Source: Phycisphaerae bacterium (GTDB lineage: Bacteria; Planctomycetota; Phycisphaerae; Phycisphaerales; Phycisphaeraceae). Taken from it: a stretch of 64,000 nucleotides of DNA. The DNA lies in contig JAUHZU010000007.1 in NCBI GenBank assembly GCA_030425705.1, forward strand, positions 1 to 64,000. The letters are read 5' to 3'. Shown in pieces: positions 1 through 64,000 of the stretch; the first letter of the stretch is position 1, and each line of letters starts with the position of its first letter. A model generated the notes under the pieces. That model was not told the origin of the DNA. It saw only the letters and a list, made by a program, of their open reading frames with translations, and searched no databases. A program made the translations under genes and the position numbers.

Positions 1-108
1 CAACCCTCCCCACCCTCCCCCCCGCCCCCCAGGACCAGCCCCAACCCAACGAACCACCCCAACCCAACCCCAGACGATTCAACGCAAGAACGCGGTAGCG
101 GGCCGGGC

Positions 109-1728
109 TTACTCGATCACGAATCCGCGGCGGTCCAGCAGGGAGCCCTCGGCGAGGTAGAGGTTGATCAGCGCGAGCCGGTAGGCGACCACCGCTTCGA
201 CCTCGGCGAGTTGGGTCTCCAGCAGGTCACGCTGGGCTTGGGCGACTTGGAGCGTTGTGCTCGCGCCGACCTCGAAACGCTCCTGCTCGGCGCGGACGGC
301 TTCCTCCTGGAGCGACCGGGTCGTCGCGGTGGCGGTGATCTGTCGGCGGGCACGTTCGAGTTCATTCGCAGCGAGACGGACATCCAACTCGACGAGTTGT
401 TCGAGGTTGTGGATCGCCGCGGCGGATTGACGGCGAGTGGCGTAGGCCGCCTGGTTGCGTGCATCGGCGGCGTCGTTGTCCAGGAACTGGCTGAGGCGGA
501 CGCCCGCGGTGAGGTCGTAGGTGTCGTCGTAGAGTTCGCGGAACGATCCGGCAAAGGTGTCGCTGTAGCCGGTCTTGCCTAACGCGGCGAAGACCTCCAG
601 CCGGGGCAGGACGCCGTTGCGGGTGACGATGGTTTCGAGCCGGTCCTGCTCGTGGCGGAGGCGTGCCTCGGACAGGTCGCTGCGTGCGGAACGGGCGAGC
701 AGGATGTGCTCGTCCAGTCCGGCAAGCGGCTGCGGATCGAACTGCGGCGGTGTGGTGACCCGGATGTCACGGGTGAGCCCGTCCTGTGGTGTCGCATCAA
801 TCAGGCGCAGCAGACGTAACCGCTGGGCCACAAGACTGCTGCGTGCGTCGATGAGCGCCTGTTCGCGTCGAGCGACCTCGGCACGCGGTGCGGCGAGTTC
901 GGTCCGTGCCAGCGCCCCGACGTTAACGCGCTTTTCAATCACCTCGAGCTGGGTCTGTGCGACCTCCAGCGACTGCTCGAAGACCGCGATGCGCTCGGCT
1001 TCGAGGACGTAGCCCCAGTAGGTCGTTTCGACTTCGGCCAACAGCGCCTCCGCGAAGCCACGCAGTTCGTATAGCGTGGCGAGTGTGTCGAGCTTGGCCT
1101 GTTCCAGGCGGGCGAGGTTCACGGCCGGCCCGGCCCCACGTAACAGTTGCTGCGTGACGGTCAGCCCGATGCGTGCGTCCTGCTGCTCGGGGGCGCGGTT
1201 GGAGTTGTCGCGGTTCTGGCCGATGGACAGCTCGATCTCCGTGCCCCAGGGGAGCCGCTGGCGCACCCCCGCGATGGCGGAGGACTCGTTGTCGTCCACG
1301 GAGAACTGCTGGCCGGTACCGCGGTCGATCTCGCTGGCCGTGGATTCGCCGTAGGCCAGTTCGGCGAAGACCTCGGGGTCGAACGCGCCACGCTCAATCT
1401 GCTCGAAGGTGCCGACGATGACCGGGGTGAGCTGCTGAACGCGCAGGTCGCGGTTGTTGCGCAGCGCGAGCACGACGGCTTCTTCGATGGACAGCTCGAT
1501 CGGCCCCTCGCCGGCGAGCTTAGCGTCGGCCCAAGCCGTGCCATCGTGGGCTTGTACGGCCGGGGCAAGCGGCATGTCCGCAGGCTCGCGCTCCGCGGCG
1601 CGCAGCCGGTCCTGCCAGTCGGCGCGGAACATCGTGTGTGACTCGGTCGACAGGCACCCGGCAAGCGTGATGGCGGCGCCGGTCACCAGCATGCGGCTCA
1701 GGATGTTCCGGGGGTCTGGGGGGTTCAT
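109..1728 (-). CDS. TolC-family outer-membrane efflux lipoprotein
   Basis: Outer-membrane channel of a tripartite efflux pump. The N-terminus has a lipoprotein signal with lipobox LAGC at about residues 22-25, so the mature protein is probably lipid-anchored. The body has two related long alpha-helical/coiled-coil halves rich in Gln, Glu, Ala and Arg (for example [17 protein letters not shown] and [20 protein letters not shown]), the duplicated OEP pattern of TolC. The length of 539 aa fits the family. Its start overlaps the end of the upstream RND permease by 4 bp, so the two are translationally coupled, and it is the last gene of the adaptor-permease-channel operon. The exported substrate cannot be read from the sequence. 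Confidence 0.93.
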
Positions 1729-4700
1729 GTTGTCGCGGTGGGGCGGAGCGGGTGCACAAGCGTGTAGGCGATCGGCACGACCAGCAGGGTAATGAGTGTA
1801 GAGGCGAGCAGGCCACCGATGACGGCGCGGGCGAGCGGGGCCTGGGCATCGGCCCCCTCGCCGATGCCGAGCGCCAGCGGGAGCAGGCCGAGCATGGTGG
1901 TGGCAGAGGTCATGAGGATGGGTCGGAGGCGTCGTCGGCCGGCCTCGGCGACGGCGTCGCGCGGGGGCATGCCATCGACCGTGCGCAGGTGGCCGGCCTG
2001 GTCGACGAGGAGAATGGCGTTGTTGACGACGATCCCGCCGAGCATGATGCAGCCGATGTAGCTCTGCACATTGAGCGTCGTCTCGGTCATGAACAGCGTC
2101 ACGAGCACGCCGATCGCGGCCATGGGGACCGAGAGCATCACGACCAGCGGGTCGCGCAGCGACTCGTACTGGCTGGCGAGGACCATGTAGACCAGCGCCA
2201 GGGCGAGGGTGATGCTGAGCAACAACTCATTGAATGCGTCTTTCTGTTCCTCGTAGCTGCCCGCAACACGCAGTTCATAGCCGACCGGGCGGGGGACTTC
2301 GTCCAGCCGGCGTTCGATCTCCCGCGCGACTGACCCGAGGTCCGGGTCGTCGACTTCGAGCTCGATCGTGAGGTTGCGCTGGCGTTCCTTGCGGTCAATG
2401 AGGACCGGCCCGGTGCCGGGCTCGGTGCTGACGACGTTGCGGAGCGCGACGGCCTGGCCGCCGGGCGTGCTGAGTGTGAGGTTCAGGATCTCCTCAAGGG
2501 GGAGCTGCTTCGCCCCGGCGAGTTGGACGCGGATCGGGTAGCTGTGGCCCTCGGCGCGGTACTCGCCCGCCAGCCGGCCGGACACGGCGATCTCCAGCGC
2601 CTCGGCCACCTGCCGGACTGTCAGCCCCAGGTCCGCGGCCTTCGCCCGGTCGATACGGATCTGCTCCTGCGGCACGCCGCTTCGCCGACCCGCGTCGATG
2701 TCCGTCACGCCCGGCGTGCCCTCCAGACGAACGACCACCTCTTCCGCCAGCGCATCGAGGACGTCCATCTCGTAGCCGCGGATCTCGACAGTCAACCCGC
2801 CGCCGTCGGGCAGGATCCGCTCGAGCAGGTTCTGTCCCTCGGCCGCGCGAGAACGGATCGTCATGCCGGGGATCGTGTCGTCGAGTTGCTGACGCAGGTC
2901 CTCGGCGATGTCTTTGTTCGATCGCTCGCGTTCGCCGGACGGCACGAGCGTGATGTCGACCGAGCCGCGTGCGCCGGAGTCCGGCCGCCAGCCCGAGGAC
3001 CCGATGCTGACGACCTGACCGACGGCTTCGGGGACGGTGGCATCGACGACCGACTCGATCTTACGGGTCTGACGATCGACAAGGCCCAGGCGGGTGCCGA
3101 TCTCCATCTCGCCGGTGACCGTGAGTTCCCCCTCGTCGCTGGCGGGGAGGAACTCCGAACCGATGAGCGGGGTAAGCAACAGCGACCCGCCCAGGAGCAC
3201 CACCGCCAGAGCGAGGCAGGCCAGGCGGAACCGCAGCGCGAACGACAGCAGCGCGTGGTAGGTTTTCTCCAACTCGGTGAAGAACGCCTCGGCGAGCCGG
3301 TCCGCCCAGCGGATCGGGCCGACGCGCTTGCGTTGTGCCGCCTCCTGCTTCGGCTTGAGCAGGCGCGACGACAGCATCGGCACCATCGTCAACGCGACGA
3401 CCAGCGAGCACACTAGCGAGATCGCCACCACGTAGGCGAACTCCTTGAAGAGCATGCCCGTCACCCCGCGCACGAAGATCAGCGGCAGGAAGATGACCAG
3501 TGTCGTCACCGTACTCGCGACGATCGCTCCGCCCACCTCGCCCGCGCCGCGAACGGCCGCGAGCGCGGGGGCTTCGTTCTCCTCGGTCCGCCGACGGTAG
3601 ATGTTTTCGAGCACGACGATCGAGCTGTCCACCATCATCCCGACGCCCAGTGCCAGCCCGCCGAGCGTCATCAGGTTGATGCTCAGCCCGGCGACGTAGG
3701 CCACGCCCAGCGTCGCGAGGATCGAGATCGGGATCGCGATGGCGATGACCAACGTGCTCCGCAGGTTGCGCAGGAACACGAGCAGCACGACCACCGCCAG
3801 CGCTCCGCCGTAAAGCACCGACCGCGCGACGTTGGCGATCGACCGCTCGATGAAGTTGCCCTGGTTGCTGACCGCGACGACGGTGAGCTGCGGGAAGTCG
3901 CGGTTGATCGCCTCGATCTCCTCTATCACGGCCGAGGACACCTCGACAGTGTTCGCCTCGGATTCCTTGCGGATCGCCAGTCGCAGGCCGCGCTCGCCGT
4001 TGACGCGGATGATGCGGGTGAGCTCTTCGTAGGTGTCGCTGACGGTCGCGACCTGGCCGAGCGTGACGGGCACGCCGTCGCGCGTCGCGACGACCTGGCT
4101 GCGCAGCGTGTCGAGGTCCTGATACTCAGCGGGGGCGCGCAACGTCACTTCGTAGTCGCCCTGTTCGATGGTCCCCGTCGGCAGGTCGAGGTTCGAGTCG
4201 CGAATGGTGTCGAGCAGGTCGCTGAGCGGCAGCCCGAGCGCCGTAACGCGTTGCGGGTCCAGCTCGATCCGCACCTCCCGGTTGTACCCGCCCCACGGGT
4301 CGACCTGCGCCACGCCGGGGATCCGGCTGAAGCGGTGGCGGATCTGGTCCTCGATCAACTCGGTCAGCTCGACCGGGTCCAGGTCGCTGGAGATGCCCAG
4401 GATCACGACGGGGAAGCTGGCGATATCGAACTTGCTTACGCGCGGCCGGCTGATGTCGTCGGGGAACTCGTTGAGCTCGTCCTCGAGCCGGGCCTGCACA
4501 TCAATCGCGGCGGTGTCGATGTCGGTGCCCGGGGCAAAGGTCACGCGGACGTTGCTGTTGCCTTCGGAACTGGTCGAGGTCATCTCCTCGACACCGGGGA
4601 CGGTCGCGACGATCTCCTCGACGATCTGGGTGACCAGTGTCTCCATCACCTCGGGGCTTGCGCCCTCGTACCCGGTGCGGATCGTCAGCCGCGGCACCTC

Positions 4701-4820
4701 GACGTCCGGCAGCAGGTTGATCGGCAAGCGGCCCAACGCCACCGCGCCCAGCAACACCACGATCAGTGTCACCATCAACGTCAGCACCGGGCGTTTTACG
4801 CTGAACTGCGGCAGGCTCAT
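1725..4820 (-). CDS. RND efflux transporter permease subunit (HAE1-like)
   Basis: Inner-membrane proton-driven permease of a tripartite efflux pump, 1031 aa as usual for RND transporters. It starts with the typical short cytoplasmic segment [11 protein letters not shown] and TM1. The porter region is followed by a TM block with the conserved stretch [20 protein letters not shown], in which the Asp belongs to the proton relay. A second porter half and a second TM block follow, showing the usual internal duplication. The sequence style is that of hydrophobe/amphiphile (HAE1) exporters rather than CzcA metal exporters, but the substrate is unknown. It overlaps both neighbours by 4 bp, so the three genes form one operon. 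Confidence 0.95.
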
Positions 4821-6127
4821 GGGCCCGCCCCGGGAGCCGCTGTCCCCGTGCCCGGTAAACCATCGGCCGAGTCCTCGGCCGGCTCGTCGTCCCGCAGCAG
4901 GATGGCCGAGCCGTCGTCCAGCAGCTGCTGCCCCAGGGTCACCACCCGGCCGGCCAGCCCTTCGCCCGATACCTGCACCCGGCCGCGGTTCGCGATCCCC
5001 AGCTCGACCGGGACCAGCCGCACCGACCCGCCCGACTCGTCCACGACAAACACGACCGGTCGGTCGTCACGCTTCACCACCGCCGACTCGGGGACGATCT
5101 GCACGTCGTTGGCCCGGCCGAGCACCGCCGTCGCGCGGATGAACATCCCTGGCTTCAGCAGCAGCTCCGCGTTGGGCACAGACAGCTCGACCCGCGCCTG
5201 ACGCGAGTTGGACTCGAACACCGGAGACACCCTTGTCACCTCCCCGATAAACACGTGCTCCGGGTACGCGTCCGCACGCAGCGACACCGACTGCCCCGGT
5301 GCGAGTTGGGCGTAGTCCCGCTCACTCACGTGCAGCACCGCCTTGATCGGGTCCAACTGCACGATGGTCAGCAGCGGTGTGTTTGCCGTCACCGTATCGC
5401 CTTCCTCCACCATCCGACGCGACACGAAACGCCTGCCCCCAGGATTACCACCCACGGGCACAACGGCTTCCTGCCCGCCTCCCTGCTCCTGCGGTTGTGC
5501 CTCCTCCCAATACGCGCGCACCTGGGTGTAGTCCCGCCGGGTCTCCGCGTTCAGCAGCGTCGCAGCTGCTCGGCGGACCTGCGCCTCTGCGACCGACACC
5601 GCCGCCGTCGCCGCGAGCTGGTCGGCCCGCACCTGATCGTACTGCGTGTCCGACGCCACACCCTGTTCCCGCAGTGTCGTCTGCCGTTGCATCTCGCGGT
5701 CCGCGATCTCCAGGGCGTACCGCGCGGCCGATTCATTCGCCTGTGCCACAGCAAGCTCCGCGTCCGCCTGCGTCACCGCCTGCTCGAACTCGTCGCTGTC
5801 CAGCACGACCACCACCGTGCCCGGCTTGACCGGGTCCGCCAGGTCCACCGCCACACGCAGCACACGCCCGCCGACCTTCGGCGCGACCTGCACCTCCGCT
5901 GCCGACACCAGCGTCCCGCTGAACACGCGTTCCTGCTCGATCGCGCCCCGCTCGATCGCCGCGGTCTCCACCGGGACCGCCCGCTGCGCCCCGCGCCCCG
6001 GTCCCTCCTCCTCGGCCGTGACCACGGTCCACACCCGCCACGCGACCCCCGTCGCCAGCCCGAGCAGGAGCACCAACGCGACCCCCGCAACAAACACCCG
6101 CAGCACTACGCGCATCACAGCCTGCAC
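4817..6127 (-). CDS. RND efflux periplasmic adaptor subunit (HlyD/AcrA family)
   Basis: Membrane-fusion protein linking permease and TolC. One N-terminal TM (about residues 7-30) anchors it. Then come the first half of the lipoyl domain ([20 protein letters not shown]), a helical hairpin (about 115-200) and the second lipoyl half after a Gly/Gln-rich insert (about residues 215-240), followed by the beta-barrel and membrane-proximal domains. The C-terminus is acidic and Pro/Gly rich. It is the first gene of the operon, and the permease overlaps its end by 4 bp. The promoter must lie in the noncoding stretch upstream, but no confident box was seen there. Confidence 0.92.
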
Positions 6128-6461
6128 TTTCTACGCTCACGGATCATCACATCCCCGCTCGATACGCGTTTACAGCGACTCAACGCCTACATGGTAGCCC
6201 CGATTGCCGGAATCGGACCCTGAATGCTACCGCAGGAGACGGGTCACGGTCTGCTTACTTACACGCGATCAGCCGCAATGGGCCAGCGACTCGGTTGGTG
6301 TGACACGGATCATCCATCAGCGGGTGGACCCGATTGGGCGAGCGATGCCCCAAATGAGCGTTGCGGGCTAGCAATCGACCTGGCATCGTCACGGTGACTT
6401 ACCGCCAAAGCGATGCGGTCCGTAGAAAGGAGGTATGGCCTGGGATGCGCCAGCGCGACAA

Positions 6462-6494
6462 GCCACCGACCGGAATCGAACCGGTTTCCTGCGG
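6462..6494 (-). repeat. Third copy of the tRNA-Thr 3'-end att-like sequence
   Basis: These 33 bases match the first 33 bases of the tRNA-Thr(UGU) gene at 44111 (its 3' acceptor arm and T arm, read on the plus strand) except for two adjacent bases. The same sequence is present intact at 13268. It lacks the anticodon and D arms, so it is not a tRNA gene. A scrap of a terminase small subunit follows directly, as it does downstream of the copy at 13268, so I interpret it as the left att site of an older related element. Confidence 0.75.
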
Positions 6495-6502
6495 CAGAGA
6501 CA

Positions 6503-6571
6503 GTGGTTGAAGTCTATATCCAATGCGGCAACGCCACACGCGCGGCGATCGTTGCGGGATACGCCCCCTCG
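6503..6571 (+). pseudogene. Terminase small subunit scrap
   Basis: A 23-residue open stretch, containing GNATRAAIVAGYAPS, matches the signature of the Terminase_2 small-subunit family (a YxxxGNATQAAIxAGYS-type motif) and resembles the intact gene at 14222 (GANGTQAAIRAGYSPRS). The surrounding frame has no family similarity before or after, so only the N-terminal HTH remains. Its position nine bases after the tRNA-derived repeat mirrors the layout of the large element's left end. Confidence 0.6.
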
Positions 6572-7270
6572 TGTAAGTACAGGAGGGCAGGGGTGTTGAA
6601 GCATGCCATACCTCCAGTCGTGAGGTTTGGCCAAACGATTGCCGCGGGAGCATCAACATTCAAACGGCCACTGTTCCGAATGATCGTAAAATAGCGTTTG
6701 GCAGGAGAACCGGAAAACCGAGAGGGAACCGCTAATGCATACTTTGATCTGGGTTTTGTTCTTTTGTCCGCCGGCCGTCCCGCGGAAGCCGAAGACTGTT
6801 TTCCAGTTGCGTCCTGATCCGGTCCAAGGAGCACTCAGCAACCCAAGACGAGCCCCCCCCCGGCGCACGCCTAGGATTGATCAAATCAACTTGCAGCAGG
6901 GTGATTTCCCACGAGCAGAGCCCGGCACTGGACATGACGTGTAGGCTCAGCATTTGCGCGCGGTCTTAGCCGAGGCAGAAGCTGGGCCAGACTCCTCGGA
7001 GTAACCCTGGTTCTTGGTCGGGAGGTCCAACCACTGACTCCCTCCTGAATTCTCGGTCCAGAAGTTGTCAGAGACTCCATCCACCCAAAGATCCAGGCTG
7101 CGACTCCAGTCGGGCTACGCCCTTCTTTCGTCACAGCCTGGGTCTGTTCTGCGATCTTGAACAACTCACACACACCGCCAGACACACAGGCTTTGGGCCT
7201 GCTTGAGTAGCTCCTGATCACTCAGCCGTTGTCGCAGCCACCCGTGCCACGCGGCTTCGCGGCGGCGGCG

Positions 7271-9136
7271 CTACTCGTCTTCGATCTTCTTGAGGCTGAT
7301 AACGGCGGGGGTGTTGGGGGGGATCACGGTGTTGATGATGAGGGTGTCGCCCTGGACGCGGTAGGTGTTATGCTCGGCGCTGTCTTCGCCGTCGAGGCAG
7401 ATCATCAGCGCATCACCGTCATTGGTGTAGGTGCCTTGTTCCGAGACGTTGCCGTTTTCAGACAACGCGACGCGGCCGTTGGGGAGGAACTCGAAGACGA
7501 TTGCACCGGCGGGGATCTTGTTTTCTTGGCCGTTGGCGGTGACAATCGTGGCTTCCCATCGGCCGTGGAGTGCCGGGTTGGTGTTGGCGCGGGGTGCGGG
7601 TTCTTCGGCACCACCGCGGCTGAAGACTAAGACGATCCCATCAGCTTCTTTTTGGCTCTCAACAGTGACGGTCATCGTGTCGCCTTCGATGTGGAAGGTG
7701 CTGACCTCGACCGATCCGTCGGCTTCGGTCATCGCGATCTCGTTGCCATCGACGGTGTAGGTGCTGGTGTCGCTCACTTCGCCGTTGGTATAGGCCGTCG
7801 TGGTACCGTCGGCGTGGAAGGCATAGGATGAAGCGCCAGCGGGGATATGGGTGGTCTGGCCGTTGCGCGTGACGCTGACCAGGTCCCAGCGGCCGACGAG
7901 TCCCGCCGCATTGTTGTGCGGCACAACATTCGAGTCGTCCTCGTCGATCTCATCACCGCGGTTGACTGTGACGCCCGGTGCCTGGCCGATGCGGTCGCCG
8001 GACGCGACTCGGGCCATGTACCCGCCGGTCGCGCCGGCGGTGGGGGTGCCGACGCCGACAACGTAGGTGCCGCTGGACTCGGGTGTGAAAGTGATCTGTG
8101 CGTTGGTACCAGTGCCCTCGGCCTGGTCGTTGACGGCGAGCTGGTTTTGGCTGCCGTCGAAGAGGTAGGCGACCGCGTCGAACGCATCGGAGGTCACGTC
8201 GATGACGTAGGTGGTGCCGGCGGTGAGTTCGACTTCATGGAAATCGAAGTACGTGCCATCGTCGAGCCGGACACTCTCGGCGGAGAGCTGGTCAACGATG
8301 GTTGTGCTCGAGCCGGTGCTGACCACCCAGGCGTAGCCGGTGAAGCTCGTCGCGTTGCCGGGCCGCTTGGTAATCATGGAGAGGGCGTGGGGGCCCGAGA
8401 CGGTCGGGGTGACGCGGATGAATGCGCCTTCCTGCTCGATCGCGGCGTACTCGACGGGGTGGCCGTCGATGCTCACGATGTCGGCAAAGACACCGTTGTC
8501 GGGGGATTGGACATAGAGGCAGTAGGTCCGGCCGGCTTCGAGCTCGGCGATGGAGTAGGTGAAGTACCGGCCCTGCCCGGAGGTCTCGCTCTGGTCATTG
8601 AGCTCGCCGGCAAAGGGCTCGGTGCCTGCGGGGGTCGAGATATCGCCGGTCTGGTTCTCGCGTGCGGGCAGGCCTTCGTCGCCTTCGACAGCGTGGAGGA
8701 TGTACCGGCCAGAATCGCCAGCATTCTCGGTGCTGACCGCGATGGTGTATACGGCGGTTTTGGCGGTGTAGATGATGAAGAGGTTATCGTCGGTGTAGGT
8801 CTTGGTGCCAAGGAGCTCGCTGCCGTCGGCATTGAGGACCTCGACGGTGGTGGCAAAGCCCTGGCCGGTCACGGAGAAGTGGTAGGGATGGCCCGCGATG
8901 AGTTCGACCTGGTAATAGTCGATGTACTTGCCGTCGTCGGCGGTGTGGTCACGGTTATTGAGACTGCCGACGACGGGCTCGGAAAGCGTGAGGGGCTCGG
9001 CCGCCGGGGTATGCGTTTCCGGTTGGTGAGGGATGGGCTGCGGTGCCGGTACGGGGCGTGGCTGAGCCGTAGCGAGTGTGGCGGGGACGAGGGCGGCTGT
9101 GACGCAGAGAGCGTTGATCAGGGTGCGGGTGGTCAT
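7271..9136 (-). CDS. Secreted protein with PPC-like repeats and two lipocalin-like domains
   Basis: 621 aa with a Sec signal peptide (residues 1-24, ending ATLATAQ). Then come about three beta-rich repeats of the bacterial pre-peptidase C-terminal (PPC) type, each with a DDGKYIDYYQVEL- or DDGTYFDFHEVEL-like strand and a GxYxxxV-like end. The last third has two tandem lipocalin-like domains, starting GRWDLVSVTRNGQTTHIPAG and GRWEATIVTANGQENKIPAG and each containing a GTYT/STYT strand. PPC and lipocalin-like modules are non-catalytic, so a binding or envelope role is likely. A GGAG ribosome-binding site lies upstream of the start. It follows the sigma factor and kinase genes in the same direction after 116 bp and may be their output. 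Confidence 0.75.
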   Translation of the reverse strand: MTTRTLINALCVTAALVPATLATAQPRPVPAPQPIPHQPETHTPAAEPLTLSEPVVGSLNNRDHTADDGKYIDYYQVELIAGHPYHFSVTGQGFATTVEVLNADGSELLGTKTYTDDNLFIIYTAKTAVYTIAVSTENAGDSGRYILHAVEGDEGLPARENQTGDISTPAGTEPFAGELNDQSETSGQGRYFTYSIAELEAGRTYCLYVQSPDNGVFADIVSIDGHPVEYAAIEQEGAFIRVTPTVSGPHALSMITKRPGNATSFTGYAWVVSTGSSTTIVDQLSAESVRLDDGTYFDFHEVELTAGTTYVIDVTSDAFDAVAYLFDGSQNQLAVNDQAEGTGTNAQITFTPESSGTYVVGVGTPTAGATGGYMARVASGDRIGQAPGVTVNRGDEIDEDDSNVVPHNNAAGLVGRWDLVSVTRNGQTTHIPAGASSYAFHADGTTTAYTNGEVSDTSTYTVDGNEIAMTEADGSVEVSTFHIEGDTMTVTVESQKEADGIVLVFSRGGAEEPAPRANTNPALHGRWEATIVTANGQENKIPAGAIVFEFLPNGRVALSENGNVSEQGTYTNDGDALMICLDGEDSAEHNTYRVQGDTLIINTVIPPNTPAVISLKKIEDE

Positions 9137-9252
9137 GAGAGGTCTCCAAAAGAGGGTTTAGGGGTTGGGGTCCGCCTCTTTATGCGTCAATGACTCTCAT
9201 GCGGGGCCACGGCCAATCAAAAAAATTGTGGTGTTGATAACACAGGACTGGA

Positions 9253-12177
9253 TCAGGGCTCCTGCTCGCTGACGGCACGATATTGGGCTGCCAGTTCGGG
9301 TTTGCCCCATGCGTCGTAGAGGTCTGCCAGGAACATGGCGGTGCGCCGCATGGCCTGGCCGCCGGGCTCATCTAGCTGCATCCGGTAGCTGGTCAGCAGG
9401 TGTTGCTGGGCCCGCTCAAACTGCTGATCAGCCATGGCGTAGCGGCCCGCGTTGCGATGGAGTTTGGCGATGACGGGGTCCGGTAGGGTTTCGGCGCCGT
9501 CTTCAAGGCATTGTTCACCGATGGACAGCGCCTCGGCGTGTTGGCCGACTTCAAAGAGAGCCATGGCGTAGTTGTTGGCTTGGATGATGGTTCTGGGGTG
9601 GGTTGGACCATGGGTAGTTTGCAGACGATCCAGGCCGAGCTTGATCAGCGGCAGGGCCTGTTCGTTCTGGCCCAGATTGCTCAGGGCCACGGCGTAGTTT
9701 TGCTCGGCCTGCCAGACCAGAGGGTGGTCGGGGCCCTGTTGAGCCAGCAGACCCTGGTAGGCTTCGTGTGCGACGCCAACGGCTTGCTCATGGCGATTGG
9801 CGTAGCCCAACTGAACGGCATAGTTGTTCATGGCCAGGAAGGTATCCAGGTGATCGGGGCCAAAGTGCTCACGACGAAGCTCAACGACGCGGCCTGAAAG
9901 TTCGCAGGCCTCATCGTGTCGGCCAAGCGATGACAGGTTGGTGGCGCGAGCCATCATCAGAGACATGGTGGTGGTGTGGCTTTCGCCAAGGGCGTCGCGT
10001 ATCGCGGGCAGCGTCTCGGTGTAGATGCCCTCGGCCTCGTCGTAGCGTCCCTGGATCTCAAGGAGGCTTGCGAGATTGGATAGCGAAATGGCGCTGTCCT
10101 GGATCGAGGCGTTGGGGTCGGCCTGACGTTGCTTGACCACGGCCCTCAGAAGTGATTCGGCCCGGTCGTACTGGTCTTGCTCAAACAGAAACTCGCCATA
10201 GTTGTTCATGTAGGTGAGCGTCAGGGGGTGGGTTGGGCCCAACGACTCGCGGGCCGATTCCACGGTCTCGGCGAACTGTGCGTCAGCGTCCTGGTATTGG
10301 CCTTGGTGGCTAAGCAGCGCGGCTTTCATCATCTGTAAATGCAAGACGACCTCGTTGCCTTGGCCCAAGGATTCCATCGCCAGGGGTAGCTGCTCGTCAA
10401 GCAGCAGGGCCAGGTCTTCGTAGTTTCCGCTTTCATCGAAGATGCTGGCCAAGTGGTTGACGGCTACGAGGGATTCGTAGGCGTCCGGGCCGATGGTTTG
10501 TTCGTACAGGGCGATGGCTTCTTCGATAATGGGCCGGGCCTTGTCGTACTCGCCGATGGAAAAGTAAACCCACCCCAGGGTGGTGTAGATCTCAGCGCGG
10601 GTTCGTGGCTGATTGGCGAAGGTGGTCTCAACCTGCCCCAGGTAGTACTCGATCGTCTCCAACAGGCTGATTCCCCGGCCCAGCACTTCGGGGTCGGCCG
10701 CCCCAAGCATCGTCTGCATGAACTGCGTGACCGTTTGGGCACGCCCTTGCGCCTCAATGGCTTTGTCACGCTCAATGACGCTTTGGGCACGGGCGGCCTG
10801 GGCTTCCTGCTCTCGTGCCTGGGCGATATTGCGCTGGAGCAAGGCCTGGGTGGTGGCGTCGTCTGCAATCACACGTTGTGCCTGGGCCTCGTTGCGAGCC
10901 GTAACCGCCGCTTTTCGCTGGGCTTCGGCGCGCATAAAACCGACGCTGGCGAGGAGGGTGGCTCCGATCAGCAGCAGGACAAAGACGGCGACCCCGGCCA
11001 ACGGGGCGCGGTGGCGTTGAGCAAACTTGGATAGCAGATAACGGGTCGTCGGGGGCCTGGCGGCGATGGGGTCGTTGGCCAGGTAGCGTCGGAGGTCCGC
11101 GGCCAGTTCGCTGGCGGAACCATAGCGACGGGCGGGGTCGTGGGCCATGGCGGTGGCGATAATGGTCTGAAGATCCAGGTCATAGCCCACACCAAGATCC
11201 ACTCTTCTCTCTTCGCTGATGAGCTTGAGCGCGACGGAGATGGGCTTGTTCTTGACATCGACCGGCGGCTTGCCCATGACCAGTTCGTACAGCATGACGC
11301 CGATGGCAAAGACATCGGCGCGCGCATCGGCGACCTGGTCGTTTGCGTTAACCTGCTCAGGGCTCATGTAGGCCAGGGTGCCAAGGATCACACCGGTGGC
11401 GGTGTGGCTGGTGAGGTCAAGATCGTTTTCATCGGTGAATCGCGCAATGCCAAAATCCAGGACCTTTGGCTCCCCGTGGCCATCCACCAGGATGTTGGCC
11501 GGCTTGAGGTCACGATGGATGATGGCTTGCTGGTGCGCCGCTTGAACGGCGTCGGAGACTTTGATGATCAGCCCGAGTCTGTCTTCAATCTCCAAGGCAT
11601 GGTTGCGCGCGTAGGCGGTCAGCGAGCAGCCGTCGACGTATTCCATCACCAGGTAGGGCAGCTTCGAGCCCCCGGCGGAGCGGTAGACACCCGCATCGTA
11701 GATTTGCGCGATGTTGGGGTGCTTCAGCCGGCCCAGGGCCGTGACCTCGCGCCCAAAGCGCATGCGCGTCATGTCGGAGACGCTGCCGGGGCGCAGGACT
11801 TTGAGTGCGACGGTGCGCTTGGGTTGATCCTGCACGGCCGCATAGACCGCCCCCATGCCGCCCTGGGCAATGAGCCGGTTGACGGTGTACCGGCCGATGT
11901 TGGTGTTGATCAGCGCATAGGGATCGCTGTTGTCTTCATTGCCAACACAGGCGTCGAGTTTGGAGTGCAGATGCGATGTCGAGTTGTTGGCTGCCCGAAG
12001 CATCGCTAATGCCTGGCCGATCAGTTCGGTATTGCCGCTCAGGGCTTTGCCAAGTGCCTCTGGCCAGCTGTCTGGATCCAGATCCATGGCATCTGCCACG
12101 GCGTCCTTGAGCAGAACCCAGGTCGGATCAACGGGAGGAGTGGGCGTAGGGTCCCCAGGTGCGTCGATGTCGGTCAT
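9253..12177 (-). CDS. Serine/threonine protein kinase with TPR domain
   Basis: 974 aa. An N-terminal segment precedes a Hanks-type kinase domain: Gly loop around 104-110 (AQGGMGAVY), Lys 126 in VALKV, catalytic loop HRDLKPANIL at 221-230, DFG at 241-243, and activation segment GTLAYMSPEQ. All catalytic residues are present. A TM segment follows at about 391-415, then a coiled coil rich in Ala, Gln, Arg and Glu, then about twelve TPR/NB-ARC-style tetratricopeptide repeats to the C-terminus, presumably exposed outside the membrane. The ECF sigma factor gene lies 43 bp upstream in the same direction. In planctomycetes such ECF-kinase pairs are common, and the kinase is thought to control the sigma factor; here that is inference. 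Confidence 0.93.
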   Translation of the reverse strand: MTDIDAPGDPTPTPPVDPTWVLLKDAVADAMDLDPDSWPEALGKALSGNTELIGQALAMLRAANNSTSHLHSKLDACVGNEDNSDPYALINTNIGRYTVNRLIAQGGMGAVYAAVQDQPKRTVALKVLRPGSVSDMTRMRFGREVTALGRLKHPNIAQIYDAGVYRSAGGSKLPYLVMEYVDGCSLTAYARNHALEIEDRLGLIIKVSDAVQAAHQQAIIHRDLKPANILVDGHGEPKVLDFGIARFTDENDLDLTSHTATGVILGTLAYMSPEQVNANDQVADARADVFAIGVMLYELVMGKPPVDVKNKPISVALKLISEERRVDLGVGYDLDLQTIIATAMAHDPARRYGSASELAADLRRYLANDPIAARPPTTRYLLSKFAQRHRAPLAGVAVFVLLLIGATLLASVGFMRAEAQRKAAVTARNEAQAQRVIADDATTQALLQRNIAQAREQEAQAARAQSVIERDKAIEAQGRAQTVTQFMQTMLGAADPEVLGRGISLLETIEYYLGQVETTFANQPRTRAEIYTTLGWVYFSIGEYDKARPIIEEAIALYEQTIGPDAYESLVAVNHLASIFDESGNYEDLALLLDEQLPLAMESLGQGNEVVLHLQMMKAALLSHQGQYQDADAQFAETVESARESLGPTHPLTLTYMNNYGEFLFEQDQYDRAESLLRAVVKQRQADPNASIQDSAISLSNLASLLEIQGRYDEAEGIYTETLPAIRDALGESHTTTMSLMMARATNLSSLGRHDEACELSGRVVELRREHFGPDHLDTFLAMNNYAVQLGYANRHEQAVGVAHEAYQGLLAQQGPDHPLVWQAEQNYAVALSNLGQNEQALPLIKLGLDRLQTTHGPTHPRTIIQANNYAMALFEVGQHAEALSIGEQCLEDGAETLPDPVIAKLHRNAGRYAMADQQFERAQQHLLTSYRMQLDEPGGQAMRRTAMFLADLYDAWGKPELAAQYRAVSEQEP

Positions 12178-12220
12178 GGTTCGCCGATCCGTATGGAGTA
12201 GTGCGGTAGGGGGTTGTCGA

Positions 12221-12787
12221 CTACTCTCCTATGCGTGTCAACAACCATCCACGGGCCACGGACCATTCTCGTTTCACGGTGCGGGGCGAGATTTCCAGTG
12301 TTTCGGCGGTCTGTTCAACCGATAGCCCCGCGAAGTAGCGCAGCATGACGATTTGAGCCATACGGGGGTCCTGGGCTTTCAATTCGTTGAGCGCTTCATC
12401 GAGTGCAAAGACCATCTCGCTGGGGACATCATCCGCCAGGTCCAGGTCGTCCATGCTGACGCGGCCCCGATCACCACCACGTTTTAGAGCGCCTTTCTCA
12501 CGGGCCTTTTCGATGAGGATCCGGCGCATCGACTCGGCGGCGGCCGCGTAGAAGTGTCCCGGGTTATCCCAGGCGACATCGGGGTTCTTCATCAGCCGCA
12601 GGTAAACTTCGTGTACCAGGGCGGTGGGCTGGAGGGTGTGGCCCTGGTTCTCATGACGCATCCGGTGTTGCGCCAGACCGCGGAGTTGGTCATAGACAAC
12701 ATCCATGAGGGTGGGCGTACCGCCGGCATGTGGGGCGGGGGAGACACTGTCTTCGCCGGTCGTGTTCGGGGGGTTGTCCTGGCCCAT
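12221..12787 (-). CDS. ECF-type sigma factor (TIGR02999-like)
   Basis: 188 aa. Region 2 includes VYDQLRGLAQHRM and the helix with LVHEVYLRLM; region 4 (MLRYFAGLSVEQTAETLEISPRTVKREW) is a clear HTH for the -35 element. The ALVHEVYLRL and FYAAAAESMRRILIE patterns are those of the ECF sigma subfamily found with Ser/Thr kinases in planctomycetes and acidobacteria. The kinase gene follows after 43 bp, so co-expression is likely. No ribosome-binding site is visible before the chosen ATG; the leader is C/T-rich. Confidence 0.9.
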   Translation of the reverse strand: MGQDNPPNTTGEDSVSPAPHAGGTPTLMDVVYDQLRGLAQHRMRHENQGHTLQPTALVHEVYLRLMKNPDVAWDNPGHFYAAAAESMRRILIEKAREKGALKRGGDRGRVSMDDLDLADDVPSEMVFALDEALNELKAQDPRMAQIVMLRYFAGLSVEQTAETLEISPRTVKREWSVARGWLLTRIGE

Positions 12788-12989
12788 AAGATGCAGATGA
12801 GGAAGAGGGTGAGTGATCGGATCGACCCGTGCATTCTGTCACAGAACACGGACCCGTTCGGGGTTTTGGGCCCGCCTGCTACGATTGAGTGGGGTACCTA
12901 AGCGTCTAAAAATTCCAAGTCGCCGTGCTCCCATACCCAGGGCTAGCCATCTCAATATACAGCGTACCGACCTTGAACTGACCCGCGCC

Positions 12990-13313
12990 ATGGTCTTCAC
13001 CATGCCGGGGCAATGGAAAGCCGCTGATGTTCCCCGCGAGGACTTGACCCAGGCCCGCTGGCAGTGGCTGGCCGAGCCCGCCGCCCGGGTCGACCCAGCC
13101 GATCGCGGGTGGCACGAGCAATCCGACTCCCTGTCGACCACCAACGCGGAGGGGGGAAACCTTGCCAGCGCATCCACCGACCGATCCGAAGGAGACGGGG
13201 CAGGTAACGACGAAAAAGCCATGAAGACTGCGGGAAGATGCGGAGATGTGCGGCGTGATACGGGAAAGCCACCGACCGGAATCGAACCGGTAACCTGCGG
13301 TTTACAAAACCGC
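12990..13313 (+). pseudogene. Relic of a related tyrosine integrase C-terminus
   Basis: The open frame here reads MPGQWKAADVPREDLTQARW and QWLAEPAARVDP, closely matching residues about 289-320 of the intact integrase at 42689 (MPDEWKVADVLREDLAQARQ, QWLAEPAALMDP). The similarity then jumps from the N-A/V-EG stretch directly to the final stretch before the tRNA-derived end (GDVRRDTGK against EDVRRDAGGNGK). The catalytic His, Arg and Tyr region is therefore deleted. A 10-bp difference just before the tRNA sequence also shifts the frame. This is the dead right end of an older element that used the same tRNA site. Confidence 0.85.
13261..13313 (+). repeat. Left attachment site of the integrated element (attL-type)
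   Basis: 53 bases identical to 44104-44156. From 13268 on it reproduces the 3' 46 bases of the tRNA-Thr(UGU) gene (acceptor, T arm and anticodon stem), so it is the usual duplicated tRNA 3' end left by site-specific integration. The distance between the two copies is 30,843 bp, the expected size of the excised circle. Weaker similarity extends further left because both sites sit at the 3' end of an integrase reading frame. Confidence 0.9.
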
Positions 13314-13504
13314 AAGAGGTGATTCTAAGTAATGCTGGGGCAAGTGTTTCTGGCAATGCGGCGTCGGAGGGTGGCTGTATTGGTAGCAATGCGGCTGGCT
13401 ATGCTCAGCTGGCCATGGTCGTCCAGGCGTGGCATGGTTTATCTCCTGAAAAACGTCGCCGGATCGTGGACCTGACCCAACCGGAATCGACCGAAGCGTC
13501 CTAA
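13314..13504 (+). other. Detached C-terminal tail of the integrase
   Basis: Continuing the integrase reading frame from the identical att core at 44156 into the sequence after 13313 gives an uninterrupted tail of 63 codons ending at the TAA at 13502-13504. It includes AQLAMVVQAWHGLSPEKRRR and then IVDLTQPESTEAS. The frame matches exactly: the last core base plus 13314-13315 makes a Gln codon, followed by GAG and GTG at 13316-13321. In the circular form this would be the true 3' end of the integrase gene. In the integrated state it has no proper start (a GTG at 13319 only) and is probably not translated. Confidence 0.72.
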
Positions 13505-13565
13505 GTCGCCCCAGGGCCTTATGCGGTGAACACCTGCCCTAGGTGGCAAGAAGCTGGTGACCATC

Positions 13566-14222
13566 ATGAACCAAGTCGACGCCCCTGCACCCAGAATGGT
13601 CCGCGCGGACAGCCGGCCACGCGCATCCGCCCGCGCGAAGGCTCGTGCAGGAGTGCGCACTAAAGCGCACCCCAACGCGCGCGCGAAGCCGCGGTGGCGG
13701 CCCAATCCCAAGTATGCAGTGGTACTGCGGCGGCTGGAGACGTGCCCTTGGGTCCGACCGGCCTGTCAGGCGGTAGGGTGCTCGACCGGGGCCTTCTACC
13801 GGGACATGCAACTGCACCCCGAGTTTAGAGAGAAGGTCGAGGAGGCCCGGGCCCTGGGCTACGAGCGTGTCGAGGCAGAGGCGTTACGCCGGGCGATGGA
13901 AGGCGATGAGGAGTACGTGGTTTCTGGCGGGAAAGTCGTCATGATCGAATGCGACGACCAGGGCGAACCGCTGCCCCAGCCGCGTCCGCTCAAGCGCCGA
14001 CGCAAGAGCGACCGGATGCTCGAGCTAATCCTCAAGGGCAACCTCCGGTACAAGTACGGCACGACGCGGGCCGAGATCACGGGCAAGGACGGGCAGGCCC
14101 TCGGTGCCCAGCCGAAAGAGCCAGAGCATGACTGGTCCCGGCTGACGGATGACGAGCTAAAAACCATGCTGCGGCTGCAGAAGAAGCTCTGCGGGCTGCC
14201 GGAAGATTGGGAGGGGGGCTAA
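13566..14222 (+). CDS. Phage terminase small-subunit-like DNA-binding protein
   Basis: 218 aa from the ATG at 13566 (a GTG at 13557 is also possible). The first 45 residues are very basic and Ala/Arg-rich, a likely nonspecific DNA-binding tail. Residues about 55-100 (ACQAVGCSTGAFYRDM, then FREKVEEARALGYERVEAEA) have the HTH and following helix typical of Sf6-like small terminase/DNA-packaging proteins. The second half is charged and unassigned. Its TAA overlaps the ATG of the next gene, so the two are coupled. With the next gene it forms the left-end phage module of the element. Confidence 0.6.
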   Translation: MNQVDAPAPRMVRADSRPRASARAKARAGVRTKAHPNARAKPRWRPNPKYAVVLRRLETCPWVRPACQAVGCSTGAFYRDMQLHPEFREKVEEARALGYERVEAEALRRAMEGDEEYVVSGGKVVMIECDDQGEPLPQPRPLKRRRKSDRMLELILKGNLRYKYGTTRAEITGKDGQALGAQPKEPEHDWSRLTDDELKTMLRLQKKLCGLPEDWEGG

Positions 14223-14695
14223 TGATCGCCGATGAGCCCAACCCGTCAGCCGTCCCAGGCCGACTGCTGACAGCGCGTCAGCGCCGGTTCATCGAGGCCT
14301 ATACGGCGGGGGCCAACGGCACCCAGGCCGCGATCCGGGCGGGATACTCGCCGCGGTCGGCCCGGGTCACGGCCTGCCGGATGCTAACAAATGCTATGGT
14401 TGCGGCAGAAGTTCAGGCCCATCGCCGGCGGCGCGAGGCCGCGGCCGATGAGCATCTGCTGCGTATCGTCAACCAATACGCCATGATCGCGTTCTCGAGG
14501 GTCTGTCCGGCGGACTATATGGTGCTTTATCCCGGCGAAACGCCTACGCTCCGGCCCGTGGAGGAATGGACTGAAGAGATGCGTATCATGTGTGAGACGG
14601 CCCGGGTGACGGCCGGAGGCGTAAAGATCGTTATGCGATGCCGGGATAAGGCACTGCGGGTGCTCGCCCGCTACTCGGGCGGTTTTGAGCATTGA
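14222..14695 (+). CDS. Phage terminase small subunit (Terminase_2 family)
   Basis: 157 aa. After a short leader the protein shows the family signature LTARQRRFIEAY, GANGTQAAIRAGYS, and SARVTACRMLTNAMVAAEVQ, which recognises packaging DNA in phages. The C-terminal part is short and ends near the decayed region. The start is the ATG overlapping the previous stop; upstream in-frame codons inside the previous gene are ignored. No large terminase follows, so by itself it cannot package DNA. In satellites such a subunit redirects a helper phage's terminase, and that role here is inference. Confidence 0.8.
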   Translation: MIADEPNPSAVPGRLLTARQRRFIEAYTAGANGTQAAIRAGYSPRSARVTACRMLTNAMVAAEVQAHRRRREAAADEHLLRIVNQYAMIAFSRVCPADYMVLYPGETPTLRPVEEWTEEMRIMCETARVTAGGVKIVMRCRDKALRVLARYSGGFEH

Positions 14696-14722
14696 ACCAG
14701 ACCGCCAGGGAGCTTGTGACTC

Positions 14723-14971
14723 ATGGCTACCGAGCGTAGTAAGACCGGATCACCGGCCAGCGCAGCGCTATCGACCCGCCCAAGCGGGGGTCTCAAGGCG
14801 TACTGGGAGCGCATGGGGTACCCCTCCACGGGTCCGGGTTTCCCGTGTCGGTGCGAAGACGTCTATGGTCCACGCGAGAATCGCTCGATGCCTACCAAGG
14901 CGCAGATCCAGGACCGGGTGCAGTCGCTGCGAGCCTCATCGACCCCGCAGGCGTCGCCAACCCAGAGTTAG
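14723..14971 (+). pseudogene. Unrecognised ORF at the start of a decayed phage region
   Basis: An 82-codon open frame starting 27 bp after the small terminase, with no family signature that I recognise. The next recognisable coding similarity (15075 onward) lies in a different frame with no start, so this is probably the 5' part of a larger gene that has lost its frame. It may equally be noncoding. Confidence 0.35.
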
Positions 14972-15074
14972 TGCATACCGAGGGTCTGACTCGGCAGGGC
15001 ACCATTACCAAGCAGTCCCACCGCAAGGGCAAGCCCAGCCCGTCGTGGTTCGTGTACGGGGTGAAGCGCGTCGC

Positions 15075-15848
15075 GAGGGCGGGAAGATCAAAACCACGAT
15101 CGGCGGGCAGCGCCTGCTCAAGGCCCAGGGCTGCGACGCGGTGGACGGCTACAACGCGGTGAAAGAAGGCGGGAGCAAGACCGAGCGTGCCAATGCCGCG
15201 TTCCGTGAGGGGCAGACCAAGCCCGATGGTGAGACGGGGATGCTGTTCTCGATCCGTATCGACAGCGACCGGTTTGGGTCGGTCGCCGGTCACCCTTCGT
15301 TGGTCCTCGCCCGCCAGGCCGCGAAGCGTTGGGCCCAAGAGCACCTGCGGGGCAAGTGCGTCACCAACGCATCGACGGGCCGCGCGATGCTGATGTCGAT
15401 GCAGGGGGTCAAGCACACCCTTCGCACGCGACGCGACGCCGAGTCAATCGCCGCGCTCTCGGTTCTCGATCAGCTCGCCGAGCAGGCCCGGTTCGAGGGC
15501 TACCTGCCGAAGCGTGACGACGGCAAGCCCCCGATCGTCGTCAACAAGGCCGGCGTCCTGATCGACGGCGAGCGGTGCGTCGCGGAGATCAGATTCAACC
15601 GCGTGAAGGTCAAGGGCGAGTCGATAGATGTGCTGGATGACCTGGAGGTGTTCGACTTCCAGAAGGTCACGAAAGAAAAAGACCCCGCTCCGTCTGAGGG
15701 CTTAGAGGCCGCAAGCGGCCCGATCCCTTTAGAGGAGAGCGGGGCTCCAGACCCTATTGTCGGCGACGACTCCGGTCCGGTCAAGGAAAACGAGGGGGGG
15801 GCCAGGTTCTCGATCCGGGATGCCGTCACCGAGGTCATCCACTTCTAG
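15075..15848 (+). pseudogene. Fragment of a phage large polyvalent protein (LPD3-like domain)
   Basis: The frame from about 15075 encodes a segment with LVLARQAAKRWAQEHLRGKC, a TNASTGRAMLMS stretch and a VKHTLRTRRDAES stretch. This resembles the LPD3 domain of phage and ICE polyvalent proteins: a helix, then an N-x-x-(T/S)G-x-x-(I/M) strand, then a KHT helix. A second part, VLIDGERCVAEIRFNRVKVK, is beta-rich. Upstream, the same frame is Arg/Pro-rich and out of phase, so the N-terminus is lost. The frame ends at 15848 just before another fragment in a different frame. Such domains occur in proteins injected with phage DNA. Confidence 0.5.
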
Positions 15849-15885
15849 GACGTGGCGAGGATCGTTCACGGCGACACCAACGACG

Positions 15886-16413
15886 AGGCTGCTGCTCGGG
15901 GTCGCGCCCGTCGCGCGGATCATGGGCGCGAACCCGGCCGGCCGCGCCGCGTTGATCACCAACATCCGGGGGTGGCTGCGCAAGGGCGGCATGCAGGCCA
16001 TCCGCGAGTGCGGGATCGAGTGGACCCAGTCCCTGAGCTCGAGCATGGCGGGCTTCCTGTCCGGCCGGGTCGAGATGAGCGAGGAAGAGATCAACAAGGC
16101 CCTGGGCTACGAGAGACGCTGGCAGGTCGAGTCGTTCATGACCGGGATGAGGTGGACGATGAGCAGCGTGCTGAACGCCAGGGCCGAGCGTGGGCTGATG
16201 ACCGACGCTGCGCTGAAAGTGCTGGCCTACGCGATTCAGCGGCAAGAAGCGGGAGTGGCGAGGATGGTGTCAACAGGGCGATCCGGTCTCATCGTTGCGG
16301 TGCGGACATCCTCCGTACCCGTGTCTCCGCGTCATAGCCAGCCGCGGACTCGTACTTTTGTCTGCCCCGGCGTCCACGTGGCGGTTATGCCGTACATTAC
16401 AGTAGCCGCTTAG
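15886..16413 (+). pseudogene. Second fragment of a phage polyvalent protein
   Basis: In a frame different from the preceding fragment, the sequence reads RLLLGVAPVARIMGANPAGR followed by a helical segment (EEEINKALGYERRWQVESFM). The R-LLLG-x-A start resembles the C-terminal helical regions of large polyvalent proteins. The meaningful part stops near 16250; the rest to 16413 is low-information. Together with 15075-15848 it is best read as one gene broken by a frameshift near 15850. Confidence 0.4.
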
Positions 16414-16425
16414 GTGCTGGCTGTG

Positions 16426-16962
16426 CTAGACCGCGTGCATAGCGGGAGCCAGGTCCATGAGCTGTGACGCGAGGACCGCCCGAGCTCGGTGTAGTCGGCT
16501 CATCACCGTCCCGATAGGAACGCCCAGGATGCCGGCGATCTCCCGGTACTTGAACTGATCCACCGCCCAGAGCATCAACACCTCGCGATGGTTGCGGCCC
16601 AGACCATCAATCGCGTGCTTGATTCGATCATCGACTTGTTCCCAGTCGATCCCGCTCATGTCGCTAGCCACGTAAACGTCAGCCTCCGTGTATGCGTCAT
16701 CCGGGTTCAATGTTTCACGAGCTGACCGCTCCCATGCATGCTTTCTTAGTGTGGTAAAATAGGTGTTCTTCAGGATGCGGAACAGCCAGGGCCGCATCCC
16801 GTGTTCACGCATCTCAAACCGTTCAGAAGCGCGGAACGCGCGGAGGTAGGTTTCCTGCACCAGATCGGATGCTCGTTCCGGTTCTCGGGTCAGGTGGATA
16901 GCCAAGCGGTAGACCGCGTCCAACTCTTGTATTGCGGCGGCGTTGAAATCTTCTCGTGTCAT
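16426..16962 (-). CDS. ECF-type RNA polymerase sigma factor
   Basis: 178 aa with sigma region 2 (DLVQETYLRAFRASERFEM and RPWLFRILKNTYFTTLRK) and region 4 (REVLMLWAVDQFKYREIAGI followed by LGVPIGTVMSRLHRAR). The pattern is that of classical RpoE-like ECF sigma factors. No anti-sigma gene is adjacent. It lies 91 bp downstream of the azoreductase, in the same direction as the redox cluster, and could be the last gene of that unit or have its own promoter. The C-terminus (DLAPAMHAV) is short. Confidence 0.9.
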   Translation of the reverse strand: MTREDFNAAAIQELDAVYRLAIHLTREPERASDLVQETYLRAFRASERFEMREHGMRPWLFRILKNTYFTTLRKHAWERSARETLNPDDAYTEADVYVASDMSGIDWEQVDDRIKHAIDGLGRNHREVLMLWAVDQFKYREIAGILGVPIGTVMSRLHRARAVLASQLMDLAPAMHAV

Positions 16963-17053
16963 TGGGGTACCCCATGGGCAAAATGGGTGGGAGTCTCAGT
17001 GATCAGGATTGGTTGCATTGATCGCGTCCTTGAATGACGATGTCGCTCGCGCT

Positions 17054-17743
17054 CTAGCCTGGTTGCTTCAACGGGGTTTCCGTAACGAGTCGGTACTCTG
17101 CAAGCTCGCGCCCAAGCTGTGATGCGGCTAGCCTGGCTTGCTCCAGCGAGTGCTCGTGCCGATCGCCACCAAACTCCTGGTACTCGGAGGCGATTGCGTG
17201 AAAATCATCGTCGAGGACGCCAAACACTTTGGTCGCAAGGGTCTTCAGGTGTGGAATCAGATGATTCCACCCATCACGTGGGCCGCCTTCGTGGAAGCCG
17301 AACTCGCCCCACGATGAGAGAACAACAGCGGACTTGCCGCCGAGTGTGCTCTCGATCGGAAAGTCCCCGCGGTTGAGATCGAATGAGAACACCCGCCCGA
17401 TGCGTACAACCTGATCGACCCAGGATTTGAGCGATGCCGGAAGGCCGTAGTTGTACAGCGGGGCGGCGAACAGCAGGACATCCGCCTGCTCTACTTCGTC
17501 CACGAGCACATCGGAGACCGACAGCGCTTCGTGCATTGCCTCGGTCCGTTCTTCGTAAGGGGTAAACGCCGCGCTGATCCAGTCCACCGTCACAATGGGT
17601 GGTGGGGCCTGGCCCACATCGCGCGTGACGACCTTGACTTCTGGTTCCACAGATCTCCACGATTCTATGAAGCGGTCCGCCAGGTCACGGGTGATGGACT
17701 TCGTTGGTCTGGCGCTTGAGTCGATTCGTAGCAGGGCTGTCAT
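17054..17743 (-). CDS. FMN-dependent NADH-azoreductase / NAD(P)H dehydrogenase-type flavodoxin-fold protein
   Basis: 229 aa. The N-terminus LLRIDSSARPTKSITRDLAD is the FMN-phosphate-binding strand-loop of the AcpD/AzoR family. FAAPLYNYGLPASLKSWVDQ is the second FMN-binding loop typical of the family, and later SSWGEFGFHEGG fits the third loop. It reduces quinones or azo and nitro compounds with NAD(P)H in the cytosol. An AGGAAG ribosome-binding site precedes the ATG. It lies in the minus-strand cluster downstream of the sigma-54 promoter, which suggests a role in electrophile or redox stress. Confidence 0.88.
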   Translation of the reverse strand: MTALLRIDSSARPTKSITRDLADRFIESWRSVEPEVKVVTRDVGQAPPPIVTVDWISAAFTPYEERTEAMHEALSVSDVLVDEVEQADVLLFAAPLYNYGLPASLKSWVDQVVRIGRVFSFDLNRGDFPIESTLGGKSAVVLSSWGEFGFHEGGPRDGWNHLIPHLKTLATKVFGVLDDDFHAIASEYQEFGGDRHEHSLEQARLAASQLGRELAEYRLVTETPLKQPG

Positions 17744-17818
17744 CTTGAGCTTCCTTACATACTTCGGATGGGATATGTTTCTGGAGAATCACCTCATGAT
17801 TCGTAACGCGGTAAAGTG

Positions 17819-18232
17819 TCAGTACCGCCGATCGCCCGCACGTATCTTCACGTCGTTCGCACTCATATCCCGGCGACGCATCAAGCCGGACTCATCAAAC
17901 TCCCAGTGCTCGTTGCCGTGGGTGCGGTACCACTGACCGTTGGTATCGCGCCACTCGTACTCAAAACGGACACTGATTCGGTTGTCGGTAAATGCCCAAA
18001 GTTCTTTCATCAGGCGGTAATCGAGCTCCTTTTCCCACTTGTGTTGCAAGAACGCTTCGATCGCTTCTCGGCCGGCAAAAAACTGGTCACGGTTGCGCCA
18101 TTGCGAGTCCACCGTGTAGGCCAGCGCAACACGTTGGGGGTCGCGGGTGTTCCAGGCGTCTTCTGCCGCCTGGACTTTGGCGCGGGCAGACTCTTCGGTA
18201 AACGGCGGCTTGATGTCGGTGGGGGATGGCAT
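17819..18232 (-). CDS. DUF1348 / nuclear transport factor 2-like family protein
   Basis: 137 aa, one SnoaL/NTF2-like alpha-beta cone. Conserved DUF1348 stretches are visible throughout: [32 protein letters not shown], and [19 protein letters not shown], plus the C-terminal [16 protein letters not shown]. The length is right for the family and an AAGGAG ribosome-binding site precedes the ATG. Family members lack a settled function but often sit near redox genes, as here. A strong hairpin (18274-18303) lies between it and the YHS gene. Confidence 0.88.
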
Positions 18233-18273
18233 GGCGAACTCCTTGTTGCCGGGGTGAGTATTGGGTCTTGAAT

Positions 18274-18303
18274 CGCCGGCGAGGTGTTCCCACCTCGCCG
18301 GCG
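18274..18303 (-). promoter_or_regulatory. Perfect 13-bp stem hairpin with a GNRA-type loop between two operon genes
   Basis: On the minus-strand transcript a perfect 13-bp inverted repeat encloses the tetraloop GGAA, a stable GNRA type. It lies between the stop of the YHS gene (18324) and the start of the DUF1348 gene (18232). No T run follows it, so it is not a standard intrinsic terminator. It may protect the upstream mRNA or cause partial termination that lowers the downstream genes. Confidence 0.6.
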
Positions 18304-18323
18304 TAGGGCCTTCGTGTTTCGGA

Positions 18324-18848
18324 TCATCCGCCGACGCTTAGCCAGTGGCGATCGGCCGACTCCACCTGGCCGGGCTCGTCGCCTTGTTCCCATCGTGCGA
18401 GCGCATCGACATTTGCGTTGCGGAGGAACAGCATCAGGCGTCCATCAACGATCTTGAAGTTCGTGGGGTCAACCGGGAACTTGTCTTGGATCGCCATGCC
18501 GAAGGCGCACCATCCGCCGTAAGCCGGGGTGTACCGCTCAGGGTTCTGGTCGAAGGCCTGCTTGGCCGACAGGGAGGCAAACCGGTAATCCACGCCGTTA
18601 TGTGTCGAGGTGTGCCCCGGGTTCCCCAGGACGGCCTTGTGGTCGGTGAAGTAGCTGACCGGACAGTAGCCCTCGATGGCCAAACCGGTACTGTTCAGGT
18701 TGTAGCTGTGCAAATAGGCGCGCGAGTTGTTCGGGTTGGCGTCTGATTGCATGGTTTCGATGGCGGCCATAGAGGACGTGATGGCGGTAGCCAGCACGAT
18801 CAGGATGAGCCCGCCGGCGAAGAGGAAGTTGTTTTTGGAGAGTCGCAT
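18324..18848 (-). CDS. YHS domain protein with N-terminal membrane anchor
   Basis: 174 aa from the ATG at 18848, which has an AAGGA ribosome-binding site (a longer in-frame start at 18932 overlaps the previous gene and is less likely). A signal or anchor helix spans residues 6-25 ([19 protein letters not shown]). The YHS domain follows: [10 protein letters not shown], with Cys where many members have Asp, then [20 protein letters not shown] and [13 protein letters not shown] domains are small, often metal-binding modules. The protein probably works outside the cytoplasmic membrane within the redox cluster. Confidence 0.88.
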
Positions 18849-18921
18849 GGTTGTTCCTTGGCTAGGTGTTGAAAGTGGATGGGTGGGAAAAGAGTGCTGC
18901 GTATGGCCCGTCGGGCCGTTC

Positions 18922-19776
18922 TCATCTCTCAAGTGAGTTCATCCGCTGGAGTGCGGTGCTGGTGGTCCATACGTCGTTTGCGATAAATCGGAAGTTGAGG
19001 TACGCCGCCTCGTACCCGTCGTAGCCCGGGATCTTGGCCGCGGCGGTCGCGTCGGAGACGACGATGACCTCGAAGCCCTGCTCGATGAGTTCACGCATGT
19101 GGGACTCGGTGCAGAGGTTGGCGGACATGCCTGCGAGAATCACCTGGTCGATGCCACGCTTGCGTAGCTGGAGCACGAGGTCGTTGCTCTCGGGGCCGTA
19201 GACCTTGTGCGGGCTGACCACGATGGTGTTCTCGTGGTCGATGTACGGCTTGTACTGTTCAAGCCAGTCGGCGCCCGAGCCCTCGAAGCCGTGCAGGTCC
19301 AGGGCGCTGGGGCGGTCGAACATGCCGATCTGGTGCATCAGCGACTCGAGGGCCCCCTCGAAGTGCCAGTGGTGGTCATGCTCGAAGTAGTAGTGCGGGC
19401 TGATGAACACCGGCACGTCGTTCGCATGCGCCGCGATGAAGAGTTGTTCGATGTTGTCGACGGTGTTGTTCTCGGTGACGCTTTCGCCCACCACGCCCCA
19501 GGTCACGCCGTCGGGGCTGAGGAAGTCGTTCTGCGGGTCGGTCACGACCAGCGCGACCCGGCTCGGGTCCAGTGTGATGTCGTAACGGGGCAGCGCCGCG
19601 TCGGGCTTACCCCGGGGGTGTGGAGAAGCTGCGGGTGCGGTCGGCGTCGTGCGTGCTGATTCGGTGTCGGGGCCATCCGAAGTCCCGGCGGCCATGAGTG
19701 CGGTTGCGCCGATGCCGCAAGCAAGTGCGCAGCCGCCGAGGATGAGTCGCGTAGTTCTAGGGTTGATAATGTCCAT
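18922..19776 (-). CDS. Isochorismatase-like cysteine hydrolase, exported
   Basis: 284 aa with a hydrophobic N-terminal signal segment (about residues 10-30) and a Thr/Ala/Pro-rich linker. The cysteine-hydrolase fold follows: VALVVTDPQNDFL supplies the catalytic Asp, HKVYG the Lys region, and VILAGMSANLCTESHMREL the nucleophile Cys preceded by the usual cis-peptide loop. The family includes nicotinamidases and isochorismatases; the substrate is unknown. An exported form is unusual. The stop overlaps the longer, rejected start of the YHS gene. It belongs to the minus-strand redox cluster. Confidence 0.85.
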   Translation of the reverse strand: MDIINPRTTRLILGGCALACGIGATALMAAGTSDGPDTESARTTPTAPAASPHPRGKPDAALPRYDITLDPSRVALVVTDPQNDFLSPDGVTWGVVGESVTENNTVDNIEQLFIAAHANDVPVFISPHYYFEHDHHWHFEGALESLMHQIGMFDRPSALDLHGFEGSGADWLEQYKPYIDHENTIVVSPHKVYGPESNDLVLQLRKRGIDQVILAGMSANLCTESHMRELIEQGFEVIVVSDATAAAKIPGYDGYEAAYLNFRFIANDVWTTSTALQRMNSLER

Positions 19777-19803
19777 AGGGGGTCTCGTTGCTGGGTGAGT
19801 GGG

Positions 19804-20025
19804 TTAGGAGATGGCGGCAAAGGCCTGTTCAAGAATCTGCCTGGCCTGACTCAGGGCGTCTTGGTGAGTGAGCCCTTCGCCTTCCACAAGTTCGCCTGCG
19901 ATACACGCGATGAGATTCTGCTCGGACGGCGCGCTCCGGGCTGGCTTTGAGCCAATGCCGCCGCGACGCTTGGCTTGGTGCCTTGCGGACTTGCGGCCGG
20001 GTGCTTTTTTGAGAGCGGTGATCAT
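19804..20025 (-). CDS. Small basic hypothetical protein
   Basis: 73 aa. The N-terminal half is strongly basic (KKAPGRKSARHQAKRRGG); the C-terminal half looks like a short amphipathic helix pair (ALSQARQILEQAFAAIS). AAGGA lies upstream of the ATG, and it fits between two cluster genes with short gaps of 27 and 52 bp, which supports it being real. I do not recognise a family. Confidence 0.55.
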   Translation of the reverse strand: MITALKKAPGRKSARHQAKRRGGIGSKPARSAPSEQNLIACIAGELVEGEGLTHQDALSQARQILEQAFAAIS

Positions 20026-20077
20026 GTGCAGAGTCCTTGCGGTGGATCCATGTGCGGACGGGCCTGGGCGTGTCGTG

Positions 20078-20626
20078 TCAGGACGCGGCCGCGAACGATG
20101 TGATGACCTCTGGGAAGTCGATCTCGGGGTCAGCGATATGGTTGAAGTAGTTGGTGAAGAGGTTCAAGCTGACGAGCGCGATGATCTCAACGACCTCCCC
20201 CTCGTCGAAGCCGGCCTTGCGGATCGCATCGAGGTCGGCGTCGGTGACATGCCCGCGCTGTTCAACGATGGCCATCGCAAACTGGATCGCGGCATAGGCC
20301 TTGGCATCAATCGACTGGCCGCGCAGGTTGCGGGCGAGCTCATCCGGCTCGATGCCGGCCTTCTCGCCCAAAGCGCTGTGTGCAGAGGCGCAGTAGTCGC
20401 AGTGATTGCTCCCCGCGACGGCCAGCCCGATCTGCTCGCGCAGCCCGGCGTTCAGCGACCGATTGAGGGCCCTGCTGAACCCGAGATACCCGTCAAGCAC
20501 CGCCGAGGAATGGCCCATCGACTGCATCATGTTGGGGACCATCCCGATCGCGCTGTGCACGCCTTCGTAAAGTTCGCGTGTCTTTCCTTGAGCATCAGTG
20601 GGCTGGAGGGGTTCGATTCTGGGCAT
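20078..20626 (-). CDS. Carboxymuconolactone decarboxylase / AhpD-like peroxidase-related protein
   Basis: 182 aa from the ATG at 20626, which has AGGAG eight bases upstream. The key motif NHCDYCASAHSALGEKAG contains the AhpD CxxC plus His proton-relay site. The helical bundle before and after (LREQIGLAVAGS, AIQFAMAIVEQRGHVTDADL) matches the peroxidase-related carboxymuconolactone decarboxylase family. It likely acts as a thiol-dependent alkylhydroperoxidase. It is the first gene after a sigma-54-type promoter at 20687-20702 and is divergent from the sigma-54 activator gene at 20835. Confidence 0.9.
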   Translation of the reverse strand: MPRIEPLQPTDAQGKTRELYEGVHSAIGMVPNMMQSMGHSSAVLDGYLGFSRALNRSLNAGLREQIGLAVAGSNHCDYCASAHSALGEKAGIEPDELARNLRGQSIDAKAYAAIQFAMAIVEQRGHVTDADLDAIRKAGFDEGEVVEIIALVSLNLFTNYFNHIADPEIDFPEVITSFAAAS

Positions 20627-20686
20627 GAGAAGGCTCCTGAAGGGGGGGGTGAGAGGCGGGGATATCCCGCCGTATGCGAGTACTAA

Positions 20687-20702
20687 TGCACGGCACGTGC
20701 CA
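20687..20702 (-). promoter_or_regulatory. Sigma-54 (-24/-12) promoter
   Basis: On the minus strand the bases read TGGCACGTGCCGTGCA: a full TGGCACG -24 element, then GG-N10-GC spacing to the -12 GC, the defining geometry of sigma-54 promoters. The expected transcription start is about 50 bases upstream of the ATG of the AhpD-like gene. The divergent gene at 20835 encodes a sigma-54-dependent activator, which makes this site the natural target. Confidence 0.85.
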
Positions 20703-20834
20703 TTCGGACAAGAATGCTTAAGAATCATTTTGACAGTTGTTTACGATAGTTATCGCTCTGCCGTATGGATCGCGACATTTCAAGAATTAGCGAAATCTAG
20801 TTCTGCGCATCGCGAAATCTCGTAATCTAGGGGG

Positions 20835-22442
20835 ATGCCTGACCTGTTGACAGACGGCAATGCCGAGCTGAAATCACTCCTCCTGGATGTGGCCGGCGAA
20901 CGGTCTCTGGAAGGGTTGCTCAAGATGATCGTGTGCCGGGTCGCCGCGATGCCGCACGTGGCGCTGTGTCGCATCTGGCTTGTCAAGCCAGGAGACATCT
21001 GCGGCACATGCCCGCTGCGCGAGGAGTGCCCGGATCACGCGCGTTGCCTGCACCTGGTCGCAAGCGCAGGACAGTCCCTGGACCAAGAGGCGCTGCGCTG
21101 GGATCGGCTAAGCGGAAGGTTCCGCCGTTTCCCGCTGGGCGTGAGGAAGATCGGGCGTGTCGCATCGACCGGCGAAGCGATTGTTGTCCCGGATACGGCC
21201 ACCGACATGCAGTGGATCGCCGACCCGGCATGGGCCGAGGCGGAGGCGATCCGTGGGCTCGCCGCGCACCCCTTGGTTTTCCGTGGAGAGGTGATCGGTG
21301 TCTTCGCGGTATTTACGCGGACGACCGTGGAGATGAGCGAGTTGATCTGGCACCGCATGCTTGCGGATCACGCCGCGGCGGCCATCGTCAACGCCCGGGC
21401 ATTTGATGAGATCGACGACCTCAAGCAGCGGCTGGAGGTCGAGAACGAGTTCCTGCGCGAAGAGATCGCGTCCGAAGGTGCTTTCGGCGAGATCGTCGGG
21501 AGCAGCGCCGCGCTGCGCCGAACGACCCAACAGATCGCGATCGTCGCGAAGACCGACACCAACGTGGTCATCACCGGCGAGTCCGGCACCGGAAAGGAAC
21601 TCGTCGCCCGCGAGATCCACCGGCGCAGCGATCGGTCGGCAGGCCCCATGATCAAGGTCAACTGCGCCGCGATCCCTCATGAGCTCTATGAAAGCGAGTT
21701 CTTTGGGCATGTCGCCGGCGCTTTTAGCGGGGCATTGCATGACCGTGCGGGGCGATTCGAAGCCGCCAACGGCGGGACGCTCTTCCTGGATGAGATTGGC
21801 GAGATGCCGCTCAGCTTGCAGAGCAAGCTGCTGCGCGTGCTCCAGGAGAGCACCTACGAACGTGTCGGCGAGACCAAGACCCGTACAGCGGATGTGCGCA
21901 TCATCGCCGCGACGAACCGAGACCTGAAGCAGGAGGTCGCGGGAGGGCGGTTCCGTGAAGACCTGTTCTATCGACTCAACGTCTTCCCCATCGAGATCGC
22001 CCCGCTCCGCCAGCGCAAAGACGACATCCCCGAGTTGTCACAGAAGCTAACGGCAGACATTTGCCAGCGGCTCAACCGGCCACGGCCCCGCATCACCCAA
22101 GCGGTCATCGCCCAGCTCCAGCGTTACGACTGGCCCGGCAACGTGCGCGAGCTGCACAACATCATCGAGCGAGCGGTGATTACTTCGGCCGGTTCTTCTC
22201 TCCGGGTAGAAGTGCCAACGAATGCTCCCCGCACGAACGCTGCGGACCCGCAACAGGCTCCTCCGGCGATTCACACGGACCAGGAGATGAAGCGGCTGGA
22301 GAGGGAAAACATTGTCCGTGCCTTGGAAGCGACGAACGGTCGAGTTTCCGGGGTGGATGGGGCCGCCGCGCTGCTGGGCATCAAGCCCAGCACATTGACG
22401 TCTCGAATCAGGGCAATGAAGATCCGGCGGGTGCTGAAGTAG
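20835..22442 (+). CDS. Sigma-54-dependent transcriptional activator (GAF-AAA-Fis)
   Basis: 535 aa. The N-terminal GAF sensor (about 20-190) carries a Cys cluster C-x2-C-x5-C-x5-C at 56, 59, 65 and 71 that could hold a metal or Fe-S centre, or act as a redox switch. A short coiled linker (195-215) leads to the AAA+ domain: Walker A GESGTGKE at 248-255, sigma-54 contact loop GAFSGA at 295-300 (Ser replaces the common Thr), Walker [10 protein letters not shown] at about 316-324. The C-terminal Fis-type HTH is at about 480-530. No receiver domain is present, so the signal is a ligand. It faces the redox cluster and its sigma-54 promoter. Confidence 0.94.
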
Positions 22443-22716
22443 TCCAGTGATCTCACCCATGATCCTCGCCAGAACTGAAAGAAGTAGATAGTGCTGGACT
22501 GTTTTCCTCCAGGGCCCAACATCCCTCGGGGGATCCAAGCCGGCCGGGTACAAACGGCCCGCTGCAGTGGTTACATGATTGGAGGTCAATCGGCGCGCGA
22601 GTCGGGGTCGCGGGCGGGTGTGTCGCCGGCAGTGAGGTGATAGATCGCCGACTGGCAGCAGGGCGGGGGCTGGCTGTAAGCAGCCTGCTGGCGGACTTTG
22701 CCTGTAGCATGGGTGT

Positions 22717-23433
22717 ATGTGCGGCCGCTACGCCCTGAACGTGCAGGCGAAGATCCTCGAAGAGCAGTTCCGCGCGATCTGCCGGGTGGAGCTGGGCCCG
22801 CGGTACAACGTCGCGCCGTCGCAGCCCGTGGCGATCGTCCGCGACACCCCGACGGAGCGTGAGGTCAGGCTGGTCCGCTGGGGCCTGGTCCCGTCGTGGG
22901 CCAAGGACATCAAGGTCGGCTACCGGATGATCAACGCGCGGTCCGAGACCGCCGGGACCAACGGCGCGTTCAAGCACGCGCTCAGGCGTCGGCGGTGCCT
23001 GGTCCCGGTGTCGGGGTTCTACGAGTGGAAGAAGCTCGAACCGGAGAAGGCCCGGGGGAAGAAGCTGCCGCACTACATCCGGGTCGCGGGGGCCGAGGTC
23101 TTCGCCCTCGCCGGGCTGTGGGAGCACTGGCAGGACCCGGCCGGCAACGAGCTGGAGAGCTGCACGATCCTCACCTGCGCCCCCAACGAGCTGATGGCGG
23201 ACCTGCACGACCGCATGCCGGTCATCGTCGGCCCGGGCGATTACGACCGCTGGCTGGACCCGAGCGCGCAAGACCCAGCAAACATCGCCGACCTGCTGCG
23301 GCCGTTCCCCGCCGACCGGATGGAGGCGTGGCCGGTGGGGCAGGCCGTCGGCAACGTCAGGAACGACGGCCCCGGGCTGGTCGAGCCCGTCGCCGGGCCG
23401 GGCGGGCAGGGCGGTCTGTTCAACCCCGACTAA
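22717..23433 (+). CDS. SOS response-associated peptidase (SRAP/HMCES/YedK family)
   Basis: 238 aa starting MCGRYAL, so Cys2 becomes the catalytic N-terminal Cys after Met removal. YNVAPSQPVAIV, the RWGLVPSWAKD strand, NARSETAGT (catalytic Asn and Glu region) and the HDRMPVIV stretch with the catalytic His are all present. The protein crosslinks to abasic sites in single-stranded DNA and shields them. A Y-family polymerase gene follows after 54 bp, so the pair looks like a DNA-damage tolerance cassette carried by the element. Confidence 0.95.
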   Translation: MCGRYALNVQAKILEEQFRAICRVELGPRYNVAPSQPVAIVRDTPTEREVRLVRWGLVPSWAKDIKVGYRMINARSETAGTNGAFKHALRRRRCLVPVSGFYEWKKLEPEKARGKKLPHYIRVAGAEVFALAGLWEHWQDPAGNELESCTILTCAPNELMADLHDRMPVIVGPGDYDRWLDPSAQDPANIADLLRPFPADRMEAWPVGQAVGNVRNDGPGLVEPVAGPGGQGGLFNPD

Positions 23434-23450
23434 ACCGCGTGGGCAGCCCC

Positions 23451-23480
23451 TTGACCCGGACGGCTTGCGTTCGGTATATG
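23451..23480 (+). promoter_or_regulatory. Possible sigma-70-type promoter for the polymerase gene
   Basis: TTGACC and TATATG separated by 18 bases lie only 7 bases before the ATG at 23488. If used, transcription would begin at or next to the start codon and the mRNA would be leaderless; indeed no ribosome-binding site is visible. This is pattern recognition only. Confidence 0.4.
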
Positions 23481-23487
23481 TACGGGC

Positions 23488-24735
23488 ATGCCGCAGCCCA
23501 CCGCACCCCCGTCCGACCTGGCCGTCCGCTGGCTGTATGTGGACATGAACAGCTACTTCGCCTCGGTCGAGCAGCAGGAGCGGCCGGAGCTGCGCGGCCG
23601 GCCCGTGGGCATCGTCGCCACGCCGGTCGAGACCACCTGCTGCATCGCCGCGAGCTACGAGGCCAAGGCCCACGGCATCACCACCGGCACCGGCGTGCGG
23701 GACGCGAAGAAGCTGTTCCCCGGGGTGCGGATCGTCGAGGCCCGGCCCGAGGTCTACGTCCGCTACCACCACGCCATTATCGAGGCCATCGAGTCGGTGC
23801 TGCACGTCGATCATGTCTGCTCGATCGACGAGATGGCCTGCAAGCTGCTCGGGGAGGAGCGCTGGCCCGAGCGTGGGCGCGTTGTCGCGGCCCGGGTCAA
23901 GGAAGCGATCTACTCCAAGGTCGGCCGGTTCGTCCGCTGCTCGGTGGGGGTCGCGCCCAACCGCTGGCTGGCGAAGATGGCGACGGACCTGCAGAAGCCC
24001 GACGGGCTGACCGTGCTGACCCGCGCGGACCTGCCTGGGGCGCTCCTGGGCTTCGGGCTGACCGACCTGTGTGGGATCGCGGGGGGCATGGAGCGCCGCC
24101 TGCGCTCGGCCGGGGTCGAGACCGTCGCACAGCTCTGCGGACTCACCATCCAGCAGTGGGCGGAGATCACCGGCAGCAGGATCATCGCCCAGCAGTGGCA
24201 CGCGAACCTGCGCGGTGAGCACGTCCACTGGAAGCCGGTGCGGCGCAAGACCGTCGGGCACGGCCACGTCCTGCCGCCGCAGTGGCGCAGCGACGCGGGC
24301 AGCCGGAAGGTCGCGGTGCGTCTGCTGCACAAGGCGGCCGAGCGGATGCGGAAGATCGGCTATAGCGCGAGCTTCGTGACGGTGCAGGTGCTGATGCTCG
24401 ACGGCCGACGCTTCGAGAAACGCGGGTTCCTCGGGCACGGCTGCCGGGACACGCTGACGATGCTGCGGGCGTTCGGCCCGCTGTGGCTGCACAAGCCCCG
24501 GGGCGACGCGCTGCGGGTCCGCGTCGTGCTGACGGGCCTGGTGCCCGACCGCTCGACGACCTCGCCCCTCTACCGCGAGCAGCGCCGCCTCTCGGCCCTG
24601 GCCGACGGTATGGACCGGATCGACCGGCGCTACGGCCGACACGCGGTGCACTTCGGCTCGATGTTCGGCGCGGCGAAGACGGCCCCGGTGCGGATCAGCT
24701 ACACGCAGATCCCGGGGCTGGAGGAGTTCACCTGA
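23488..24735 (+). CDS. Y-family translesion DNA polymerase
   Basis: 415 aa. The catalytic palm begins with WLYVDMNSYFASVEQ (first catalytic Asp), then TCCIAASYEAKAHGI (fingers), and VCSIDEMACKL with the second acidic pair. The little-finger region follows. The C-terminal part resembles ImuB/DinB-like non-standard polymerases in lacking a clear beta-clamp motif at the very end. It inserts nucleotides opposite damaged bases. It sits directly after the SRAP gene, with which it is probably functionally linked. No LexA-type operator was recognised. Confidence 0.92.
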   Translation: MPQPTAPPSDLAVRWLYVDMNSYFASVEQQERPELRGRPVGIVATPVETTCCIAASYEAKAHGITTGTGVRDAKKLFPGVRIVEARPEVYVRYHHAIIEAIESVLHVDHVCSIDEMACKLLGEERWPERGRVVAARVKEAIYSKVGRFVRCSVGVAPNRWLAKMATDLQKPDGLTVLTRADLPGALLGFGLTDLCGIAGGMERRLRSAGVETVAQLCGLTIQQWAEITGSRIIAQQWHANLRGEHVHWKPVRRKTVGHGHVLPPQWRSDAGSRKVAVRLLHKAAERMRKIGYSASFVTVQVLMLDGRRFEKRGFLGHGCRDTLTMLRAFGPLWLHKPRGDALRVRVVLTGLVPDRSTTSPLYREQRRLSALADGMDRIDRRYGRHAVHFGSMFGAAKTAPVRISYTQIPGLEEFT

Positions 24736-24755
24736 GCGCGGGTTATGATGGCCCC

Positions 24756-24968
24756 GTGCCTTACTGCCCCCGCTGCCTGTACGACCTAGGCGAGACACTC
24801 GACCGTTGCCCGGAATGCGGCGCGGAGTTCTGGAACGATGCGCCCCGCCCCCTGGATGAGCTGCCGGTCGTGATGTCGCGGACGCGGCGGTGGGGGCAGC
24901 GAGTGTTTGGGTGGGGCCTGATTGGGTCTTCTATCGCTGTCATCCTCTTTCAATGGCTGGTGTTGTAG
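24756..24968 (+). CDS. Small zinc-ribbon membrane protein
   Basis: 70 aa from a GTG start 20 bp after the polymerase gene. A zinc ribbon, YCPRCLYDLGETLDRCPECG, has two CPxC knuckles. A linker is followed by one TM helix (VFGWGLIGSSIAVILFQWLVL) at the C-terminus. Small proteins with this ribbon-TM layout are frequent in planctomycetes. A hairpin with a T run for the opposite strand begins right after the stop. Confidence 0.7.
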   Translation: MPYCPRCLYDLGETLDRCPECGAEFWNDAPRPLDELPVVMSRTRRWGQRVFGWGLIGSSIAVILFQWLVL

Positions 24969-25006
24969 AAAAAAACACCCGGCGAATCTTTCGACTCAGC
25001 CAGGTG
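24969..25006 (-). terminator. Intrinsic terminator for minus-strand transcripts
   Basis: On the minus strand an 8-bp stem (one G-T pair), read as CACCTGGC pairing with GCCGGGTG, is followed by seven T residues. It lies just beyond the 3' end of the small minus-strand ORF at 25080-25385. On the plus strand the hairpin has no T run. Confidence 0.7.
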
Positions 25007-25079
25007 CTTCCGGGGGTCTAGGTTGTGCGACACTGACTATATCGGTGCAGTGGGGGCGGCTTCTGCAGCGCCCCGGCGG

Positions 25080-25385
25080 TTATCGGATATTAGCTAAACG
25101 CCCGCCTCCCCCGGTTGCCGTCCAGCCCGTGACGGCACCGGCTACCGTGCGGACCTGTTCACGCTCACCCGTCGCGAGGTCGGTCGCGCGGCAGACCCGC
25201 TCGCCCTGGACCTGGAACACTTCGACGGTGTAGCCCGCTTCGTGGAGCGCATCGAGCCTGCCGACCATCTCGGCGTCGGGGACGCCGCGTACATCGTCGA
25301 GAAGGTGGGCGAGAGTGTCGGTGAAGTCTTTTCCGATGGTGTTGCTAGGGTTACCATGTGAATCCAGCCAGAGATTCCGGAGCAA
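25080..25385 (-). CDS. Short hypothetical protein, start uncertain
   Basis: The frame encodes GKDFTDTLAHLLDDVRGVPD, AEMVGRLDALHEAGYTVEVF, then QVQGERVCRATDLATGEREQ, which has a protein-like pattern (helix followed by a beta-hairpin). It is followed by a good terminator. No ATG is available; a TTG at 25385 lacks a ribosome-binding site and lies next to the divergent gene at 25389. It may be a truncated remnant. I do not recognise a family. Confidence 0.4.
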   Translation of the reverse strand: MLRNLWLDSHGNPSNTIGKDFTDTLAHLLDDVRGVPDAEMVGRLDALHEAGYTVEVFQVQGERVCRATDLATGEREQVRTVAGAVTGWTATGGGGRLANIR

Positions 25386-25388
25386 CAG

Positions 25389-25820
25389 ATGGGCGACCAC
25401 GACGACAACGCGAATGATAAGGCGCACCGGGCATTCGCGGTCCAGCTTGTAAGGATAGTTGCCGGGGCGAGCTTTCTGAGTATCCTCGCGATCGTCAGCC
25501 TGCAGCCGGATAACTCTGCCGCCGTGTATGCTCTTTGGGGCTTTAGCGGGGTATTGCCCCTTATGGCGGGTTGTGCCGTGACGTTTGGCGACCCCGTGCG
25601 AGGGCACATGTTCGCCTGGCCGTTCAAGCTTGCGTTTGCGCTGGGGCTGTTTGTGTTTGCGATTTCCCTCGCATGGCTTATTGCCATCTACTCAATAGTT
25701 GCTTGTGTGATCTTCCTGGTGGTCGCGTTCGGCGTTGCGGGTTCGGCGATGGCGGCTGAGGATCGGCACAAAGCTTTAGAGTGGCAACGTAAAATCTCAG
25801 AGGCAGAACATAAAGATTAG
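25389..25820 (+). CDS. Hypothetical membrane protein
   Basis: 143 aa with four hydrophobic helices (around residues 20-40, 46-64, 75-95, 95-120), for example FALGLFVFAISLAWLIAIYS and CVIFLVVAFGVAGSAMAA, and charged ends. GGAGC precedes the ATG at a good distance. No motif indicates a function. Divergent from the small minus-strand ORF. Confidence 0.6.
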   Translation: MGDHDDNANDKAHRAFAVQLVRIVAGASFLSILAIVSLQPDNSAAVYALWGFSGVLPLMAGCAVTFGDPVRGHMFAWPFKLAFALGLFVFAISLAWLIAIYSIVACVIFLVVAFGVAGSAMAAEDRHKALEWQRKISEAEHKD

Positions 25821-25906
25821 GTGCCCCGCACCGATGACACTAGTTGTCGCCCGGTCGCCCTGGCTGCATGCCGGCCCGAGACCCCCACGACTACGCCCGA
25901 TACTAG

Positions 25907-26356
25907 GAGCGACCCGCCACGGGCGGGCTGGCCTATTACGACGCCATCCCCGCCGACGCCACCGGCGACACACTCAGGGCAGCCCGATATGACCTACACG
26001 ACGACTACCATCCGCGCACCTACCGGGAGCTATGGGGTGCGCTTGCCTACACCGACGCCGACCCGACCGACCCCAGCCGCGTAGTCCGGTTCTACGCCGG
26101 CTGGACCCTGCCTGCCGATGCACACGGCAATGGCCCGTCCGGCTGGAACCGGGAACTCTGCTGGCCCACGTCGCGGGGCGGGTACGACACGTCGCCGGGT
26201 GTCGGGACGGACCTGCATATGATCCCGCCAATGGCCGGGCAGATTCTCTCACAACTCATGGATCAAGATTTCAGGAGGGGGTCACCCCGCACCTGCCTGA
26301 ACACCACCCGCAACGCCGCCAGCGCGTTGTCGGGCAACGACAGGGGGTACCGGTAG
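25907..26356 (+). pseudogene. Remnant of an Endonuclease I (EndA/NucM)-like nuclease
   Basis: Open frame without a start that reads AYYDAIPADATGDTLRAARY, DLHDDYHPRTYRELWGALAY and VRFYAGWTL, then GWNRELCWPTSRGG and GTDLHMI. This is the order of EndA-type nucleases: YY-x-A, the TG-x-x-L helix, W-NRE-H-x-WP-x-S, then DLH. The catalytic His of the NREH motif is replaced by Leu, the signal peptide is missing, and the frame degenerates after DLHMI. That loss point coincides with the inverted repeat at 26255. Confidence 0.65.
26255..26286 (+). repeat. Left imperfect inverted repeat around the TPR segment
   Basis: These 32 bases match the reverse complement of 30081-30112 with only a few mismatches; the central 19 bases differ at one position. 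The repeat cuts the EndA-like remnant. It delimits, with its partner, a 3.9-kb segment carrying the genes at 26384, 27067 and 27694. Confidence 0.55.
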
Positions 26357-26383
26357 CCTGACCGAGATTCTCGTTTGGACGAG

Positions 26384-26659
26384 CTAGTCTTGATTGGCCT
26401 GGGCTTCGTAATAGCGCTTGAGTGCCGCTTTGTAAGCCTCTTTCGACTCGTACTCCGTGACCATCAGAATCTTTTCCAGCGGCACATACATCGTCTTGGA
26501 TGAGAGCCAGTGAGCTGATGAAGAGGGGTGCAGGTAAGTGCCTTTCACGCACGGAATGCCCATGAATTCTGCGCGCGAAGTATCGCAAAGAAGGTAAGAC
26601 TCGCCCCCGGTCTTCCCCGCGACGTGGATTAGATGTGCCTTGGTTGAAACTGAATCCAT
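26384..26659 (-). CDS. Small hypothetical protein
   Basis: 91 aa beginning MDSVSTKAHLIHVAGKTGGE. It has an alternating beta pattern (YLLCDTSRAEFMGIPCVKGT) and ends in a charged helix (ESKEAYKAALKRYYEAQANQ). No family is recognised. Composition is slightly less GC-rich than the phage-like left end, and it is read opposite to the neighbouring genes within the inverted-repeat-bounded segment. Confidence 0.55.
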   Translation of the reverse strand: MDSVSTKAHLIHVAGKTGGESYLLCDTSRAEFMGIPCVKGTYLHPSSSAHWLSSKTMYVPLEKILMVTEYESKEAYKAALKRYYEAQANQD

Positions 26660-27066
26660 TGCCGTACCTTATCGACGCCCTGGCGCGCCGGCGCCATCAT
26701 TCGGTTGCCGGCTGCCGGCGGGAACAGGCATCCAACCGACCACCTCATCATACCACGAGGTAGGCGATAACCCATCCCTTCACCGCCTGATGACGAAGCG
26801 AATCACGGCCAGTGCATCAACCCCCGCGCGTGCGTGCCCCGGGGATACACGCAGATCCCGGAGGTGGAGTATTGTTCCTGACCGCCCGCAGGCATCCTCG
26901 GGTTTAGAAGGGATGGGCTCGGGGCAAAACGCATACCGTTGTTCCGATGGGCATCGCTACAGCGCAGGTTCGCTGGTACAAATCCGTCATCGTATTCTGG
27001 GCTCGTTTGGTAGACTTGGCCTGAATTCAGCCGTGTATGTGCGGTTGTCGACGCCGGAGGAACATG
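26660..27066. other. Noncoding stretch before the TPR gene pair
   Basis: About 400 bp with only low-information ORFs on both strands. It must hold the promoters of the minus-strand gene at 26659 and the plus-strand pair at 27067. A GGAGG ribosome-binding site ends at 27060. I see nothing else in it. Confidence 0.5.
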
Positions 27067-27675
27067 ATGCCAAAGTTGAATCATCTGCTTGCCCGTTTCG
27101 TTCTTGCACTCGGTACGGCCATCGGAAGTACAGGTCCTGCAACGGGCCAGGCAGATGAACCATTCTGCCTGACAGTACACCCGATGCCGGTGACCGAGCG
27201 TGTTGAAGGGGAAGTGTGGCTGAACCCGGATCGGTTCTACCGTGAGATTGTTCGCCAGGCAGTTCTCATCCTGGCGCGGGAAGAGTTTGGGCTACAGACA
27301 CGAGACATGGTGCTCCGGGAGCCGATGCCGGAGGACGAGGAATCGCCGAACCTCTTCGACATCACCGTCGCTCACGGGGACGGTCGGTACCTTGAGTACT
27401 GCTTGTCTCGCGGCGATGAGATCATCTACGAGAAACGTGTTTACTACTATCCAGGCCAGCCCGCACTTCCGTGGCAAGTGCTGAACGCCGTCCTCAACGA
27501 CACGGTGATGCCACTAAAGCGGGCCCTGCGAGAAGCAGGGCTCGAGCCGGTGCGGCGTCGATTTGATCCAGATGGTGGTGGTGCGACACCCGCGATGGAG
27601 GCCGCGTTGAACAGTATGGATCTGGCCTCGCAGTACACCGCGGTCCGGCTTGCGCATGCGGCGATTCGCGAATAG
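27067..27675 (+). CDS. Secreted hypothetical protein, partner of the TPR protein
   Basis: 202 aa from the ATG at 27067 (GGAGG six bases upstream; the adjacent ATG at 27064 is possible). The Sec signal peptide spans about residues 1-27 (LLARFVLALGTAIGSTGPAT). The mature part is acidic with a helix VRQAVLILAREEFGLQTRDM and several strands; no catalytic motif is recognised. The TPR protein follows after 18 bp in the same direction, so the two are probably co-expressed and work together. Confidence 0.7.
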   Translation: MPKLNHLLARFVLALGTAIGSTGPATGQADEPFCLTVHPMPVTERVEGEVWLNPDRFYREIVRQAVLILAREEFGLQTRDMVLREPMPEDEESPNLFDITVAHGDGRYLEYCLSRGDEIIYEKRVYYYPGQPALPWQVLNAVLNDTVMPLKRALREAGLEPVRRRFDPDGGGATPAMEAALNSMDLASQYTAVRLAHAAIRE

Positions 27676-27693
27676 GGAGAGAGCCGAGATCTA

Positions 27694-29979
27694 TTGGTAA
27701 TCCTTGTGCGTGGGTATGCCAACCTATCGCAGCTTACGGCCTATCACGCAGACTCCGCGCGATACGCGTTCGCAGCGCGTGCATTGCTTTACGCGACGCG
27801 GATTCCACAAATCGGCAAGGGCTACCCGATGGGCTATTGGGCACGGGCCTATGCCGCTCAGTTGTTTGGGATGTCCCGCGAAGCAGGGTGGGACCTCGCA
27901 GCGGCCGACGCCTATGTCCGTGAACACCCCGACGGACCAGAGCCACCTGCCTGGGTTGAACTGATCAAACTAGGCTCGCGGTATAGGTACGCAGAGCTCA
28001 GGGACATCGTCCAGACGGGGGCAGGCCCTCATCAGGAGCTCGCATCCCTCTTATGGTTTCGCACCGTGGACACGTCCTTTGACAGCCACCTCACGTACTA
28101 CACCGGGGAAGCCGTCTGGGATGATCTCCATCACTGCATGCGGCTGCAGCATGGGATGATAGCCGCCGCGCAACGACGCCGGCTCGCCGAAGAGAAGACG
28201 GCAACCGCCCCGTTTGAGATTCTGAGCGATTTCATCCCGCTCTCTCTGGCTGTGGCGACATCACTGGACCCTACCATGGAAGAATTGGTTTCGCCGCTTG
28301 TGGACGGCTGCGGTGACCCTATCGGCCGATCAATATTCACGCAGCTGCTCGTTCAGGAAACTGACCAGGGCAACGATCCTGGCGAGCCATCCTTGGCGGT
28401 GCTGGGGCGGCTCATGCAGGAACAGGACTTTGTACTCATCGTGACCTATGCAGAACATCTGACATATACAGAAAAAAGCGATGCGCGCGAGTTCCTCGAC
28501 GTGGTCGCCCCGGTCGTAGCCGATCACCCGCACGCCGACTTGCTGCAGACCCTCAGGCACAATGCACATGAAGTTGATCGAGACATCCTCACCGCGATGC
28601 TCGCCGGCATCACGCCCGCGGAAGGGCACCCCTTGACAACGGGTCACAGGATCCTGTCACACCTGGACCCCCTTCTCATGAACGATGGGCAGGTTGTGAT
28701 TGAGCACCGTAGGAACGATCTACTCCGTGACGCCAAAACCGACCTCGAATGCTACCTCCGTGTCCGGGAGGGTGATCCGGGACCGCTTTGGCAGGGACTT
28801 CAATGGCTGAGTGCCTATCACCCCGACGCACCCAGCGCCAGAGCTTTCCTGATACGCCGGCGGTGGGAACGCGTTGCACCGTCCGCTGCAGAATGGGAGC
28901 GAGACTACGGGTCCCATCCTGTGATCGCGAAGGCGCTGGCAGACCAATACTACGAGTCGGATCGGGCCGAGGAAGCGATCCGCCTGTACGAGGTCTATCG
29001 TGCAGCCGCCGCAGACAAGGGGGTTTACGACCGGTTAGCCCGGCTCGAATGGCAGCGTGGCGATGCCGACCGGGCGGAGGACCTCGTGACCGAGTTCCTC
29101 GAGCATGATGCCTATTGGGTCAATCATCTGTCGCTCATTCAGGACTTGGTGCACAGTTTTGTTTCTATTGGAGTGTACGAGAGGGCGCTGCCCTGGGCTG
29201 AGCGGGCCGCCCGGTCTAAATCAGAATGGGCATTGATGGACTATGGCTATTGCCTTGAATCGTTGGGCCGCATCGACGAATCACAGCAGGTACTCGCCCA
29301 ACTCGATCAGATATACGGGAAAGAGCACGCGATCTGGCAATGCTTCCGGACAGATCCTGATCTGGAAGCCAACAGACGGAGTGTCCTGGCGCAGTTCGCC
29401 ACTCGGTATGGCCGAGACAGTCTTAGGTTCCAGGATGCCGAAGCACACTGCGCTCTGATTGCTGGCGAGTATGAAGACGCAATGCGGAAGTGGGATGCCC
29501 TGCCCTACGAAGTGGGAGTACCGTTCCGAAACTGTCTGATTGCGTTGATGGCGATCCGAAGTGGGCATGAAGATGTTTTCCTAAACAAGCTGGAGGAAGC
29601 CAGACAACTCACCGCCACAGCTCCCCATCTCAATCAGGAGGCATACATCATCCTCGCCGGTGAGTTGCTCTCGCTGCACCGTGGCCAACCACTGAATGAT
29701 GATGTGTTGTCAGATGCACTCTCAAAGGCCCAGGGCGACATCGTCACGGTGTCGATCACGGTCAACAACATCTACTTCTTCCTTGCAAACTGGTATGACC
29801 ATGCCGGCCAGCTTGAGGAAGCGGTACGGTTTTACAAGATTTGTGCAGCCAACCGGAATCGGATCCATCGCTCGGTCCTGAGGTCAATCATCCGGCTGAG
29901 GGAACTGGGTGAAGACCCCGGAGAGGTCATGGTCCAGTGGGGTGGGTTTTCGGAAAAGTACCCTCCTGTCCAGCGGTGA
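27694..29979 (+). CDS. Large TPR-repeat hypothetical protein
   Basis: 761 aa from a TTG at 27694 preceded by GGGAGAGAG. It is almost entirely helical. TPR-like units are clearest in the C-terminal half: DQYYESDRAEEAIRLYEVYR, LARLEWQRGDADRAEDLVTE, ALMDYGYCLESLGRIDESQQ and NWYDHAGQLEEAVRFYKICA. There is no TM or signal peptide from this start, so it would be cytosolic unless a longer start is used, although its upstream partner is secreted. TPRs form protein-binding scaffolds; the ligand is unknown. Confidence 0.75.
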   Translation: MVILVRGYANLSQLTAYHADSARYAFAARALLYATRIPQIGKGYPMGYWARAYAAQLFGMSREAGWDLAAADAYVREHPDGPEPPAWVELIKLGSRYRYAELRDIVQTGAGPHQELASLLWFRTVDTSFDSHLTYYTGEAVWDDLHHCMRLQHGMIAAAQRRRLAEEKTATAPFEILSDFIPLSLAVATSLDPTMEELVSPLVDGCGDPIGRSIFTQLLVQETDQGNDPGEPSLAVLGRLMQEQDFVLIVTYAEHLTYTEKSDAREFLDVVAPVVADHPHADLLQTLRHNAHEVDRDILTAMLAGITPAEGHPLTTGHRILSHLDPLLMNDGQVVIEHRRNDLLRDAKTDLECYLRVREGDPGPLWQGLQWLSAYHPDAPSARAFLIRRRWERVAPSAAEWERDYGSHPVIAKALADQYYESDRAEEAIRLYEVYRAAAADKGVYDRLARLEWQRGDADRAEDLVTEFLEHDAYWVNHLSLIQDLVHSFVSIGVYERALPWAERAARSKSEWALMDYGYCLESLGRIDESQQVLAQLDQIYGKEHAIWQCFRTDPDLEANRRSVLAQFATRYGRDSLRFQDAEAHCALIAGEYEDAMRKWDALPYEVGVPFRNCLIALMAIRSGHEDVFLNKLEEARQLTATAPHLNQEAYIILAGELLSLHRGQPLNDDVLSDALSKAQGDIVTVSITVNNIYFFLANWYDHAGQLEEAVRFYKICAANRNRIHRSVLRSIIRLRELGEDPGEVMVQWGGFSEKYPPVQR

Positions 29980-30080
29980 ATACGTTCATTGATTACCGAC
30001 CTGTGGCAGCACGAATCGCAACGGCCCGTGGGTTCAAGAAAGCGCTAAACGACCGCTGCGCATCGGTCATGCCCGATGCG

Positions 30081-30112
30081 CCTGGCCTCCTCCTGAAATC
30101 CTGATCCAGGAG
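30081..30112 (-). repeat. Right imperfect inverted repeat around the TPR segment
   Basis: Partner of 26255-26286 in inverted orientation. The repeat is itself partly palindromic (CTCCTG and CAGGAG separated by 11 bases), so a short hairpin could form. Beyond it begins the VWA-like remnant. Confidence 0.55.
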
Positions 30113-30230
30113 GGGGTCGGGCAACACCTTCAGCTACGCCACCTTCTCAGTAACGCGACCCCACCCAGTACCAGCCGAGCAGTCGATCCTGGCTCGGGAA
30201 CGTCACGATCCGGCGGGACGCCATCCCCCA

Positions 30231-30584
30231 GTGGTCGAGCACCAGCTGCAGATCAGCGTCATTGACCAGCCCGTCTTCGAGATGATCAAGCACCAGCGCG
30301 AGGTCTACAGTTGGGAGTTCATCTTCCTCGGGGCTGACCAGGACGCGATCGCCGAGGGCGGCAAGTAAGGCTTCATGCCTGACACGTCGATGAGCATCGG
30401 CAAGACACCGCGTGGTACCGACATGGCCTTCAGCATGACCTCGGGCATGATGTGCAAGATCCGCAACTCCAAAGGCACCGCCGCCGCTGCCGGCGCGGGG
30501 TTCGCCGAGGCCGATCGGGCCATGCAAAACGAAGAGATCAGGAAGCAGAAGCGGGGCGGTCGGCTGGCCAGCCCGACGGCCTGA
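30231..30584 (+). pseudogene. Remnant of a VWA-domain protein
   Basis: The frame reads MIKHQREVYSWEFIFLGADQ and DAIAEGGK, then an in-frame TAA at 30366-30368, then GFMPDTSMSI, and later FAEADRAMQNEEIRKQKRGG. It resembles the C-terminal part of VWA proteins that contain an HQ-x-x-x-YxWEFxFLGAN-x-DA motif. The N-terminal metal-binding part is missing, so it is a dead gene. The rest of 29980-30677 holds nothing else recognisable. Confidence 0.55.
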
Positions 30585-30677
30585 CCCGGCGAGCCTGTAG
30601 ACCATGAAGCCCACCCAGGGCCCGCGCCGCTCGCCGGCTCGGGCCCTGTTGCACCACGCCAACAAGGAGCCCCGCCC

Positions 30678-31013
30678 ATGAAGGTTGCCCTGGACATCGA
30701 CGACACGATCACCCGCCACCCCGCGTTCTTCGCGTTCCTCTCCAAGGCCCTCCTCGACGCCGGGCACGAGGTCGTCATCCTCACCTTCCGCGAGGACCGC
30801 GCGTCCACCGCCGCCGACCTCGCCGGCTGGGGCATCGTCTACACCCACCTCATCACCTCGACGCTCGACGCCCACTTCAAGCACGGCGTCAACGCATGGA
30901 AAGGCGCGATGTGCAAGCAGCACCGCATCGACCTGTTCTTCGAAGACAGCATGGAGGTGCTGCGGCACGTCGATGGGGGGACGGTTTGTTTCTCGCCGGT
31001 GGGGCGGTACTAG
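30678..31013 (+). CDS. HAD-like phosphatase family protein
   Basis: 111 aa, short. The N-terminus VALDIDDTITRHPAFFAFLS holds the DxDxT nucleophile motif; HEVVILTFRE gives the motif II Thr; IDLFFEDSMEVLRHV gives the acidic motif IV ED. A cap domain is absent, so it is a minimal C0-type HAD hydrolase. A GGAG ribosome-binding site precedes the ATG. It ends 62 bp before the helicase start, in the same direction, and could be co-transcribed with the restriction-like operon; a role in it is not shown. Confidence 0.8.
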   Translation: MKVALDIDDTITRHPAFFAFLSKALLDAGHEVVILTFREDRASTAADLAGWGIVYTHLITSTLDAHFKHGVNAWKGAMCKQHRIDLFFEDSMEVLRHVDGGTVCFSPVGRY

Positions 31014-31075
31014 AGCTAAAGATCGACTATTTCCGTAGAGTTGGTATTCTGTTTATCGCTTCTGGAGGATGCCTA

Positions 31076-33970
31076 TTGTCGATCTCACCGTATCAGGCCT
31101 GCTACTTCGCTCACGAGCTCACCCGACTCGGGGCCGTCGGCGAAATGGATCGTTTGGGCACGACGCTCTACGACGCCAAAGTCGACCTGAACCCCCACCA
31201 GATCGAAGCCGCGCTCTTCGCCCTCTCCAACCCATTGCAGAAGGGCGTGATCCTCGCCGACGAGGTCGGCCTGGGCAAAACTATCGAGGCCGGCCTCGTC
31301 CTCTGTCAGAAGTGGGCCGAACGCAAACGCCGCCTGATCGTCGTCGCGCCCGCCCACATCCGCAAGCAGTGGCAGGCCGAGCTCACCGAGAAGTTCAACC
31401 TCCCCAGCATCGTCATCGACCGCCGGATCTTCACCCAGCTCAAACGCGATGGCGAGATCAACCCCTTCGACACCGGCAAGATCGTCGTCGTGTCCTACGG
31501 CTTCGCCGCGCGGATGCAGGACGAGCTCCGCGCCACCCCCTTCGACCTGGTCGTCTTCGACGAGGCCCACAAGCTCCGTAACGCCTACCAGCCCAGCCGC
31601 AAGCAGGGCCAGAAGCTGCGCTGGGCGTTCGAGCCCCGACAAAAACTCCTGCTCACCGCCACCCCCATCCAGAACAGTCTCCTGGAACTCTATGGCCTGG
31701 GCTGGATGCTCGACGAGCACCTCTTCGGCGACAAGACCGCCTTCCAGAGCCGCTACTGCCGAACCGGCGGCGACCTCGAAGGCCTACGCCAACGCCTCAG
31801 CCAGTTCTGCAAACGCACCCTCCGCAAGGAATGCGAATACGTCCGCTATACCCAGCGCCGTGCGATCACCCACCCCTTCACCCAGAGCCGCGAAGAGAAA
31901 CAACTCTACGCCGACGTCCTCGCCTTTACGCAGCGCGACGAAAGCTACGCATTCCCCATGAAGCAGCGCCAGCTCGTCGAGATCGTCGTCTTCAAGGCCC
32001 TCGCCTCCTCGCCCCGAGCCCTCGCCGGCACACTACGCACCATGCTCCACCGCCTCGAAAAGCTCCGCGACGGCCAGCCCGACTTGGACGAAACCAACTA
32101 CTGGGACGCGCTCGCCACCGACGAAGACCTCAACCTCGAAGACCTCGTCGACGACTGGGACGACGACACCGACACCGACGCGCCCCCGCCCATCGACGGC
32201 AAGCTGATCGCCGCCGAGATCAAGGAGCTCACCGCCCTCATTGCCCAGGCCGACGCCATTGACTGCGACAGCAAGTCCCGGGCCCTGCTCACCGCCCTCA
32301 AGACCGGCTTCACCGAGCTCGAAAAGCTCGGGGCCCAGCGCAAAGCCATCATCTTCACCGAGAGCCGCAAGACCCAGGCCTTCCTCGCCCACCACCTCGA
32401 ACACAACGGCTACGCCGGAAAAGTCATCCAGTTCAACGGCAGCAATACCCACCCCCAGGCCAAAGCCGCCTACGAACGCTACAAACAACGGCACGCCGGC
32501 ACCGACCGCTTCACCGGCAGCAAGTCCGTCGATATCCGCTCCGCCCTGATCGAGGCCTTCCGCGACGGGGGCGAAATACTCCTCGCCACAGAAGCTGCTG
32601 CCGAGGGCGTCAACCTCCAGTTCTGCTCCTTCGTCGTCAACCACGACATGCCCTGGAACCCCCAGCGCGTCGAGCAGCGCATCGGCCGGTGCCACCGCTA
32701 CGGCCAGCAGCACGACGTCGTCGTCCTCAACTTCCTCAACCAGGACAACCACGCCGACCAGCGCGTCCACCTCCTGCTCGACGAGAAGTTCAACCTCTTC
32801 GACGGCGTCTTCGGAGCCAGCGACCCCATCCTCGGCGCGATCGAGAACGACATCGACTTCGAGAAACGTGTCCTGAGCATCCTCAAGACCTGCCGCACCG
32901 CCGACGCCATCGAAGCCGCCTTCAACCACCTCCAGAAAGAGCTCGAAGACGTCATCGCCGTCAAGATGGATCGGGCCCAGCAGCAGCTGCTCGACCACTT
33001 CGACGCCGATGTCCACGACCGCCTCCAGTCCCGCCTCAAGGACGCCGAGGTCGCGCTCGACCGCATCCATGAGAAGTTCTGGAAGCTCGCCCATTGGGGC
33101 CTGCACGACCGCGCGACGTTCGACGAAGCCCGCTACAGCATCACCCTTGACCACCCCCCGACACCGGACATCCCCGCCGGGTCCCACCGCCTCATCTCCG
33201 CCGTCAAGGCCGACCCCCACGACGCTTCCGGGGGCGGGGGCGGGGGCGGGGGCGGGGGCCACCTGCTCCGCCTCTCCAGCCCCCTGGGTAGCTGGCTGCT
33301 CGACACCGCCAAAAACCAGGACCTCCCGACCGCCGAACTGTGCTTCGACCTCTCCGCCCACGACAAGAAAATCAGCATGCTCGAGCCGCTTAAAGGCCGC
33401 GCCGGCTACCTCCGCGTCGAACGGCTCCTGGTCCACACCGACACGGAGGAAGACTTCCTCCTGGTCAGCGGCGTCACCGACGACCTCAAGAGCGTCGACG
33501 TCGAACGCATCCAGCGCCTCTGGGACCTGCCCGCCACCTCCCCCGGCCCCTGCGACCTGCCCCCGGCCGCGGACGCCCGGCTGACCGAAGAGCTCCGGCA
33601 GCACCGCCAGAGCACCCTGCTCAAGCACAGCGAGGGCGTGGGCAAACGGGTCCAACAGCTCCAGGAACAGTTCGAGCAGTGGGCCGAGGACAAGCTCGAC
33701 CCGGAGAAGAACAAGCTCGACGAGCTCCGCGCCCAGAAACGCGCGCTCCGCCGCCGGGCCCGCTCGGCCAGCACCGTCGACGACCAGCTCGACAGCCAGA
33801 CCCGCGCCCGCGAGGCGGAAAAAGCCATCCGCCGGCAGGAAGCCCGTATCCACGCCCTCGAAGACGAGCTGGACGACAAGCTCGACGCCATGCTTGATAA
33901 GCTCCGCAACGCCAGCCAACAAAAGACCCAGCCCCAGACCTTGATGACACTCAAGTGGAAGCTCGTCTAA
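31076..33970 (+). CDS. SNF2/HepA-like helicase of a restriction-type operon
   Basis: 964 aa from a TTG at 31076 with GGAGGA six bases upstream; the open frame extends further upstream but overlaps the HAD gene. Superfamily 2 motifs: DEVGLGKT at 62-69, VVFDEAHKLRN (DEAH), LLLTATPIQNS (motif III), then ATEAAAEGVNLQFCSFVVNH, VEQRIGRCHRYGQ (motif VI). The C-terminal third has a run of ten Gly (719-728) encoded by a hexanucleotide repeat, then a long charged coiled coil. Mod and Res genes follow within 42 and 15 bp. An extra SNF2 helicase beside Type III-like Mod/Res recurs in bacterial genomes to my knowledge, and a defence role is likely. Confidence 0.88.
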   Translation: MSISPYQACYFAHELTRLGAVGEMDRLGTTLYDAKVDLNPHQIEAALFALSNPLQKGVILADEVGLGKTIEAGLVLCQKWAERKRRLIVVAPAHIRKQWQAELTEKFNLPSIVIDRRIFTQLKRDGEINPFDTGKIVVVSYGFAARMQDELRATPFDLVVFDEAHKLRNAYQPSRKQGQKLRWAFEPRQKLLLTATPIQNSLLELYGLGWMLDEHLFGDKTAFQSRYCRTGGDLEGLRQRLSQFCKRTLRKECEYVRYTQRRAITHPFTQSREEKQLYADVLAFTQRDESYAFPMKQRQLVEIVVFKALASSPRALAGTLRTMLHRLEKLRDGQPDLDETNYWDALATDEDLNLEDLVDDWDDDTDTDAPPPIDGKLIAAEIKELTALIAQADAIDCDSKSRALLTALKTGFTELEKLGAQRKAIIFTESRKTQAFLAHHLEHNGYAGKVIQFNGSNTHPQAKAAYERYKQRHAGTDRFTGSKSVDIRSALIEAFRDGGEILLATEAAAEGVNLQFCSFVVNHDMPWNPQRVEQRIGRCHRYGQQHDVVVLNFLNQDNHADQRVHLLLDEKFNLFDGVFGASDPILGAIENDIDFEKRVLSILKTCRTADAIEAAFNHLQKELEDVIAVKMDRAQQQLLDHFDADVHDRLQSRLKDAEVALDRIHEKFWKLAHWGLHDRATFDEARYSITLDHPPTPDIPAGSHRLISAVKADPHDASGGGGGGGGGGHLLRLSSPLGSWLLDTAKNQDLPTAELCFDLSAHDKKISMLEPLKGRAGYLRVERLLVHTDTEEDFLLVSGVTDDLKSVDVERIQRLWDLPATSPGPCDLPPAADARLTEELRQHRQSTLLKHSEGVGKRVQQLQEQFEQWAEDKLDPEKNKLDELRAQKRALRRRARSASTVDDQLDSQTRAREAEKAIRRQEARIHALEDELDDKLDAMLDKLRNASQQKTQPQTLMTLKWKLV
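33230..33259 (+). repeat. Hexanucleotide repeat (GGGGGC)x5 inside the helicase gene
   Basis: Five perfect units GGGGGC encode ten consecutive glycines between two domains of the helicase. Whole-unit slippage changes the length by Gly-Gly pairs without a frameshift, whereas slippage in one G5 run would shift the frame. It may be a length-variable linker or a phase-variation site. Confidence 0.85.
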
Positions 33971-34012
33971 GCCATACCCCCCGCCCCCGGAAGTCCAGAC
34001 AAGAAACGCGAC

Positions 34013-36109
34013 ATGCCCAACACGCCAGAACCCCCCGACACCCCGGAGAAGCTTGACGGCCGGTCCCTGGACCTCCGCGCCCAGCGCCTCGACGCGCTCA
34101 AGGCCGTCCTCCCCGAGGCCTTCGACCTCGACGGCAACCTCGTGCAGGACAAGCTACTCGCCGCGCTCGAGCCGGTCAGCTACGAAGCGACGGACGATAT
34201 CCCGACGTTCGGCCTCGGCTGGCCGGGCAAGCAGCAGGCCTTCGCCGCCGCCGGCGTGCCCACCACCGCCACCCTCCGGCCCGCCCCCGATGAATCGGTC
34301 GACTTCGACACCACGCAGAACCTGCTCATCCAGGGCGACAACCTCGAAGTCCTCAAAACCCTCCAACGCAGCTACCACGGCAAGGTCAAGATGATCTACA
34401 TCGACCCGCCGTACAACACCGGCAAGGACTTCGTCTACCCCGACAACTACGGCGAGGGGCTCGACACCTACCTGAAGCGCACCCAGCAGAAAGACGAAGA
34501 CGGCTTCTGGACCTCCACCAACTCCGAAACCTCCGGCCGCAAACACGCCAACTGGCTGAGCATGATGGCCCCACGCCTGACGCTAGCGCGGAATTTATTG
34601 CGGGATGACGGTGTGATTTTTATCTCAATTGGTGAAGATGAAAGCGCGAACCTGAGACTACTTTGCGATGAAGTTTTTGGTTCCGAAAATTTCTGCAATA
34701 CCTTGGCAGTAGAAATGTCAACTACTTCTGGGCCAAAAACTGTTAACGCGCAGCAGGGGACTATCGTTAAGAATATCGAATATGTGCATGTCTACAAGAA
34801 ATCGTTGCAGTTCGAATCTAACCCGAGGACACCTCTTTTTGACAGTATCGACGCTTACGATACTCACTACTCAATTTGGATGCATGAGGACGGGACTCTC
34901 GGCAGCCTGTCTGAGGCGATGATGCACAATGATCTTGTTAGAAAAGATGTCAAAAAGTTTGGCTTCGAAAAAAATGGGAAGTTCAGCATCAAGAATATGG
35001 ATAAACTGTTTGCTGTATCCGAGACAGCGAAGGCATTTGTCAAAGAGAATCTTTCCAAGATTGCTAGCGTCGATCGCCCTCCCGTATCGGCGGAGGGCGA
35101 ATCGCCGGAGTTTGGTCGTTGGGAGACTTTCGAAGCTGATCATAGAGTGTACTACCTTACAAGGCTCGAGAACGGGAAGCTTAGAGCTTTAATGCCTCTA
35201 GCAATGAATTACCGCACGTCGGACGACTATCGACCCAGATTTGGGCGGACAGTTATTCGCGGAGATTTATGGAAGGGTTTTCATCAAGATATGGGCAACG
35301 TAGCGAAAGAAGGAGGTCTTTCTTTTGAGAATGGCAAGAAGCCCATTCGTTTGATCAGCCAGCTTGGCAAGTGGGCGACGTTGCAAAAAGACGACATAAT
35401 GCTTGATTTCTTCGCAGGGTCTGGAACAACAGGCCATGCGGTAATGGCTCAGAATGCCGAAGACGGAGGGAATCGAAGATATATCACGGTACAACTGCCC
35501 GAGCCACTCAAAGATAAGAAAAATAACTGTATTCAAGTAACACTGGACGACGGCGTGGTGTGCGAGACGATCTTCGACCTCACCCGTGAACGCCTCAAGC
35601 GGGCCGGCCGGAAGATCAAGGCCGAGGCCGGCCTGAACGCGGAGAAGCTCGACACGGGGCTGCGCGTCTTCAAGCTCGATTCGAGCAACTTCACCGCGTG
35701 GAACGGCGACCCGGCGCCCAGCGAGGGCGAGCTGTTCGAACGGCTGGAGAAGCTCGCCGACCACACCGTCCCCGGCAGAAGTGAGAGCGACATTCTGTGG
35801 GAGATGCTGCTCAAGATGGGGCTACCGCTGGACCTCAAGCTCGAACAGTTCACCGTCGAAGGGGCCCCCGGAGTCCACTTCATCGGCGTCAACGACCGCA
35901 CCCGCGTGGTCAGCACGCAGCCGGCCATCCCGGTGGCGGCGTTCGAGGCGCTCCTGGACACGCCCCCGGAAGAAGGCGGCCCGCCCGCCGAGCTGGTCGT
36001 GCTGGACTCGGCCTTCGAAGACGACACCGCCCGCGCCAACGTCGCCACGCTCTACCGGCAACGCCGGGACGAGGACGGCAAGCCCCTGTGCAACCTCAAG
36101 GTGGTCTAA
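34013..36109 (+). CDS. Type III-like site-specific DNA-adenine methyltransferase (Mod)
   Basis: 698 aa. Catalytic motif IV DPPYNTG lies at 131-137, preceded by NLLIQGDNLEVLKTLQRSY. AdoMet-binding motif I (DFFAGSGTTGHA) is at 465-476. DPPY before FxGxG is the beta-type order of Type III Mod N6-adenine methyltransferases. The region between them holds the presumed target-recognition domain. The stretch 34590-35545 is sharply AT-richer than the rest of the gene, so that part was probably exchanged. It modifies self DNA so that the Res partner does not cut it. The Res gene follows after 15 bp. Confidence 0.93.
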   Translation: MPNTPEPPDTPEKLDGRSLDLRAQRLDALKAVLPEAFDLDGNLVQDKLLAALEPVSYEATDDIPTFGLGWPGKQQAFAAAGVPTTATLRPAPDESVDFDTTQNLLIQGDNLEVLKTLQRSYHGKVKMIYIDPPYNTGKDFVYPDNYGEGLDTYLKRTQQKDEDGFWTSTNSETSGRKHANWLSMMAPRLTLARNLLRDDGVIFISIGEDESANLRLLCDEVFGSENFCNTLAVEMSTTSGPKTVNAQQGTIVKNIEYVHVYKKSLQFESNPRTPLFDSIDAYDTHYSIWMHEDGTLGSLSEAMMHNDLVRKDVKKFGFEKNGKFSIKNMDKLFAVSETAKAFVKENLSKIASVDRPPVSAEGESPEFGRWETFEADHRVYYLTRLENGKLRALMPLAMNYRTSDDYRPRFGRTVIRGDLWKGFHQDMGNVAKEGGLSFENGKKPIRLISQLGKWATLQKDDIMLDFFAGSGTTGHAVMAQNAEDGGNRRYITVQLPEPLKDKKNNCIQVTLDDGVVCETIFDLTRERLKRAGRKIKAEAGLNAEKLDTGLRVFKLDSSNFTAWNGDPAPSEGELFERLEKLADHTVPGRSESDILWEMLLKMGLPLDLKLEQFTVEGAPGVHFIGVNDRTRVVSTQPAIPVAAFEALLDTPPEEGGPPAELVVLDSAFEDDTARANVATLYRQRRDEDGKPLCNLKVV
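34590..35545 (+). other. AT-richer exchanged segment in the Mod gene
   Basis: The GC content drops abruptly inside an intact reading frame: 34621-34680 has 25 G/C in 60 bases against 43 in 60 at 34081-34140. Codon choice changes from C/G-ending to A/T-ending and returns near 35545. The segment spans the presumed recognition domain and motif I, so allelic replacement by recombination is the simplest explanation. Boundaries are approximate. Confidence 0.75.
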
Positions 36110-36124
36110 CCCCCGGATTTCTCG

Positions 36125-39100
36125 ATGTCTGATGTCACCTTCCAGTTCGACCCCAAACAACAGTTCCAGCTCGACGCGATCGACGCGGCGGTCAAGCTGT
36201 TCGACGGCCAGCCCCGCAGCGGGGACGCCGGGGGCGCGTTCTCCCTGAAGGTCGGCGGCGGGACGGGCGCGGGGCTCTACCAGCACGCCCTGGGCCTGGG
36301 CAACCGGATGACGATCACCCGCGAGCAGGTGCTGGACAACCTCCGCAAGGTGCAGGACCGCCAGGGGCTGATGCCCGACGCGACGCTGATCCCTGCCGAC
36401 CCGGACGACCCGGCCGCGCCGGCCCCGATGAACTTCACCGTCAGCATGGAGACGGGCACGGGCAAGACCTACGTCTACCTCCGCACCATGCGCGAGCTGC
36501 ACGCTCAGTACGGCTGGAGCAAGTTCTTCATCGTCGTCCCCTCCGTCGCCATCCGCGAAGGCGTCAAGCAGAGTCTCAGGGACACCGACGCCCACCTCCG
36601 CCGGCTGTACCACGGCGATCCGATGGACTTTTTCGTCTACGACGGCAAGAAGCCGACCGAGCTGGCGGCGTTTGCCCGCAACAGCTGCCTGTCGGTGTGC
36701 ATCATCAACATCCAGGCCTTTATCAAGGACGCTGAGATCGACAAGAAGACCGAGGAAGAGCAGACCAAGGAAAAGAAGGAAAGCCGTAACGTCATCTACA
36801 AGCCCCAGGAAGACCTGCAGGGCAAGGCCCCGATCGAGTTTGTCCGGGCGTGCCACCCGATCGTGGTCATCGACGAGCCCCAGAGCGTGGACAACACGCC
36901 CAAGAGCAAGCAGGCGATCCGCCGGCTCAATCCGCTCTTCAGTCTGCGCTACTCGGCGACGCACCGCGAGCCGTACAACATGGTCTACGACCTGGGCCCG
37001 ATCGAGGCGCGGCGCAAGGAGCTGGTGAAGGGCATCGTGGTCACGTCGGTCCGCGAGGGCGGGCTGCCGACGGGCGCGGTGCTCAAGTGCGTGCGCGTGG
37101 GTTACAAGGGCAGGGCGAAGACCCCGAGCGCCGACCTGGAGCTGCTGGTGCTGGACGCGAAGGGGACGCCGAAGCTGAAGAAAAAGAACGTCAAGGGCGG
37201 GGAGCAGCTGGACGCGGACGGCGTGACCAACGGCAACACCGCGTACACCGGCATGCGGGTGGACGGCATCTCGATGGACAGCGGTGTCGAGGTGAGCATC
37301 CACGGCCAGCCGCACTACTTCGCCGAGGGGCAGGGCGTCGGCCAGGTGGACGAACACGTGCTGCGGGCGATGGTGGAGAAGACCGTCGAGAAGCACCTGC
37401 TCAAGGAGAAGCAGCTGGCCGAACGGTTGGCCATCGGCAAGGACGCCGCTATTACTTCCGGGCGCGGGGGCGACGATGCCGACCGCCGCATCAAGGTGCT
37501 GTCGCTGATCTTCCTCGATAAGGTCGCGGACTACCGCAAGTACGACAAGAACGGCAACCCGACCCCTGGCAAGGTGGCCGAGTGGATCGAAGCGGCTTTG
37601 AACAAGTTCCGCAAGCAGGACCGGTTCGCGGGCCTGCCGGCGTTGCGTCACGACAACGCCAGACTGCACGACGGCTACTTCGCCCAAGACAAAAAGGGTC
37701 GGGCCAAGGACACCAGTGGCAAGACGCAGGCCGACGAGTCGGCCTACGAGCTGATCATGCAGAAGAAGGGCGAGCTGCTCGATCCCGACACGCCGCTGCG
37801 GATCATCGTGAGCCACTCGGCCCTGCGGGAGGGCTGGGACAACCCCAACGTCTTTCAGATCTGTAAGCTCGGCGGGGCGCAGACGACGATGCGGCGGCGG
37901 CAGGAGCTGGGCCGGGGCCTGCGCCTGCCGGTAGACGCGGGCGGCGTCCGCATCCGCGACCAGGTGATCAACGAGCTGGCGGTGGTCGGGGCCGAGGACT
38001 ACACGTCGTTCGCCCGCGGCCTGCAGCGCGAGTTCCAGGAGGAATGCGGCGTGGCGTTCGGGGTCGTGCTGCCGCGTGCGTTCGCCGAGTTGGAGACGAA
38101 CGACGGCCCGATCGGCTTCGAGAAGGCCCGCACGTTGCATCAGGAGTTGAAAGACGCCGGGCTGCTGGACGCAGACAACCAACTGGTCGAAGACCCGGAC
38201 TTCCGGGGGATGCCCGGCAAGCTGTCCGAGACGTTCCGCCCATTCAGCACCGAGATCGAGAAGATCCTGCTCGAACACCGGATCGAGCACCACGTCCGGC
38301 CGGACAAGCCCCGGACCACGCTCAAGCTCAACAAGACGCTCCTGGACCACCCCGCGTTCAAGGCGATGTGGGACAAGGTGTCGAGGAAGAGCCGGTACTG
38401 CCTGCGCCTGGACTCGGACAAGCTGAAGAAGGAAGCGGCTAAAACACTCAAAGACCACTTCGCCGTCCACGACATCAGCCGGAAGATCAAGACGACCACC
38501 AGCGGTCTGAAGGTCTCGGCGAAGGGTGTGACGTCCGGGGCAGTCACCGAGAACCGAGTGGTACCGGTCGATTTCGCCGAGCGCCTTCCCGACCCGCTGG
38601 GCTACCTCGCCGCGCGGATCGACCTGAGCCGAGCCACGCTGTCGAACATCCTCATGGACTCCGGCACGTTCGGCGAGTTCAGCAAGCACCCGGCCCGATA
38701 CCTCGAAGACTGCACCCGCCTGATCCGCCACACCCTCTCGGCCGAGCTGGTCGAGGGCGTGACTTATGAGCCGATCGAAGGGTCGTGCTACGAGCAGCGC
38801 CGGCTCAGCGAGCTGGACGGCAAGGAGGTCCACCACAGCCTCGACCGTATCGTGACCCTCGACATCGAAGACGGCGAGCCGCTACGCAGCCTGACCCAGC
38901 CGGTGGCGGTGGACTCGGGCGTGGAGTTCACGTTTGCGCAAGATATGCAGAACCGCACGGACGTCCTGTGCTTCGCCAAGCTGCCGGGCGCTTTCAGGGT
39001 GCCCACGCCCGTGGGCGACTACAACCCCGACTGGGTGATCATCAAGAAGGACGGCCGGGACGAGCCCAAGCTGTACCTGGTCCGTGAAACCAAAGACACG

Positions 39101-39214
39101 CTGGCCGAGGAAACCCTGAGCGAGGGCGAGCGCTACAAGATCCGCTGCGCACGCAAGCACTTCGAGGCCCTGGGCGTCGACTATGCGGTGTGCGTCACCT
39201 CGGATCAGGTCTAG
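36125..39214 (+). CDS. Type III-like restriction subunit Res (DEAD/DEAH helicase-nuclease)
   Basis: 1029 aa. Walker A METGTGKTYVY (GTGKT at 111-115), the DEAD-box equivalent VVIDEPQS, then IIVSHSALREGWDNPNVFQI and the motif VI-like RRRQELGRGLRLPVD. The C-terminal PD-(D/E)xK nuclease has NPDW (Asp at about 969) and LYLVRETK (Glu and Lys at about 988 and 990). All catalytic groups are present, so it should translocate or cut unmodified DNA together with Mod. The gene follows Mod by 15 bp, and it is somewhat longer than many Type III Res subunits. Confidence 0.92.
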   Translation: MSDVTFQFDPKQQFQLDAIDAAVKLFDGQPRSGDAGGAFSLKVGGGTGAGLYQHALGLGNRMTITREQVLDNLRKVQDRQGLMPDATLIPADPDDPAAPAPMNFTVSMETGTGKTYVYLRTMRELHAQYGWSKFFIVVPSVAIREGVKQSLRDTDAHLRRLYHGDPMDFFVYDGKKPTELAAFARNSCLSVCIINIQAFIKDAEIDKKTEEEQTKEKKESRNVIYKPQEDLQGKAPIEFVRACHPIVVIDEPQSVDNTPKSKQAIRRLNPLFSLRYSATHREPYNMVYDLGPIEARRKELVKGIVVTSVREGGLPTGAVLKCVRVGYKGRAKTPSADLELLVLDAKGTPKLKKKNVKGGEQLDADGVTNGNTAYTGMRVDGISMDSGVEVSIHGQPHYFAEGQGVGQVDEHVLRAMVEKTVEKHLLKEKQLAERLAIGKDAAITSGRGGDDADRRIKVLSLIFLDKVADYRKYDKNGNPTPGKVAEWIEAALNKFRKQDRFAGLPALRHDNARLHDGYFAQDKKGRAKDTSGKTQADESAYELIMQKKGELLDPDTPLRIIVSHSALREGWDNPNVFQICKLGGAQTTMRRRQELGRGLRLPVDAGGVRIRDQVINELAVVGAEDYTSFARGLQREFQEECGVAFGVVLPRAFAELETNDGPIGFEKARTLHQELKDAGLLDADNQLVEDPDFRGMPGKLSETFRPFSTEIEKILLEHRIEHHVRPDKPRTTLKLNKTLLDHPAFKAMWDKVSRKSRYCLRLDSDKLKKEAAKTLKDHFAVHDISRKIKTTTSGLKVSAKGVTSGAVTENRVVPVDFAERLPDPLGYLAARIDLSRATLSNILMDSGTFGEFSKHPARYLEDCTRLIRHTLSAELVEGVTYEPIEGSCYEQRRLSELDGKEVHHSLDRIVTLDIEDGEPLRSLTQPVAVDSGVEFTFAQDMQNRTDVLCFAKLPGAFRVPTPVGDYNPDWVIIKKDGRDEPKLYLVRETKDTLAEETLSEGERYKIRCARKHFEALGVDYAVCVTSDQV

Positions 39215-39300
39215 AGGACCCAAGCGTTACGGTGTGGGGACGACAAGTTGCAAGGACCATGGTTCCGCTTGGTTGTTGAGTAACATATTCGGAGACGGCC

Positions 39301-40788
39301 TTGGAAGACCTCAAGGACATGGAACGAAGAGTGAAGGCCCGTCACTTCGCTTGGATGCCGACGGCTGCTGGACAGTTGCTCGATAAACTCGCTTTGTTGA
39401 AGGCGAAGGTCGAGGGCTCGCTGGCGGGAATGATCTTGTCAGAGACCAAGACGCTTGAAGACGAGGTGTCGGACCTCGTGCTCCAGCTCGAGCCTCGGCG
39501 TCCCGGCATGCACGGCCTATATGTACCAATGCAGCGACAGGTTTTTGCGAGGGGGTATCGGCCGGCAAAGTTCCAGGTCATGCCCGATGACGACGACGAG
39601 TGGTCGGAGGCGTTTTATCAGCTAGAGCAACCGCTCGCGGAACTGGCACGGATTACGATAGCGATACCGGATGAGTATGTGTGTCGATTCGAGACGACGG
39701 CGTACTGGGCTGAAACAGGTGTGCCGGCGAGGCATTGGGATCGTCGATCGGATGGCGATCAACAAGACCAGTTATACAAGTGGGAAGCCAAAGAAGGCTT
39801 GGTCGATCCGGCGGAGGCAATATGCAAATCCGATCTGCTTGGAGCTCTTTCGGCGTGGCAAGCGTTTGTGGCGGACGCGGTGACGCATTACCACGTCCCG
39901 CCTGAATGGGCCCCGGCGTGTGTGGCGACTCAACTGCGTGAGGTGGGGGCAGACTTCGATCTGTATCGCTACGCTCTGCTCGATGTGGAGCAGGCCGTCG
40001 CTGCTTTCGATGGGTTGCGGCATGTGCGTGATCTTCAAGGCAAGCATGCCCAGACCTGGCGTGCTCATGCCATTCTGCTGGGTGCCTACCACCGACGGCT
40101 GGCCGCGCATATTCAAGAGGTCCGTGGTACGGCTGAGTGCTTGGCCGGTGATCTATCCGAGTACCCGCGCAGCGAGACCCTGTCATGGATCCAACGCGCT
40201 AACAAAGTGCTGAATGCACTCGAACACGAGATAGAGAAACGCCAGAAAGCGATATGGGACGTCATTGACCCACGCGAGGGTTGTGGCTACTACCCAGCCC
40301 ATTTCGATGGTAGTTACGGAAAACGGTTTCGAGATTGGTACGCGCCGCTGAACCGTGAAATTCATGAGATCGCTAACCATTTCATTGCAGCGGTTGAACC
40401 CCCTGAGCCTGCTATGGCGAAGTATGGACTTGAACACACAGGCGAGGATAAGTCGCATCAATCGAAGGAATCGTGGGGCATGGCCGCAGCCACGCCTGCA
40501 TATCCAATGGAACCGGGGCCGAACTTTTTGACGTTCCGATGGGGCAAGCAACGATTCCACTTTGCCAAGGGTAACCAAGCCGAATCGGTGCGAGTGTTAT
40601 GGGAAGAGTGGGGCAAAGGCGGGCACATGGTGAGCGAAATGACGATCGGGGATCGGATCGGGTCACAGGCAACCCGGTTCCGTCTGTCTGACGTGTTTCG
40701 TCGGGGTAAGAAGATGCATCCGGCTTGGGGGACGCTGATCGTCTCACCACAAAAGGGCTGTTTCTTGCTAGAAAACCCGCCAGCGTAA
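39301..40788 (+). CDS. Large hypothetical protein with a C-terminal winged-helix-like domain
   Basis: 495 aa from a TTG at 39301 with GGAGA five bases upstream. The N-terminal three quarters is helical and unassigned, with Trp- and His-rich patches (EYVCRFETTAYWAETGVPAR). The C-terminal about 85 residues (NFLTFRWGKQRFHFAKGNQA, then SVRVLWEEWGKGGHMVSEMT, then HPAWGTLIVSPQKGCFLL) look like a winged helix that I have seen repeatedly in planctomycete mobile elements. It is 86 bp downstream of Res on the same strand, so it may be a fourth component of the defence operon or an element-maintenance regulator. Confidence 0.6.
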   Translation: MEDLKDMERRVKARHFAWMPTAAGQLLDKLALLKAKVEGSLAGMILSETKTLEDEVSDLVLQLEPRRPGMHGLYVPMQRQVFARGYRPAKFQVMPDDDDEWSEAFYQLEQPLAELARITIAIPDEYVCRFETTAYWAETGVPARHWDRRSDGDQQDQLYKWEAKEGLVDPAEAICKSDLLGALSAWQAFVADAVTHYHVPPEWAPACVATQLREVGADFDLYRYALLDVEQAVAAFDGLRHVRDLQGKHAQTWRAHAILLGAYHRRLAAHIQEVRGTAECLAGDLSEYPRSETLSWIQRANKVLNALEHEIEKRQKAIWDVIDPREGCGYYPAHFDGSYGKRFRDWYAPLNREIHEIANHFIAAVEPPEPAMAKYGLEHTGEDKSHQSKESWGMAAATPAYPMEPGPNFLTFRWGKQRFHFAKGNQAESVRVLWEEWGKGGHMVSEMTIGDRIGSQATRFRLSDVFRRGKKMHPAWGTLIVSPQKGCFLLENPPA

Positions 40789-40854
40789 GATTTACGCCAT
40801 TTTTACGCCGGATCGACCGCCGTTGGTACGAGGCCACCCCGTCACCATGGCGGC

Positions 40855-41055
40855 ATGACTGATCCATCGTCCGAACTGGTGACGCTGCGGGTCTTGGCCA
40901 AACGGCTCGGCCTGCCCGTGGCATGGTTGAGAGCCGAGGTTGATGCGGGACGCTTACCCCATTTGAAGGCAGGTAAGCGTTTGCTGTTCAGTGTCGAGGC
41001 GGTTCGCGAACACCTGATCCGTCGGGCGTCGGAGGGGGTGCGGCATGACGGCTAA
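40855..41055 (+). CDS. Small HTH protein (excisionase/MerR-type)
   Basis: 66 aa. TLRVLAKRLGLPVAWLRAEV followed by GRLPHLKAGKRLLFSVEAVR is the DNA-binding helix-wing of the HTH_17/excisionase family. It overlaps the next HTH gene by 11 bp. Position next to the integrase suggests Xis or element regulation. Confidence 0.8.
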   Translation: MTDPSSELVTLRVLAKRLGLPVAWLRAEVDAGRLPHLKAGKRLLFSVEAVREHLIRRASEGVRHDG

Positions 41056-41299
41056 ACCCACCCCCGGATCTGACGACCCTAAATGCTCAAGCCATGCGAG
41101 TGGGCCGCCTCTGGCCCTGCGTGCTCCCGCAGCTGCTGAGGCGCTTGGCATCGGCACGCGGAAGCTGTGGTCGTTGACCAACACCGGCGAGATCCCGCAC
41201 TTCCGTGTCGGCCGGGCGGTGTGCTACCGCGTAGCCGACCTGGACGCTTGGACCATCCGGCAGGTCGAACGTCAGCGCAAGCGGGGTGGTGGGCGATGA
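41045..41299 (+). CDS. Small HTH protein (excisionase-type) 2
   Basis: 84 aa, HTH_17-like: APAAAEALGIGTRKLWSLTN followed by GEIPHFRVGRAVCYRVADLD. The N-terminal 25 residues are disordered-looking. It overlaps the previous gene by 11 bp and the next by 4 bp (ATGA). One of three small HTH genes in tandem. Confidence 0.8.
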   Translation: MTAKPTPGSDDPKCSSHASGPPLALRAPAAAEALGIGTRKLWSLTNTGEIPHFRVGRAVCYRVADLDAWTIRQVERQRKRGGGR

Positions 41300-41568
41300 A
41301 CCGAGAGTCAAAACCCCTGCATATGAGTGGTCAGGTGCCGGTGCCGGCTGTGGCTAAGCCGGTCGAGGTGCGTATGAAGTTACTGTTGGTGGAGGTGCCT
41401 GAGGCCGCCCGGATGCTCGGCGTGTCGACCAAGACGATCCGGCGGATGATCGCCGCCGACGAGTTTCCTTCCGTTCTGCTGGGCGGTCGTCGGCTGCTGG
41501 GCGTCGAGGATCTGGCGGCGTGGGTGGCCGAGTTGAAGCGTGAGTATGGGGCGGTGAAGGAGAAATGA
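41296..41568 (+). CDS. Small HTH protein (excisionase-type) 3
   Basis: 90 aa with VEVPEAARMLGVSTKTIRRM and EFPSVLLGGRRLLGVEDLAA, the HTH_17 helix and wing. The start ATG overlaps the previous stop. The following gene overlaps its stop in the same ATGA manner, giving a tightly coupled four-gene module with the replication-type gene. Confidence 0.8.
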   Translation: MNRESKPLHMSGQVPVPAVAKPVEVRMKLLLVEVPEAARMLGVSTKTIRRMIAADEFPSVLLGGRRLLGVEDLAAWVAELKREYGAVKEK

Positions 41569-42647
41569 TCACTTCGAATGGCTCTACTCGATTGCCGAAA
41601 CTGCCGTCTGACCGGCTGACACTGTTTGGCAAGCTCGTCCGGGCTGGTGTCATCGCTGAACTGGGCCCCACTTCGTGGGCTGTGTGGTCGATGTTGGCGC
41701 TGGGACATGCGAACGATTCGGGGCGATGCTGGCCGGCACGAACGAAAGTCGAGTGTGCCGTTGGGTTGAAACGCTCTGCAGTCGCTCGCGCGATTTCAAA
41801 ACTCGATGAAAAAGGTTGGCTTGAGCGGCTGGGACGCCCACAGCCAGGGTATACTGCAGAGTTTCGTGTGGTGGTGCCCACCTCGTTTTTCAGCCGGTTG
41901 CAGTTGCCAAATCAGGTCCACGCACGTGGTAGTGATCAGATCAATCAGGGCCACGAGGGTGGTAGTGTTATGCCCAATAGCAACCACGCAGGTGGTTGTG
42001 TTCCGTCCAATCAGGGCCATGAGAACGGCCCATTGCGCCCATCTGGTGGGACGAATGGATCCATGAGGGTGGTCCCCCAACAGAAAGAAGAAACTGAACA
42101 ACAGCAACAGCAAGAGGGCAATGCTGCTGCTGGTGATTGTGAATCTGACAGTGGAGCGCTTGCGGCGGCGGAGCATCCGGCTGTGGCGAGGGTGCTGGAC
42201 CGCTTAGGGATCGTTGACAACTCGGCACGCGGGAGGATTGCCGGTATGGACGGCATCGAGTTGGTGATATCAAATCTGGCGAGCCGTGCGAAGTCGGGGA
42301 ACAATCCGGCTGGGCTGCTGATCGAACTGGTGAAAACAGAAGCGCCGGCGTTGATTGAAGCTGTCCGTGCGAAGAGACAACAGCGGCAGGTGACTGAGCG
42401 GGCGAGCGGCGGCGTGCCTGAGTCGCAGCGGGTAAGAGCGGAGCAGGAGGCACTGCTGGGGCAGCTCTCGGGTGAGGAGTTAGAAGTGTTGCGCCAGCGC
42501 GTGATCACCGGGCAAAGAGAGGGGCGACCGAGGGACGCGGCGGGACGCCTAGGCGTGAATCATCTGATGATGAGGGGCATGATGGCGGAGTTGCTTCAGG
42601 AGGACCGGATAGACGACAAACCCGACACCACCCCCAGCAACGGATAA
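41565..42647 (+). CDS. HTH_36-type DNA-binding / replication-like protein
   Basis: 360 aa. An N-terminal winged helix: WAVWSMLALGHANDSGRCWP, RTKVECAVGLKRSAVARAIS, LDEKGWLERLGRPQPGYTAE. This is the typical opening of phage/plasmid replication or regulatory proteins of the HTH_36 family. A low-complexity middle has short repeats (NQGHEGGSV, NSNHAGGCV, NQGHENGPL) and a QQQQQ run. The C-terminal third is helical. Its start overlaps the preceding HTH gene by 4 bp; the integrase follows after 41 bp. Confidence 0.7.
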   Translation: MITSNGSTRLPKLPSDRLTLFGKLVRAGVIAELGPTSWAVWSMLALGHANDSGRCWPARTKVECAVGLKRSAVARAISKLDEKGWLERLGRPQPGYTAEFRVVVPTSFFSRLQLPNQVHARGSDQINQGHEGGSVMPNSNHAGGCVPSNQGHENGPLRPSGGTNGSMRVVPQQKEETEQQQQQEGNAAAGDCESDSGALAAAEHPAVARVLDRLGIVDNSARGRIAGMDGIELVISNLASRAKSGNNPAGLLIELVKTEAPALIEAVRAKRQQRQVTERASGGVPESQRVRAEQEALLGQLSGEELEVLRQRVITGQREGRPRDAAGRLGVNHLMMRGMMAELLQEDRIDDKPDTTPSNG

Positions 42648-42688
42648 GATCAACAACACTAAGCCCCCCCAGCAGAAAGACACCCATC

Positions 42689-44263
42689 ATGGCTTCCAAA
42701 CGAAACAGCGGCGCGGGCACGCTCTTCAAGCTCAACGGCCGGGGCAACTGGTACGCCCAGTGGTTTGACCACCGTGGTAAGCGCTGCAAGGCCTCCACCC
42801 GCACCACCGACAAGGCCGCGGCCCAGCGCATCCTGGCCAAGAAAACAGCCGACGCCGCGCTGATGCGGGAGGGCGTAGTCGACCCCGCTCTGCACGACTT
42901 GGCAAAGCACGCCGACCGTCCGGTGTCCGGCCACCTCGAGGACTACATCCGCAAGCTTACGACCGCCGGGCGGTCGGAGAAGCACATCGCCGGCCACCGC
43001 CGGGCGATTGAAGCTGCGGCGGATGCCGCGGGATGGACGTCCGCCGGCGACATCACTGCCGATGGGCTGAACCAGTACGCCTCGATTCTCCGCGACCAGA
43101 AGCGATCCGCCCAAACGGTCAAGAACCACCTCACGGCGGTCAAGGCGTTCACCCGCTGGATGCTGACCCACCGCAAGCTGGCTTACGATCCGCTCGCCTC
43201 CGTCAAGCTGCCCAATGCAAAGACCGACCGCCGCCGCATCCGCCGGATGCTGCTCGCCGAGGAGTGGACCTACCTCGACAGGGCAACCCGCACCGGTCCT
43301 GAGCGGGAAGGGGTTTCGGGCACCGAGCGGGCCCTGCTTTATGCCGTCGCGATCCAGACCGGGCTCCGAGCCAACGAGTTGCGGACCCTCACCGTGTCGC
43401 GCCTGCATCTGCACGACGACGAGCCGTTTATCTTGGCGAAGGCCAAGAACACCAAGAACCAGCGCGACGCCCGTCAGTACATCCGCCCGGCCATCGCGGC
43501 TGAGCTGGCCGGGCATGTCGCCCGAAAGCTGCCCAACGCGGCCGTTTTCCAGATGCCCGACGAGTGGAAGGTGGCCGATGTCCTGCGCGAGGACCTGGCC
43601 CAGGCCCGTCAGCAGTGGCTGGCTGAACCCGCAGCCCTGATGGACCCGGAGGAACGCCAGCGGCGGGAGGAATCTGACTTCCTCATGGAGACAAACGTGG
43701 AGGGCGAATCCCTAGACCTCCACGCCCTCCGGCATACCTGTGGGGCCTGGCTCGCCGCTAGCGGGGCACACCCCAATGTCGTGAAGTCGGTGATGCGGCA
43801 CAGCTCCATCACCCTGACGATGGACACCTACGGCCACCTGTTCCCCGGCGAGCAGGCCGGTGCCACCGCCGCATTCGACCAGCTCATGCCAGCCACGGTC
43901 ACACACCAGCAAGCCACTGGCACGGCGGGCCAAGCCCCCGAAGAAATTGGTAGCAGTACTGGTAGCAACCGGGGCGCGTTTGGGCGCGAGATTGTGCGAG
44001 CCGATGCGAAGACCAGCCCGCCGGCGTCAGCGCACGCGAGTGACGAAAAACCCTTGAAAACTGCGGAAAAATGCGAAGATGTGCGGCGTGATGCGGGGGG
44101 AAACGGGAAAGCCACCGACCGGAATCGAACCGGTAACCTGCGGTTTACAAAACCGCTGCTCTGCCAATTGAGCTACGGTGGCGGTCGGGCTGGAATGGGT
44201 TTATCGGCTGATAGGGCCTGCCTCCTGATGCGGTCCCTGCCCTCGGGCCTAGTCCCGCTCTGA
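42689..44263 (+). CDS. Tyrosine recombinase/integrase whose 3' end overlaps tRNA-Thr
   Basis: 524 aa as it stands. The SAM-like core-binding domain is at about 80-170; the catalytic domain contains Arg 227 (TGLRANELRTL), a Lys around 251-256, HALR at 345-348, His 371 (MRHSSITL) and nucleophile Tyr 381 (TMDTYGHLF). All active-site residues are present. From codon 474 the frame enters the att core and tRNA-Thr antisense sequence, and residues 490-524 come purely from chromosomal tRNA-side DNA. In the excised circle the frame would instead continue into the 63-codon tail now at 13314-13504, giving 552 aa. It drives integration into tRNA-Thr. Confidence 0.93.
   Translation: MASKRNSGAGTLFKLNGRGNWYAQWFDHRGKRCKASTRTTDKAAAQRILAKKTADAALMREGVVDPALHDLAKHADRPVSGHLEDYIRKLTTAGRSEKHIAGHRRAIEAAADAAGWTSAGDITADGLNQYASILRDQKRSAQTVKNHLTAVKAFTRWMLTHRKLAYDPLASVKLPNAKTDRRRIRRMLLAEEWTYLDRATRTGPEREGVSGTERALLYAVAIQTGLRANELRTLTVSRLHLHDDEPFILAKAKNTKNQRDARQYIRPAIAAELAGHVARKLPNAAVFQMPDEWKVADVLREDLAQARQQWLAEPAALMDPEERQRREESDFLMETNVEGESLDLHALRHTCGAWLAASGAHPNVVKSVMRHSSITLTMDTYGHLFPGEQAGATAAFDQLMPATVTHQQATGTAGQAPEEIGSSTGSNRGAFGREIVRADAKTSPPASAHASDEKPLKTAEKCEDVRRDAGGNGKATDRNRTGNLRFTKPLLCQLSYGGGRAGMGLSADRACLLMRSLPSGLVPL
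44104..44156 (+). repeat. Right attachment site (attR-type), inside tRNA-Thr and integrase
   Basis: 53 bases identical to 13261-13313. It includes the 3' 46 bases of the tRNA-Thr gene and seven bases beyond the tRNA 3' end, and it is also coding sequence of the integrase on the plus strand. Crossover between the two copies would excise a 30,843-bp circle and leave the tRNA intact. Confidence 0.9.
44111..44182 (-). tRNA. tRNA-Thr(UGU)
   Basis: 72-nt cloverleaf: acceptor GCCACCG/CGGTGGC, D arm GCTC/GAGC, anticodon stem GCGGT/ACCGC with loop TTTGTAA (anticodon TGT), T stem ACCGG/CCGGT with loop TTCGATT. No encoded CCA. It is the insertion site of the element, which lies on its 3' side. Confidence 0.97.
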
Positions 44264-44265
44264 AA

Positions 44266-44336
44266 GCCACCGACTGGATTTGAACCAGCGACCTGAGCTT
44301 TACGAAAGCTCTGCTCTACCACTGAGCTACGGTGGC
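44266..44336 (-). tRNA. tRNA-Thr(CGU)
   Basis: 71-nt cloverleaf: acceptor GCCACCG/CGGTGGC, D arm GCTC/GAGC, anticodon stem GAGCT/AGCTC with loop TTCGTAA (anticodon CGT), T stem GCTGG/CCAGT with loop TTCAAAT. No encoded CCA. It shares the acceptor stem with the neighbouring tRNA-Thr(UGU) but differs in the T arm, so it is not the element's target. Confidence 0.97.
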
Positions 44337-44439
44337 GTGAACGCGGCATTGTAAACACCCCCCGCCTGGCGTGCCAAGCGGAGGGCGCATGGGGGTTTGA
44401 GGTTGTGGTGGCCCGACCCAGACCAGCTACCGAACCGGG

Positions 44440-45096
44440 CTATTCCGCGTTCGGGTCCGGGTCGGTCGCGGGTTCGGCGGACTCATCCTCCACAGGCTCG
44501 ACGAGGACCTGAACCTCGAAGTACCGCTTCTCAGAGGGGACCATCGGGCTGTTGTAGCCCATGATCCGCATCTCGCCGGTCGGGCGCCAGTCCTCGGCCA
44601 GGGTCTCCAGGTATTCGTCGATGTCGGCGAGGATCTCGTCGATCCGCTCCTGGTTGTACCGCCCGTTCGAGCCGTAGCTGACCACGCTGATGGCGGGGTA
44701 GTCGATGACTTCGACGCCGTCCTCGGCCTCGCCGGTCTCGCCGACCTCGATGGACTGGTAGAGGAAGGCCATGCTGGTCATGCGATAGCCCTCCTCGGAG
44801 TCCTGCATATCCATCTCGACGGGTGCCGTCATGGGGATATCGCGGGCGCTGATGTGGCGGAACAACGGCCAGAAGCCGTTTCCGCCTTCCTTAACGGCTG
44901 CGCGGTAGGCGGGGAAGTGCTTGAGGGTCATCTCGAAGGCGGGGCCGGGCTCGGGCCAGCCCTCGGGCTGGGGGGACTCCATCAGGATCTCGAACGCGGG
45001 GGCGTCGTCGGCGGGTTCACGGCCCGCATCGTCGGCGAGGAGTGGGGCGGGGAGAAACAGGGCGGCGGCGAGCATGAGCGGGCGATAGGGGCGCAT
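44440..45096 (-). CDS. SOUL-type heme-binding family protein, secreted
   Basis: 218 aa with a Sec signal peptide (RPLMLAAALFLPAPLLADD). The fold shows the SOUL/HBP landmarks: AFEMTLKHFPAYRAAVKEGG, FWPLFRHISARDIPMTAPVE (the DIPMTAPV signature), and MGYNSPMVPSEKRYFEVQV. The C-terminus is acidic. Members bind heme or tetrapyrroles; the role in bacteria is unclear. It is the first gene of the chromosomal backbone after the tRNA pair. Confidence 0.88.
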   Translation of the reverse strand: MRPYRPLMLAAALFLPAPLLADDAGREPADDAPAFEILMESPQPEGWPEPGPAFEMTLKHFPAYRAAVKEGGNGFWPLFRHISARDIPMTAPVEMDMQDSEEGYRMTSMAFLYQSIEVGETGEAEDGVEVIDYPAISVVSYGSNGRYNQERIDEILADIDEYLETLAEDWRPTGEMRIMGYNSPMVPSEKRYFEVQVLVEPVEDESAEPATDPDPNAE

Positions 45097-45338
45097 AGGT
45101 ACTCCTGGGTTGGGACTCGCAGGAGGATTCGGCTGAACGAGCGGATCGGATTCAACACGGCAAAGAAAACCGCCGGCTGCCAGTCCAGAAAATGCGTTGA
45201 CTGGGTGTGCTGTGCGACCGATGATAGTTTGGTGGTGTAACTGCCTGCCTTGGCGGTTGTTGCGCGAGGGTGGCCGGCTGATTCCTGCCCGAGGTTAGGG
45301 CGGATGACCGGCCCCGGGCCGAGCAGAGCGGAGCAGCG

Positions 45339-47453
45339 ATGGCGTACGGCTGGATCGTGAAGTGTTTGTCGGTCTTGGCGTGTGCGGTGGCGTGCTGCGC
45401 TTCGGCGGTGGCCGAGCCGCTGGACCTGCAGGTGGATCGGGGCCGGGCCGAGAGCGGGGAGTACGACTACGACTTCCCCTGGCTGTACTGGTGGGAGTTG
45501 AACGGGCAGGCGTACCTGCGGGAGGCGATCGGGGACCGTGAACTGCCGGTGGATGCGCCGTCGACCCGGCGGTTCAGCCGGGACGCGATCGCGGCGCTCA
45601 TCCCGATGCTGGACGACGACGAGCCGCGGGTGCGGGAGCAGGCGGTGCTGGCGCTGGCGCGGATCGGCTTTGACCGGTTGGAGATCGCGCTCATCGGGCA
45701 GGACGGCGAGACGCGCGAACTGGACCCCCGCGACTCGGCGTGGATGATCGACGACCCGTCGGTGCGGGTGCGGTCGGCGGCGTGGCTGGCGATGGGGCTG
45801 CTGGAGACCGAGCGGACCCGGGCGTACCTGGCCCAGCCGATCGTGCTGCCGGAGGTGGAGCAGGCGTCGCGGGTGGCGGCGATCGGGCTGCTGACGGAAC
45901 TGGACGACGAGCACCTGGCGGCGCTGACGGCGTTGCTGATCGACCCGGACACGTCGCCGGAGGTAAAGCGCTGGGTGGTCTGGGCGGTCGACCGTCACGA
46001 CGCGTCGCTGCCGACCGCTCGGCGCGAGGCGGTATACCGCTGGGCGCTGGACAACGTCGCGAGCCCGTTCGTGCTGATGCAGGTACTCCGGAGCACGGAC
46101 TACATCCGGCGGACCGGCGGGGTGGACCGGCTGATGCAGGTGATCCGGTATTACCCGTCGGTGCGCGAGTGGCCGGGATACGACGCGATCCGCGCGATGC
46201 CCGAGGGGCTGTCGCATGGGTCGACGGTGACACGCCTCGGCATGGAGACACGGATCGCCGCGGTGCTCACGCTGGCGGAGCTGCAGCCGCCCGATCGGCC
46301 GCGCGAGCGCGCGGAGCTGCGGGAGACGCTGCTCCGCCGGGCCATGGCGGGCAACCGCGGCGGCGAGTTGGACTTCAACCGCGGGGCGGACGCGATCGCG
46401 TTCGCGCTGATGTGTGACGCGACACCGGAAGACCTCGCGGTGCTGTACGACCTGCTGCGGGGGTTCACCGTCCTGCCGCCGGACCAGGCGGACCCGAGCA
46501 TCCCACGGGAAGATCTCAACGAGATGGACCTGCTCTTGAGGCAGGCGACCAACCCCGTGCGCGGCTACGCCGCGATCGCGGTGGGGCTGCTGATCCGACG
46601 GGAGACCGAGGGAACGGCGCTCTACGACGCATGGACCGGCCCCCGGCTGGACGGGATCGAACTGGAACGGCTCAAGCGCCGGTTCGGCGAGCGGCTGGCC
46701 CGGGCGATCGCGGACGAGGACGAGCCGATGGGCTACCGCGCGGCCTGCGCGCTCGCGCTGGGGCTGACGGCCGACCCTCGGTACATCCCGGAACTGACCG
46801 AGGAGTTGGGCCGACTACAGGCGGGGGATGAGGCGGTGCTGGGGTACGGCCTGTTGTCCTTGGCGATGCTGGGCGAGACCCGCGCGGCGGAGACGGTCAA
46901 GCGGTACGTCACCCGCCTGGGCGGGATCGTCAGCACCGAAGACCTGATCGGCCGACGGGCCGCGCTGCAGGCCCTGGCGGTGCTGGGTGAACGCGGCGGG
47001 TCGGAGGCGCGCGAGGTGTTGTCACGCATCTGGGGCCGGGACCCCTGGCTGAGTATCGAGGTCGCGCGGACCACGCACTGGTCCGGGCTGTACGACGAGA
47101 TGCCCGAGGTGCTGACCTCGACACGGTCGGCCTCGATGCGCTGGCGGGTCGCGGCGGCGATGTCGCTGGGGGCCGCACTGGACCGGGACTTCCCGCCACG
47201 GATCGAGGCGTTGGCCGAGGGCGGGGTGTATGCGATGAGCTACCGCTGGCCCGAGGATTACGAGCCCGAGGCCGGGGAGGAGCCGACACGGCCGCGTCGG
47301 CCCGGCGTGATCCGCCTGCCGCCACGCGATTCGGACGAAGCCGAGGACGCTAGCCCGCCGCCTACGCCCCTGAACCGGCCGGCGGGCTGGCCGATCCGCG
47401 AGATCCCGGCGTACGGCAACCCGTTCCTCTTCGAGCGGCTGATGCGCCCCTGA
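45339..47453 (+). CDS. HEAT-repeat protein with signal peptide
   Basis: 704 aa with a Sec signal (LSVLACAVACCASAVA). Repeated helical pairs of the HEAT type occur throughout (AIAALIPMLDDDEPRVREQA, VRSAAWLAMGLLETERTRAY, AACALALGLTADPRYIPELT, YGLLSLAMLGETRAAETVKR). The C-terminal part is Pro/Arg/Glu-rich with a short end ELRP-like region. HEAT solenoids bind proteins; the function is unknown. It converges with the glucose-6-phosphate isomerase gene, 18 bp apart. Confidence 0.78.
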   Translation: MAYGWIVKCLSVLACAVACCASAVAEPLDLQVDRGRAESGEYDYDFPWLYWWELNGQAYLREAIGDRELPVDAPSTRRFSRDAIAALIPMLDDDEPRVREQAVLALARIGFDRLEIALIGQDGETRELDPRDSAWMIDDPSVRVRSAAWLAMGLLETERTRAYLAQPIVLPEVEQASRVAAIGLLTELDDEHLAALTALLIDPDTSPEVKRWVVWAVDRHDASLPTARREAVYRWALDNVASPFVLMQVLRSTDYIRRTGGVDRLMQVIRYYPSVREWPGYDAIRAMPEGLSHGSTVTRLGMETRIAAVLTLAELQPPDRPRERAELRETLLRRAMAGNRGGELDFNRGADAIAFALMCDATPEDLAVLYDLLRGFTVLPPDQADPSIPREDLNEMDLLLRQATNPVRGYAAIAVGLLIRRETEGTALYDAWTGPRLDGIELERLKRRFGERLARAIADEDEPMGYRAACALALGLTADPRYIPELTEELGRLQAGDEAVLGYGLLSLAMLGETRAAETVKRYVTRLGGIVSTEDLIGRRAALQALAVLGERGGSEAREVLSRIWGRDPWLSIEVARTTHWSGLYDEMPEVLTSTRSASMRWRVAAAMSLGAALDRDFPPRIEALAEGGVYAMSYRWPEDYEPEAGEEPTRPRRPGVIRLPPRDSDEAEDASPPPTPLNRPAGWPIREIPAYGNPFLFERLMRP

Positions 47454-47471
47454 GCGCAGCGTTCAGCACGA

Positions 47472-49076
47472 TCAGTCCGCGTGCATGAACCGGTCGCCGT
47501 CGCGCACGACCTGCTGCAGGTTGGCGGCGCGGTGCATGAGGATGTGGAAGACCGTCTCGACCCGGTCGGGCACGCCGATGGACTCGGCGAGTTCGAGGCA
47601 GCCCCACAGCCGGCCCGGCTCTCTGGCAAGGGCCTCGAGCACCGCGTGCTGCAGGTCCAGCACATCGCCCGCCGCCTTCTTACCCGCCTCGACACCCGGC
47701 TGGTGGTACGCGTTGATGTTGACCAGCTCGGCATACAGCCCGACGGCCCGTTCATACAGCGCGATCAATGCGCCGAGTGTCCGCGCGTCCAAGCGGTCCA
47801 CCGTGATCGTGATGCTCGCCCGGCCCGAGTCGTACAGCGCCTCGCGCGTGCCCTGCCAGAAGCCCGAGAGGTAGTCCCCGCTGGTCACGCCCGGCTCGAC
47901 CTCCAGCGGATTGCCGGGCTTAGCCCGTGCGCTGCCCTCGACGTCGTCCTCCAGGACGACCAGGAAGGTAGCGAAGAAGTTGTTGAGCCCGTCACGAAGC
48001 TGCTGGACGTAGGCGTGCTGGTCGGTCGAGCCCTTGTTGCCGTAGACGGAGATGCCCTGGTGCACGACCTTGCCGTCCAGGTCGTGTTCCTTGCCCAGCG
48101 ACTCCATGACGAGCTGCTGGAGGTAGCGGGAGAACAGGAGCAGCCGGTCCTTGTAGGGCAGGATGACCATGGACTTGCCGCCCGCGCCGCCCTTGCCCTT
48201 GGTCTGGTGGTACCACATCAGCGCCAGCAGGCCCGCGGGGTTGCGGGGGGTGTCGTGCCCGCGGGTGCAGTGGTCCATGTCGTGCGCGCCGTCGAGGAAG
48301 GCGTCGATATCTATGCCTTGCAACGCCGCGGGCAGCAGGCCGACGGTACTCATGACGCTAGTCCGGCCGCCGACCCAGTCCCACATCGGGAAGCGGGCAA
48401 GCCACTTGCCCTTTTTGGCGAACTTGTCGAGCTTTGAGCCCGAGCCGGTCACCGCCACGGCGTGTTTGGCAAAGTCCAGCCCCGCGGCCTCGAACGCGGC
48501 GCGGGTCTCTAGCATGCCGTTGCGTGTCTCGGGGGTCCCGCCGGACTTGCTGACGACCAGCACCAGTGTCGACTTGAGCCGGCTACGCAGCCCGGCGAGG
48601 ACCCGGCGGATTCCGTCGGGGTCGGTGTTGTCCATGAAGTGGACGGTCATCTTGTCGCCGGCCGTACCCAGGCCGTCGGCAACGAGCTGCGGACCGAGCG
48701 CGGACCCGCCGATGCCGACCTGCAGGACGTCGGTAAACTTCTTGCCCTTCGAGGGGGCGACCTTGCCGCCGTGGACGTCGGCGGCGAAGGCCTTGATGTC
48801 CTTGAGGGCTTTGCGGACCTGTCGGCCGATCGCGTCGGTCGGCGCGAGCCGCGGGCTCCGGAGCCAGTAGTGGCCGACCATCCGCCTCTCGTCGGGGTTA
48901 GCGATCTCGCCGGACTCCAGCCCGGCCATCGCGTCGTACGCCTTGGCGATCGGCTGGCGCATCTTCTTCATGAACGCCGGGGTGAACGGCACGCGGGAGA
49001 TATCCAGCGACAGCCCGACCTCGGGGCAGACGCAGAGGTGTTGCTGGTAACGACGCCAGAGCTTGTTGCGGTCCAT
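47472..49076 (-). CDS. pgi: Glucose-6-phosphate isomerase
   Basis: 534 aa. Typical SIS-fold stretches: [40 protein letters not shown] (phosphosugar binding), [20 protein letters not shown] and [20 protein letters not shown]. It interconverts glucose-6-phosphate and fructose-6-phosphate in the cytosol. The N-terminus resembles the longer bacterial forms. Single gene, converging with the HEAT gene; the next minus-strand gene upstream begins 59 bp away. Confidence 0.95.
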
Positions 49077-49134
49077 CGCGTTGCGTCCTTGCGCTAGGTG
49101 TGTGGTGGCTGACGTGGCGACGCGCGGGCCGAGC

Positions 49135-49623
49135 CTACTCCAGCGTCTCGAAGGGGACGATGCTTGACTCGTTGCCCGGCCGGACCAGCAGGCGGTGCTT
49201 CACGCCGCTGGTGGGGTTGTAGAGCTCGGCCAGGACGAGCGGGGCGGTCTGGTCGGGGTTGAGGAACGTGCCGACGGGGTAGGGCTCGCGGTGGCGGTTG
49301 ATGAAGTCGGTCAGCCGGAGCAGGTTGTCCGTGCCGACGGCGACCGAGCCGGCCTGCGCCGCGTACTGCTGGTTGAGCCAGAGCACCATGCCGCGGTAGC
49401 TCTGCGGCGTGCGGTTGACCAGGCGGATGTCGGCGTTGCTGCGGACGACGAGCACGTCCAGGTCCTCGCCGTAGGGCGCGTCCATCGGGTAATCCATCGC
49501 CGACAGACGGTCGACCTGGTCGGGCGTCGCGGTCGCGTCGCGGAAGGTCGAGCAGCCGGCGCTCATCAGCATCAGCACGGCGAGGAGGATCGGCAGAGCG
49601 GTCGTGGTGTTAGGCCTAGGCAT
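49135..49623 (-). CDS. Hypothetical lipoprotein (YcfL-like)
   Basis: 162 aa from the ATG at 49623. Lipoprotein signal [15 protein letters not shown] with the lipobox Cys at residue 25. The rest is a beta-rich domain with [20 protein letters not shown] and [15 protein letters not shown], resembling small outer-membrane lipoproteins of the YcfL/DUF1425 kind only loosely. Divergent from the dus gene with 12 bp between the starts. Confidence 0.7.
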
Positions 49624-49635
49624 CGTGGGTCTATA

Positions 49636-50856
49636 ATGACCGGCATGCTGACCTTGGGCAAACCGGGCAGGCGGTACGAACCGATCCGGATCGATGCGCC
49701 GTTCTACCAGGCCGGGCTCGCGGGCTACTCTGATGCCGCGATGCGGGTGGTCGCGCGCCGCCACGGCTGCCCGTACTGCATCACCGAGGCGATGCTCGAC
49801 CACTTCCTTATCCAGGGCGGCAAGGGGCTGGACCACGCCCGCCTGCTGCCCGGCGACCACGGCCCGGACGCCCCGCTCTGCGGCCAGCTCATGGGCAGCC
49901 ACCCGGCCGACATCGCCCAAGGCGCTAAAATCCTCGTTGACCTGGGCTACGACGTGGTGGACGTCAACCTCGCCTGCCCGGTCAAGAAGATCAAGAAGAA
50001 AGCCCGCGGCGGACACCTGCTCAGCGTGCCCGACGAGGCGATCGCGATCCTCGAAGCCGTGGTCGACGCCGTCGGCGAGGACGTGCCGCTGACCGTCAAG
50101 CTCCGCCGCAGCTACGACGACACACCGGCGATGACCGACGCGTTCCACCGCATCCTCGGGGCCGTCATCGACCTGGGCTACAGCGGCGCGACGGTGCACA
50201 GCCGGACCGTCCAGCAGAAGTACATCGGCCCGGGGAGCTGGGACGAGTTGCGGCAGATCGTGGAGCATTTCGGGCTTCGGGTCTCGGGTCTCGGGTCTCG
50301 GGCGGTGAGGAATGGCGTGCAAGCGAATGAGGCTGGTGTTGGAACCCGAAACCCGGAACCCGAAACCTCAGACCCGAGTTTCACGCTCGGCGGCTCGGGC
50401 GACATCTGGGAGGCCCCCGACATCTTCCGCATGCTCGAGCAGACCGGCGTGCACTGGGTCTCGGTGGCGCGCGGATGTATCGGCAACCCGTGGGTCTTTG
50501 AGCAGGCCCGCGCGCTCATGCGGGGTGACAATGACGCCGCGCGCCGCAGCCCGACCATCCACCAGCAGCGCGACGTCCTGCGCGAGCACTTCGAGCTGAG
50601 CGTGGCCCTGCACGGGGAGCACCAGGCCGGCCGCATGATGCGCAAGTTCGGGATCAAGTTCTCCCGCCACCACCCACAGGCCGACGCGATCAAGGACCGG
50701 TTCATCCGGGTCCGCTCGCTCGACGACTGGCGCGCGGTCTTGGACGACTACTACGCGGATGACGGACCCGGTGCGCCCTACGAACGCACGATCCCCGAAG
50801 AGGCCGAGTACGTGACGTGTGGGGCACCGGTGGGGGAGCATGCCGATGCCGTCTGA
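49636..50856 (+). CDS. tRNA-dihydrouridine synthase with a repeat insertion
   Basis: 406 aa from ATG 49636 (ATG 49645 also possible). DAPFYQAGLAGYSDAAMRVV, NLACPVKKIKKKARGGHLL with the catalytic Cys, PLTVKLRRSYDD, HSRTVQQKY and GSGDIWEAPDIFRMLEQTGV follow the Dus FMN-barrel. Between residues about 211 and 247 an in-frame insert (SGLGSRAVRNGVQANEAGVG) comes from a heptanucleotide repeat pair at 50267-50376 and is absent from ordinary Dus enzymes. It reduces specific uridines in tRNA with FMN and NADPH. The insert sits on a barrel loop, so activity may survive. Confidence 0.92.
   Translation: MTGMLTLGKPGRRYEPIRIDAPFYQAGLAGYSDAAMRVVARRHGCPYCITEAMLDHFLIQGGKGLDHARLLPGDHGPDAPLCGQLMGSHPADIAQGAKILVDLGYDVVDVNLACPVKKIKKKARGGHLLSVPDEAIAILEAVVDAVGEDVPLTVKLRRSYDDTPAMTDAFHRILGAVIDLGYSGATVHSRTVQQKYIGPGSWDELRQIVEHFGLRVSGLGSRAVRNGVQANEAGVGTRNPEPETSDPSFTLGGSGDIWEAPDIFRMLEQTGVHWVSVARGCIGNPWVFEQARALMRGDNDAARRSPTIHQQRDVLREHFELSVALHGEHQAGRMMRKFGIKFSRHHPQADAIKDRFIRVRSLDDWRAVLDDYYADDGPGAPYERTIPEEAEYVTCGAPVGEHADAV
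50267..50376. repeat. Heptanucleotide repeat hairpin inserted in dus
   Basis: Left arm 50267-50301 is five 7-bp units of the type GTCTCGG (three exact in a row); right arm 50342-50376 is five units of the type AAACCCG in inverted sense. Forty bases form the loop. Total length keeps the reading frame. Related units occur at 50874-50901 and 62904-62990. Confidence 0.8.
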
Positions 50857-51760
50857 TACTCTCACGGCCACGGCACCCGAGACCCAAGACCCGAGTCCCA
50901 ACACACGCATCGTCCTCCTCGGCGACCTGCACCTGTTCTCGCTCTGGCCCGCGCCGTGGCACATGGCGTCCAAGCGCCTGCTCGGGCAGACCAACCTCTG
51001 GCTCAACCGACGCAAGGTCTTCCGCCACCACCGGCTGCACGAGCTGATCGACAGGGCCATCGACCTGGCCCCCGAGCTCGTGCTGTGCTCGGGCGACCTG
51101 ACCACCACCGCGCTGCGCCGCGAGTTCGAGACGGCACGTCGGTTCCTCCAGCCGCTGGCCGAGGTCGCGCCGCTCCTCGCCGTGCCGGGCAACCACGACA
51201 AGTACACCTTCCACGCGGCGCGGTCCAGACGCATGGAGCGCATGCTTCCCGGCTGGGTGCCCGAGGTGTTCCCGCACACGCGGCCGATCAACGCCGGCTG
51301 GGACCTGCTCGCGCTCGACGCCGCGGTCCCGCGCGTGAAGGACGCGGTGGGTCGGCTGGGGGCCGTACAGCTCGAAGCGATCGCGGCGTACCTGCAGCAG
51401 CGCGACGCCGCGCGCGGTCTGGTGGTGCTGTGCCACTACCCCTGCGCCGTCCCGCCGGGCATCCACGAGCACGCCTCCCACCGCCTCGCCGACGCGGCCG
51501 ACCTGCGCCGGTTGCTCGCCGACCACGCAGACGCCGGGGCCCGGGTCGTCTACATCCACGGCCACATCCACCGGCCCTGGTACGTCCAGCCCGCGACCGA
51601 CCCGCAGTCCCCCGGCCAGGGCATCCCGTTCACCTGCATCAACGCGGGGGCCCCTTGCATGGTCGACACCGACCACCCGCTCGGCCAGGGCTTCGGCGAG
51701 TTGCTGCTGCCGGCCGACCCGTCTGCGGCGTTGACCGTCCGCCGGCACACGCTGGATTGA
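50846..51760 (+). CDS. Calcineurin-like metallophosphoesterase
   Basis: 304 aa from the ATG at 50846, which has GGGGGA eight bases upstream; it overlaps dus by 11 bp. Metal-site motifs: LLGDLHLFSLWPAPWH (DxH), LCSGDLTTTALR (GD), VPGNHDKYTF (GNHD), VVLCHYPC (H) and VYIHGHIHRPW (GHxH). A cytosolic phosphodiesterase or phosphatase with unknown substrate. Its first codons contain four heptad units encoding PETQDPSPNTR, possibly an expansion of the N-terminus. Confidence 0.9.
   Translation: MPSDTLTATAPETQDPSPNTRIVLLGDLHLFSLWPAPWHMASKRLLGQTNLWLNRRKVFRHHRLHELIDRAIDLAPELVLCSGDLTTTALRREFETARRFLQPLAEVAPLLAVPGNHDKYTFHAARSRRMERMLPGWVPEVFPHTRPINAGWDLLALDAAVPRVKDAVGRLGAVQLEAIAAYLQQRDAARGLVVLCHYPCAVPPGIHEHASHRLADAADLRRLLADHADAGARVVYIHGHIHRPWYVQPATDPQSPGQGIPFTCINAGAPCMVDTDHPLGQGFGELLLPADPSAALTVRRHTLD
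50874..50901 (+). repeat. Short heptanucleotide array at the phosphoesterase 5' end
   Basis: Four 7-bp units CACCCGA, GACCCAA, GACCCGA, GTCCCAA, in the coding sequence. The same unit style is seen in the dus insertion, in one orientation only and without a partner arm. Confidence 0.7.
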
Positions 51761-51871
51761 ACCCGTCAGGGCCACGACGCACTGAACCGCCGGTGGCCTG
51801 TCGGCCCGCCCGCTGTGCGAACCTTGCTACAATCGCCGCACGCCCTAATCGCGATCAGGAAACGAACCGCC

Positions 51872-52474
51872 ATGAACCGACTGAGCCCGCTCCTCCTCGC
51901 CGTCGCCGTGCTCCTGGCCGGCTGCAACAGCCCCAACTACATCAACGTGCCCGGGGTAACCGGCGATATCGCGTTCAACGACGCGAACAGCTCGACCGCC
52001 GTCCTCATGGAGAAGGCCGCGCTCAAGGCCGTGCTTGAGCAGGCGTCGATCCCCGGCGACATCGCGATCCGATTCCCCGAAGGCACCAGCCAGCTCACCG
52101 CGATCACCGTCGTGGCCGAGCTGCCGGACAACGCCTTCCTCGACGGCCAGGCCCCATCGCAGGAGTACACGCTCGTCGAGGTCGTCAAGGTCCGCGCCCG
52201 CGGTGGCACCGGCGCGGTCGACATCATCCGCCCCGGCCAGACCCGCGTGCGCGAGCTCGTCGCTGTGGAGATGTCCTGGGACTTCTTCGACGGCTGGGTC
52301 GTGACCGCGATCCGCCCCTACGCCTTCGACGTCGACACGGTGGACCCCAACGTTGTCGCGCCCGGCTGGCGACGCAACCGCGCCCCGCAATTCCCCCCGT
52401 CCGTCGGCTCGCAGCCCGAGACCGAGGACGTACCGGACGACGAGCTCCCCGAAATCCTCGAAGACGCCGAGTAA
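51872..52474 (+). CDS. Hypothetical lipoprotein
   Basis: 200 aa. Lipoprotein signal PLLLAVAVLLAGCNSP with AGC lipobox (Cys 18). The mature part is beta-rich (AITVVAELPDNAFLDGQAPS, EYTLVEVVKVRARGGTGAVD, VEMSWDFFDGWVVTAIRPYA) and ends with an acidic tail. AGGAAA lies about ten bases upstream of the ATG. I do not recognise a family. Followed by two further genes in the same direction. Confidence 0.7.
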   Translation: MNRLSPLLLAVAVLLAGCNSPNYINVPGVTGDIAFNDANSSTAVLMEKAALKAVLEQASIPGDIAIRFPEGTSQLTAITVVAELPDNAFLDGQAPSQEYTLVEVVKVRARGGTGAVDIIRPGQTRVRELVAVEMSWDFFDGWVVTAIRPYAFDVDTVDPNVVAPGWRRNRAPQFPPSVGSQPETEDVPDDELPEILEDAE

Positions 52475-52556
52475 TCGGGCCGTTCACGAAATGTCGGCCC
52501 AACGCCGACGATCGGGCGATGGTGGGGGTAGGGAGCGACCCGACGGAGCCCACACG

Positions 52557-53735
52557 ATGCGACGACCCGCGACTCACCCGCTGATCTTAATGACCGCCCT
52601 CGGGCTGAGCCCGTGCGCCGCAGCGCAGGACGCCCCCGAGGCCGATGCCCCGGCCGATCCCCCACGCGAGGTGACGCTCGGCGAGCCCGCGCCGTCCGAT
52701 CCCCTCTCCCCGGACACGCAGGACCGCGACACGATCCGCCCCAACGGCGGGGCCGACGGACGCGACACCCGCTCGGACATCCCCGCCTCCCGCATCGAGG
52801 TCGACCCTCGCGTGCTCGGCGTTGCGCCGGGCGAGCCCCTGCCCACGCTCCGGCGGGAAGGCGAGTTCATCCGCAACCGTACGGGCCACCTCCTGCCCGC
52901 CGGCGAACGCGGCTACGCGGTCTTTGTCCTCGACCCGGATGAAGCGGCCGGCGACGAACGGCCGATCGCCATGGTCGTCGCGCCCAACCGCGCGCTCAAG
53001 TCGCTTGAGGACCTCGTCGAGGAACGCGGCGAGAAGGTTGGCTTCACCGTCACCGGCCAGGTCCACACCTACCGCGGTGTGAACTACCTGCTGATCACCG
53101 CGCCGCCCAAGCCCTGGCTGGATGTGCCTGTCGAGGAAGCGTCCGCCGACGCGGAAGACCCCGAGGCGCAGCCCGAGCCCTTGGAAGACCCGGCGGGCGA
53201 GGAGACGCAGGGCACCGAGTCGGCCGACGATCCCGGCACACCGCTCACCCCTGAGCAGGAGCTGGAAGAACTGCTCCGCCAACGCGGTACCCCCGGTGCC
53301 AACGACCCTGCCGGCCGCACCCCCCGCGAAGGCCCCGCCAACACACCCGGCAGCAGCCCACAGCCGCTGCGCATGCCCGACACCCCGCGCGGCGGCAGCG
53401 CGAGCAACCCCGCGGTCGTGGGCATCGCCCCCGAACAGCAGCAGGCCGAGTTGGTCGGCGAGGGCACCATCATGGTCCGCCGGACCGGACGGCTGGTCCG
53501 CTCGGGTGACGGCTCGCACGCGATGTTCATCTTCGACGCCGACGGCAGCGAAAACCCCGAGCCCCCGATGATCATCCAGGCCTGTCAGCTCCTCGAAGAA
53601 ATGGAAGCCATCCTCTACCAGCAGGGCGGCCACATCCCCTTCGTTATCACCGGCCAGGTCCAGACCTACCGCGGCGCGAACTACCTCCTGCCCACGATCA
53701 TGCGCCAGGAGTTCGACCGCGGGAACCTGGAGTAG
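52557..53735 (+). CDS. Secreted protein with a duplicated beta domain
   Basis: 392 aa from the ATG at 52557 (GGAG upstream). Signal peptide ends near SPCAAAQDA. Two copies of a domain, about residues 102-187 and 301-391, each with a RTGxL start, a (V/M)F(V/I)(L/F)D strand, a central helix and the shared strand pair VTGQVHTYRGVNYLL or ITGQVQTYRGANYLL. The domain resembles an OB-like sheet, but no family is certain. The linker is acidic and Pro-rich. Function unknown; internal gene duplication is clear. Confidence 0.75.
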   Translation: MRRPATHPLILMTALGLSPCAAAQDAPEADAPADPPREVTLGEPAPSDPLSPDTQDRDTIRPNGGADGRDTRSDIPASRIEVDPRVLGVAPGEPLPTLRREGEFIRNRTGHLLPAGERGYAVFVLDPDEAAGDERPIAMVVAPNRALKSLEDLVEERGEKVGFTVTGQVHTYRGVNYLLITAPPKPWLDVPVEEASADAEDPEAQPEPLEDPAGEETQGTESADDPGTPLTPEQELEELLRQRGTPGANDPAGRTPREGPANTPGSSPQPLRMPDTPRGGSASNPAVVGIAPEQQQAELVGEGTIMVRRTGRLVRSGDGSHAMFIFDADGSENPEPPMIIQACQLLEEMEAILYQQGGHIPFVITGQVQTYRGANYLLPTIMRQEFDRGNLE

Positions 53736-53756
53736 CGGCAACGCGTCATATCCACT

Positions 53757-54284
53757 GTGATACAGGTTTTAGATTCAATCAAGCCAAGTCCACGCAAGCC
53801 CAGGCGTTGGCTCTTTGGATTGGCCGCGCTGCTGGTTGGACTTGGCGGCACATGGATTATGCTGCAGCCCGACGAAAGCGGGAGCATGCGGCTCGCACGT
53901 GTCGCCAACCGCCTTGGCATCGACGCTCACCCAAATGATCGGGTCTGGCGTGCGGAGACAACTCGGCTGCGGCACGCAGACCCCGCAGAAGACGCCGATC
54001 TGGCACTGAAACGCGGCGACTACCGCCTGGTCGGACTGTGGGGGGATGGCGATTACTATCCCGGAGTCCAGTGGCAGAGTGAGCGGTACGACTGGAATGC
54101 CTTGCTTCGACTATGCGGGACGTGGAAGTTCGAAGACACGAGCGACGCGATCGAGAGTGATGCACAGTGGCGCTACATTTTTTATGCTCGGAAGTATGCC
54201 GAGGAATACAATACTTGCCTGATCAACGGGCTGGATCGGCTTGGTAAACTGCCCCCACCGGATAGCACTTCTGCCTCGGAGTAG
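53757..54284 (+). CDS. Hypothetical single-pass membrane protein
   Basis: 175 aa from a GTG at 53757. The N-terminus is basic and followed by a TM helix (WLFGLAALLVGLGGTWIMLQ); the rest is soluble with several Trp/Tyr (YRLVGLWGDGDYYPGVQWQS). Slightly less GC-rich than its neighbours. No family recognised. Eight bases separate it from the YjbQ-like gene. Confidence 0.6.
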   Translation: MIQVLDSIKPSPRKPRRWLFGLAALLVGLGGTWIMLQPDESGSMRLARVANRLGIDAHPNDRVWRAETTRLRHADPAEDADLALKRGDYRLVGLWGDGDYYPGVQWQSERYDWNALLRLCGTWKFEDTSDAIESDAQWRYIFYARKYAEEYNTCLINGLDRLGKLPPPDSTSASE

Positions 54285-54292
54285 CGTAGGTC

Positions 54293-54703
54293 ATGCACAA
54301 GATCACCGTCTCTACCCAGCAGCGTGACCAGATGGTCGAGATCACCGCCGAGGTCGAGAAGGCGGTCCGCGACGTGCATGTGCTGGACGGCTGGGCCGAG
54401 GTGTTCGTGCCGCACACGACCGCAGGCATCACGATCAACGAGAACGCCGACTCGGATGTGGTCCACGACGTGCTCAAACGCCTGGACAAGATGGTGCCCT
54501 GGCGGGAGGACTTCGATCGGCACGGAGAAGGCAACAGCGCGGCGCACGTCAAGGCCTCCATGATGGGGGCGAGCGTGCGGGTCCGTGTCGAGGGTCGGCG
54601 GCTCCTGCTCGGCCGGTGGCAGGGGATCTGGCTGTGCGAGTTCGACGGGCCGAGGACGCGCGAGGTATGGATCGATGCCGGCCCGCCGGTCAAGCGCGAC
54701 TAA
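54293..54703 (+). CDS. YjbQ/UPF0047 family protein
   Basis: 136 aa, full length. VLDGWAEVFVPHTTAGITIN, RHGEGNSAAHVKASMMGASV and the end LLLGRWQGIWLCEFDGPRTR match the YjbQ family (secondary thiamine-phosphate synthase activity has been reported for members), with the conserved His and Asn/Glu residues. Cytosolic beta-barrel. A terminator-like hairpin for the opposite strand lies 13-46 bp downstream. Confidence 0.93.
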   Translation: MHKITVSTQQRDQMVEITAEVEKAVRDVHVLDGWAEVFVPHTTAGITINENADSDVVHDVLKRLDKMVPWREDFDRHGEGNSAAHVKASMMGASVRVRVEGRRLLLGRWQGIWLCEFDGPRTREVWIDAGPPVKRD

Positions 54704-54715
54704 GCGCGGTCTGCG

Positions 54716-54749
54716 AAAAACCCCGCTGTCACCGAAGCGACAACGGGGC
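54716..54749 (-). terminator. Intrinsic terminator downstream of the ROK-gatA-gatC unit
   Basis: Minus-strand hairpin: CCCCG and CGGGG outer stem, GACA/TGTC inner stem, one mismatch, 8-base loop, then TTTTT. It lies about 150 bp beyond the stop of the ROK kinase gene and faces the end of the YjbQ gene. Confidence 0.65.
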
Positions 54750-54896
54750 GGAGGGGAGAAAGCAAGAAGTCAACAGCGATAGAGAAGGTCGCAGACCTAC
54801 TTCGCCATCCTCATTCTGCGCGAATCACCCATGAAACGCAAGCGCCAACTTGCCCAGTTTCACAATTTTTGCATGCCCAAGGCGACCTAAGGAAAC

Positions 54897-55874
54897 TCAA
54901 CCCGCCTCGATCCGCTCCGCGGCGAGCAGGGCGGCCCCGATCGGCCCGGCGTTGTCTTCGAGGACGCTCGCGACCACCGGCACGTCGCGCAGTTCGCTGG
55001 GGAACACGTAGTCCCGGAACGCCTCGCCGACCTGCTTCATCCAGGGTTTGCCGAGCGCCTCGGTCGCGCCGCCGCCCACGACGACGCAGTCCAGCGACAG
55101 CAGCGTGACCGCGTTCGCGATCGTCATGCCGACGTAGCGGGCGGCGTCGGCGATGACCTCGAGCGTCAGCGCGTCGCCTTCCTTCTGGGCCTGCGCGAGG
55201 ATCTTGGAGCGGATCTGTGTCAGGTCGCCGTCGACGAGGTCGAGCACGATCGACGGGCGGTTGCTCTGGATCAGCGCGGTGAGACGCCGGACCATGTTGG
55301 TCCGGCTGGCCATGTCCTCGACGGTGCGGCGCCCGAGCACACCCGAGCCCTCGATGAGGGTGTGGCCGATCTCCCCGGCGGTGAAGCGCGGGCCGTGGTA
55401 CAGCTTGCCGTTGAGCACCAGCCCCGCCCCGATGCCCGTGCCCACGAAGATCGCCATCTGGTCGCGGTAGTCCTTGCCGGCCCCGGCCTTGTACTCGCCC
55501 CAGGCGCCGACGTTCACATCGTTGTCCACGACAATCGGGAAGGGGAACTCCTTGCCCAGCACCTTCGCCAGCGGGTAGTCGTCCCAGTCGAGGTTGGGGG
55601 CACGCAGGACGACGCCCTTGTCGATATCGACCGCGCCCGGCGCGCCGACACCCAGCCCGGCGATGTCGTCACGCTTGAGGCCGGCCTTTTCGATCAGCTT
55701 GTCGCACAGCTTGACGATGCGGTCGATGACGTGCTTGGCGCCCTCGGCGGCCTGGGTCTTCGTGCCGTCGCGGACGACGATCTCGCCGGCCTCTTTCTTC
55801 GCGGTCTGATAGATCGCGGCCTGGATGTTTGTGCCGCCGAGGTCGATGCCGAGGTACAGGGAGTTTTTGGCCAT
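54897..55874 (-). CDS. ROK-family sugar kinase (glucokinase-like)
   Basis: 325 aa. ATP-binding start LYLGIDLGGTNIQAAIYQT, VGAPGAVDIDKGVV, VDNDVNVGAWGEYKAGAGK and FVGTGIGAGLVLNGKLYHG agree with ROK kinases, and the catalytic Asp is in the VDNDVNV stretch. The usual CxCGxxGC zinc motif is missing: the equivalent place reads GSGVLGRRTVEDMASRT. A GHTLIEG start of the second part remains. It phosphorylates glucose or a related sugar. It follows gatA by 21 bp in a minus-strand unit. Confidence 0.9.
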   Translation of the reverse strand: MAKNSLYLGIDLGGTNIQAAIYQTAKKEAGEIVVRDGTKTQAAEGAKHVIDRIVKLCDKLIEKAGLKRDDIAGLGVGAPGAVDIDKGVVLRAPNLDWDDYPLAKVLGKEFPFPIVVDNDVNVGAWGEYKAGAGKDYRDQMAIFVGTGIGAGLVLNGKLYHGPRFTAGEIGHTLIEGSGVLGRRTVEDMASRTNMVRRLTALIQSNRPSIVLDLVDGDLTQIRSKILAQAQKEGDALTLEVIADAARYVGMTIANAVTLLSLDCVVVGGGATEALGKPWMKQVGEAFRDYVFPSELRDVPVVASVLEDNAGPIGAALLAAERIEAG

Positions 55875-55895
55875 GGTGTCGTGAGGTCGTGGTGA

Positions 55896-57389
55896 TCAGA
55901 GGGCAGGCCGGTGTTTCCAGAGCTCCGTCTCGCGTTCGTAGCGACGGGCGATGCGGAGCAGGCGCTTTTCGTCGAAGGCTTTGCCGATGAGCTGGACACC
56001 GACGGGCAGTCGCTTGCCGTCTTCCTCGGCGAAGCCGCCGGGGACCGAGACGCCGGCGATGCCCGCGAGGTTGGTGGTGACGGTGTAGATGTCGTTCATG
56101 TACATCGCCAGCGGGTCGTCGGCCTTGTCGCCGATCTTGAACGCCGGGCCGGTCGTCGTGGGGCAGAGGATCGCGTCGCACTGCTCGAAGGCGGTGTCGA
56201 AGTCGCGGGCGATGAGCCGGCGGGTCTTGAGCGCCCGGTTGTAGTAGGCGTCGTAGTAGCCCGACGACAAGGCGTAGGTGCCGAGCATGATGCGGCGCTT
56301 GACCTCGCTGCCGAAGCCCTCGGCCCGCGACTGGCTCATGAGGTGCTGGATCGCGTTTGCGCCGTTGGGGGTCGGCTCGCCGGTGCGGTGGCCGTAGTGC
56401 ACGCCGTCGTAACGGGCGAGGTTGGAAGACGCCTCGGCGGTGGCGACGATGTAGTAGCAGGGGATGCCGTACTCGGTGTGGGGCAGGTCGACCTCGACCA
56501 CTTCCGCGCCCTGCTGCTTGTAGACGGCGAGCGCTTCGTTGAACGCGGCGGTGACGGCCGGGTGGTTGGCGCTCTCGTCGAGGTACTGCGACGCGATGCC
56601 GATGCGGAGTTTCCCGCCGCCAGGGGCGAGGTCGATCTCGCCGTCGACGTCGTGCAGGTCGGATTCCACGGGGACGTCGGCGCTAGTCGAATCGAGCGGG
56701 TCCTTGCCGCACATGATCTGGGTGAGCAGGGCTGCATCGGCGAGGGTGTGGGTGACCGGGCCGATCTGGTCGAGCGAGGAGGCGAAGGCGACAAGCCCCC
56801 AGCGGGAGATGCGGCCGTAGGTCGGCTTGAGCCCGACAAGCCCGGTGATGGCGGCGGGCTGGCGGATCGACCCGCCGGTGTCCGAGCCGAGCGCGGCGGC
56901 GGCGAGGTCGGCGGCCATCGCGCTGGTCGTGCCGCCGGACGACCCGCCGGGCACACGGTCCAGGTCCCAGGGGTTCCGCGAGACGCCGAAGGCCGAGTTC
57001 TCGGTGGACGAGCCCATGGCGAACTCGTCCATGTTCGTCTTGCCGAGGATGACGGCGCCCTCATCTTCGAGCCGCTGGACGGCGGTGGCTGTGAAGGGCG
57101 AGCGGTAGTGCTCGAGCATCTTCGACGAGCAGGCGGTCGTGCCCTCGGTGTGGCACATGCAGTCCTTGATCGCGATCGGGACCCCCGCGAGCCGGCCGGT
57201 GACTTCACCGGTGTCTACCGCGCGGGCCCGCTTGAGGGCGTAGTCGGTCATCCGGTCCCGGAAGGCATTAAGGGCGTCGTTGTGGGTATCGATCCGGTCG
57301 AGGTAGGCGCGGGTGGCTTCCTCGGCGGACACCTGTTTCGACGCGATCGCGTTGCGGAGATCGATCAGGGTGGTTTGGGTCGGGTCCAT
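55896..57389 (-). CDS. gatA: Asp/Glu-tRNA amidotransferase subunit A
   Basis: 497 aa from the ATG at 57389 (MDPTQTTLIDLRNA); an ATG four codons upstream is possible. The amidase signature is complete: VPIAIKDCMC (Lys), GGSSGGTTSAMAADLAAAAL (Ser), GSDTGGSIRQPAAITGLVGL (nucleophile Ser), with KPTYGRISRWG following. It forms amidated Asn-tRNA or Gln-tRNA with GatB and GatC. gatC lies directly upstream; gatB is not in this window. Confidence 0.95.
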   Translation of the reverse strand: MDPTQTTLIDLRNAIASKQVSAEEATRAYLDRIDTHNDALNAFRDRMTDYALKRARAVDTGEVTGRLAGVPIAIKDCMCHTEGTTACSSKMLEHYRSPFTATAVQRLEDEGAVILGKTNMDEFAMGSSTENSAFGVSRNPWDLDRVPGGSSGGTTSAMAADLAAAALGSDTGGSIRQPAAITGLVGLKPTYGRISRWGLVAFASSLDQIGPVTHTLADAALLTQIMCGKDPLDSTSADVPVESDLHDVDGEIDLAPGGGKLRIGIASQYLDESANHPAVTAAFNEALAVYKQQGAEVVEVDLPHTEYGIPCYYIVATAEASSNLARYDGVHYGHRTGEPTPNGANAIQHLMSQSRAEGFGSEVKRRIMLGTYALSSGYYDAYYNRALKTRRLIARDFDTAFEQCDAILCPTTTGPAFKIGDKADDPLAMYMNDIYTVTTNLAGIAGVSVPGGFAEEDGKRLPVGVQLIGKAFDEKRLLRIARRYERETELWKHRPAL

Positions 57390-57479
57390 GGAGAACAGCA
57401 AGGGCAGGGCTAGGGTGGCTAGAGAGATCGTCTCGACCGCGGCCGGGAAACAGAGATCGGCTGCGGCCAGCCGTACGGG

Positions 57480-57791
57480 TCAGGCCCCACCGCCCTCGCC
57501 GAGGACCTTGGGGACCTTGAAGAACGGCCCGTCCTTGGCCGGGGCGTTGGCCAAGGCGGCGTCGGTCGCGAGGCCCGGGGCCGGCTGGTCGTCGCGGAAG
57601 ACGTTGTGCTGGTCCAGGGCGTGGGGCATCGGGCGGACGCCCTCGACGTCCAACTCGTTGAGTTTCTGGATGTAGCCGAGGATATCGCCGAGCTGGCTGG
57701 TGAACCGGTCGACCTCGCCGTCGGTGAGGGCGAGCCGGCAGAGCTTGGCGGCGTGTCGGACGTCGTCCTGGGTGATCGCGGGATCGGGCAT
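57480..57791 (-). CDS. gatC: Asp/Glu-tRNA amidotransferase subunit C
   Basis: 103 aa from the ATG at 57791. ITQDDVRHAAKLCRLALTDG followed by EVDRFTSQLGDILGYIQKLN and the conserved end DGPFFKVPKVLGEGGGA define GatC. A longer start at 57971 is not supported. Small stabilising subunit of GatCAB. It precedes gatA by 90 bp. Confidence 0.93.
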   Translation of the reverse strand: MPDPAITQDDVRHAAKLCRLALTDGEVDRFTSQLGDILGYIQKLNELDVEGVRPMPHALDQHNVFRDDQPAPGLATDAALANAPAKDGPFFKVPKVLGEGGGA

Positions 57792-57936
57792 GGGGCAAAG
57801 GATAACGGGGGGCGGTGGCCCCAGCCAGTGCGGGCGGTTGGTGGGACGGGTTAGACCTGCTAGAATCCGTGTCCCGCCCAAGTTGCTGTGCTGCGCGTCA
57901 GGTTGGCGTTGCGGTCCTGCCTCCGGAGACGCTTTT

Positions 57937-59778
57937 ATGTCGATGATCCAGTTCTCTTGCCCGTCCTGCAACGCGTCCTACAAAGTGCCTGAAAAGGCCG
58001 CGGGGCGTCAAGCGACCTGCAAGTCCTGTGGTGCCAGCATGACCGTGCCCAAGACCAGCCAGGGCAGCGCGGGCGGCAGCGGTAACGTCGATCTCTCCGG
58101 TCTCTACGCCGGCGGCGAAGCCGGCGGGGCGGGCGCTCCTGCCGCGTTCGGGGGCGGCTCGGTCTTCGCGACCACGCCTCGCCGCAGCGGCCCGAACCCG
58201 ATGCTGCTGGTCGGTATCGGCGGGGCGGTGGTGGTCCTCTTGCTCGTCGTGGTCCTGGTTGTCGTCCTCTCGGGCAAGAGCGGCGGGAACAACGGCAGCG
58301 GCGGTGACACGGCCGGCACGACCCCGCCACCACAGCCCAGCCTCCGCAACCGAGGGGGTAGCCGCGCCGATCGGACGAACCCGGCCGACACCGACGATCC
58401 CGATGACGACGACAACCCGGTCGAAACCAACAACGGTGCGGACGATGGCCCGGCCGGCGATGTTGTCGAGCCGCCGAACTCCACGCTCACCGGCGTGGTC
58501 GATTGGACGCTCACGGTCCCGGACGATTTCAGCGAGAACGTGGTCACCGCGCGGTTCCGTGGGCTGGTCATCACGCTCCCACCGGGCTGGCGTATGGAGA
58601 AGACCGACATCGGCTCCTACATCAGCGATAACACCGACCTGCTGGAGTTGATCGGCGAAGAGGCCGCGGAGACCTCCGTGCTCACCGCCTCGCCCCGCGA
58701 ATCGCTGGTGGATGTCGAACTCGCGGTGATCGTCTCCCGTGTCGTGCTGCCGCCGGCCTGGCCGGTCGTAAGCGAGGTCGACCGCATCACCCCGAACCTG
58801 TTTGACCTCGACGGCGCCGATCTGGGCCGGATCGATGACCAGGCCTCGTCCGGCGACTTCAGCGCCGCACTCTACGCCGCGATGGGGCAGGCCTTCGAAG
58901 ACTCCCCGGTCGGGTTCAATGTGCTCAACCCCGATGTGATCTACCTCGAAAAGGGCCGGCATGATCGGGTCACCTACGGAACCCTGATGGGCGGTTACCC
59001 GTTTGTTCGTACCGTGGCGAACACCGACAAGGAACGGCTACTCATCTATGCCGGCTACTTCGGCAATGTACAGGTGACCTTTATCGCCAAGGCCCCGTCG
59101 CTCTACCCGGAGTTGATCCAGGATATGGACTGGGTCGTCCGTGCGACACGGCTGATGACGTCCAGCGAATCCAACACCTACGCCCGGACGGACCCCAACT
59201 TCCAGCAGTGGCTCCGCGACCGGTTCGCGTCGGTTCCTAAGTCCGGCGACTCGGCTCCGCATGCGGGGCTGGATGTCGCAGACTGGGGCGGGTTCCCCGA
59301 GCGTACGCTGTTTGGCTCTACCTCCCTCGCCTCAACCGTCACCCCGTACCGTCAGCCGTACGGCATCATCCCGCCGCAGGGGCTGCAGGTCGCGTCGACC
59401 AACCGTGTCGCGGCGCGCTGGTTCCCCGATAGTAACGGCCTGTGGCTGGAGATGAAGGTCACTAAGCTCGAAGGCCGGGCCCAACGGACGATGTCCTCGC
59501 CGATCATGCCGGCGGGGGACGGCCAGGCCGAGCGTCTGTTCGTTCACAGCACCGAGATGCCGCTGCCCGCGGGCTACGAGTACACCACCTTCACCGCCAA
59601 CTCACTGACAGTGCACCGCGTGCTGCTGCCCGAGGTGCCGAACCACGATATCCGCAAGGTCTATTACGTCGTGTTCGATGGCGGCAACATGGTGACCGTC
59701 GAGGGGCAGTTCAATAAGAACCGCCCCGACGACCTGGAAAAACTCGACGCCGCTGCCGCGACTCTGACCAAGGTCTGA
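57937..59778 (+). CDS. Zinc-ribbon membrane protein of unknown function
   Basis: 613 aa from the ATG at 57937 (GGAG upstream). N-terminal MJ0042-type zinc ribbon (FSCPSCNASYKVPEKAAGRQ, CKSCGASMTVP) with four Cys. One TM helix at about residues 88-112 (MLLVGIGGAVVVLLLVVVLV) is followed by a Gly/Pro/Asp-rich linker and a long beta-rich, mostly extracytoplasmic domain (LRDRFASVPKSGDSAPHAGL, ARWFPDSNGLWLEMKVTKLE). Ribbon-TM-large-domain proteins are common in planctomycetes. Role unknown. Confidence 0.75.
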   Translation: MSMIQFSCPSCNASYKVPEKAAGRQATCKSCGASMTVPKTSQGSAGGSGNVDLSGLYAGGEAGGAGAPAAFGGGSVFATTPRRSGPNPMLLVGIGGAVVVLLLVVVLVVVLSGKSGGNNGSGGDTAGTTPPPQPSLRNRGGSRADRTNPADTDDPDDDDNPVETNNGADDGPAGDVVEPPNSTLTGVVDWTLTVPDDFSENVVTARFRGLVITLPPGWRMEKTDIGSYISDNTDLLELIGEEAAETSVLTASPRESLVDVELAVIVSRVVLPPAWPVVSEVDRITPNLFDLDGADLGRIDDQASSGDFSAALYAAMGQAFEDSPVGFNVLNPDVIYLEKGRHDRVTYGTLMGGYPFVRTVANTDKERLLIYAGYFGNVQVTFIAKAPSLYPELIQDMDWVVRATRLMTSSESNTYARTDPNFQQWLRDRFASVPKSGDSAPHAGLDVADWGGFPERTLFGSTSLASTVTPYRQPYGIIPPQGLQVASTNRVAARWFPDSNGLWLEMKVTKLEGRAQRTMSSPIMPAGDGQAERLFVHSTEMPLPAGYEYTTFTANSLTVHRVLLPEVPNHDIRKVYYVVFDGGNMVTVEGQFNKNRPDDLEKLDAAAATLTKV

Positions 59779-59850
59779 GCCCGGCCGGCAATTCAAACTC
59801 ACGCCCCCACGCGACGCACGGCGTTGTGCCCCGGCTGTACTGGTCCCGAC

Positions 59851-60279
59851 ATGCCCGACATGACCCTGCTCGAGTGCTTCGAGAACCCCAACCCACAGCG
59901 TGACTACGTTATCGAGCACGTCGCGGAGGAGTTCACCAGTGTATGCCCGAAGACCGGCCACCCGGACTTCGGCGTCGTGACCGTGCAGTACGTGCCCGAC
60001 CAGTCCTGCATCGAGCTCAAGGCGCTCAAGCTCTACCTCCAGAGCTTCCGCAACGAGGGCAGCTTCTACGAAGCAGTCACCAACCGGATCGCGGACGACC
60101 TGACCACGGTGATGCAGCCGCGCTGGATGCTGATCCAGACCGATTGGCGCGGCCGGGGCGGGATCCGCTCGGTGATCCGAGCCGAGGTCGGCCAACTCCC
60201 CGGCGGTGCGCCGCTGGACGACTTCGACGACGAAGACGACTACGAGTCCCCGGACCCCGGCCGGACCCCGGGGTTCTAA
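59851..60279 (+). CDS. queF: NADPH-dependent 7-cyano-7-deazaguanine reductase
   Basis: 142 aa from the ATG at 59851 ([20 protein letters not shown]). [20 protein letters not shown] supplies the catalytic Cys, and [20 protein letters not shown] the QueF (type I) core. It converts preQ0 to preQ1 in queuosine synthesis. A short acidic tail follows. Single gene; sucD begins 109 bp downstream. Confidence 0.95.
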
Positions 60280-60388
60280 GGCCACGCGGTGTGATTGCAA
60301 CACAACGGCTGCTGGTGTTCGCCCCGACAACGCACGGTTGTTATCGTATCGGCCCACGATCCCGATCCCACAGCACGAAACCGAACTC

Positions 60389-61309
60389 ATGAGCATCCTC
60401 GTCGACAAGCACACGAAACTGATCTGCCAGGGTATCACCGGCAGCGCCGGAGCCTTTCACACCAAGGGCTGCCTCGACTACGGCACGCAGGTGGTCGGCG
60501 GGGTGACCCCCGGCAAGGGCGGGCAGAATGACCCTAACGGGCTGCCGATCTTCAACACGGTCACTGAGGCCGTCGAACAGACCGGCGCCAACGCGACGAT
60601 GATCTTTGTCCCTCCGGCGTTCGCCGCCGACGCGATCCTCGAAGCCGCCGACGCAGGCATCGCGATAGTCGTCTGCATCACCGAGCACATCCCGGTGCTC
60701 GACATGATGCGGGTCAAGAAGCAACTCGCTCAGCCCCGGTACAACGGCGTGACGCTGCTGGGCCCCAACTGCCCGGGCATCATCACGCCGGGGGAGTGCA
60801 AGATCGGAATCATGCCCGGCTACATCCACACACCCGCGGCCGAGAGCAAATCCGGCAAGAGCGTCGGCATCGTCTCACGCTCGGGCACGCTCACCTACGA
60901 GGCCGTCTGGCAGACCGGCAACCACGGTATGGGCCAGACCACCTGCGTCGGTATCGGCGGCGACCCGGTCCGCGGGCTGAACTTCATCGACCTGCTGGAA
61001 CTGTTCCAGAACGACGACGCCACCGACGGCATCGTGATGATCGGCGAGATCGGTGGTACCGACGAGGAAGCCGCCGCCGACTACATCAAGGCGAACGTCA
61101 CCAAGCCCGTCACCGTGTTCATCGCGGGGCAGACCGCGCCGCCCGGCCGCCGCATGGGCCACGCCGGCGCGATCATCTCCGGGGGCGAAGGCACCGCCGA
61201 GTCGAAGATCGCCGCGCTCAAGGAGGCCGGCTGCCACATCGCCGAGTCGCCCGCCGACCTGGGCAAGACGATGGCCGAGGCGTTGGGCATCGCCGCTGCA
61301 GTGGCGTAA
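60389..61309 (+). CDS. sucD: Succinate--CoA ligase subunit alpha
   Basis: 306 aa from the ATG at 60389. CoA-binding start [49 protein letters not shown], and [20 protein letters not shown] with the phosphohistidine in GHAGA. It catalyses succinyl-CoA/succinate conversion in the TCA cycle together with SucC, which is not adjacent here. The preceding gene is queF. Confidence 0.95.
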
Positions 61310-61362
61310 GCCCAACTGCCGCGACTGCTACGCCAGCCGTTCCTTATCTCCATCCGAAAGTG

Positions 61363-62583
61363 TTACCCTCGCCTCGGGTTCCTGCGTGAGCTTTGACTGC
61401 GCTGACGAGGACGCGCCGGTGTGTCGCCATCGGTCCCTGCGCCTACATGGGGTGGGCCGCCCTCGGCGGGCTTGTCAGTTGCGTCGTCAGGCCTGGGCTT
61501 CGGTTCACCGGACTCGGCCTGGCGGGCGTCTTCTTCGTGTGCGAACCGGCCGAAGATCATCCGGCCGGCGCTGGTCTGCAGCGTGCTCGTCACCACCAGG
61601 TCAACCATGTGGTCCAGGTGCGTCCTGCCGTTCTCCACGACGACCATCGTGCCATCCTCGAGGTAGCCGACGCCCTGGGTCGGCGACTCGCCGGGCTTGA
61701 CCAGCTTGACCGTCAGGTGCTCGCCGGGCAGGACGACCGGGCGCAACGCCTTCGCCAGATCGTTGAGGTTGATCACATCAACCCCGCGTAGCGTCGCGAT
61801 CTTGTTGAGGTTGAAGTCGTTGGTCATCAGCCGGCCCTGCATCTGAGCCGTCAGGTCGATCAGCTTCTGGTCGACATTGATGCCCTCGGCCTCGCGGTCC
61901 TCGACATGGACCTCGGCCTTCTCGTTGGTCTGGAGCTTCTGCAGGATGTCCAGGCCCCGCCGGCCGCGGGCCCGCTTCATCTTGTCCGCCGAGTCCGCGA
62001 TGGTCTGCAACTCGTCGAGCACGAAGCGGGGCACGATCACGACGCCCTGCAAGACCTGTGTGTCGATGATGTCCAGCACCCGGCCATCGACGATGACGGA
62101 GGTATCGAGGATGACCGGCCGGTTCCCGCGGACCTGCTTGGCAAACTCGACGTAGGGGATGATGAAGCGGAAGTCGTCCTTGGTCTGCAGCACCAGGGAG
62201 ATGCAGATATAGCAGGTGATAACGCCGAGGATGACCTTGACGCCCAGCAGCAGGTTGTCGCGGGCGGCGATCAGGTCGGGGTCGCTGGGCCGGGTGAGCA
62301 CGCCGACCAGGTCGACGACATAGGCGAGTGGGAGCAAGACGACCAGACCGGCGATGAGCCCGAGAAACACGCCCGAGATCGCTGACAGCTTCTTCTTCGG
62401 CGAGAATGAGTCGGCAAAGATGACGAGCCCTGCCCCGCCCATGGCCAGGATGAGCAGGAGCATGAATTGGGCAAACCCGATGCCGCCCTGTTCCTGATTG
62501 GCGAGCAGGTATCCGACGCTGATGGCCGCGACGATCACCACGACCAGCCCGCGCAGGATGAATAGGATGATGTTGTGCCCCAT
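61363..62583 (-). CDS. PIN/TRAM domain membrane protein (YacL-like)
   Basis: 406 aa. Four TM helices (about residues 6-26, 37-55, 67-90, 112-132), then a PIN nuclease-like domain starting VILDTSVIVDGRVLDIIDTQ (acidic metal residues present), and a TRAM domain (GEHLTVKLVKPGESPTQGVG, YLEDGTMVVVENGRTH). The C-terminal 60 residues are disordered, Pro/Arg-rich. YacL-type proteins are widespread; their RNA-related role is unproven. Convergent with sucD. Confidence 0.92.
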   Translation of the reverse strand: MGHNIILFILRGLVVVIVAAISVGYLLANQEQGGIGFAQFMLLLILAMGGAGLVIFADSFSPKKKLSAISGVFLGLIAGLVVLLPLAYVVDLVGVLTRPSDPDLIAARDNLLLGVKVILGVITCYICISLVLQTKDDFRFIIPYVEFAKQVRGNRPVILDTSVIVDGRVLDIIDTQVLQGVVIVPRFVLDELQTIADSADKMKRARGRRGLDILQKLQTNEKAEVHVEDREAEGINVDQKLIDLTAQMQGRLMTNDFNLNKIATLRGVDVINLNDLAKALRPVVLPGEHLTVKLVKPGESPTQGVGYLEDGTMVVVENGRTHLDHMVDLVVTSTLQTSAGRMIFGRFAHEEDARQAESGEPKPRPDDATDKPAEGGPPHVGAGTDGDTPARPRQRSQSSRRNPRRG

Positions 62584-62990
62584 GTTGGCCCCGCTTTTTG
62601 ATAAAGGTATATGGATAAAGAAGCTGGGGACTTCTCCCCAAGGATACGGGCTGGGCGTCGAGGTGCCAAGCGGCTTGCCGAAACGCGGGGCAGGGGGTAT
62701 CCTCGCCCGGCTTGGCGGATATCTATGCCGTAGAGGTGTAGGATGACCGCCACGCCGCGGAGACAGGCGGCTGGGCCCGGTGCACGGGTGGGCTCGCGAA
62801 CCGGGTCAGGCCTTGATCGGAGCAGCCCTAAGTGACGTTCGCCCGGTGCCGTCGGTGTCCTGGCCGTCTGTCTCCGCGGCGGGAAGCGGCGATGCCGCGA
62901 AGGACTGAGGCTTGAGTCTTGAGTTTCAGGCCCGAACCGTATCCGGGTGTGGTTGACCTCAGGCCTCACCGCTCAAGCCTCTGACCTCCC
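62584..62990. other. Intergenic region with heptanucleotide repeats before dnaX
   Basis: About 400 bp between the divergent YacL-like gene and dnaX. The first 300 bp hold no gene I can support and should contain both promoters. The last 87 bp are the heptad repeat hairpin listed separately. Confidence 0.55.
62904..62990. repeat. Heptanucleotide repeat hairpin in the dnaX leader
   Basis: Left arm 62904-62935 reads in 7-bp units TGAGGCT, TGAGTCT, TGAGTTT and ends CAGGCCC; right arm 62954-62990 has CTCA recurring every 7 bases in inverted sense. GAGGCTTGAG and CTCAAGCCTC pair exactly. The right arm ends right at the dnaX start codon and no ribosome-binding site is visible. Confidence 0.65.
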
Positions 62991-64000
62991 ATGGCCTACA
63001 CCGTCCTAGCCCGACGCTACCGCAGCCAGTCCTTCGGCGACGTCGTCGGGCAGGGACCGATCGCCGACACCCTGCGGAACGCCATCCGCTCCGGCCGCGT
63101 CGCCCACGCGTACCTGTTTACCGGCACTCGCGGCGTGGGCAAGACGTCCATGGCCCGGCTGTTCGCCCGCGCACTCAACGCGCCCGACACCGTCCCCGAC
63201 GCCCCGAAGCCCGAAGACGACGACTACGCCTACCCCGAGGCGGATGTCCAGCAGCGTATGGCCGAGGCGATCATGCGCGGCGACGACCTGAACGTCATCG
63301 AGATCGACGGCGCGAGCCACCGCGGCATCGACGACGCGCGGGACATCATCGCGAAGGCCGGGCTCAGCCCGACCGACAACGCGCGCTACAAGGTTTACCT
63401 CATTGACGAGGTCCACATGCTCACGAAGGAGGCGTTCAACGCGCTCCTGAAGATCATGGAGGAGCCGCCGTCGCACGTGAAGTTCATCCTCGCGACGACC
63501 GAGCCGCACAAGATCCCCGCGACGATCCACTCGCGCTGCCAGCGGTTCGACTTCAAGAACATCCCGGCTGCGCAGATCAAGCAGCACCTCGCGGGGGTCT
63601 TGGCCGGCGAGTCGATCGAGGCCGACGACGAGGTGCTGTACCAGGTCGCGGTGCTGGGCAACGGCTCGATGCGCGACGCGCTCTCGCTGCTGGACCGGCT
63701 GACCGCGTCCGAGGTTCGGCCGCTGAGCGTCAAGCTGCTGGAGGACATGCTCGGTCTCCCGCCGCGCGAGCGGGTCGTGTCGCTGGTCGACGCGATGGCG
63801 GACGGCGATATCCCCAAGACGCTCGCCGAGATCGACGGGCTGCTCGCCTCGGGGATCGGCCAGGAGCAGGTCATCGATGTGCTGGTCGAACGCCTGCGGC
63901 AGCTCATGCTGATCGCGGCGTGCGGCGCGGACTCGGAACTGGTCGAGCTGTCGCCCGAGTCGCGGGCCCGCGCGGCGGAGCAGGCCAAGCGGTTTGATGC
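62991..64000 (+). CDS. dnaX: DNA polymerase III subunit gamma/tau, 3' end cut by the window
   Basis: 336 codons seen. Begins MAYTVLARRYRSQSFGDVVG; Walker A GTRGVGKTSMARLFARALNA; Walker B YKVYLIDEVHMLTKEAFNAL; sensor 1 VKFILATTEPHKIPATIHSR followed by CQRFDF. This is the clamp-loader ATPase. The four-Cys zinc module normally found between Walker A and the IEIDGASHRG strand is absent and replaced by an acidic linker (PDAPKPEDDDYAYPEADVQQ). The C-terminal part lies beyond the window. Confidence 0.95.
   Translation, partial: MAYTVLARRYRSQSFGDVVGQGPIADTLRNAIRSGRVAHAYLFTGTRGVGKTSMARLFARALNAPDTVPDAPKPEDDDYAYPEADVQQRMAEAIMRGDDLNVIEIDGASHRGIDDARDIIAKAGLSPTDNARYKVYLIDEVHMLTKEAFNALLKIMEEPPSHVKFILATTEPHKIPATIHSRCQRFDFKNIPAAQIKQHLAGVLAGESIEADDEVLYQVAVLGNGSMRDALSLLDRLTASEVRPLSVKLLEDMLGLPPRERVVSLVDAMADGDIPKTLAEIDGLLASGIGQEQVIDVLVERLRQLMLIAACGADSELVELSPESRARAAEQAKRFD

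Follow-up and report, generated by a model that had tools for sequence, protein, structure and literature searches.

Tyrosine integrases that target tRNA genes ordinarily have attP beside the integrase gene, not inside it, and the integrase is the same protein in both states. Self-disrupting recombinases are held to be exclusively archaeal in the relevant passages of a 2021 review, which describe SSV-type integrases (type I, or "suicidal"; e.g. SSV1, pTN3 and pT26-2) as enzymes with the att site inside the integrase ORF, which is split on integration; the att sites measure 40 to 50 bp and often lie in tRNA genes, and both integrase pieces are inactive, yet the elements are not integrated for ever (PMC8371274). 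A bacterial switch of related logic is found in mycobacteriophage BPs: attP lies inside the repressor gene, integration shortens the C-terminus of the protein, switching state, and the lost repressor part carries a proteolysis tag; the BPs integrase has a degradation signal of its own, and its gene is not described as split (PMC4557955).

Our window (the whole stretch of 64,000 nucleotides that was analysed) holds a bacterial element whose integrase gene contains its own attachment core. Its features are:

42689-44263, + strand: chromosomal form of the tyrosine integrase ORF, 524 aa (PF00589, E 2.8e-12)
44103-44156, + strand: att core, integrase-proximal copy, 54 bp, holding the 3′ part of tRNA-Thr
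44110-44182, − strand: intact tRNA-Thr(TGT), the target gene
13260-13313, + strand: att core, far copy, an exact repeat of the integrase-proximal core
13314-13504, + strand: orphaned integrase tail, 63 codons plus stop, putative end of a 552-aa protein in the circle
13260-44156, strand not given: element B, about 30.8 kb, with the integrase split

The two 54-bp cores are 100% identical and are offset by 30843, a multiple of 3. An earlier sequence-only reading had correctly placed the core inside the integrase frame and had given its length as 53 bp; the exact repeat (44103-44156) is one base longer. That reading had also predicted an open frame across the circle junction, and this is what we find: when 44156 is joined to 13314, the frame remains open and in phase for 63 codons (the first codon of the far-end tail starts one base inside the core) up to the stop TAA at 13502-13504, yielding a 552-aa protein that ends in ...AQLAMVVQAWHGLSPEKRRRIVDLTQPESTEAS. 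The core peptide, (N)GKATDRNRTGNLRFTKP, is what the antisense strand of the 3′ part of tRNA-Thr encodes in the integrase frame; past it, the last 35 residues of the 524-aa chromosomal form are antisense tRNA-Thr and flank, a further proposal of the sequence-only reading with which the coordinates agree.

The window integrase is a tyrosine recombinase (PF00589). The catalytic set of these enzymes is R-K-HxxR-H-Y, and R236, K265, H349, R352, H375 and Y385 (numbering of the homolog L266) are invariant in an alignment of 32 sequences. A Pfam scan returned PF00589 for L266, and PF00589 together with a sub-cut-off Phage_int_SAM_4 match for the window protein; PF16795 (Phage_integr_3) was absent from the scan of both. 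PF00589 covers about residues 213-385 of the window protein and the core begins only at about codon 472. In the 524-aa form, the catalytic domain is followed by the linker, then by the peptide that the core encodes, and last by 35 residues from antisense tRNA-Thr and flank. Judging by these positions, the catalytic domain is kept whole on integration and the tail alone is lost.

Compared with SSV-type integrases as portrayed in those review passages, the window integrase likewise holds the att site inside its ORF and is split by integration; however, the SSV-type catalytic domain belongs to the C-terminal piece, which integration severs from the N-terminal one, whereas here the catalytic part stays whole and the tail is cut off; the SSV-type family is PF16795, whereas the window integrase is PF00589; and SSV-type hosts are archaeal, whereas the window integrase family is found in bacteria. 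The window integrase therefore works like the SSV-type enzymes but is no member of their family, membership being ruled out by the wrong domain and the wrong half lost. As in the described part of the BPs system, attP lies inside a phage gene and integration shortens a C-terminus; the BPs attP is in the repressor, whereas the window core is in the integrase. With ordinary tRNA-targeting tyrosine integrases the window enzyme shares PF00589, a core at the tRNA 3′ end and an intact tRNA at one end. No bacterial self-splitting integrase was found in the literature searched (open-access PMC papers); PMC11078800 and PMC11057721, in the passages that touch on the subject, only cite archaeal work. What the review holds to be an archaeal speciality occurs here in bacteria, with another Pfam domain and in a milder form, in which only the tail changes.

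The best explanation, which we consider highly probable, is that the tyrosine-integrase gene harbours attP, with the catalytic domain on one side and a conserved tail on the other, so that integration splits the gene. The tails support this. Most of them carry an AWPxLP-type motif, reading like DPELSALIEVWPDLPESIRAGIAAMV; across 11 aligned tails a W and one L are invariant and another L, a P and an I are nearly invariant, and the last residues vary among elements. A leave-one-out HMM test on 12 sequences recovered 10 of the 12 tails in the expected frame (E 7.4e-9 to 1.5e-18), and for those ten no other frame, strand or left flank scored below E 0.038; the tails of the window (E 0.024) and of G009 (E 0.11) were weak. 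The window tail also matched weakly to a later first-generation model (E 0.0012 for one sequence), and a single-sequence search with it alone gave mostly noise, too weak to use. Against an HMM of 64 tails built without it (which contains the L010 tail, added for its similar look), the window tail reached 15.2 bits, E 0.0028 among 2646 sequences; of the 2644 other open stretches of 63 aa in the window, 0 attained this score (best 7.5). The match is a moderate one, and the window tail is a divergent member of the tail family. G009, G035, L222 and probably G059 have a second tail type in common. By eye, these four far ends show two short helix-like repeats around L and R residues and are unlike AWPxLP.

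To what extent is the arrangement of integrase, core and tail general? Of the 151 genomes searched, 130 had integrase matches at E 0.001, a count that takes in distant recombinases, and the ORF runs into a tRNA gene in most of the first 30 loci read. In a named genome collection, from which 80 of 135 loci were kept, the ORF overlaps a complete tRNA at 59, no complete tRNA lies near the integrase at 14, and the ORF ends before the tRNA at seven; catalytic proteins ending before the core, which the sequence-only reading had said would make the tail coincidental, thus exist, in this minority of genome-contig homologs only. For the frame itself, 143 integrase matches were examined, duplicates included: 42 had a repeat and formed the frame test; for 72 the stretch examined contained a tRNA without a repeat, and for 29 it contained no complete tRNA, the latter two groups being uninformative on frame. 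Removal of duplicates (L192=G044, L207=G143, L211=G053, L248=G082, L265=G066b) reduced the 42 rows to 37 distinct elements of 2.4-30.8 kb, doubtful pairings (L305, L214 and others) being kept. Among these 37, the window's included, 30 show an integrase that passes in frame through a tRNA-derived core into a far-end tail; G107 and G111 were counted as open and in frame by their exact repeats, the approximate repeat having overrun the integrase stop. The paired repeats of the 30 in-frame elements are 23-86 bp long and 83-100% identical.

Where a tail was recognised, it lay in the expected frame in 31 of 33 cases (G059, with its early stop, counted), against a chance expectation of 1/3 (binomial 3.9e-13, a figure that is overstated, the elements being related). 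Scoring G009, G035 and L222 against the model of the second tail type, which they define, is circular; when these three and G059 are left out and the window is included, 27 of 29 type I tails are in frame (2.5e-11), and for type I tails outside model training, the window not counted, the figure is 16 of 18 (1.7e-6). The 30 in-frame elements involve nine tRNA kinds (Gly, Thr, Arg, Ser, Met, Lys, Ala, Asp and SeC), and their cores are read in all three codon phases and once in the sense orientation of the tRNA. The selenocysteine tRNA gene, as called by ARAGORN, is the target in L170 (G077), near 16964. Since the core phase varies over nine tRNA kinds, the frame must be re-set at each change of target; a new tRNA swaps the core residues and may shift the phase, yet the tail is in frame, which argues for selection.

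These counts bear on the reading that the overlap is passive: attP would lie just behind the integrase gene, and the far-end frame would reflect chance or functionless shared ancestry. Antisense tRNA does often leave several frames open, and the overlap with a complete tRNA in 59 of the 80 genome-contig homologs would be expected under this reading as well. However, chance cannot account for 31 of 33 tails carrying a common motif in the frame predicted, and ancestry alone would not hold the frame through changes of tRNA, phase and orientation. A chance open frame is rejected on account of the shared in-frame motif, and passive overlap as a whole appears extremely improbable.

Six of the 37 paired-repeat elements do not fit the pattern, apart from G059, in which the tail is in the integrase frame but a stop follows five codons past the core. 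In G066b, L214 and L243 the integrase stops before the core and no tail was recognised; G038a is a pseudogene without a recognised tail; in G034e integrase and tail do not share a frame, as if the linker had been frameshifted; and in L305 they likewise differ in frame. The pairing is doubtful for L214 (18 bp) and for L305 (no exact repeat). In L010, L191 and L233 a tail directly follows the integrase but in another frame, the L010 tail having been spotted by eye; elements may perhaps exchange tails through tandem or hybrid junctions, of which L191, L010, L233 and L305 would be examples.

The orphaned tails were also approached from their own side. Among 151 related genomes, 90 contain tail matches. 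From the matches listed, 40 tails were picked by hand, mainly for long contigs (for L282, L293, L294 and L305, an integrase on the same contig was known when they were picked), and 37 of them have a tRNA-end fragment of at least 30 bits upstream, within about 330 bp; all 37 alignments start at the tRNA end, and control stretches gave 4 of 180. In 74 of 77 tail pairs, silent differences outnumber replacement differences. This is a weaker argument, since the pairs are not independent; only the 24 of 40 tails whose compared stretch had no stop entered it, and two of the 24, L290 and L306, had been placed on the wrong W.

Might the tail instead be a separate small protein, for example an excisionase, with its own start, its position merely reflecting gene order? 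Small regulatory genes are common at the ends of elements, where the tails sit. Five type I tails, the window's included, had no Pfam match at E 0.001 (the best, a chance match to Ldr_toxin, was at E 0.41), and two tails had none in NCBIfam, so that a role of their own is possible; and an in-frame ATG, GTG or TTG precedes the motif in 22 of the 40 orphan tails. However, an in-frame ATG lies within 30 codons before the motif in only five of the 40, and a start codon with a Shine-Dalgarno-like sequence in two; an independent gene need not follow the integrase frame, yet 31 of 33 do; and the phage form described below is one uninterrupted ORF. The frame common with the integrase and the few ATG starts speak against an independent small gene, and we give the separate-protein reading very little credence.

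A homologous integrase with the tail in unsplit form, for which the sequence-only reading had suggested a search, does exist. The viral contig IMGVR_UViG_3300025162_000083 (43.2 kb) carries a single 574-aa ORF that comprises catalytic domain, core and tail; its core, read by eye, is antisense tRNA-Arg-like, and no complete tRNA was found in the 21.7-kb stretch searched. The first and last 127 bases of the contig are identical, and this terminal repeat suggests a complete circular genome; the integrase lies between a terminase and a helicase. Over 10.4 kb this viral contig is matched exactly by one from a different data set, which has the same core and tail. The swap of the C-terminus that had been proposed, SSV-like but with only the non-catalytic tail lost, thereby gains support from three sides: the in-frame far-end tails of the related elements, the orphan tails that adjoin tRNA fragments, and the unsplit gene in a phage contig with terminal repeats. 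The split, the frame, the conservation of the tail and the unsplit form are all demonstrated at the level of sequence. In another viral contig (L038, 6.8-9.5 kb), about 1.1 kb of other sequence separates an integrase from a stretch that resembles linker and core and continues into tail sequence; an insertion may have interrupted an unsplit gene here.

An AlphaFold2 model of the unsplit form, from an alignment whose other rows carry no tail, places most of the catalytic part above 90 pLDDT and residues 408-536 below 50, and folds the tail into a two-helix hairpin (helices 538-549 and 552-567; block means 82-87 for residues 541-560 and 62 for 561-570). The linker 408-536, with the core peptide inside it, is thus predicted to be disordered, which would explain why different tRNAs are tolerated in any phase. 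A structure search with the L266 model matched the catalytic fold to XerA, Tn1549, lambda and Cre, and placed the catalytic part only.

The best rival to our explanation is that the tail is a degradation or stability signal as in BPs, such that the long form would be short-lived and integration would free a stable short form. The unconserved tail ends appear to speak against an ssrA-like tag as the lost part, the BPs trait: the ends differ by element, and it is the internal W and L that are invariant in the 11 aligned tails. The predicted folded hairpin, too, would resemble an interaction surface more than an end tag. We therefore regard a degradation signal as unlikely, though less so than the other rivals.

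Under the preferred explanation, in which integration splits the gene between catalytic domain and tail, the cycle would run as follows. In the circle, the integrase would be one ORF encoding the catalytic domain, a disordered linker (partly core-encoded) and a tail folded as a helical hairpin; by recombining with the 3′ end of the tRNA, the element would leave the tRNA intact and split the integrase, with the catalytic part at one end, running briefly into tRNA or flank, and the tail stranded at the other end, usually without its own ATG. Both forms would be translated, the long form being made while the element is circular; excision would restore it. The short form may still be active, given that integration leaves the catalytic residues in place. 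We infer that loss of the tail would alter activity, most likely by weakening the integration reaction or the ability to excise unaided, and that the reaction itself would thereby set its direction; a bias of direction or a silencing of excision by tail loss is, at least, plausible. More tentatively, and with some doubt on our part, it is conceivable that self-disrupting integrases had a separate bacterial origin (Planctomycetes-Verrucomicrobia) as two-state enzymes, in which the long form with the hairpin would drive integration of the circle, the integrated element would make the short form, the tRNA part would serve as a coding linker, and recombination would replace a directionality factor. 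The window integrase family offers a ready test of tying recombination direction to integration state. Many tRNA-like integrase ORF ends and short orphan ORFs of these genomes are explained as halves of one gene, and, as such, the tails can be used for finding element ends.

By title, the 80 named homologs comprise 51 from Planctomycetota, 18 of Verrucomicrobia type and 11 others, with no archaeal host among them; the 11 others include one Lentisphaeria, two Hydrogenedentes, one Alphaproteobacteria and one Actinomycetes MAG. Most of the 80 are MAGs, and MAG-based host assignments may reflect contamination. In-frame tails were also seen in Verrucomicrobiaceae (L240) and Lentisphaeria (L246) MAGs. 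One full-length query against known phage and plasmid records matched 5 and 16 of them, respectively, none covering 80%.

The window site appears to have been used more than once, as two further features, which the sequence-only reading had missed, suggest:

13014-13313, + strand: decayed 3′ end of an integrase, related but older (element A), that continues into the far core
6460-6494, + strand: third, imperfect core, 35 bp, 94%, probable left end of element A

The DNA identity of the decayed integrase end is 73% over 13014-13153 and 86% over 13209-13313. The sequence suggests two elements in tandem, and the simplest reading would be that element A, at about 6.5-13.3 kb, is the older and that element B (30.8 kb) integrated behind it, using the same tRNA; window 6460-13313 is then a probable remnant of element A. 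The imperfect core at the left end of element A is followed by sequence that we take to resemble the start of a terminase small subunit. In a genome of the same genus (G001), a related integrase fragment and core lie at 298.2 kb, 9.2 kb from tRNA-Thr; no relative of the window integrase was found in this 9.2-kb interval before the tRNA-Thr, and a 46-bp repeat flanks the interval on both sides.

Element B carries, at 30896-39211, a DrmD-like SNF2 helicase beside a type III restriction-modification pair (PADLOC E-values of 1.7e-180, 2.8e-152 and 2.2e-223) and, at window 20835-22442, a sigma-54 activator with a GAF domain that resembles RtcR/PspF models.
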